Of a stretch of DNA of 25,904 nt, positions 1 through 25,904 are shown in pieces. This stretch comes from a virus, in IMG/VR virus record IMGVR_UViG_3300044639_001407, positions 1 to 25,904 of that record; one strand, given 5' to 3'. Position 1 is the stretch's first letter, and each line of letters begins with the position of its first letter. A program made the position numbers and the translations under genes. The notes below the pieces were generated by a model. It made no database searches. It was not told where the DNA came from and worked only from the letters and a program-made list of their open reading frames with translations.

Positions 1-2
1 AA

Positions 3-149
3 TCTACCCACATCGAACGTAAAGATGTTAAGATAAGCAATGCATGGTTTTTGAAGTATCAAGAGTGCATCATCGAACGGCGGGAAGTATGGATTGGACT
101 GTACACATTACCACGGCACAACAGGCAGATTGATTTAGTAACTTTTTAG
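3..149 (+). CDS. 3' end of an upstream gene (partial)
   Basis: An open frame runs from the left edge to a TAG at 147-149, with no in-frame ATG, so it is read as the last 48 codons of a gene beginning outside the window. The visible end contains NAWFLKYQECIIERREVW and finishes IDLVTF. I do not recognise the family. It is followed after nine bases by the next gene, whose ribosome site (AGGGGG) lies in that gap, so it is probably the upstream member of the same operon. TTG or GTG starts inside the fragment cannot be excluded. Confidence 0.5.
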   Translation, partial: STHIERKDVKISNAWFLKYQECIIERREVWIGLYTLPRHNRQIDLVTF

Positions 150-158
150 GGGGTAGTT

Positions 159-371
159 ATGACTGAGGTAGAGAGAGCATTTTTATTGCATCTAGTAGTA
201 GAGCATGGGGATAGACCATTCGCCTATACATGGGCAAAAGAGCCGATGATGTCCTTGCGGCGTGAGGGGATGATTGAAGTAACTGAGTTTGTGACAGATG
301 TGAAAACCAGTGACGCCAGAGTGACTGCGGCGGGATTAAACTTTTTAAAAGGGGGACAAAATGAGCAGTAG
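159..371 (+). CDS. small winged-helix-like protein (paralogue family member 1)
   Basis: This 70-residue protein has a ribosome site (AGGGGGT) just upstream. It belongs to a family of at least six small proteins in this window. They share an N-terminal helix with a (L/V)EHGDR signature, a central 'L.R.G.I' segment and a C-terminal 'T..GL.FLK' strand-helix. Here these are VVEHGDRPF, LRREGMIEV and VTAAGLNFLKGG. The pattern resembles a minimal winged-helix domain of the kind found in MarR/ArsR-like regulators, but that fold is inferred from pattern only. The gene's 3' end overlaps the start of the MoxR gene, and its last codons (AAAGGGGGACAA) carry that gene's ribosome site. It could act as a small DNA-binding regulator; the actual function is unknown. 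Confidence 0.75.
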   Translation: MTEVERAFLLHLVVEHGDRPFAYTWAKEPMMSLRREGMIEVTEFVTDVKTSDARVTAAGLNFLKGGQNEQ

Positions 372-1473
372 CATGAACATGTATAATTTTGCAGTAAACC
401 ACGATGAAGCGGCAACATTAGTCCGTGCTAATGGGAGCAATATAACATACATAATCGAGGGAGAGCCGGGATCATCGAAAAGCAGCATCCTGAAAACCAT
501 CGAATCACTTGAAGGTGACAGATATGAGTATATTTATATTGATGCGCCCCTTAAGGATATACCAGACATTGCATTAACCATGCCACACCACGAATCGCAA
601 ACTACTAGAGCATATATAAATCAGATATGGATGGGTAAAGATGCCAACAAACCTAAGATCGTGATGATAGACGAGGTATTCAAATGCACCCCTTATGTGC
701 AGCTAATGCTTAACAGGCTGATGCTTGACCATTACGTGGGGGATTATCAACTGCCAGCGGGAAGTATTGTTTTCGGTACTACTAATTTCGCAACTGATGG
801 TGTAGGCGATAAGACTAACGGACACACTAACAGCCGCGTGGCACGGATACCCATGCGTAAACCAAATCAAGTTGAGTGGACTAAATGGGCGGTGAACAAT
901 AACATCAATCCATTTATTCTCACATGGATAGGCCAGAATCCCGCGATATTTAGTAGCTACAAAGACCCGGCGACAACATCATTCGATGCAAAATTACACG
1001 CTGATGGGCAGGGTATATTTCAGTATATCTATCACCCTCAACACAATGCACAAGCGTATGTTTGCCCTCGTACACTGGAGTTGGCATCGCACCAGTTGAA
1101 CAATCTCGACAAACTGGGGGAAGAGCTAACCATTAAAGCGTTAATTGGCACAGTAGGGGGAAAAGCGGCGTTAGATATGGGGGCATTACTTGCGCTAGGT
1201 GCAGACTTGCCAAGTCCCGATGAGGTAATGAGTAACCCAACTAAATGCAAACTCCCTAAATCGGTCGGGGCGCAGATGATACTGGTATATAAAAGCCTGA
1301 ATTACATCACTGCGGGTACCATAGATGCTTGGGCGGAGTACATCGGGCGCATGGGGTTAGAGGTGAGAGCAGTATGGGTAAAAACGATGCGACACCAGCC
1401 TGAGCTACTCGATATTATGTCGCGCAATAGACAACTCGTGGACTGGGTTGTGGACAATAGTATAGTGCTTTAA
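361..1473 (+). CDS. MoxR-type AAA+ ATPase
   Basis: This 370-residue ATPase is of the MoxR/dynein-related AAA+ kind. A Walker A-like loop, GEPGSSKS, lies at residues 34-41, with serine where glycine is usual before the lysine. Walker B is VMIDE at about 101-105, and a sensor-1 region, VFGTTNFATDG, lies near 137-147. MoxR ATPases generally act as chaperones that remodel or load metal into partner complexes carrying von Willebrand A (VWA) domains. Exactly such a protein is encoded two genes downstream (2358-3527), which supports the call. The start is the ATG at 361, preceded by GGGGGAC inside the previous gene; a second in-frame ATG at 373 is possible. The role in the phage cycle is unknown. 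The ATPase assignment is firm. Confidence 0.9.
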   Translation: MSSSMNMYNFAVNHDEAATLVRANGSNITYIIEGEPGSSKSSILKTIESLEGDRYEYIYIDAPLKDIPDIALTMPHHESQTTRAYINQIWMGKDANKPKIVMIDEVFKCTPYVQLMLNRLMLDHYVGDYQLPAGSIVFGTTNFATDGVGDKTNGHTNSRVARIPMRKPNQVEWTKWAVNNNINPFILTWIGQNPAIFSSYKDPATTSFDAKLHADGQGIFQYIYHPQHNAQAYVCPRTLELASHQLNNLDKLGEELTIKALIGTVGGKAALDMGALLALGADLPSPDEVMSNPTKCKLPKSVGAQMILVYKSLNYITAGTIDAWAEYIGRMGLEVRAVWVKTMRHQPELLDIMSRNRQLVDWVVDNSIVL

Positions 1474-1486
1474 TAATGGGGATAAA

Positions 1487-2347
1487 ATGAAAACGGATAT
1501 AATGTTATTAAATGCAGTGATTGTAGAGCTAAACTTTTCGTGTTGGAGTGCCAAGAAGCATGACAGGAAAGCATCCAAGGATGTTACGGACAACAATGGG
1601 GCTAACAGTAGTGATGCTGCCAAGGTACAGAAAAACTTGATGGCTGGTATGGGGAACTTGAAAAAAGTAACTGACTTTATCGCTAATACCCGCAATGAAT
1701 TTTATGGTATGACTTTGCCGTGGTCAGATGGTGGACAGCGTATGCTACCGATGGCTGGATTTTTTGATATGAAACAGTGGTTGGATGATAAAGAGACAGA
1801 GTTCAACAGTCTGGTGCAGCAGTTCCTAATTGATTATCCGCTGATTATTGGGGCGCAAGCATTTCAGTTAGGCGCGTTGTTTGACCGTAGCGAGTACCCG
1901 ACAGTCGATGACGTTAAGCATAAATTTAAGTTTAGTGTGGGTTTTCTGCCCCTGCCAACATCGGGTGATTTTAGAGTAGATGCGCCAGCCGAGGCACTCA
2001 AGGAGATGCGAGGCGACTACGAAAAAGCGATGGGGGAACGAGTGAGAGGAATAAATAAGCACTTGTGGGATCTGCTGCATGACTGCTTGACTAAAATGAG
2101 CGAGCGACTAGGCACTGATGCCGAGGGAAAGAAAAAAGTCTTTAGAGATACACTTGTTGACAATGCCGTTGACCTATGCGACACTCTCAAAACGCTGAAC
2201 GTAACTAATGATAGTAAGCTGGAAGATAAGCGGCGACTGCTGGAAAAGGCACTGACTGGAGTTGATCCTAACCTGCTGAGGGAGTCAGACGGAGCGCGGA
2301 TAGAGGTTAAAAAACAAGTTGACTCGGTATTATCGTCATGGATATAG
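1487..2347 (+). CDS. DUF3150-like protein between MoxR and VWA genes
   Basis: This 286-residue protein lies between the MoxR ATPase and the VWA/metallopeptidase gene. The segment near residues 68-85 (NEFYGMTLPWSDGGQRMLP) fits what I recall of DUF3150, a family of unknown function often encoded next to MoxR ATPases in phages and prophages. The rest is mostly charged and probably helical. The N-terminal third (SAKKHDRKASKDV) and the C-terminal third (KLEDKRRLLEKAL) are lysine- and glutamate-rich. No catalytic motif is visible. Its position suggests an adaptor or substrate of the ATPase, which is inference. GGGGAT six bases before the ATG serves as ribosome site. The family name is from memory and needs a profile search. 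Confidence 0.7.
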   Translation: MKTDIMLLNAVIVELNFSCWSAKKHDRKASKDVTDNNGANSSDAAKVQKNLMAGMGNLKKVTDFIANTRNEFYGMTLPWSDGGQRMLPMAGFFDMKQWLDDKETEFNSLVQQFLIDYPLIIGAQAFQLGALFDRSEYPTVDDVKHKFKFSVGFLPLPTSGDFRVDAPAEALKEMRGDYEKAMGERVRGINKHLWDLLHDCLTKMSERLGTDAEGKKKVFRDTLVDNAVDLCDTLKTLNVTNDSKLEDKRRLLEKALTGVDPNLLRESDGARIEVKKQVDSVLSSWI

Positions 2348-2357
2348 GGAGAAAATA

Positions 2358-3527
2358 ATGGATAGTAAATACACAGCGGAGCAGCAAATAAGTAGGGCTA
2401 AAATCTGGTGCATGACTTCACCAGAGTGGCGTTGGGGCGCGAGCGTGTACATGATGGGGGAGACTGCGTTTGTATCAGGAGCAGATGCCCTATGCCAGAC
2501 CGCTGGAACGGATGGGATAAATGAAATGTATAATCGGGATTTCCTTGCTACGCTGTGTGATGGGGAGACTAGGTTCCTCGTACTACATGAGGGAATGCAC
2601 AAGATACTGCGCCATATGTTTGTCTGGCGCGCCTTGGCAGATGATAACGCGAAGCTGGCTAATATAGCGATGGATGCCGTAATTAATAATCAATACCTGA
2701 TGGGCAAGGAGGGGCTTAAGTTCCCAACGGGTGGGGTGGATATGCCACAGTACGCCGATAGTAGCAAGTGGAATGCTAAGTCTATATTTGAAGACCTTAA
2801 AAAGAACGGCGCAGGCAAACAAACCAGCACCGATTACCACGACTGGGAAGCGGCAAAAGCCCTAACACCAGAGCAGGCTAAAGAAGTTGAGAAGCAGATC
2901 GACACAGCAATAAGACAGGCGGCACTTACTGGCGCGGGGCTGCCTAGGGGGGTTGAGGCAATGCTTGTGCCAGAGGTAGACTGGAAGATGCACCTAGCGG
3001 AATTTGTTAAGGCGCAATGCGCCGGGGCGGATAAACAGACGTGGAGAAAACCACACAGAACGTATATTGCTTATGACTTATACATGCCCACACCATACGC
3101 AGATAGGGTAGGTAAGCTGCTGTTATGCGGGGATACGTCAGGATCAATTGGCGATAGGGAGCTATCGCACTTTTTAGGACATATGCAGCACCTGTGCGAT
3201 GAAGTCAACCCTGACGGAATTGATTTGGCTTGGTGGGATACCGAGATAAGGGGCGTAGATGTATTCACCGCCAGCACCATGGGCTGCCTCGCAGCGGCAG
3301 TAAAGCCAAAGGGCGGCGGTGGAACTGACCCTCGATGCATAACTGAGTGGTTGACAGAGCAAAGGAACGAGTACGTTTGTGCGGTGGTGGTTACAGATGG
3401 TGAGTTTGACACTAAAAACGTAGGCGACTGGGGCGCGCTGCCTGTGTTGTGGCTAGTAGTGAATAATAGCAGCACCGGGGGCATCGCCAGCGGGGTAACT
3501 ATACGGGTGCGAGAGTTGAGCGCGTGA
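2358..3527 (+). CDS. putative metallopeptidase with VWA-like domain (DUF2201-type)
   Basis: The preferred start is the ATG at 2358, after GGGAGAAAATA, giving 389 residues; an earlier in-frame ATG at 2319 lies inside the preceding gene and lacks a good ribosome site. The N-terminal half carries an HExxH zinc motif, HEGMH, at residues 77-81. The C-terminal half is VWA-like, with a metal-ion-dependent adhesion motif DTSGS at about 259-263 and downstream DLAWWDTE and VVVTDGEFD strands. This two-part layout matches DUF2201/COG3864 proteins, which pair with MoxR ATPases. With 361-1473 and 1487-2347 it forms a three-gene module. Peptidase activity is not proven, because in this family the HExxH domain may be structural. 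The last codons overlap the next gene's GTG start. Confidence 0.85.
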   Translation: MDSKYTAEQQISRAKIWCMTSPEWRWGASVYMMGETAFVSGADALCQTAGTDGINEMYNRDFLATLCDGETRFLVLHEGMHKILRHMFVWRALADDNAKLANIAMDAVINNQYLMGKEGLKFPTGGVDMPQYADSSKWNAKSIFEDLKKNGAGKQTSTDYHDWEAAKALTPEQAKEVEKQIDTAIRQAALTGAGLPRGVEAMLVPEVDWKMHLAEFVKAQCAGADKQTWRKPHRTYIAYDLYMPTPYADRVGKLLLCGDTSGSIGDRELSHFLGHMQHLCDEVNPDGIDLAWWDTEIRGVDVFTASTMGCLAAAVKPKGGGGTDPRCITEWLTEQRNEYVCAVVVTDGEFDTKNVGDWGALPVLWLVVNNSSTGGIASGVTIRVRELSA

Positions 3528-3715
3528 GAGCGACTAAAACACTATTACAGCTAAGTATCGATATGGAGGCTGCCTCTGCCGCCTATGCTGCCCGTGATGC
3601 CCGTGATGCCTGTGATGACTATACTACTGCCTCTGCTGCATGGTTTGCTGCCCATGGTGCCTATGTTGCTGCCTATGGTGCCTATATCAATGTCCTCAAG
3701 GAGAACCATGAATAA
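3524..3715 (+). CDS. alanine-period-3 repeat protein, copy A
   Basis: This 63-residue protein starts at GTG 3524, overlapping the stop of the VWA gene (GTGA). The N-terminus (KTLLQLSIDMEAASAAY) is an ordinary amphipathic helix. After it come repeated three-residue units with alanine at a fixed place (ARD, ARD, ACD, then AAH, GAY, VAA, YGA), encoded by GCC/GCT-rich 9-base repeats. An alanine every third or fourth residue suggests a helical or solenoid-like rod. The next gene is a clear duplicate: 52 bases at 3535-3586 recur at 3713-3764, and both copies share the tail sequence up to 'YIN.LKE'. Function is unknown. I recall alanine-repeat proteins called putative immunity proteins, but the match is only in style. 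The repeat DNA is likely to change length easily. Confidence 0.65.
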   Translation: MRATKTLLQLSIDMEAASAAYAARDARDACDDYTTASAAWFAAHGAYVAAYGAYINVLKENHE

Positions 3716-3764
3716 AACACTATTACAGCTAAGTATCGATATGGAGGCTGCCTCTGCCGCCTAT
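3535..3764 (+). repeat. 52-bp direct repeat (gene duplication, 3535-3586 and 3713-3764)
   Basis: The 52 bases at 3535-3586 are repeated exactly at 3713-3764, 178 bases later. They encode the shared N-termini of the two alanine-repeat genes. The 3' parts (TGCATGGTTTGCTGCC and CCTATATCAAT) also recur, while the middle has diverged. This is a tandem gene duplication with a variable core. Confidence 0.9.
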
Positions 3765-3920
3765 AGAGCATCCCGAGCTGCTGCCCGTGGTGCCCGTGGT
3801 GCCCGTGGTGCCTATGTTGCTGCCCATGGTGCCTGTGCTGCTGCCTCTGCTGCATGGTTTGCTGCCTGTGATGCCTATATCAATACCCTCAAGGAGTACC
3901 TGAAAAATGTGCGACCATAA
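3708..3920 (+). CDS. alanine-period-3 repeat protein, copy B
   Basis: This 70-residue protein starts at ATG 3708, inside the last codons of copy A, with AAGGAG eight to nine bases upstream. The N-terminal LLQLSIDMEAASAAY is identical to copy A. The middle differs: ARG occurs three times in a row, followed by AYV, AAH and GAC, so the two copies vary mainly in the repeat. The C-terminus differs from copy A in ending KEYLKNVRP. It is encoded by the same junction sequence found at the ends of genes in 20421-21725, and it contains the ribosome site of the next gene. An upstream in-frame ATG at 3585 would extend into copy A's repeat in another frame and is rejected because it lacks a ribosome site. 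Function is unknown. Confidence 0.65.
   Translation: MNKTLLQLSIDMEAASAAYRASRAAARGARGARGAYVAAHGACAAASAAWFAACDAYINTLKEYLKNVRP
3891..3920 (+). repeat. coupling junction J1 (C-terminus codons plus next ribosome site)
   Basis: AAGGAG at 3891-3896 is followed by TACCTGAAAA and the ATG at 3907-3909. The 17-base core GGAGTACCTGAAAAATG recurs at 20585, 21333 and 21499. Here it closes the alanine-repeat gene (KEYLKN...) and provides ribosome site and start for a winged-helix-like gene. The downstream bases (TGCGACC) differ from the GCGTGA of the other copies. Confidence 0.8.
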
Positions 3921-4104
3921 AGCGAAATTGCGCAGTTACTTACTTATGTTGCTGGTGGCTCATGGGGATAGTTATTTTAACTATATAAGTGATGAATACT
4001 GGTTACGATTAGTCCGGGGGGAATATATAAAATATGATTTAGGGATCGGGTACAAAATAACCCCAAAAGGGCTGGAATTTTTAAAACAAGGAGGATCAAC
4101 ATGA
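3907..4104 (+). CDS. small winged-helix-like protein (paralogue family member 2)
   Basis: This 65-residue protein has the same plan as 159-371 and the cassette at 20421-21725. It has an N-terminal helix with LVAHGDSYF, a middle WLRLVRGEYIKY and a C-terminal YKITPKGLEFLKQGG. The 'kITPkGLEfLK' ending is the family hallmark and looks like the last strand and helix of a winged-helix domain. The gene begins within junction J1 and overlaps the stop of the alanine-repeat gene. Its own last codons (CAAGGAGGATCA) are the ribosome site of the next gene, which starts in an ATGA overlap. A regulatory role in DNA binding is inferred from the fold-like pattern only. Confidence 0.75.
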   Translation: MCDHKAKLRSYLLMLLVAHGDSYFNYISDEYWLRLVRGEYIKYDLGIGYKITPKGLEFLKQGGST

Positions 4105-4316
4105 TTAACGACAAAGGGCAACTGATAATAACATGGGACATTGCTGATGTTATAAACCTAGCAACAGATAGAGGGCGCGAGAAAATACCAACCCGAGCGC
4201 AGGCTATGGAAGTACTGGAGATGGCGGATAAGTATCACGATTGCTGCATAGGGATTAGTTGGGATGTTTTAGACGTGTACTTAGACGTGTACTTAGACGA
4301 AGTGATGGATGAATAA
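4101..4316 (+). CDS. small conserved-type phage protein with 'GISWDVL' motif
   Basis: This 71-residue acidic protein is coupled to the previous gene by an ATGA overlap and has a strong AAGGAGG ribosome site. The core reads ITWDIADVINLATDR, then AMEVLEMADKYHDCCIGISW. It resembles a widespread small phage/plasmid hypothetical family with 'TWD..DV' near the start and 'HD...GI.WDV' near the end, so I judge it a genuine gene of unknown function. The C-terminus is unusual: a 12-base unit is repeated at 4269-4299, giving DVYLDVYLDEV where the usual family has one copy. That looks like a recent in-frame slippage event. Confidence 0.65.
   Translation: MINDKGQLIITWDIADVINLATDRGREKIPTRAQAMEVLEMADKYHDCCIGISWDVLDVYLDVYLDEVMDE
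4269..4299 (+). repeat. 12-bp tandem repeat in a coding region
   Basis: TTAGACGTGTAC occurs at 4269-4280 and 4281-4292, followed by a partial third copy TTAGACG at 4293-4299. It keeps the reading frame and duplicates four residues (DVYL). Confidence 0.9.
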
Positions 4317-4331
4317 AACAAGGAGAATGAT

Positions 4332-4487
4332 ATGAAAAGAAACTATGTAGTAGTGATAGGCGAACCCAACGCGGGGGATTTCGTTGGGGTGTTTACAAGT
4401 TTGGCACAGGCGCAAGCATACATCGAGGAAGACCCATACAAGGGTGAGATAGAGCTAAGTATTGTGGAGTTGGCGACTCCAGCGTAG
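4332..4487 (+). CDS. hypothetical 51-residue protein
   Basis: A short frame of 51 codons follows AAGGAGAATGAT, a strong ribosome site spaced seven to nine bases from the ATG. The product begins MKRNYVVVIGEPNAG, continues VFTSLAQAQAYIEEDPY and ends SIVELATPA. The pattern 'V..FTSL..AQAYIEEDP' looks like a small alpha/beta domain common in short phage proteins, but I cannot name a family. It is the last gene before the only long gap of the left operon. No cysteine, membrane or nucleotide-binding motif is seen. Ribosome site, reading frame and operon position support it as a gene. Confidence 0.6.
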   Translation: MKRNYVVVIGEPNAGDFVGVFTSLAQAQAYIEEDPYKGEIELSIVELATPA

Positions 4488-4513
4488 ATGGTAGACAAAC
4501 CAAAATAAAACAC

Positions 4514-4542
4514 TTGCATACATCGACCAGATGTAGTAAGAT
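4514..4542 (+). promoter_or_regulatory. sigma70-like promoter with palindromic operator in the spacer
   Basis: TTGCAT at 4514-4519 and TAAGAT at 4537-4542 are separated by exactly 17 bases. The spacer is almost filled by a perfect inverted repeat, TACATC-GACCA-GATGTA (4519-4535). A dimeric repressor bound there would block RNA polymerase. This lies in the 85-base gap 4488-4572, and the gene at 4573 follows about 30 bases after the -10 box. The -35 match to consensus is modest (first three bases only), so promoter strength is uncertain. Confidence 0.5.
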
Positions 4543-4572
4543 AGAAGCCCAACAAATAATATAGGAGCAAGG

Positions 4573-4794
4573 ATGAAACCAAAAGCAGATATGGTAAACT
4601 CGCCACCACACTACACAACAGGCGGGATTGAGTGTATAGATTACATACAGGCAAAGCTAACAATAGATGAGTTCAGGGGGTATTTGATTGGAAATGGACT
4701 TAAGTATTTGAGCAGGTTGGGTAATAAAGGGGCAGCAACAGAAGACGCGCAGAAAGCGGCGTGGTATATTAACAAACTATCGGAGACAATATGA
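4573..4794 (+). CDS. DUF3310 family protein
   Basis: This 73-residue protein has the DUF3310 signature: VNSPPHYTTGGIECIDYI near residues 8-25, then EFRGYLIGNGLKYLSRLGNKG and KAAWYINKL. DUF3310 is widespread in phages. T7 gp1.7, a nucleotide kinase, contains such a domain, so a role in nucleotide metabolism is possible, but this short form may not carry that activity. It is the first gene after the promoter at 4514-4542 and has AGGAGCAAGG as ribosome site. Its stop overlaps the next start (ATGA). The family call is strong; the activity is not established. Confidence 0.85.
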   Translation: MKPKADMVNSPPHYTTGGIECIDYIQAKLTIDEFRGYLIGNGLKYLSRLGNKGAATEDAQKAAWYINKLSETI

Positions 4795-5354
4795 GAGAAT
4801 TATTTGAATTAGATGTAGATGAGTGTACCGCGTTCGGGGTATTGGACACCGATGACGATGACTTACGATTGATGACCCCGGCATATACTGATGATGATGG
4901 TCGGCAAGCACAGAATAAAAGTGTATACATAATAGGGCGGATAGCACTCAAGCAGTTGCGCGACATATTGATAGAATCATACCCCCCAGATGAAGAAACC
5001 CCAGAGGAAGAAACCCCAGAAATATCCCACTTAGAGCTTAGGCAGCAGTGGCTAGACGATATGAAGAAAGACCCAAGCATTGTTTGGCAGGCTAGACTGC
5101 GGGAAAAAGGGCAGTTGTCGGATAATGGGTGGATAGATTCCGCAGCACCGCTATGGTTTGAAGAGTTAGAATACCGCCGCAAACCAAAGACTTACACCAT
5201 GTATATGTGTTTAGTGAGACACTTACACACAGCAGGGCTTTCACCATTTTCACTGTCGTTTAGGACAGTCAGTGAGCTTGACATCCACTGCAATCAGTTT
5301 GGCCTAGTTAAGGTGGGTGAAGTAGTGGCGCGGGAAATAGGGGAGGGTATATAG
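4791..5354 (+). CDS. hypothetical protein with 'W..EYR.KPK' domain
   Basis: This 187-residue acidic protein of unknown function seems to have three parts. Residues 1-65 form a domain rich in Asp (VLDTDDDDLRL). Residues 65-78 are a Glu/Pro linker with a duplicated EEETPE unit. Residues 80-134 end LWFEELEYRRKPK, a motif I know from many small phage proteins of unknown role. The last 50 residues (TYTMYMCLVRHLHTAGLSP onward) look like a separate small alpha/beta domain. The gene is coupled at both ends, by ATGA upstream and TAGTG downstream. Fusion of several small phage domains is plausible. Confidence 0.6.
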   Translation: MRELFELDVDECTAFGVLDTDDDDLRLMTPAYTDDDGRQAQNKSVYIIGRIALKQLRDILIESYPPDEETPEEETPEISHLELRQQWLDDMKKDPSIVWQARLREKGQLSDNGWIDSAAPLWFEELEYRRKPKTYTMYMCLVRHLHTAGLSPFSLSFRTVSELDIHCNQFGLVKVGEVVAREIGEGI

Positions 5355-5677
5355 TGGCTATGACACCAGAGGGCAGGGTTAAAAACACCATAAAAAAGAT
5401 ACTCAAAGATTATAAAGTGGTATATGCTATGCCAGCGACAGGGGGGTTTGGTAAGAGTGGGGTTAGTGACTTCCTTGTATGCCACAGGGGGTATTTTATA
5501 TCCATAGAGGCTAAGTCAGGGAGCAGCCAGCCTACGGCACTGCAAAAGAAGTGGCTAAAAGAAGTAGCTGAAGCAGGGGGGTGGGGGCTTGTAATCAACG
5601 AGGACAACATGGATGAGATAACGGACTTGTTTGATAGTATTGACGAGGTGGATGATGCTATCACTAGACTACACTAG
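5354..5677 (+). CDS. VRR-NUC domain nuclease
   Basis: This 107-residue protein has the layout of stand-alone VRR-NUC nucleases, a branch of the PD-(D/E)XK fold. GKSGVSDFLV holds the catalytic Asp at about 39, ISIEAKSG holds Glu52 and Lys54, and the following helix has Gln64 (PTALQKKWL). Phage VRR-NUC proteins act on branched or structured DNA, and some are Holliday-junction resolvase-like. The GTG at 5354 overlaps the previous stop and lies seven bases after GGGAGGG, so it is preferred over the ATG at 5360. It sits among the replication genes, fitting a role in processing replication or recombination intermediates. The specific substrate is unknown. Confidence 0.85.
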   Translation: MAMTPEGRVKNTIKKILKDYKVVYAMPATGGFGKSGVSDFLVCHRGYFISIEAKSGSSQPTALQKKWLKEVAEAGGWGLVINEDNMDEITDLFDSIDEVDDAITRLH

Positions 5678-6011
5678 ATGTAAAAAGTGTGGGGGCGAGT
5701 TAGCCCCCGGCAAGGCTATAGAAAATACATATACAGGACTGCCCGACTTTCCCGGAGATAAACATCCAGTAACAATGTCCCCCGGAGGGAAAGGCACACT
5801 GATAGACTGTATGAAGTGTGAGAAGTGTGGCTGGAGTATATATAGCGGGGAATCGCTCGAAGCGGTAACAGTCAGGCTGATGTTAGTGGCAACAAATAAA
5901 CCGCCGCACAAAAGTGAGATAGCTAGGCTATCGGTAGTGATGCGCGATAGTGAGGCATTTAAATTTAATTGTAAGTTGGTTGAGTTAGCACTTAAGGAGA
6001 GAAAGATATGA
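5655..6011 (+). CDS. zinc-ribbon-like hypothetical protein
   Basis: This 118-residue product starts at the ATG at 5655, five bases after GAGGTG; ATGs at 5652 and 5631 are alternatives further into the VRR-NUC gene. Two cysteine groups, CKKCGG near the start and CMKCEKCGW near residue 50, could bind zinc as a ribbon. Between them is GLPDFPGDKHPVTMSPGG, a conserved-looking loop I recall from small phage proteins of unknown role. The C-terminal half is helical and basic. The gene overlaps VRR-NUC by 23 bases and the next gene by ATGA. Nucleic-acid or protein binding is possible; no enzyme motif is seen. Confidence 0.65.
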   Translation: MLSLDYTRCKKCGGELAPGKAIENTYTGLPDFPGDKHPVTMSPGGKGTLIDCMKCEKCGWSIYSGESLEAVTVRLMLVATNKPPHKSEIARLSVVMRDSEAFKFNCKLVELALKERKI

Positions 6012-6211
6012 GCTACCAAAAAGATAAAGCGTTCTGCGATGCGTTGTTTGCCGACACAATCAGGGAAACACACAGGAACAAGTTAGCAGAGGAGTTTAAG
6101 CAGCCTGCAGTTAGTACTGAGGAAACGTTAGTAAGGGGACACCGCAAGTATCCACAACCAACTAAGACATACTACGCAGGAGAAGGGAGAAGACATGGAC
6201 GCTGCGGATAG
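6008..6211 (+). CDS. hypothetical 67-residue protein
   Basis: This small basic protein begins in an ATGA overlap after a good AAGGAGAG ribosome site. The N-terminal half (KDKAFCDALFADTIRETHR) looks helical, and the C-terminal half is rich in Lys, Arg, Tyr and Gly. No known motif is recognised. It overlaps the next gene by 17 bases. Coupled expression and ribosome site support it as real. Confidence 0.55.
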   Translation: MSYQKDKAFCDALFADTIRETHRNKLAEEFKQPAVSTEETLVRGHRKYPQPTKTYYAGEGRRHGRCG

Positions 6212-6380
6212 TGCGCAACAACAAATGGAGCAGTTAGAAAAACTGCGGAGGCAACAGAAACCCCCAATGGTAGCAGAGCCGAAGGGGTATTGCCTGAACT
6301 GCGGCAACACAGACATTAAAAAGGGGCTGCGGTGGTGTGATGTTGATTGCCGCACGGATTGGCAGAGGAGGAACGAGTGA
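6195..6380 (+). CDS. small zinc-finger-like protein
   Basis: This 61-residue protein has a glutamine-rich N-terminal helix (about 1-22) and a C-terminal four-cysteine unit: Cys33, Cys36, Cys48 and Cys52 in YCLNCGNT and RWCDVDCRTDW. The spacing and the 'RWC..DCR.DW' ending resemble the compact zinc fingers of TraR/DksA-like and other small phage proteins. A complete DksA coiled coil is absent. It may bind RNA polymerase or DNA, but that is only inferred from shape. The ribosome site is AGGAGAAGGGAGAAG. The gene ends at the GTGA overlap with the next gene. Confidence 0.65.
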   Translation: MDAADSAQQQMEQLEKLRRQQKPPMVAEPKGYCLNCGNTDIKKGLRWCDVDCRTDWQRRNE

Positions 6381-6592
6381 ATAAGTGGGATTGGATGATA
6401 TTGTTTGGGGTTGGGTGCACCATAGGGATTGTTTTTTCCTTGATGCCGCGACCAGACACAGAAATAAAATATCCGTATTATACTTGCACTAAGGATCAGG
6501 TTAGTGAGATAATATATAACCAACCTAATGGTATGCTGGAAGCTATTAAGGCGCGCTGTACGACCCACGCGGGGGGGGACATAACCGTATGA
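6377..6592 (+). CDS. small membrane-anchored protein
   Basis: This product of 71 residues starts at GTG 6377, which overlaps the previous stop (GTGA) and lies five bases after AGGAGG; a longer frame from 6347 has no ribosome site. Residues 4-22 (WDWMILFGVGCTIGIVFSLM) form one strongly hydrophobic segment, probably a single inner-membrane anchor or uncleaved signal. The rest is a soluble tail with two cysteines (YTCTKDQ and KARCTTH) that could form a disulphide outside the cytoplasm. Function is unknown. Its stop overlaps the polymerase start. A membrane gene inside a replication operon is unusual but common for small phage proteins that act on the host envelope. Confidence 0.65.
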   Translation: MNKWDWMILFGVGCTIGIVFSLMPRPDTEIKYPYYTCTKDQVSEIIYNQPNGMLEAIKARCTTHAGGDITV

Positions 6593-8454
6593 ACATTAAT
6601 ATTATTGCTTGCGACATAGAGACTTTTTACTCAAAAGAGTATGGGCTGACTAAGTGCACTACCGAAGAATACATACGCTCTCCGTTGTTTCAGACAATTG
6701 GTGTAGCTACAAAAATTAACGATGGGTCTATTGAGTGGGTGTCAGGTACGCATGAGTATGTTAAGGAATATTTAGAGTCTTTACCGTGGGATACACATCT
6801 ATTACTAGCGCAGAACACAGCGTTTGATGGGGCGATACTTAACTGGATTTATGGTATCAAACCCAGAGGTTATTTAGATACGATGAGCATGGCAAACGCG
6901 CTGCATGGGGTGTCGGAATCATCATCACTGGCAAACCTATGCAAGCTATATAAGTCGCGGCCTAAAGGGGATGAAGTATTGAATGCGTTGGGCAAGCGGA
7001 GGGAAGATTTTACCCCCACAGAACTGGCGACATACGGAGAGTACTGCCGCGATGACGTTTTTTCAACGCATGATATATTTCACAAGATGCTACCGATCTT
7101 CCCAAAGTCGGAGCTAAAAGTAATTGATCTAACCATAAGGATGTTTGCACAACCAATAATAGAAATAGATGCGCCGATGCTGGTGGAAGACTTGATAAAC
7201 ATAAAGAGAACGAAGCGCGAATCACTAGAGAAACTGCAAACGGCTTTGGGGGTGGGTAGTGAAGCGGAACTAAAAATTAAAGTAATGAGCAACCCCAAGT
7301 TTGCTGAGTTGCTTAAGGCGCAGGGGGTGGAGCCGCCCACCAAGATCAGTGCCAAGACGGGTAAGACTGCATGGGCGTTCGCCAAGACAGACGAGGAGTT
7401 TACCAATCTGCTTGAGAGTGATGACCCTATTGTGGCTACACTTGTATCTACACGGCTGGAGAATAAGTCTACCATAGGAGAAACAAGAACAGAGGCGTAT
7501 ATCGGTATAGCGGGGCGGGGCACTTACCCATTCTCACTGTCATATTCAGGCGCGAAGATAACGCACCGTTGGAGTGGCTTTGGGACTAACCCCCAAAATC
7601 TGCCTCGCGGGTCGACATTACGCAGGGCACTCGTGGCACCAGACGGGCGCACGCTGGTAGTGGCAGACTCAAGTAACATCGAGCTACGCTCAGGGATGTG
7701 GTTGGCGGGGCAGCAAGACGCACTACAGCAGATTAGGGATGGGTTGGACTTGTATCGGGTGTTTGCATCGGAATCATTTAACTTGGATTATGATAGTATA
7801 GGTAAAACCAGTGATGAAAGGTTTATTGGAAAGGTCTGCCAGCTCTCACTTTTGTACCAGACAGGGCATGTAAAATTGCAGAATACAATTCGCATACAAA
7901 GTAAAGGCAAGATAACTATCACGCTCAAAGAGGCAGAAAGATTAAAGTATTTATACCGTGATACATATGATAAGATAGTTGATGCTTGGGGTGATGGAGA
8001 AGAGGTACTTTCGTGGATTGCTAATGATGAAGAACACACAGCGTTCGAGTTTTTACCTGTACATGGTAAGAAAGGTATTCTTAAACCTAGTGGGTTATAC
8101 TTACCATATCCGGGGTTAAGAAAAGAAAACACAGAAAAAGGGAACGAGTGGCAATATGATACAAGGAGAGGATGCAGCATATTAAAAGATAAAGCTTACG
8201 GGGGAAAATGTTTCCAAAGAATAAATCAAAGTTTGGCGCGGGATATTATATCAACACAGACGATGGAAATAAATAAACGATATTGGGTTGCAGGATTGGT
8301 ACATGATGAGGTAATATGTGTAGTTCCAGATGCTGAAGTAGAAGAAGCCAAGATATTTATACAAGAAGTTATGAGGAAGCCCCCATCATGGGCATTGGAT
8401 TTACCACTGGATTGTGAAGTAGGATCAGGGAAACGATATGGCGACGCCAAATAA
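6589..8454 (+). CDS. family A DNA polymerase with 3'-5' exonuclease
   Basis: This 621-residue replicative DNA polymerase is of the PolA/T7 type without a 5' nuclease domain. The exonuclease motifs are all present: Exo I DIETF (Asp9, Glu11), Exo II NTAFD (Asn76 to Asp80) and Exo III YCRDD (Tyr152, Asp155/156). In the polymerase part, motif A is DSSNIELR at 360-367, motif B has Lys415 followed by LLYQTG at 421-426, and motif C is HDE at 572-574. Motif A differs from the usual DYSQIELR in its second to fourth residues but keeps the metal-binding Asp and Glu. Motif B has Gln-Thr where Gly is typical. It starts in an ATGA overlap and ends overlapping the next gene by 17 bases. It probably copies the phage genome with the prim-pol/helicase at 17581. 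Confidence 0.95.
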   Translation: MNINIIACDIETFYSKEYGLTKCTTEEYIRSPLFQTIGVATKINDGSIEWVSGTHEYVKEYLESLPWDTHLLLAQNTAFDGAILNWIYGIKPRGYLDTMSMANALHGVSESSSLANLCKLYKSRPKGDEVLNALGKRREDFTPTELATYGEYCRDDVFSTHDIFHKMLPIFPKSELKVIDLTIRMFAQPIIEIDAPMLVEDLINIKRTKRESLEKLQTALGVGSEAELKIKVMSNPKFAELLKAQGVEPPTKISAKTGKTAWAFAKTDEEFTNLLESDDPIVATLVSTRLENKSTIGETRTEAYIGIAGRGTYPFSLSYSGAKITHRWSGFGTNPQNLPRGSTLRRALVAPDGRTLVVADSSNIELRSGMWLAGQQDALQQIRDGLDLYRVFASESFNLDYDSIGKTSDERFIGKVCQLSLLYQTGHVKLQNTIRIQSKGKITITLKEAERLKYLYRDTYDKIVDAWGDGEEVLSWIANDEEHTAFEFLPVHGKKGILKPSGLYLPYPGLRKENTEKGNEWQYDTRRGCSILKDKAYGGKCFQRINQSLARDIISTQTMEINKRYWVAGLVHDEVICVVPDAEVEEAKIFIQEVMRKPPSWALDLPLDCEVGSGKRYGDAK

Positions 8455-8698
8455 AGATGATGATTACGCTGCTTGGCTACTAAAAGAGATACTGGCGCAT
8501 GGGGTTGATAATGCGTCAGCATGGTACCCAAGTATGCCGCCATGCGAGTTCGGCTGGCGCATAGAGGCCGTAAGACACGGGCATCGCCTCATTGATGAGT
8601 CTAACCGCAAGCTGCGCAATAAATACGATCATACATTTTGGTACTCCCCCAAAGCAGTTGAGTGGCTAAAGGATTACAACGAGAGGAGAAATAAATGA
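8438..8698 (+). CDS. small winged-helix-like protein, distant paralogue
   Basis: This 86-residue protein has an N-terminal helix WLLKEILAHGVDNA and a C-terminal 'WYSPKAVEWLKDY'. Both echo the 'LLLEHGD' and 'ITP.GLEYLK' ends of the paralogues elsewhere in the window, with a longer middle. It may therefore be a divergent member of that family, but similarity is weak. The middle contains IDESNRKL, encoded by 27 bases (8589-8615) that are identical to part of nrdA at 12314-12340. The gene overlaps the end of the polymerase gene by 17 bases, so translation is likely coupled. Function is unknown. Confidence 0.6.
   Translation: MATPNKDDDYAAWLLKEILAHGVDNASAWYPSMPPCEFGWRIEAVRHGHRLIDESNRKLRNKYDHTFWYSPKAVEWLKDYNERRNK
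8589..8615 (+). repeat. 27-bp perfect repeat, copy 1 (second copy in nrdA)
   Basis: The 27 bases at 8589-8615 recur exactly at 12314-12340. Both copies are read in the same frame and encode IDESNRKL. Flanking bases differ immediately on both sides. Confidence 0.9.
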
Positions 8699-8907
8699 GT
8701 AAATTTAAGAAGTTACCGCAGCATGAGTTGGATGGAATGTCTCGCAAGGAGCTGGACGATTATTTTGAGGCGGAGGATAACAATAGGCTGAGAGACAAGT
8801 TCGCTATGGCTGCGATGTCTGTGGATTTAAGGGGTAGTAGTGTTGAAGCAATTGCTGAGATGTGTTTCCTGTTGGCAGATGCGATGATGATAGAAAGGGA
8901 TAAATAA
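8695..8907 (+). CDS. conserved-type small phage protein
   Basis: This 70-residue product starts in an ATGA overlap after GAGAGGAGAAATAA. The C-terminal half reads RDKFAMAAM followed by VEAIAEMCFLLADAMMIERDK. The pattern 'RD.FA..AM...(A)..A..(Y/C).LADAMM..R' is common in small proteins of many phages, where the role is unknown. The N-terminal part (LPQHELDGMSRKELDDYFE) is acidic and helical. Its stop overlaps the ATG of the 30-codon frame downstream (TAATG). The family feeling is good; no function can be given. Confidence 0.65.
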   Translation: MSKFKKLPQHELDGMSRKELDDYFEAEDNNRLRDKFAMAAMSVDLRGSSVEAIAEMCFLLADAMMIERDK

Positions 8908-8999
8908 TGAAGAGAATACTTACCGCAATAAGAGCAAAACTAAAGAGCTGGCAAGATGCATTAGAACAAAAAATAAAGAAAATAACCGATGGCCTATAG
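8907..8999 (+). CDS. putative 30-residue basic peptide
   Basis: A short frame of 30 codons exactly bridges two larger genes. Its ATG overlaps the previous stop (TAATG), and its end overlaps the nuclease start by 11 bases. The ribosome site is AAAGGGATAA. The peptide (MKRILTAIRAKLKSW then QDALEQKIKKITDGL) is basic and would form one amphipathic helix. The fit between neighbours suggests a real gene or a coupling leader for the nuclease. Such a short frame could also be chance. Confidence 0.4.
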   Translation: MKRILTAIRAKLKSWQDALEQKIKKITDGL

Positions 9000-9654
9000 T
9001 TACTCAGCGTTGAAGGAATTTTCCCAGTGCCCTAGGAAATACCATGAGAATCGGGTGCTAAAAAAGTGGCCTTTCCCTAAGACAGATGCTATAATGTATG
9101 GCGAGGAGGTACACAAGGCACTAGAGGACTATATAGGTAGCGGGGTTGATTTAGGTAAGCATAGCAGATTCAAGGACATTGCTGATTCATTGCTCAGGCT
9201 GGAGGGGGAGAAGCTAGTCGAGTTTAAGATGGCGTTGGATCACTCTCTACAGCCGTGTGATTTCTTTGATAAAGATGTTTATCTGCGTGGGGTTGCTGAT
9301 ATTGTCGTGTTGAATAAGGCGACAAGCAAGGCGTATATAGGAGACTATAAAACTGGCGGGGATAAGTACCCCGACAAAGACCAGTTAGAGCTTATGGCGT
9401 TGATGATATTCAGGTACTTCCCGGAGATAACATACGTGAAGGCCGCGCTGTTGTTTGTGGTGCATGATACGATTGTTACTGCTGAGTACCACAAGAAGGA
9501 AGCCAAGCCCACATGGTTAAAGTGGATAGGTAAGATTAACGAAGTAGAGGCGGCACATGAAGCGGGGGTATGGAACGAAAAGCCCACGGCACTATGCCCG
9601 TGGTGCCCTGTGAATGATTGCCCGCACTGGTCAGAGAAAAGGAAAAGTAAATAA
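8989..9654 (+). CDS. Cas4/RecB-like PD-(D/E)XK nuclease with probable Fe-S cluster
   Basis: This 221-residue nuclease of the PD-(D/E)XK superfamily (PDDEXK_1, Cas4/AddB type) starts YSYSALKEFSQCPRKY, with Cys14 in the usual place. Next come His42 (GEEVHKALEDY), LRGVADIVV with Asp104, IGDYKTGG with Asp119 and Lys121, and QLELMAL with Gln132. The C-terminus has Cys203, Cys206 and Cys211 (CPWCPVNDCPHW), so with Cys14 it can hold a 4Fe-4S cluster. Relatives are 5'-3' or single-strand exonucleases used in phage recombination. No CRISPR array or cas gene lies near, so it is not part of adaptation here. It is followed at once by the HNH protein. Confidence 0.9.
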   Translation: MAYSYSALKEFSQCPRKYHENRVLKKWPFPKTDAIMYGEEVHKALEDYIGSGVDLGKHSRFKDIADSLLRLEGEKLVEFKMALDHSLQPCDFFDKDVYLRGVADIVVLNKATSKAYIGDYKTGGDKYPDKDQLELMALMIFRYFPEITYVKAALLFVVHDTIVTAEYHKKEAKPTWLKWIGKINEVEAAHEAGVWNEKPTALCPWCPVNDCPHWSEKRKSK

Positions 9655-9920
9655 TGCCTAGAAAACCTAATATACCTAAAGGTTCGCCGTACTGGAAAGA
9701 AGAATGGAAAAAGATGCAGGCTAATGGGGAAGACAAGAAGCAGCTTGAAAGGGCTAAGGCCAGAAGGATGGTCGATAAGGCGGGAATTAATAGGAAGGGT
9801 AAAGATGTAGGGCACATCAAGCCAGTGGAGGATGGGGGTAAGAGCGTGATGAGCAACTTACGTATTGAGGACTCCAGTAAAAACCAGAGTAATAATTTGC
9901 ATAAGAAGGGGGAGAAATGA
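9654..9920 (+). CDS. HNH-like nuclease (no zinc cysteines)
   Basis: This 88-residue very basic protein carries DVGHIKPVEDGGKSVMSNLR and then KNQSNN, the 'D.H..P...GG....NL......N' pattern of small HNH nucleases that lack the zinc cysteines. In most relatives the first motif is DVDH; here it is DVGH, so the residue before the catalytic His is changed and activity should be checked. The N-terminal half (PRKPNIPKGSPYWKEEWKK) resembles other phage HNH proteins with a Lys-rich DNA-binding extension. It starts after AAGGAAAAGTAATA (TAATG) and overlaps ThyX by ATGA. It may be a homing-type or a recombination nuclease. Confidence 0.7.
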   Translation: MPRKPNIPKGSPYWKEEWKKMQANGEDKKQLERAKARRMVDKAGINRKGKDVGHIKPVEDGGKSVMSNLRIEDSSKNQSNNLHKKGEK

Positions 9921-11578
9921 ATGTAAAACTAATAAGCCATTCAGTACCTACAGGCCCAAAGATAGAAGGTATGCAGGGGTTAGTAGCCTTCTGTGCTAGG
10001 GTGAGTAATCCAAGCAACCAACATAACCAGAGTACGGAGAAGTTAATTACATACTTGCTGGATAATAAACACTTCTCGCCACTGGAAATGGTTAATGTTT
10101 GTCTGGAAATTGAAACGACTCGCGATATTGGTAGGCAGATACTTAGGCATAGATCATTTACGTTTCAGGAATTTTGTGTTACTGGGGATAGTTTAATTAC
10201 TACGGTTACTAAAGGAGGTAGGACAAAAAAAGTATCTATTGAGAAGCTATATGCGCGGCATAAGTCCGACCAATATAGAGGTATAAGTGATAATTTAGTT
10301 CGTGTGTATGATGAGAAGAGCAGGTTTCTATCCTCGGCCAAGATAAAAGAAGTATTTAAAACTGGCAAAAAGGACGTGTATGAACTAACCCTAGAAAACG
10401 GAAAGAAAATACAATCCACTATGGATCATAAATTTCTTACTTACGCCGGGTTTAAACCGCTTAAAGCGATAACCATAGATTCTTTCGTTGGATGCAATGG
10501 GATTCCAGTCCATCAAGAGCATAGCTGGTTGCAACAAGCGAAGATAGAATCAATAGAAGCGGGGGTAGGGATACCATACATAGCTCACAAAGCGCAAATA
10601 AGCTACCATACTGTTAGGAAGTGGCTAAGAATACACAAACTGCAGTACTCTAAAAAAGAGGTCGCGACATATACTAGTATATGGAATAAAGGCATACCGA
10701 AGGAATACCAACCTAATTTTGGTGGTTTCCACAGCAAAGAAACACGGGAAAAGATGTCTGCTAGTGCTATGAAGGGGGTTGATTCTAACTTATATAAAAA
10801 TGGTAAGTACACAACGGACACTATGAGGTGGAGGAATTTAGTCGCTCAGAAGTGTAAAGGATACCATTCAGAAATTCTACAAAAGCAAAATAACAGGTGT
10901 GCCATAAGTGGGGCCCGTATTAATTTGAGTAATAGTGAAGTAGACCATATACACCCAGTATACAGCCACCCTAGTTTAGCGTTTGAAAAAACAAACTTAC
11001 AGGTATTATGTAAAGAAGCGCATAGAGTAAAATCAGGCAAAGAAAGAAAAGAAGCAAAGTACACAGCAAGGTTTTCAAAAGTGAAGTCTATTTTTTACAT
11101 AGGGGAGAAAGAGACGTATGATATTGAGGTTGAGCATCATAGTCATAATTACATAGCTAACGGGATCGTTACTCATAACTCACAAAGATACGCCGACCCA
11201 GTTAAGGAACTAAATTTTGAATTACGCGAAGCAAGGTTGCAGGACGCGAAGAACAGGCAGAACTCTATGGATACCACAGATAGAGACTTAAAAGAGTACT
11301 GGCACATGAAGCAAATGGAGGTGATTAACTTAGCTAAAAAGAATTACCAGTGGGCGTTATATAACGGTTTAGCTAAGGAATGTGCCAGAGTAGTGCTGCC
11401 AGAGGGGAATACATTATCTAGGATGTATGTGAATGGCACTATGAGAAGCTGGTTACACTACTGCGACTTGCGGGGTAGTAACGGCACACAGAAAGAACAT
11501 ATGGACATAGCACGAGAATGTGTAGAAGTTATAAGCACGGTGTTTCCATTGATAAAACAAAAAGAAAGCCCTACATGA
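9917..11578 (+). CDS. thyX: flavin-dependent thymidylate synthase ThyX with intein
   Basis: The frame of 553 codons encodes ThyX, which makes dTMP from dUMP using FAD, NADPH and methylene-tetrahydrofolate. Residues 1-86 and 422-553 form a normal-length ThyX of 218 residues. The signature RHRxxSxxxxSxR is split: RHRSFTFQEF ends at Phe86, and SQRYADP resumes at Ser422. In between is a 335-residue intein (10175-11179). The first extein residue, Ser422, is the conserved serine of the motif, so the protein should be inactive until splicing. In the spliced product, serine or threonine would stand at the first S position (SFT). It overlaps the HNH gene and nrdA by ATGA, forming a nucleotide-supply operon. 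Confidence 0.95.
   Translation: MNVKLISHSVPTGPKIEGMQGLVAFCARVSNPSNQHNQSTEKLITYLLDNKHFSPLEMVNVCLEIETTRDIGRQILRHRSFTFQEFCVTGDSLITTVTKGGRTKKVSIEKLYARHKSDQYRGISDNLVRVYDEKSRFLSSAKIKEVFKTGKKDVYELTLENGKKIQSTMDHKFLTYAGFKPLKAITIDSFVGCNGIPVHQEHSWLQQAKIESIEAGVGIPYIAHKAQISYHTVRKWLRIHKLQYSKKEVATYTSIWNKGIPKEYQPNFGGFHSKETREKMSASAMKGVDSNLYKNGKYTTDTMRWRNLVAQKCKGYHSEILQKQNNRCAISGARINLSNSEVDHIHPVYSHPSLAFEKTNLQVLCKEAHRVKSGKERKEAKYTARFSKVKSIFYIGEKETYDIEVEHHSHNYIANGIVTHNSQRYADPVKELNFELREARLQDAKNRQNSMDTTDRDLKEYWHMKQMEVINLAKKNYQWALYNGLAKECARVVLPEGNTLSRMYVNGTMRSWLHYCDLRGSNGTQKEHMDIARECVEVISTVFPLIKQKESPT
10175..11179 (+). mobile_element. ThyX intein with HTH, NUMOD3-like and HNH nuclease parts
   Basis: The intein runs from Cys87 (CVTGDSLITTV) to His420-Asn421, followed by Ser, which matches the Cys start, the terminal His-Asn and a Ser +1 extein. 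Block B is STMDHKF, with the TxxH histidine, and the C-terminal blocks are YDIEVEHHSHNYIANG and IVTHN. Between the splicing blocks is a probable helix-turn-helix (AQISYHTVRKWL), a NUMOD3-like segment (FHSKETREKMSASAMKG) and an HNH domain (EVDHIHP, then NLQVLCKEAHRVKS). The HNH zinc cysteines are reduced to one per pair (CAIS, CKEA). LAGLIDADG motifs are absent. It is probably a mobile intein with a homing nuclease; nuclease activity is uncertain. Confidence 0.92.
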
Positions 11579-13341
11579 CAATAAAAAAAGATTATATCAG
11601 GGATGCACTATTCGATACCCTTGGGTTACTGAGGCTTAAGAATAGTTATATGATGGCGGGGGAGAATAGCCCCCAAGATAGGTTCGCTTATGTGTCAGAG
11701 AAGTTTAGTAGTAACCCAGACCATGCACAGCGGCTGTATGATTATGCTTCAAAACACTGGCTGTCTTACTCCACCCCAATACTGTCATATAACGAGGATA
11801 AGCGGGGGTTTGGGATTGCTTGTTTCTTGAACACCATAGCGGATACAGCCGAAGGGTTGGTTGAGAACTTATCAGAAACAAACAGGTTCTCTATGTTGGG
11901 CGGGGGGGTCGGTATTAACTTTGGGATACGTTCCGCAGATGAGAAGTCTACAGGGGTTATGCCACACCTCAAGATATATGACGCTTCCGCATTGGCATAC
12001 AAGCAAGGGAAAACTAGGAGGGGCAGCTACGCAGCGTACTTGGATATTAGTCACCCAGATATTAAGTTGTTCTTGGAGATGCGCAAACCAACGGGGGATC
12101 AGAATCTGAGAGCCTTGAATATGCACCACGGGATTAACATATCAGACAGTTTCATGGAGTTGATTGACCGATGCACACAAGACCCAGACGCTGATGATTC
12201 ATGGGATCTCAAAGACCCTAACAGCCCAGAAGTGCGCGAAGTAGTCTCAGCTAAAGAACTTTGGCAGCGTATATTAGAAACACGGATGCAGACTGGGGAG
12301 CCATACCTACACTTCATTGATGAGTCTAACCGCAAGCTGCCTTATTGGTTGAAGGATAAAGGGCTTGAAGTTAAGCAGTCGAATTTGTGTTCTGAGATCG
12401 TACTCCCAACAAACGAAGAAAGAACTGCGGTATGCTGCTTGTCCTCAGTGAACTTGGAGTATTATGATGAGTGGAAAGGCGACCCGCAGTTCTTGCTGGA
12501 TATAGCGGAGATGCTGGATAATGTATTGCAGCACTTCATTGATAATGCACCAGACAGCGTAGAGCGGGCTAAGTTTTCAGCGCGGAGTGAGCGTAGCATT
12601 GGTGTAGGGGCGTTGGGATTCCATGCTTACCTACAGAAGAACTATATCCCTTGGGAATCTGCGCAGGCGGTAGGCAAGAACTTAGCGATGTTTAAGCATA
12701 TAAGGTGCCATTTAGATTTAGCTAACGGGGTGTTAGGAAAAGAAAGAGGGGAGGCTCCAGACGCGGTTGGTACAGGGCGTAGATTTTCACACCTTATGGC
12801 AATTGCCCCCAATGCCTCCAGTTCTATTATTATGGGTAATACAAGCCCATCAATTGAGCCTTATAGAGCTAATACCTACAGACAGGACACACTATCAGGT
12901 TCTCATTTAGTCAAGAACAGGTGGCTAGATAAGGTGCTTAAAAGTAAGGTGTTGCTTGAAGAAGAATTACCTGATATATGGGCAAGTATCATCGCAAATA
13001 ATGGGTCGGTTCAACACCTAGCAATCCTGACTGAGTGGGAGAAGGATACATTTAAAACGGCAATGGAACTTGACCAGCGATGGGTGATACAACACGCTTC
13101 GGACAGGCAGCCGTTTATAGACCAAGCGCAGTCGGTTAATGTGTTCTTCAGACCTGATGCTAACATCAAGTATATCCACGCAGTACACATGCAGGCATGG
13201 AGGCAGAAACTAAAGACCCTATACTACTGCAGGTCGGAGAAGATTAACAAAGGGGATAAGTTGTATCACAAGGTAGAACGTGATATAATTAAAGAGATTG
13301 ACGCGGGTGGGGATGATAGTTGTCTTGCCTGTGAAGGATAG
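11575..13341 (+). CDS. nrdA: ribonucleoside-diphosphate reductase large subunit (class I)
   Basis: This 588-residue product, starting at the ATG in the overlap with thyX (ATGA), reduces ribonucleotides to deoxyribonucleotides together with NrdB. Catalytic residues are all seen: Cys83 (IACFLNT), Asn270-Cys272-Glu274 (SNLCSEI), Cys287/288 (VCCLSS) and the radical-path pair Tyr550-Tyr551. The C-terminal CLACEG at 583-588 is the redox tail that re-reduces the active site through thioredoxin or glutaredoxin. It is shorter than E. coli NrdA and lacks the N-terminal ATP-cone, so allosteric shut-off by dATP is not expected. It carries IDESNRKL, encoded by a 27-bp repeat shared with 8589-8615. An upstream in-frame ATG at 11518 is rejected because it lies in thyX. 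Confidence 0.96.
   Translation: MTIKKDYIRDALFDTLGLLRLKNSYMMAGENSPQDRFAYVSEKFSSNPDHAQRLYDYASKHWLSYSTPILSYNEDKRGFGIACFLNTIADTAEGLVENLSETNRFSMLGGGVGINFGIRSADEKSTGVMPHLKIYDASALAYKQGKTRRGSYAAYLDISHPDIKLFLEMRKPTGDQNLRALNMHHGINISDSFMELIDRCTQDPDADDSWDLKDPNSPEVREVVSAKELWQRILETRMQTGEPYLHFIDESNRKLPYWLKDKGLEVKQSNLCSEIVLPTNEERTAVCCLSSVNLEYYDEWKGDPQFLLDIAEMLDNVLQHFIDNAPDSVERAKFSARSERSIGVGALGFHAYLQKNYIPWESAQAVGKNLAMFKHIRCHLDLANGVLGKERGEAPDAVGTGRRFSHLMAIAPNASSSIIMGNTSPSIEPYRANTYRQDTLSGSHLVKNRWLDKVLKSKVLLEEELPDIWASIIANNGSVQHLAILTEWEKDTFKTAMELDQRWVIQHASDRQPFIDQAQSVNVFFRPDANIKYIHAVHMQAWRQKLKTLYYCRSEKINKGDKLYHKVERDIIKEIDAGGDDSCLACEG
12314..12340 (+). repeat. 27-bp perfect repeat, copy 2 (first copy at 8589-8615)
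   Basis: This copy is in nrdA and encodes IDESNRKL of the conserved PYLHFIDESNRK segment. See the copy at 8589-8615 in the small gene. Confidence 0.9.
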
Positions 13342-13349
13342 GGGAGAAG

Positions 13350-14327
13350 ATGAAACAAAAACATAATTTACTAGAAGAACGACAGTGCTTTAAGCCGTTT
13401 AATTATCCTTGGGCGTACAACGCTTGGTTGGAGCATGAGCAGAGCCACTGGGGGCCTTGGGAGGCGAAACTGGGGGAGGATGTAAAGGACTGGAATAAGA
13501 ACTTAACCGCAGCAGAGAAGAACTTATTGACCCATATTTTCAGGTTCTTTACCCAAGCGGATATTGATGTGGCGGGCGCATATGTCAAGAACTACCTACC
13601 CTATTTTCCACAACCAGAAATACGTATGATGTTGTTGGGGTTTGCTAATAGGGAAGCGGTACATATCGCAGCTTATTCACACTTGATTGAGACTCTGGGA
13701 CTACCGGAGACTACCTACAATGAGTTTGCGCAGTATCAGGAAATGAAAGAGAAGCATGAGTACTTGGTGGATATATCTAATACGCAATGTGACAAGGCAG
13801 ATACTGCAGTGCATATGGCAGTGTTCTCAGGGTTTACCGAAGGGATGCAGTTGTTCTCGTCGTTTATTATGCTGCTGAACTTCTCTAGGCAAGGCAAGAT
13901 GCGGGGGATGAAGGACATTATTACTTGGTCTATTCAGGATGAGATGATGCACTGTGATGGGATGATTAAGTTGTTCCGTGAGTATGTTAAGGAGAACCTT
14001 GATATATGGAACGACGAGACTAAGGAGAGGATATACGCAGCCGCTGAGAAGATGGTAGAACTGGAAGATAAGTTTATTGATTTGGCGTTTGCTATGGGGG
14101 ATTTAATTGATTTAACTAAAGAGCAAGTTAAGGTGTATATCCGGTACATTACTGACAGACGCTTGATTGGTTTGGGCTTGAAGGGTATTAACAAAGTGAA
14201 GCGCAATCCACTACCGTGGGTAGAAGAAATTATTAACAGCCCGATACATGGTAATATGTTTGAGACAGTAATAACAGACTATGCCAAAGGCGCATTAACA
14301 GGATCATGGGAGGAAGTATGGGCATAA
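13350..14327 (+). CDS. nrdB: ribonucleoside-diphosphate reductase small subunit (class I)
   Basis: This 325-residue di-iron subunit generates the tyrosyl radical used by NrdA. The metal ligands are visible: Asp71 (or Asp73), Glu102 and His105 (EAVHIAAY), Glu163 (FTEGMQLF), and Glu197 with His200 (QDEMMH). Tyr109, four residues after His105, is in the position of the radical tyrosine of E. coli NrdB, so a classic tyrosyl radical is expected rather than a Mn/Fe variant lacking it. It follows nrdA by eight bases, with AGGGGAGAAG as ribosome site, and its last codons (GGGAGGAAGT) serve as ribosome site for the next gene. ThyX, NrdA and NrdB form one nucleotide module. Confidence 0.96.
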   Translation: MKQKHNLLEERQCFKPFNYPWAYNAWLEHEQSHWGPWEAKLGEDVKDWNKNLTAAEKNLLTHIFRFFTQADIDVAGAYVKNYLPYFPQPEIRMMLLGFANREAVHIAAYSHLIETLGLPETTYNEFAQYQEMKEKHEYLVDISNTQCDKADTAVHMAVFSGFTEGMQLFSSFIMLLNFSRQGKMRGMKDIITWSIQDEMMHCDGMIKLFREYVKENLDIWNDETKERIYAAAEKMVELEDKFIDLAFAMGDLIDLTKEQVKVYIRYITDRRLIGLGLKGINKVKRNPLPWVEEIINSPIHGNMFETVITDYAKGALTGSWEEVWA

Positions 14328-14509
14328 CATTTACAGATAAAGGACCGTGGCGGGTGGAGAGTTTGTTAGGCGCGGTGGATGTAATTAGCAGTGATCCGAC
14401 TAACGCGGTAGGACTAAGCGTAGGGGGAGAGTGGGCAACATTAGAGGATAAAATTAAATACGCGCATGGGCTGGCGGAATTACTGAACAGACATAATGGA
14501 AATAATTGA
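14318..14509 (+). CDS. small conserved-type phage protein
   Basis: This 63-residue protein starts at the ATG at 14318, with GGAGG five bases upstream; the ATG at 14306 would lack a site. It overlaps nrdB by 10 bases. The sequence (KGPWRVESLLGAVDVIS, then KIKYAHGLAELLNRH) has the 'GPW.V...(V)DVI.........ya..La.LLN' pattern found in many short phage proteins with no known function. A beta-sheet and a C-terminal helix are likely. It overlaps the helicase start. Confidence 0.6.
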   Translation: MGITFTDKGPWRVESLLGAVDVISSDPTNAVGLSVGGEWATLEDKIKYAHGLAELLNRHNGNN

Positions 14510-16052
14510 AAACAAAGCACTTCTCATTAATGTCAGAGATCCGGGAAAGTACACATCGCTTATTGGGACTAGCAAGTATGTGCGGCAAGTATCGGATGAC
14601 CTGCATGAGGTGCTGGTTAAGTGGGATTATGACAATGTAGCTACATTAACTGCGCTTGGGGTTCATAAGGTACCGTCGACTATATACAAGGACTACGCTT
14701 GGAGTGGCAGGTTTACTCCGATGATACACCAGAAGGATACGGCTTCGTTTATTGTGGCTAATCCTAAGTGTTTTGTGTTTAGCGAGATGGGTGTGGGTAA
14801 GACAGCAAGTACGGCATGGGCGGTTGATTATCTTTTGCGGCATAAGAAGGTGAAACGGGTACTGATTGTGTGCCCCCTGTCTATTATGAAGGCAGCATGG
14901 CAGAAAGATCTATTCTCTGTGTTGCCCCACAGGTCGGTAGGGATTGCACATGGTTCAGTTAAGACGCGGAGATGTATTATTCGTGGTAAGTATGAGTTAG
15001 TGATTATTAATTATGATGGCATACTGACGGTACTACCCGAACTACTGGAGGCGGGGTTTGACTTTATTGTAGCAGACGAAGCAACAGCGTTAAAAAATAT
15101 CGGGACGGACAGATGGAAGGCATTTAATAAGTTAGCTGTGGTAAGTCCTAGGTTAGCCCTACTGACAGGAACTCCCGCCGCGCAGTCACCAGAAGATGCG
15201 TATGGGTTAGCTAAGTTAGTTTGTCCTGACAGGGTGCCTAGGTTTTTTGGGGCGTGGCGTGATACCGTGATGCAGAAGTTATCTATGTTTAGGTATATAC
15301 CAAAGCCTAACGCAAACGAGATAGTTTTCGCGGCGCTACAACCAGCGATACGCTACACAAAGGCTGAATGCTTAGACCTGCCAGATATGATGTACGAAAC
15401 GCGGGACGTGCCTATGACCCCACAGCAGGAGAAGTATTACAATATGCTGAAGAAACAGATGCTTATTACTGCGGCGGGGGAAACAATCACTGCGGTTAAC
15501 GCTGCGGTACAGATGACACGGCTCTTGCAAATTAGTTGCGGCGCGTGTTACAGTGATGATGGGGCGCCTATATATTTCGATATAACAAATAGGTTGACGG
15601 AATTAGAGAATGTTATTGACGAGAGCCTACAAAAGGTGATAGTATTTGTACCCTACACTCACACAATAGAAGTTATTGAGGCATATTTACAGAAGAAAAA
15701 AATAGCTTGTGCGGTCATTAATGGCAAGGTATCAGCGACAAAACGCGCAGCAATTATTGACAGTTTCCAAGAAAGTGATACACTAAGAGTAGTGATTATC
15801 CAACCGAAAGCTGCGGCACATGGGATTACTTTGACTGCGGCTAATACGGTAGTGTGGTTCGGGCCAACGGCTAGTGTGGAAACGTACTTACAGGCTAACG
15901 CCCGCGCACACAGGAACGGACAGCAGCATAAAGTTACTGTTATAATGATACAAGGCAGCCCAGCGGAGGAAAAGATGTATAAAATGTTAAATGCGAAGGT
16001 AGACCACCACATGAAGTTGATTGACTTATATGATGAGGTGTTACATGAATAG
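14496..16052 (+). CDS. SNF2-family (superfamily 2) DNA helicase/translocase
   Basis: This 518-residue SF2 ATPase has motif I GVGKT at 99-103, motif II DEAT at 194-197 (DEAT in place of DEAH), motif III TGTP at 224-227, a motif V-like HGITLTAANTVVW and motif VI with QANARAHRNGQ. The arrangement and the 'AR.HR.GQ' finger are typical of SNF2-like phage helicases, which usually accompany PolA-type replication genes. It probably unwinds or translocates on DNA in replication or repair. The first 70 residues are a phage-specific N-terminal region. It starts within the preceding gene (overlap 14 bases) and overlaps the next by eight bases. Confidence 0.92.
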   Translation: MEIIENKALLINVRDPGKYTSLIGTSKYVRQVSDDLHEVLVKWDYDNVATLTALGVHKVPSTIYKDYAWSGRFTPMIHQKDTASFIVANPKCFVFSEMGVGKTASTAWAVDYLLRHKKVKRVLIVCPLSIMKAAWQKDLFSVLPHRSVGIAHGSVKTRRCIIRGKYELVIINYDGILTVLPELLEAGFDFIVADEATALKNIGTDRWKAFNKLAVVSPRLALLTGTPAAQSPEDAYGLAKLVCPDRVPRFFGAWRDTVMQKLSMFRYIPKPNANEIVFAALQPAIRYTKAECLDLPDMMYETRDVPMTPQQEKYYNMLKKQMLITAAGETITAVNAAVQMTRLLQISCGACYSDDGAPIYFDITNRLTELENVIDESLQKVIVFVPYTHTIEVIEAYLQKKKIACAVINGKVSATKRAAIIDSFQESDTLRVVIIQPKAAAHGITLTAANTVVWFGPTASVETYLQANARAHRNGQQHKVTVIMIQGSPAEEKMYKMLNAKVDHHMKLIDLYDEVLHE

Positions 16053-16452
16053 TGAAACGGAGTATAATTTAGAGCAGTTGGTTATGGTAGATAAAAAGAT
16101 GGGGGTGAAGATCGATGAGCTAGAAGAGGAAGTAAAAACGATAGCGGAAAAAAGGAAGCAGGTGCGAGAAGCAATAGGCGATTTGATGAAGGAGCAGGGA
16201 GTAGAGTCAAGCCGTACTAAGTATGGTACGGTGACTAGAGGTGTTACTGAGAGGTATTGGACAGGAGATTGGATCGCGCTGCACCAGTATATCGCAGACC
16301 ACGGAGCGTTAGAGTTGCTAGAAAAGCGGGTATCACAGACTAACATGAAGGAATGGATATTAACCCATCCAGATGACTTCCCTCCCGGCTTGAACTTGTC
16401 GAGAGAATATACAATTAAAATTACTAAACCAAGAAAGACTACAGGAGAATAA
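16045..16452 (+). CDS. coiled-coil phage protein of unknown function
   Basis: This 135-residue product starts at ATG 16045, overlapping the helicase stop by eight bases (GAGGTG as ribosome site); an earlier start at 16021 is rejected. Residues 18-50 (IDELEEEVKTIAEKRKQVRE) form a coiled coil. The rest, with GTVTRGVTERYWTGDW, ALELLEKRVSQTNMKEW and HPDDFPPGLNLSREY, is a conserved-looking domain I recall next to phage single-strand-binding-type genes. A function in recombination (for example Gam-like protection of ends) has been proposed for coiled-coil proteins of this shape, but there is no direct evidence here. It is followed within three bases by the next gene. Confidence 0.6.
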   Translation: MNSETEYNLEQLVMVDKKMGVKIDELEEEVKTIAEKRKQVREAIGDLMKEQGVESSRTKYGTVTRGVTERYWTGDWIALHQYIADHGALELLEKRVSQTNMKEWILTHPDDFPPGLNLSREYTIKITKPRKTTGE

Positions 16453-16455
16453 ATT

Positions 16456-17331
16456 ATGAGCAACGACATTACATTGTTTGACGGTAACACAGCAGTACCA
16501 GCACACATCGCAGCAAGGGCAGCAAGCGCAGCAACACTTGCTTTGGCAGGTAAAGGGGCATCAAGTAAGCGTATATCAATCGAAGGCGGTACGTTCAGGA
16601 TGATTGTCGATGGTAAGGAAATTGCCAAGACTAAAGCTAGGGATATGAACATCGTTATTGTTCGCCCTGCCCCTGCCACCAGTCGCGCTTATTATGACCC
16701 AACAGTAGCATACCAACGGGGGGTTGCGGTAGCGCCACTATGTACTTCTCTAAGCGGCGATAAACCAGACGCGCAGAGCGAGGAACCCCAAGCCTCTAAA
16801 TGCCAAGAGTGCCCACAGAATATCGCGGGGTCGGGTAAAAACAACTCGAGGGCGTGTCGGTTCTTTAGGCGGTTGGCGGTGGTGCAAGAGAGTGATATGG
16901 AGGGGGCGGTGTATCAGCTTAATATCCCTGCGACTTCCCTGTTCGGGGATGGGGTTAATGGGCAACAGCTACCACTGGAAGCCTACGCTAAGATGCTGAA
17001 GTCCAATAATGTAAACGTGGATGATGTTGTGACTAACATGGAGTTCGATACGGATGCCGCGACACCAAAGCTGACGTTCTCGGCTAATAGGTTCCTGACC
17101 CCCCAAGAGCTGGTAGTTATCACAGAGCAGGGAGACACTAAAGAAGCACGACAAGCTACGGGAGAAATTGCATATGGTGCAGAAAGTACGCAACAAAAGA
17201 AACTCGCTCCTGTGGTGGAGCAGAGGGCAGTGGAAGAAACCCCTGTTGCAGAGCCTACCAAGAAGCCTAAAGTGGTTGAACGAGACACCAAAAAAATCAA
17301 TTCCGTAATTGATGAGTGGGAAAATATGTAA
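16456..17331 (+). CDS. four-cysteine phage protein, possible single-strand DNA-binding role
   Basis: This 291-residue protein begins SNDITLFDGNTAVPAHIA and continues with ISIEGGTFRMIVDGKEIAK, a beta-rich region. Four cysteines, Cys96, Cys116, Cys119 and Cys134 (KCQECPQN, RACRFFRR), could bind zinc. The sequence resembles a phage family I know from replication operons as a conserved protein of uncertain role. The last 60 residues are charged and disordered, rich in Pro, Val, Lys and Glu, and end in an acidic-aromatic tail (IDEWENM). Many single-strand DNA-binding proteins have such tails, which recruit partners. I infer, but cannot prove, a DNA-binding role. A strong terminator follows 18 bases after the stop, so it is the last gene of the first operon. 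Confidence 0.6.
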   Translation: MSNDITLFDGNTAVPAHIAARAASAATLALAGKGASSKRISIEGGTFRMIVDGKEIAKTKARDMNIVIVRPAPATSRAYYDPTVAYQRGVAVAPLCTSLSGDKPDAQSEEPQASKCQECPQNIAGSGKNNSRACRFFRRLAVVQESDMEGAVYQLNIPATSLFGDGVNGQQLPLEAYAKMLKSNNVNVDDVVTNMEFDTDAATPKLTFSANRFLTPQELVVITEQGDTKEARQATGEIAYGAESTQQKKLAPVVEQRAVEETPVAEPTKKPKVVERDTKKINSVIDEWENM

Positions 17332-17348
17332 GTATTGGGGTTTACGCG

Positions 17349-17380
17349 CCCCCATCATATTGGTGGGGGTTTTATTTTCT
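17349..17380 (+). terminator. rho-independent terminator after the first operon
   Basis: A nine-base-pair stem, CCCCCATCA pairing with TGGTGGGGG (17349-17369, one T-G wobble), closes a three-base loop TAT and is followed by TTTTATTTTC. It ends the operon that begins at the left edge, 18 bases after the stop at 17331. Confidence 0.9.
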
Positions 17381-17393
17381 TGGGGGTAAACAG

Positions 17394-17588
17394 ATGAGCA
17401 ACGAAGATTACGGGAACGACCAAGCCGGGTTAGTGGAGGAAATCGAGGAACAGCTCGACGAACTGGCCTCATACGGATATGTGTTTACTGAGGCGGAACA
17501 AGCAGCGGTTATCCGCTACCTCTGTGTGCTAGATGAGTGTGGGATGATGGAAGAATACGAAGAAAACCAACAGGATATGATTGACTGA
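17394..17588 (+). CDS. acidic 64-residue protein
   Basis: This small very acidic product starts at the ATG at 17394, about 14 bases after the terminator's T-run, with GGGGGTAAACAG upstream. It is rich in Glu and Asp (LVEEIEEQLDEL and MMEEYEENQQD). A middle segment (VFTEAEQAAVIRYLCVLDECGM) looks like a helical hairpin with two cysteines. A longer frame starting at 17316 crosses the terminator and is rejected. No promoter is obvious before it, so it may depend on read-through. It overlaps the primase start by eight bases. Function is unknown. Confidence 0.55.
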   Translation: MSNEDYGNDQAGLVEEIEEQLDELASYGYVFTEAEQAAVIRYLCVLDECGMMEEYEENQQDMID

Positions 17589-20421
17589 TATGGATACGCT
17601 AATTAAAAGCGTGGTGCCACAGCAGGGGGTGTATTGCCTTAACACAATACTAGAGGGTTCGGTACACCAGACTTTCCACGATACCCCAGATGAGCTAGTT
17701 ACTGAAGGTGTGATAGCATCTTTATCTGGAAGAAACGCCTATTATGCAATGGCTTCGTTTAAGGATAGTTCTTCTCGCGGGCAGCAGAACGTGCGGGCAG
17801 TTAAGTCTTTCTGGCTTGATGTGGACTGCAAGGATATGCTACCTAATAAGGACTATGCCAATAAGGATGAAGGCAAGCAAGCTATAATAGACTTCGTTAA
17901 AGCGCAAAAGTTCCCTCGGCCTACTATTGTCGACTCGGGTAACGGCTGGCATGTGTACTGGATATTGGAAGAAGAAGTGACCCCGGAGTTGTGGCAACCC
18001 CTCGCAGATAAACTAAAGACCGTATGCCTCAAGACAGGATTACGGATAGACCCAGCGTGTACGGCTGACAGCGCGAGGATACTGCGCATACCAGATACCT
18101 ATAACTACCGTTTTAACCCACCATCTAAGGTGGAACTAATCAGACATAGCCCTGTAGTAAGTTTCAGTGAGTTTAGTAGCGTAGTCGAGGCAGCATACGA
18201 GCCGTTTCGCGCTTTACAGAACCCCCATAAACGCGGGGTAAGCGCCGCAACTCAAGCCCTATTGGGGAACACCGAATCTAGTTTCAAGAAGATTTTAGTG
18301 CGTAGCACTGCAGGCACAGGATGTGAGCAGATATTGTTAGGGGTGCAGAATCAAGCAGAGATTGAAGAGCCTTTATGGAGGGGGATGCTCTCGATAGCAC
18401 AGCAGTGTTCGGACAGGGAAAAGGCAATACCGTTTGTATCTAACAAACACCCTGAATATGATATGGATGAGTCGTTCAAGAAGGCAGAGCAAACTAAAGG
18501 ACCCTACACTTGTGCCACATTAGATAGTATTAACGCAGGGGTATGTAGTTCATGCACTCATTGGGGGCGCATTACAAGCCCCATACAGCTCGGCAAAGAG
18601 ATTATAGCTATCAAAGCCCCAATAACGGTAAACATCGCGCCTGAAGTGGTTGTGGAGCCTGTGGATGACGCCGTAGAAACAACACCAGACCAGAACCTAG
18701 AGGCCTACGAACAGGAAGAACTGAAGGTAGTAATACCCGTGCCTCCTGCACCATATTCACGCGGGGTACATGGGGGTATTTATAAACGAACTAAATGCGA
18801 AGATGGCACTTTTGATGACGTACTAATTTATGAGAATGATTTTTATGCCCATGCGAGATTATATGACCCGGCTGACGGGCAAGTTCTGGCTTGTAGACTA
18901 CATCTACCCCTTGATGGCGTTAGAAACTTTAATATCCCGCTACAGTCAGTAGGCTCCAAGGATAGGTTAAGAGATGTTATTTGTAAGCAGGGGGTTGCGG
19001 CGTCAGATAAAACTGTGGTAGAATTAAGCAACTACTTAATATTGATGGCGAAGGAGCTACAGAGGATGAGCAAAGAAGAGCAGGCACGGACGCAGATGGG
19101 GTGGCAAGATGATGATAGCTTTGTGATAGGCGCTAGGGAATACTCTAAGGATGGAATAAGGCACTGCCCCCCATCAAATGCGACTACTAATTACCAACAC
19201 ATGTTCAGGATGGAAGGCGACATAAAAGAATGGAGAAAAGTAATTGACATATATAAACTGCCGGGGTTTGACATACATCAGTTTATATTCTTTACCGCGC
19301 TAAGTTCGCCGTTCTTGAAGCATATTGAAGTTGAGGGCATGATGACCTCCATGATTTCCGATGAGTCTGGGATTGGTAAGACTACGCTATGTATGGCATG
19401 TAATAGTATTTGGGGGCACCCTAAAGAAATGATGAGTATGCCGCATGATACTGTTGCCGCGCTTATTAATCGGATGGGGGTATTTCATAGTATGGCGGTA
19501 GTAGTAGATGAGCTTACCAATAAAGAAGCGAAGCCCTGCAGTGACATTCTGTATATGGCTACCCACGGCAAAGGCCCCGCTAGAATGACAAGTGGCGCTA
19601 ATGTGGAACGAGTGAATAATACAACATGGAACCTAAACGTACTCACAACGGCTAACGCATCAATCCGTGATAAGGTTTCCGCATATAAGGCATCAGCAGA
19701 GGGGGAGAACATGCGCCTGTTCGAGTTTGATATGCGCGGAACTCCGGTAATCCCCAAGGCAGAAGCGGATGCTGTGTTCTCGAAGATGAACGATAACTAT
19801 GGGGTAGCGGGGCATATATTCACATCATGGCTGGTTAAGAATGTTAAAGATATTAAAAGGATAGTATTACAGACACAAGCCATCATGGATAAACGGTTTG
19901 CCTTCACTAGCAAGGAGCGTAAATGGTCATCCTGTGTAGCTGCTGCATATACAGTAGCGTATATTGCCAAGAGTTTAGGACTCCATGACTTTGATATAGA
20001 GCGTAATATTCTGTTCATGGTTGCCTACGTGCAACGGATGCGTGGGGAAGTCAAAGAAGGGGTTACGCAGCACTGCGACTTGATCGCTAATTTCATGGGG
20101 GAGAATCACAGCAGTATCTTGATAATCAACGGATACCCCGACCCAAAAACAGGGCTGTTTGATGCCCCGCGCAACAAGAATATTAATAAAATCATAGGCA
20201 GATACGAGCCAGATACAGGTAAGTTAAGCCTATCCGCAGCGGTATTAAGGGAATACTGTGCCAAAAAACAGTACTCGTTTAGCAGCTTGACTGCACTATC
20301 TGGCGGTAAAATAGAGTCTCGCAGGCTGGCGGTAGGTACGGGTATTGTAGCAGCATCAGTCAGGGTTATTACCTTCGATACCAAGATGGCTGGGCTTGAT
20401 ATGTCTATGTGGGAGGATTGA
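17581..20421 (+). CDS. primase-polymerase / helicase fusion (DUF927-type)
   Basis: This 946-residue protein joins two replication activities. The N-terminal archaeo-eukaryotic primase (prim-pol) has LDVD at 79-82, SGNGWHVYW at 119-127 and RILRIPDTYNYR at 166-177, the three motifs of this fold. A cysteine cluster (VCSSCTHW, with CATLD upstream) near 310-330 may be a zinc site. The C-terminal part is a DUF927-like ATPase with Walker A ESGIGKT at 595-601 and Walker B VVDE at 641-644. It would prime and unwind for the family A polymerase at 6589. The start is TTG 17581 (AGGA five bases upstream) or ATG 17590 (14 bases from AGGA); I prefer the TTG on spacing, though phages mostly use ATG. The downstream gene starts in a TGATG overlap. 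Confidence 0.9.
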   Translation: MTDMDTLIKSVVPQQGVYCLNTILEGSVHQTFHDTPDELVTEGVIASLSGRNAYYAMASFKDSSSRGQQNVRAVKSFWLDVDCKDMLPNKDYANKDEGKQAIIDFVKAQKFPRPTIVDSGNGWHVYWILEEEVTPELWQPLADKLKTVCLKTGLRIDPACTADSARILRIPDTYNYRFNPPSKVELIRHSPVVSFSEFSSVVEAAYEPFRALQNPHKRGVSAATQALLGNTESSFKKILVRSTAGTGCEQILLGVQNQAEIEEPLWRGMLSIAQQCSDREKAIPFVSNKHPEYDMDESFKKAEQTKGPYTCATLDSINAGVCSSCTHWGRITSPIQLGKEIIAIKAPITVNIAPEVVVEPVDDAVETTPDQNLEAYEQEELKVVIPVPPAPYSRGVHGGIYKRTKCEDGTFDDVLIYENDFYAHARLYDPADGQVLACRLHLPLDGVRNFNIPLQSVGSKDRLRDVICKQGVAASDKTVVELSNYLILMAKELQRMSKEEQARTQMGWQDDDSFVIGAREYSKDGIRHCPPSNATTNYQHMFRMEGDIKEWRKVIDIYKLPGFDIHQFIFFTALSSPFLKHIEVEGMMTSMISDESGIGKTTLCMACNSIWGHPKEMMSMPHDTVAALINRMGVFHSMAVVVDELTNKEAKPCSDILYMATHGKGPARMTSGANVERVNNTTWNLNVLTTANASIRDKVSAYKASAEGENMRLFEFDMRGTPVIPKAEADAVFSKMNDNYGVAGHIFTSWLVKNVKDIKRIVLQTQAIMDKRFAFTSKERKWSSCVAAAYTVAYIAKSLGLHDFDIERNILFMVAYVQRMRGEVKEGVTQHCDLIANFMGENHSSILIINGYPDPKTGLFDAPRNKNINKIIGRYEPDTGKLSLSAAVLREYCAKKQYSFSSLTALSGGKIESRRLAVGTGIVAASVRVITFDTKMAGLDMSMWED

Positions 20422-20606
20422 TGAGGGAGAGGTTACTGCGCTGGGTGCTTGAAAATGGCGAGGGGTATGGGCATTATAGCCCTTATGGGCCTTATGGGGG
20501 GGATACGCACTACGGAGACCTACTAGAGCATAGTTATATAATATGGAAGGAACGTTTGGGGTACAAAATAACCCCGGCTGGACTGGAGTACCTGAAAAAT
20601 GCGTGA
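20421..20606 (+). CDS. small winged-helix-like protein (paralogue family member 3)
   Basis: This 61-residue protein starts in TGATG directly after GGGAGGATTG; an upstream ATG at 20409 lies inside the primase and is less well placed. It begins LLRWVLENGEGYG, a drifted version of the EHGDR motif, and ends YKITPAGLEYLKNA, the family hallmark. The middle (YSPYGPYGGDTHYGDLL) is a low-complexity Gly/Tyr/Pro stretch unlike the others. Its last codons form junction J2 and hold the ribosome site for the next member. Probably a diverged regulator or a decayed copy; function unknown. Confidence 0.7.
   Translation: MRERLLRWVLENGEGYGHYSPYGPYGGDTHYGDLLEHSYIIWKERLGYKITPAGLEYLKNA
20585..20606 (+). repeat. 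coupling junction J2
   Basis: GGAG at 20585-20588, then TACCTGAAAA and ATG at 20599-20601, ending GCGTGA. It encodes the C-terminus (LEYLKNA), the ribosome site and start of the next gene, and the stop of this gene in one 22-base unit. Confidence 0.85.
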
Positions 20607-20796
20607 GACACTGATGAAACTGCTACTGGAGCACGGGGATAGGGAGTTTGATTATAAGCTGTTACAGCCTATACCTTGGTTTAAATTAATTGACTCGGGG
20701 TATTTAGTCCGGCATGGGGTTAGGCCCAACCCCCCAATAACTATGCTAAAAATAACCCCCGCTGGACTGGAGTACCTGAAATCCGATGCTGATTGA
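20599..20796 (+). CDS. small winged-helix-like protein (paralogue family member 4)
   Basis: This 65-residue protein starts in junction J2. It has LMKLLLEHGDREFDY, then WFKLIDSGYLVRHG, and ends LKITPAGLEYLKSDAD. Of all members it shows the plan most clearly: an N-terminal helix, a middle helix, a turn, and a C-terminal strand plus helix. Its 3' end, again with GGAGTACCTGAAA, carries the ribosome site of the next gene (ATG 20786), which overlaps by 11 bases but encodes an unrelated protein. A DNA-binding role is inferred from the fold-like pattern. Confidence 0.8.
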   Translation: MRETLMKLLLEHGDREFDYKLLQPIPWFKLIDSGYLVRHGVRPNPPITMLKITPAGLEYLKSDAD

Positions 20797-20992
20797 GTTG
20801 CCTGATGGGGGGCATATTGACATACCGATTGAGCATATGATAGTTAAGGACAGCATATTTATTCCCACGCTGGAGGCGGGCAAGGCCAAGAAGTTAATAA
20901 ATAAAGTGTCAGATGAGTTAGAAATACAGACAAAATGTAAACAAGTAGTGTATAATGGGTATTTAGGGGTAATAATTTGGAGAGTCGCATGA
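20786..20992 (+). CDS. small conserved-type phage protein
   Basis: This 68-residue protein is unrelated to its winged-helix neighbours. It reads VKDSIFIPTLEAGKAKKLIN, then QVVYNGYLGVIIWRVA. The 'DS.F(I/V)P.L' and 'GYLGV..WRV' patterns are familiar from many short phage proteins of unknown role and suggest a small beta-alpha-beta-beta unit. It is read from ATG 20786 after GGAG, 14 bases upstream; the next gene starts inside its last codons (ATGA). Confidence 0.65.
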   Translation: MLIELPDGGHIDIPIEHMIVKDSIFIPTLEAGKAKKLINKVSDELEIQTKCKQVVYNGYLGVIIWRVA

Positions 20993-21354
20993 ATATAGAC
21001 AAAGCCGTGGCAGCGATAGAAGCCATTATATCCCCACCAGATGAGACCCCGGTGCTACCCACGAATATTTATTCTATACTGAACGCAATTAGGCGCGGTT
21101 TATATACCAATATAGATGAAAATAAGCCAGAGCATAGGCTGGCTGTAGGGGTCATTATGCAGGCCATCTCGGATTACTGCAACGGCGATGCGTATATACC
21201 TACCCCAATATATAAGCGGAAAGAGGCATATATATCAGGCACTCAGTTCTTAACGGGGGAAGGGTTGAGGTACTGGGCAGCGGTGGCGGGGCTATCCCAC
21301 GAAGACATATATAGGGCGGCGGCTAAGACTAAGGAGTACCTGAAAAATGCGTGA
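20989..21354 (+). CDS. hypothetical protein with junction-encoded C-terminus
   Basis: The start is the ATG at 20989, after GGAGAG (seven bases) and overlapping the previous stop by ATGA; TTG 20977 would be an alternative. The 121-residue protein is mostly helical: NIDKAVAAIEAIISPP, YSILNAIRRGLYTNID and RLAVGVIMQAISDYCNG. I recognise no family. Its end (KTKEYLKNA) is encoded by junction J3, the same sequence that ends the winged-helix genes, though the rest is unrelated. That suggests the junction was placed here by recombination, or kept because it provides the next gene's ribosome site. Confidence 0.6.
   Translation: MNIDKAVAAIEAIISPPDETPVLPTNIYSILNAIRRGLYTNIDENKPEHRLAVGVIMQAISDYCNGDAYIPTPIYKRKEAYISGTQFLTGEGLRYWAAVAGLSHEDIYRAAAKTKEYLKNA
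21331..21354 (+). repeat. coupling junction J3
   Basis: AAGGAG at 21331-21336, then TACCTGAAAA, then ATG at 21347 and TGA at 21352-21354. GGAG at 21333 begins a 49-base stretch identical to the one starting at 21499. Confidence 0.85.
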
Positions 21355-21520
21355 CTTATTGTTGAAGCTGCTACTGGAGCACGGGGATAGGGAGTTTGAG
21401 TGGCCCCACTGGCACCAAGATGAGTATTTTTCTATGATTCGTGCGGGTTATTTAGGCCTTGGAGAACTAGAAAAATATAACATAACCCCACAAGGACTGG
21501 AGTACCTGAAAAATGCGTGA
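21347..21520 (+). CDS. small winged-helix-like protein (paralogue family member 5)
   Basis: This 57-residue protein starts at ATG 21347 in junction J3. It reads LLLKLLLEHGDREFEW, then EYFSMIRAGYLG, and ends YNITPQGLEYLKNA. The gene is very similar to its downstream neighbour in its first part, including 49 identical bases (21333-21381 and 21499-21547), and it differs in the middle. It overlaps both neighbours: its last codons are junction J4. It is probably a recent tandem duplicate. Function is unknown; DNA binding is inferred. Confidence 0.75.
   Translation: MRDLLLKLLLEHGDREFEWPHWHQDEYFSMIRAGYLGLGELEKYNITPQGLEYLKNA
21499..21520 (+). repeat. coupling junction J4
   Basis: GGAG at 21499-21502, TACCTGAAAA, ATG at 21513 and TGA at 21518-21520. 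It is identical to J2 and J3 over 22 bases. Confidence 0.85.
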
Positions 21521-21725
21521 CTTATTGTTGAAGCTGCTACTGGAGCATGGGGATAGGGGGTTTATTGGAGTTAGGCAGCGTGGGGGGTTAGGGCTGCTAT
21601 GGAAAGCAGGGTTAATTAGTATTGATAGTGAGGCGGTGCCACCCGCAAACTTTGAAATATCCCCCATGACATTCAAAATATCCCCAAAAGGACTAGAATA
21701 TCTCAAAAACATTGACAATCCGTGA
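21513..21725 (+). CDS. small winged-helix-like protein (paralogue family member 6)
   Basis: This 70-residue protein starts in junction J4. It reads LLLKLLLEHGDRGF, then LGLLWKAGLISIDS and ends FKISPKGLEYLKNIDN. It is the last plus-strand gene before the convergent boundary. The C-terminal tail differs from the others (KNIDNP instead of KNA) because no further gene follows and no junction is needed. The -35 box of the promoter at 21712 lies in its last codons. The family pattern is clear; function is unknown. Confidence 0.75.
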   Translation: MRDLLLKLLLEHGDRGFIGVRQRGGLGLLWKAGLISIDSEAVPPANFEISPMTFKISPKGLEYLKNIDNP

Positions 21726-21740
21726 TTTATAAGCTATTCT
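21712..21740 (+). promoter_or_regulatory. consensus-like sigma70 promoter on the plus strand
   Basis: TTGACA at 21712-21717 and TATTCT at 21735-21740 are separated by exactly 17 bases. The -35 box is perfect, the -10 box matches four of six. Transcription would start near 21747 and run into the terminator at 21771-21800 or, with read-through, antisense into the virion gene. Confidence 0.55.
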
Positions 21741-21770
21741 ATCCATGCAACATTCTCTGTAAGTCTTTTT

Positions 21771-21800
21771 ACCCCCGTGCAATGCGGGGGTTTGTTATTT
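21771..21800 (+). terminator. rho-independent terminator of the plus-strand genes
   Basis: ACCCCCG (21771-21777) pairs with CGGGGGT (21785-21791) around a seven-base loop, followed by TTTGTTATTT. The T-run overlaps the stop codon of the minus-strand gene (21795-21797). On the minus strand the hairpin is followed by an A-rich tract, so it works mainly for plus-strand transcripts. Confidence 0.8.
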
Positions 21801-24800
21801 GCCTAGTTCTTTTCTTATCGCTGGTAGTTCTTTTTCCAGTATCTTATTAGCCATCGCATCTAGCCTGCTGATTTCCGCTCTTGCGGTTGCCGGGTTCTCC
21901 CGTACCGCAGCTTTCTTAGCTTCTCGCATTTCATTCAACAGCGAGGTCATATCTTTCAGGCTGTCATGCACCCTAAGCAGTGGGAGATTCGCTTTTTGAT
22001 ACGCTTCAGCTTTTTCTGGGTGGTGTTTCTCTAGGTCAGCTAAGGTATTCCACGCCCTATTGGATTCGTCTGCCAGATCATACAGGTCAGATACACGAGC
22101 ATTGCCTTCCTTATCGTAAAATATCCCGCCAACTAGGGGCAGACGGTTCGCTTTTTGCGCAGGTTTGTCACCTACTAACATATCTACGGTGTACAAGGCG
22201 TCGCGCCCCACGCTACCGAACCACCCCTTGATGAGGTTGTCTATCTTTATCGGACTCATGTTGGCTGTGTTACCGCCCAACTTCTGTAACTCATCGCTTA
22301 TAGCTTTGGAGAACTCGCTAGTACTGTCACCAAACTGCATGTTAACATCTTTCTGTTGCAGCGTGTACCCAACTAACGGCTTCCCAGTAAGGGTAGAGTG
22401 ATTAAATGCGTTTTCTACCAGTGGCTTAATCGCCGTGGGGTTTATGTCACTTGGGCCAACGAGCAGATTTTTAGCGGCGTTGCTCACAGCTTGAGCAAAC
22501 TTCCCTTTGGTTTCGTTAATGTTACCTGCCATCATCCGGTAGCTTTTCTCTATGGCTATTTTCAGTGGTAGAAACTCAGGCGTAGCGGGTATTTTTACTC
22601 CCCCCAACAAAAAGTTGTTGTTCGCGGTATTCTCGTCTGCACGTTCCCGGTCATCACTGCCCGAGGTAGCCATAGTGTACATCATTGTGTACGCCGCAAA
22701 CGTAAGTATCTTTTTCGCAACTAGCTTCTTAGCCTCAGCTTTAGTTACCCCCGGAAGGCGCCCCTGCAGGGCCATAAGCACCCTATAATCCCCCTGAACC
22801 CGGCAATTTATGAACGGAGCAAGGGCCATAAGCACACTAACATGCTGCCCCTGACCGCGATTCTGGTAGTTGTACATCATAATAGCCCGGGCAGTAGCGT
22901 CGTTCTGCGTACCCCCATGATCCATAACGTCTTTGTACACGGCAAGGCGGTTGGATAAATCTTGCGCCCGTGCTATTCGCTCGGCCTTCTCAAACCACTT
23001 GGATATACCCGTGCGCGTCGCCCCACGGACTTCTTTGTTCCAGTTATCATAAGTATCCTGATAATCAATAGCGCCTACTATACCTGCCGCACGGCCTTCT
23101 CTAGCAAGGGGGGATTCTCCACCAAAAGCGTTCTTGCGAAACTCCGGCAGGGAAGTTTTGGCTAACCCTAATACACCTGACGTAGTGCCCGCAGTGAAGG
23201 AAGCCCGTTGGGGGTCTTGTAGTAGCTGGTTATAGGTAAATGTAGGCATCAGGGTAATGCCTTTACGCAGCATACCTGTAGCTGTTCTGGCTATACGCAC
23301 CGCTATATTGTTTACAACTGGAGCCGCATGGAATATTGCCGCGTCATTCCTATTTAGAACTTTGAACCACTGCGACTGCCCCTGCTTGAGATATTCTACG
23401 TTGTTGCCCTGTTTGTCATCGCGGGGTATTTCAAACCCACCTTGCGTGTTATCATCTTTATTCATGCGCATCATATCATCAGCAACGAGATTAGCTGTAT
23501 TATTAGCCATGCCGCGCTTAATCAAAAACACTTGATTATTAATGATATTTTCCATCACATCTTTTATTTCCAGCCCGCCAGCACCTTTGATATGATGCTC
23601 TTTTTTAGCTGATAGCAGCCCGCGCAAGTGCGCTCCTGTAGACTCACCGGGGGGAATCTCACGATTGAACGGCACATACTCCATCCTGTCAAGGAACTCG
23701 CGGGCTTTCTTAGGGGTAAATAAGTTGGTATCAACCAAGAACTGCATGGTCTTTTCCCTTATCTTCTGGTGCATATCCCGCCACGCCCGGAACTGTGCAG
23801 CATACTTAGCCTGCATCTTCTTACCATAAAGATACTCAGCGTTGGTAATGCCTGTATCTATGCCCATTGCCTCTAGCTCTTTATGTCGGTCTGCTATGAG
23901 CATATAATCAATGGACGTATCCGCTAAGGCATCTGACATCCCATCGGCCTTCATATCAGCGCGTATCTGTGTGGATATACCAGCCAAAGCCCTCATATTA
24001 CTGGCAGCGGGTATTACATGCGCCACGCCTTCTTTGTCTAGTTGCGGGAACCCACGATTCACTGCCTCCATAGCGATGTTATCCGCCTGTAGGGTTCTAT
24101 GTAGGTTTACAAACCCAACCTCTTTCCCAGTAAGGGGGTTCAGTCGCTCTCCAGTACCATACATCGTTCCGTGTTTGAGTGCGTGGGCTTCCCCAGCACC
24201 TACATTCTTCTGCGCTAAGTACCCCCAAAGGTCATTATCTGTTATCTCATTGAACCGAGCTTTAAGTTTAGCTATCACGCCCTCTTGTGTTAGTCGTTTT
24301 GGGAGGCGGATACCATTTTGCGCAGCGATAGCCTTATCTGCTGGTGATGGAGGAATTTGTTTTTCAAATGAAAACTGCGCAGGGGCATCGGCTGTTGTCT
24401 TTTCCGCTGTGGGGGTTGTTTTGGTATCAGGCATTGATTCTACCCGAGCGGCGCCCATGACTAAATCAACTATGTCTTTAGCTTTTAGTGTCTCTGGGGC
24501 GTAGCGGAGTTTGTGCAATGAATCAGTAATACCCGCCCAAAGATCACGAAGCCAGCCGACAACTTTATCGAATTCTTTTGGTTGTGTTTCAAGCGGGTCA
24601 ATCCCGTATTTATTAACGGCAATTTCTGTGAAATAGGCAACAACTTCTTGGTTATATCGGTCAGAGCCTACAGGCTCCCCAGACGCATTAGCTCGCGCTA
24701 TAGCTTCTTTAGCTATAGTTATTTCAGCCTTTTCCTTACCAAACATAGGGGAAGTGGCTGATGTAGCCCACGTATTAACACGATTAGCTAAGGCTTTGAT

Positions 24801-25904
24801 TCTGCTCGCACCTATCAGTTTAGTCAGCCCTAAGTGGCCTCCTTTTTCGTGCAGGATCGTACCTTTCGCATTTCCTTTAGGTATATGGCTGGCGATATAA
24901 TAATCTTGCCCTTTATGAACGAATGCCTTAGCGCCTCCTGCCTTAACGTCTGCTATTACATCGCTGGGGAGAATCCCCTCAAGGCCTGAAAGGTCGTTTA
25001 CTACGATAGGTGGTTTACGCGCTATTTGGTTGGGGGTAAGCAACTCCCCCATAGCTTGATTTACTTCTTCTGTTGTGCTTGGTTCTACGGGCGGTACGTC
25101 TTCCTTGGACTCATCCTTGGATTCTTTGGAAAGTTGCGAATTTCTGCGCCTAATCTGCGCAGCCACAGCCTGCATCGGTGATACATCATCTTCATGGGAC
25201 TGCCCTTTCTCGTATGCTTTTACAACCCGCGATTGGTCAGCGGGGGTCAGTGATTCAAATGGAACATCGCTTAGGCTTGCCCACTCTTCCTGCGCTGCTA
25301 GTGTATCTTGCCTGCTTCCCTCGCGAACTCCACTGACCGCATTGTTTGTGTTAGCATCCCCGCTAGGAACTCCCACTCCCCCGGACTCAGTGACTTGAGT
25401 TTCTTGAGTTGTGGTTGGTGCCCGCTGTGTAGGCAATGGAACGCTCGGCTCAGTTCGTGATCCGACAGCATCACTTGTGTTTCCACTCGTTTGAGTATTA
25501 GGGCTGGGGCGGTTGGTTGACTCATTCATTACCTCCGATTGTTGGCGAAGCTTAGATTCTATCACATCTAACCGCTCTAATGCAAGTTGGGCAGCTTGTT
25601 GTCTAGCTTCAGATAAATTACCCTTGCCGTTTGCCTCGTCGGTTAGAATGTCTTTAAAAGCGTCGATGTTCTCCTGAGTGGATAAGTCCCCCACCTTTTT
25701 GAGCGCATTGCGCACCTTCTTATCACTCGGGCGCACCCCCAAATCAGTAAGCATAGCGTCATTTATTACTGTAGATTGCGCGGCATCTTGCGCAAAGGGC
25801 GCGGCTGTAGGTTGTGGGTCTGTTGGTATTCTTGTTGGGTCAAAACCAGTAGGCTGCAGCGCATCTACATATCTACGGTACGCTGCAGGATCACTACTAC
25901 CTGT
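21795..25904 (-). CDS. giant virion-associated protein, 5' end missing (LPD38-like)
   Basis: The minus-strand frame stays open from its TAA at 21795-21797 to the right edge, at least 1,369 codons. The ATG at 25754-25752 is probably internal, because codons upstream (RIPTDPQPTAAPFAQ) continue without a stop. The N-terminal third has Ser/Thr/Pro/Gln-rich linkers, then LHEKGGHLG (24834-24851), which looks like a zinc-peptidase HExxxH variant. The long helical remainder includes AHLRGLLSAKK and, near the end, NPTAIKPLVENAFN with TGKPLVG, which matches my memory of the LPD38 domain of large polyvalent proteins. Such giants in podovirus-like phages are internal virion or ejection proteins that enter the cell with the DNA. 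A hydrophobic stretch (ILTFAAYTMMYTMATSG) may contact membrane. It is the only minus-strand gene here. Confidence 0.75.
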   Translation of the reverse strand, partial: TGSSDPAAYRRYVDALQPTGFDPTRIPTDPQPTAAPFAQDAAQSTVINDAMLTDLGVRPSDKKVRNALKKVGDLSTQENIDAFKDILTDEANGKGNLSEARQQAAQLALERLDVIESKLRQQSEVMNESTNRPSPNTQTSGNTSDAVGSRTEPSVPLPTQRAPTTTQETQVTESGGVGVPSGDANTNNAVSGVREGSRQDTLAAQEEWASLSDVPFESLTPADQSRVVKAYEKGQSHEDDVSPMQAVAAQIRRRNSQLSKESKDESKEDVPPVEPSTTEEVNQAMGELLTPNQIARKPPIVVNDLSGLEGILPSDVIADVKAGGAKAFVHKGQDYYIASHIPKGNAKGTILHEKGGHLGLTKLIGASRIKALANRVNTWATSATSPMFGKEKAEITIAKEAIARANASGEPVGSDRYNQEVVAYFTEIAVNKYGIDPLETQPKEFDKVVGWLRDLWAGITDSLHKLRYAPETLKAKDIVDLVMGAARVESMPDTKTTPTAEKTTADAPAQFSFEKQIPPSPADKAIAAQNGIRLPKRLTQEGVIAKLKARFNEITDNDLWGYLAQKNVGAGEAHALKHGTMYGTGERLNPLTGKEVGFVNLHRTLQADNIAMEAVNRGFPQLDKEGVAHVIPAASNMRALAGISTQIRADMKADGMSDALADTSIDYMLIADRHKELEAMGIDTGITNAEYLYGKKMQAKYAAQFRAWRDMHQKIREKTMQFLVDTNLFTPKKAREFLDRMEYVPFNREIPPGESTGAHLRGLLSAKKEHHIKGAGGLEIKDVMENIINNQVFLIKRGMANNTANLVADDMMRMNKDDNTQGGFEIPRDDKQGNNVEYLKQGQSQWFKVLNRNDAAIFHAAPVVNNIAVRIARTATGMLRKGITLMPTFTYNQLLQDPQRASFTAGTTSGVLGLAKTSLPEFRKNAFGGESPLAREGRAAGIVGAIDYQDTYDNWNKEVRGATRTGISKWFEKAERIARAQDLSNRLAVYKDVMDHGGTQNDATARAIMMYNYQNRGQGQHVSVLMALAPFINCRVQGDYRVLMALQGRLPGVTKAEAKKLVAKKILTFAAYTMMYTMATSGSDDRERADENTANNNFLLGGVKIPATPEFLPLKIAIEKSYRMMAGNINETKGKFAQAVSNAAKNLLVGPSDINPTAIKPLVENAFNHSTLTGKPLVGYTLQQKDVNMQFGDSTSEFSKAISDELQKLGGNTANMSPIKIDNLIKGWFGSVGRDALYTVDMLVGDKPAQKANRLPLVGGIFYDKEGNARVSDLYDLADESNRAWNTLADLEKHHPEKAEAYQKANLPLLRVHDSLKDMTSLLNEMREAKKAAVRENPATARAEISRLDAMANKILEKELPAIRKELGK

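Follow-up and report, generated by a model that had tools for sequence, protein, structure and literature searches.

Six or seven tiny genes of one compact fold, predicted to be a minimal winged helix, in a virus infecting bacteria

The window, a stretch of 25,904 nucleotides, belongs to a virus infecting bacteria and carries six or seven tiny genes of one compact fold, all on the plus strand, as are the ORFs at 20786..20992 and 20977..21354, the start elements, the junction repeats, and the 27-bp segment of the seventh gene described below. Four of them lie behind the primase gene. Member A (20421..20606; 61 aa) begins where the primase gene stops and is followed by member B (20599..20796; 65 aa) and by a conserved gene (20786..20992); the latter comes directly after the primase gene in the six relatives inspected, and A and B intervene in the window phage. 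A 125-aa ORF (20977..21354) that is not a member, but whose last codons have the family's end sequence in common with it, precedes member C (21347..21520; 57 aa) and member D (21513..21725; 70 aa), the last gene before a terminator-like hairpin. At the codon level the 3′ end of A resembles those of B and C, and that of D has diverged from all three. Member E (159..371; 70 aa) lies upstream of an AAA ATPase gene, and member F (3907..4104; 65 aa) downstream of a VWA gene and two Ala-rich ORFs. These six ORFs run from ATG to stop at exactly the coordinates of the initial annotation. A probable distant member, G (8438..8698; 86 aa), follows the DNA polymerase gene.

The six genes had been regarded as paralogues, and their homology was recovered in two ways. 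A search of the window with 20599-20793 as query returned six places at E 1.2e-43 to 2.5e-4, one of them being the query, and the six members scored E 3e-17 to 4e-11 against an iterated profile that was trained on those six window genes themselves. Against 10,409 composition-shuffled ORFs the iterated profile gave a best E of 2.8 among the five matches listed. The six window copies cluster together with support 94/96. The sequence motifs first ascribed to them are kept only loosely, with ENGEG in A, AHGDS in F, and E ending in AAGLNFLK. Diverging multi-copy sets, as had been claimed for the window, are present in related phages too. Our family alignment, A6, comprises 38 rows; these include window member G and the weak L040:6563 (E 0.062) and L047:6514 (E 0.096), whose later matches to A6, like that of G, arise by construction because the rows sit inside it. 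An extra L042 gene outside A6 matches it at E 4e-7. Rows set aside were L046, which duplicates L044, and L039, which lies in the window phage contig G002.

The suggestion that 8438-8698 is a distant relative held up in part. The main iterated profile does not find this ORF in the window even at E 50, but it is the top window ORF for a subgroup profile from related phages, at E 0.08 only. Its predicted structure is a winged helix (pLDDT 85), less clean than that of B and obtained from an input alignment that assumes kinship. We consider it a probable member. Inside G, at strand 2 and the wing, 27 bp (8589..8615) are identical, in the same frame, to ribonucleotide reductase DNA at 12314-12340.

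Four copies (F, B, C, and D) have in common an exact 17-bp element that holds the ribosome site and the start codon. Before F (3893..3909) and before C (21333..21349) the element closes a gene unrelated to the family, an Ala-rich ORF and the 125-aa ORF, respectively; before B (20585..20601) and before D (21499..21515) it lies within the end of the preceding member, A or C. One junction pair is near-identical over 65 bp, 21333..21397 matching 21499..21563 at 63/65 positions, while DNA alignments of the gene middles stay at the level of shuffled DNA in all 15 pairs (z −1.1 to 1.9). RNA folding of four junctions gave z scores of 0.2 to 1.2 and hence no stable hairpin, and a search for known RNAs at these junctions found none. 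The region 20300-21800 contains 9 promoter-like sites against 2.9 expected, none of which overlaps the junction repeats; such matches are no proof of promoters. Nearly all family members (37/38) overlap a possible next start, and in 32 of them the terminal part of the gene contains a sequence resembling a Shine-Dalgarno site. We dropped translational coupling as a special trait because 18 of the 25 window gene pairs without a family member also overlap, with gene starts as chosen by us.

The AlphaFold2 model of B (20599-20796) is a minimal winged helix with a pLDDT of 92.2. The order helix 1, strand 1, helix 2, helix 3, strand 2, wing, strand 3 is seen in the models of B and, less cleanly, G, so that structure prediction agrees with the fold originally proposed. 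In the monomer model of B, helix 2 has 4 and helix 3 has 6 residues, and there are no added dimerisation helices. Core residues and the predicted fold are retained across deep divergence. By mean pairwise identity among the six members, helix 1 (0.55) and helix 4 (0.76) stand above the elements between them, namely strands 1 to 3, helices 2 and 3, and the wing (0.02-0.33). The middle is thus variable, as the initial annotation had stated, but the variation spans strand 1 through the wing and strand 3 and is not confined to the recognition helix. In the copy between AAA and MID, most differences among the three closest sister phages fall in strand 1 and helix 2, with helix 3 nearly unchanged; over eight orthologues, with helices placed by alignment, the first half of helix 3 is also variable and its second half conserved. 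Net charge (−5 to +3 in the family) had looked neutral, and we dropped it as a sign against DNA binding because the E. coli regulators MarR (+4), MprA (0), and NfeR (−3) do not separate from the family; SlyA gave no motif match.

Beyond the window, the family occurs in 12/12 IMG/VR contigs with a close AAA-MID-VWA cluster (VWA at least 53% identical) and in 0/51 loci with a distant cluster (VWA at most 38% identical). Outside the window phage, members were found around AAA, MID, and VWA in the records searched. All 11 relatives have a copy between AAA and MID (one weak). This copy is missing in the window phage, which is without both inner copies and whose AAA, MID, and VWA are still 53-61% identical to those of relatives. 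The primase-junction cluster of the window phage is absent in 6/6 relatives inspected, three of them much alike; these six loci are the scope of the primase comparison.

Phages that are 93-99% identical in flanking genes differ by the presence or absence of whole family copies. L042 has an extra copy that L045 and L049 do not have (MID 98% identical), and L047 has a MID-VWA copy that is missing in L048 and L091, which are nearly one phage (MID 98% identical). A copy may also differ in one patch: in the middle of the AAA-MID copy, L045 and L049 differ at 21/36 bases, compared with 0/54 in the stretch preceding it and 10/120 in the one that follows (p 2.7e-12 for a segment picked after viewing the alignment). 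We infer that recombination replaced this patch. The picture is less clear-cut in the other two pairs, since L042 also differs at 7/54 bases in codons 1-18, mostly synonymously. Substitution rates resting on 6-8 synonymous sites per segment gave pS 0.65 > pN 0.25 for the AAA-MID copy middle (L042-L045), and pN > pS in two of three pairs, with equality in one, for the MID-VWA copy middle. Other early genes of the sister phages vary too, down to 44-45% identity. No patch donor of at least 13 bases was found within the sister phages' own contigs (G005 to 60,000/62,773; G011 to 20,000/20,245). Frame-shift fusion of neighboring copies was considered by eye only and set aside.

Searches of known families returned little. 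None of the 38 members matches a Pfam family at E 0.01, and the best scores for the MarR, PadR, HTH_34, and HTH_45 models were 12.3-12.4 bits, against curated cut-offs of 25.5-27. In PHROG, four of the six window members reached phrog_3675 (unknown function) at E 0.065-0.41 only and one reached phrog_12206 at E 0.21 only; three sister-phage members had no match at E 0.01. PADLOC anti-phage defence profiles matched 0/5 family proteins at E 0.01, and no NCBIfam family fits the members tried. A tblastn search of 50,697 phage records with member B gave zero matches at E 1, the distant phages L191 and L192 (parts of records) showed no member at E < 19, and a pattern scan for hosts found no AAA or primase relatives in a set of genome contigs. 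We recognized no description of such a family in the literature, a weak result given that subscription papers fell outside the scope of the search.

We favor, with a probability of roughly 0.4, the view that these are accessory diversifying proteins, each copy probably binding a different protein partner. They would be early products built on one minimal winged-helix scaffold, in which helix 1 and helix 4 form the constant part and strand 1, the wing, and helices 2 and 3 a variable binding surface. The partner of each copy might come from the host, or might belong to the AAA-MID-VWA machine, next to which the family is found in the relatives, or be one of its clients. The genes would act as small cassettes, translationally coupled at gene junctions, that undergo duplication, relocation, loss, and partial rewriting, probably through recombination, and the junction DNA with the next gene's ribosome site and start would travel along with them. 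A fuller scheme, which we regard as unlikely in its entirety, has the protein ends serving as core helices, next start site, and recombination handles together, while the binding face between them is exchanged or patched by the phages, sometimes with DNA of unrelated genes (ribonucleotide reductase, for instance), so that the set of binders around the ring-ATPase module keeps changing.

Speaking against partner binding as the main reading, DNA-binding proteins typically have this fold, and most of the nearest structures belong to MarR/PadR regulators, some of them solved with DNA. The copies could then be, as first proposed, a set of transcription regulators, each on a different operator, tuning phage or host promoters; helix 3 falls within the variable part, and the excess of promoter-like sites would fit. 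However, the predicted helix-2/helix-3 unit is short and comes without extra dimerisation helices, no member matches Pfam, and in the three closest sisters the AAA-MID copy shows hardly any change in helix 3, though the first half of this helix varies over eight orthologues. We judge protein binding somewhat more likely than transcription regulation, which stays a possible, if doubtful, account.

It is less probable that the proteins work only as partners of the AAA-MID-VWA machine, as adaptors that choose targets of the ring ATPase and VWA, with the primase and polymerase copies as recent offshoots. The location of the members outside the window phage and the AAA-MID copy of all 11 relatives agree with such a role, yet the window phage lacks both inner copies while keeping the three machine proteins at 53-61% identity, and it has copies at the primase and probably also the polymerase gene. 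Quite improbable, finally, are selfish coding cassettes of little function that persist by fitting between coupled genes and supplying the next ribosome site. The overlaps and Shine-Dalgarno-like sites at the members' ends, and gain and loss among close phages, are what such cassettes would show, but coupling is ordinary in this window, core residues and predicted fold are kept, and the AAA-MID copy is widely retained.

The broad kind, small accessory phage genes with fast turnover, is already known. New here are the exact 17-bp element in four copies, two of which close a gene unrelated to the family; near-identical junction DNA beside middles at the shuffled-DNA level; whole-copy gain and loss together with a patch difference between close phages; and the 27 bp of ribonucleotide reductase identity within the seventh gene. 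The result is a family of phage proteins whose fold is predicted and whose variable face is mapped, and for which near-identical phages supply natural before/after pairs. Should the faces bind proteins of the host or of the machine, phages would be diversifying a compact scaffold over a few dozen bases, and small dark-matter ORFs would be tied to a widespread, unexplained phage AAA-MID-VWA cluster.

MarR and PadR regulators dimerise through added helices and bind operators. The model of B has the same fold order, aligns with MarR 3u2r over 64 residues at 2.2 Å (VIA-align Z 7.9), and has 1ub9 and the PadR protein Rv3488 as top Foldseek matches (E 0.04-0.05). We take this as likeness of fold only, because Z is below 8 and no Foldseek match reaches E ≤ 0.001; in contrast to these regulators, the window members have 57-86 aa, a shortened helix-2/helix-3 unit, and no Pfam match, and the B model lacks the added dimer helices. 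Among BFVD models of small phage proteins, the best match was A0A7U0G9G4 of Salmonella phage vB Seyj1-1 (E 5.5e-3, query TM 0.76). Many other uncharacterized proteins from phages, 61-140 aa long, also matched with a probability close to 1, and 0/707 matches had E ≤ 0.001. Since these matches, mostly without assigned function, indicate that minimal winged helices are common in phages, the fold is not novel in itself. A profile search of PDB sequences listed the winged helices of eS10 (E 2e-4) and YjcQ (2hgc; E 0.003). Its top match, an artificial DARPin (E 8e-19 over 37 positions), was judged an artefact of a shared short motif, and for that reason we do not read the list as evidence of kinship.

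Each junction of the T4 promoter early stem-loops carries a promoter and a stem-loop. The window junctions differ from these by having no hairpin, and resemble T4-like promoter-early-stem-loop shuffling (PMC4503421) in that common junction DNA may allow the exchange of small genes. A second parallel is found in the Start Associated Sequences of Cluster K mycobacteriophages, which are 13 bp long, occur in 11-19 copies, and stand before genes of different families, mostly with gaps > 50 bp (PMC3203893). These sequences and the window element alike are short repeats with a ribosome-site core beside the starts of non-structural phage genes; the published 13-bp sequence differs from the window element. 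Compared with what is described there, the window element is 17 bp including the ATG, is present in four exact copies, precedes a single family, and lies inside the overlapping upstream gene.

Six small open reading frames (ORFs) on the plus strand, named A (20421-20606), B (20599-20796), C (21347-21520), D (21513-21725), E (159-371) and F (3907-4104), had been proposed in the initial annotation to be paralogues. An ORF check, alignment and a search of the window bore out both their existence and their homology. The possible seventh member, at 8438-8698 (+) after the DNA polymerase gene, was modelled as a winged helix (pLDDT 85.3; best structural match Z 7.3 over 82 residues, 2.7 A), but its family membership is only probable. 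An iterated profile search of 10,409 distinct ORFs of 35-400 aa from 158 sequence pieces ended with 36 ORFs at E < 1e-3; with shuffled ORFs the best of the five E-values printed was 2.8. Using a profile that included three weak members, we found family matches in 12 of 27 whole records and none in the other 15, and the 12 matching contigs are the 12 whose VWA/DUF2201 protein (VWA) is at least 53% identical to that of the window. No member was found at E < 0.1 in 51 loci, some of them short fragments, with a VWA at most 38% identical. None of 38 members matched Pfam at E 0.01, none of the four tried matched NCBIfam, and the six window members matched PHROG families weakly (best E 0.065, to a family of unknown function).

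In the relatives, family members surround three core genes, encoding an AAA ATPase, a 286-aa protein (MID) and VWA. All 11 relatives have a member in the AAA-MID gap (one of them weak), and eight have one in the MID-VWA gap. For the window phage the alignment gives 16 bases in each of these gaps, and its copies stand instead upstream of the AAA gene, downstream of VWA, probably downstream of the polymerase and, four of them, after the primase. A homologue of the gene at 20786-20992 lies directly 3' of the primase in all six relatives inspected, which include the much alike L010, L011 and L013. In a tree the six window copies form one group (support 94/96), eight of ten AAA-MID copies fall together (92/93), as do five of eight MID-VWA copies (95/97), and an upstream copy of contig G009 pairs with the MID-VWA copy of that contig (100/86), suggesting that copies may also switch positions. 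Because the proteins are short, only 4 of 35 inner branches reached the tool's star level. G009 (L040 3088-4497, 9230-10128) has the largest set seen, about 10 members around the core genes. Dozens of phage contigs keep AAA, MID and VWA (window 361-3527; L039-L101) linked, though the order of the three genes takes at least three forms. No match to MID was found in Pfam, PHROG or NCBIfam; VWA (2361-3527) matches phrog_1314, whose label, HNH endonuclease, looks wrong.

Three sister phages (L042, L045, L049) share 95-99% identity in AAA, 98% in MID and 95-96% in VWA, and less in family members (85-89% in the AAA-MID copy, 77-83% in the domain of the MID-VWA copy). In the AAA-MID copy, L045 and L049 differ at none of 54 bases in codons 1-18, at 21 of 36 in codons 19-30, a segment picked after the alignment had been viewed, and at 10 of 120 thereafter; the other two pairs show 7, 12 and 12, and 7, 14 and 2 differences in the same segments. 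Synonymous and other sites are altered alike between L045 and L049 (pS 0.86, pN 0.51), which fits patch replacement better than it fits selection acting on point changes. The values for L042-L045 are pS 0.65 and pN 0.25, and in the middle of the MID-VWA copy pN/pS are 0.37/0.17, 0.27/0.27 and 0.40/0.10, on about six synonymous sites. Close phages also differ by whole members: L042 carries one more than L045 and L049, and L047 holds a MID-VWA member and, in the AAA-MID gap, a weak additional one, both absent from L048 and L091 (AAA 93%, MID 98% and VWA 95% identical to L047). Against a strong reading count the equal variability of other early genes of the sister phages and the failure to find donors of the patches within their own contigs. 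The gene at 8438-8698 and the ribonucleotide reductase gene have 27 identical bases in common, read in the same frame; exact repeats in 20 resampled windows reached at most 20 bases. Because reductases carry the shared motif natively, the reductase gene was probably the donor; in the model the patch maps to strand 2 and the wing. This is a single case, in a gene of probable membership.

Among the window copies, near-identical DNA at gene junctions stands beside diverged middles. For shared residues, with Met and Trp left out, codon choice agrees in 26 of 30 cases among the final 12 codons of A, B and C and in 34 of 40 among the first 17 codons of B, C and D. Agreement with the other three window copies of the cluster is 1 of 18 for the first codons of A (against B, C and D) and 12 of 26 for the last codons of D (against A, B and C). 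The repeat crosses the gene boundary: 21333-21397 and 21499-21563 are identical at 63 of 65 bases, and beyond these repeats identity falls to 0.26 and 0.14. Alignments of the middle segments, 15 pairs in all, are no better or barely better than those of shuffles (z -1.1 to 1.9), one B/C stretch reaching 0.6 when aligned ungapped. A 17-bp element comprising the Shine-Dalgarno site and ATG stands exactly before F, B, C and D, and was not found before E, A or 8438-8698. With up to three mismatches it has five matches, 0.06 being expected, and the exact element is confined to the window phage among 192 loci. Before F and C it sits in the end of a non-family upstream gene. Two tandem Ala-rich ORFs upstream of F are alike as far as the AAGGAG ribosome site and different beyond it, from which we infer that cassettes were joined at that site. 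Close to the 5' end these Ala-rich genes (3524-3715 and 3708-3920) are identical over 52 bases, the remainder having diverged; the pattern is the same, in a protein unrelated to the family.

The window is an IMG/VR virus fragment of 25,904 bases whose phage is also represented by contig G002 (55,573 bases), and a search of 50,697 phage records gave no near match to the first 25,000 bases of the window. Judged by the primase, Pseudomonas phage Rollin and four Rhizobium phages (27-29% identity) are the named phages with a match across most of its length. The gene for the flavin-dependent thymidylate synthase ThyX (9917-11578) is split by an intein with an HNH endonuclease-like region. A 1319-aa protein with an LPD38 polyvalent-protein domain is encoded on the minus strand (21795-25754), convergent with the winged-helix cluster, and a terminator-like hairpin (21771-21791) lies between them. 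The sister contig L035, in its part beyond the window, has long tandem and hexamer repeats at 5560-5860, 8059-8160 and 8527-8600.

The winged-helix fold proposed for the family was recovered for B in an AlphaFold2 model built on the 38-row family alignment (pLDDT 92.2), with predicted helices at 2-12, 19-22, 27-32 and 54-61 and strands at 17-18, 36-42 and 47-52. The middles do diverge, as the initial annotation had noted, but the variable part is the face from strand 1 to the wing, beyond the recognition helix to which it had been assigned. The combination of constant helices 1 and 4 with this variable face points to a scaffold that would take different partners. These may be DNA operators; we infer, with a slight preference, that they are more likely proteins, because the helix-2/helix-3 unit is short and the turnover resembles an arms race. 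Similar folds occur in many small unnamed phage proteins among predicted viral protein structures (best E 5.5e-3). The Foldseek neighbours of the B model are PadR, MarR and eS10 (best E 0.038), and its top VIA-align match is a MarR protein (Z 7.9, 64 residues, 2.2 A); at the level of the predicted model, the resemblance to these proteins is one of fold and not of kinship.
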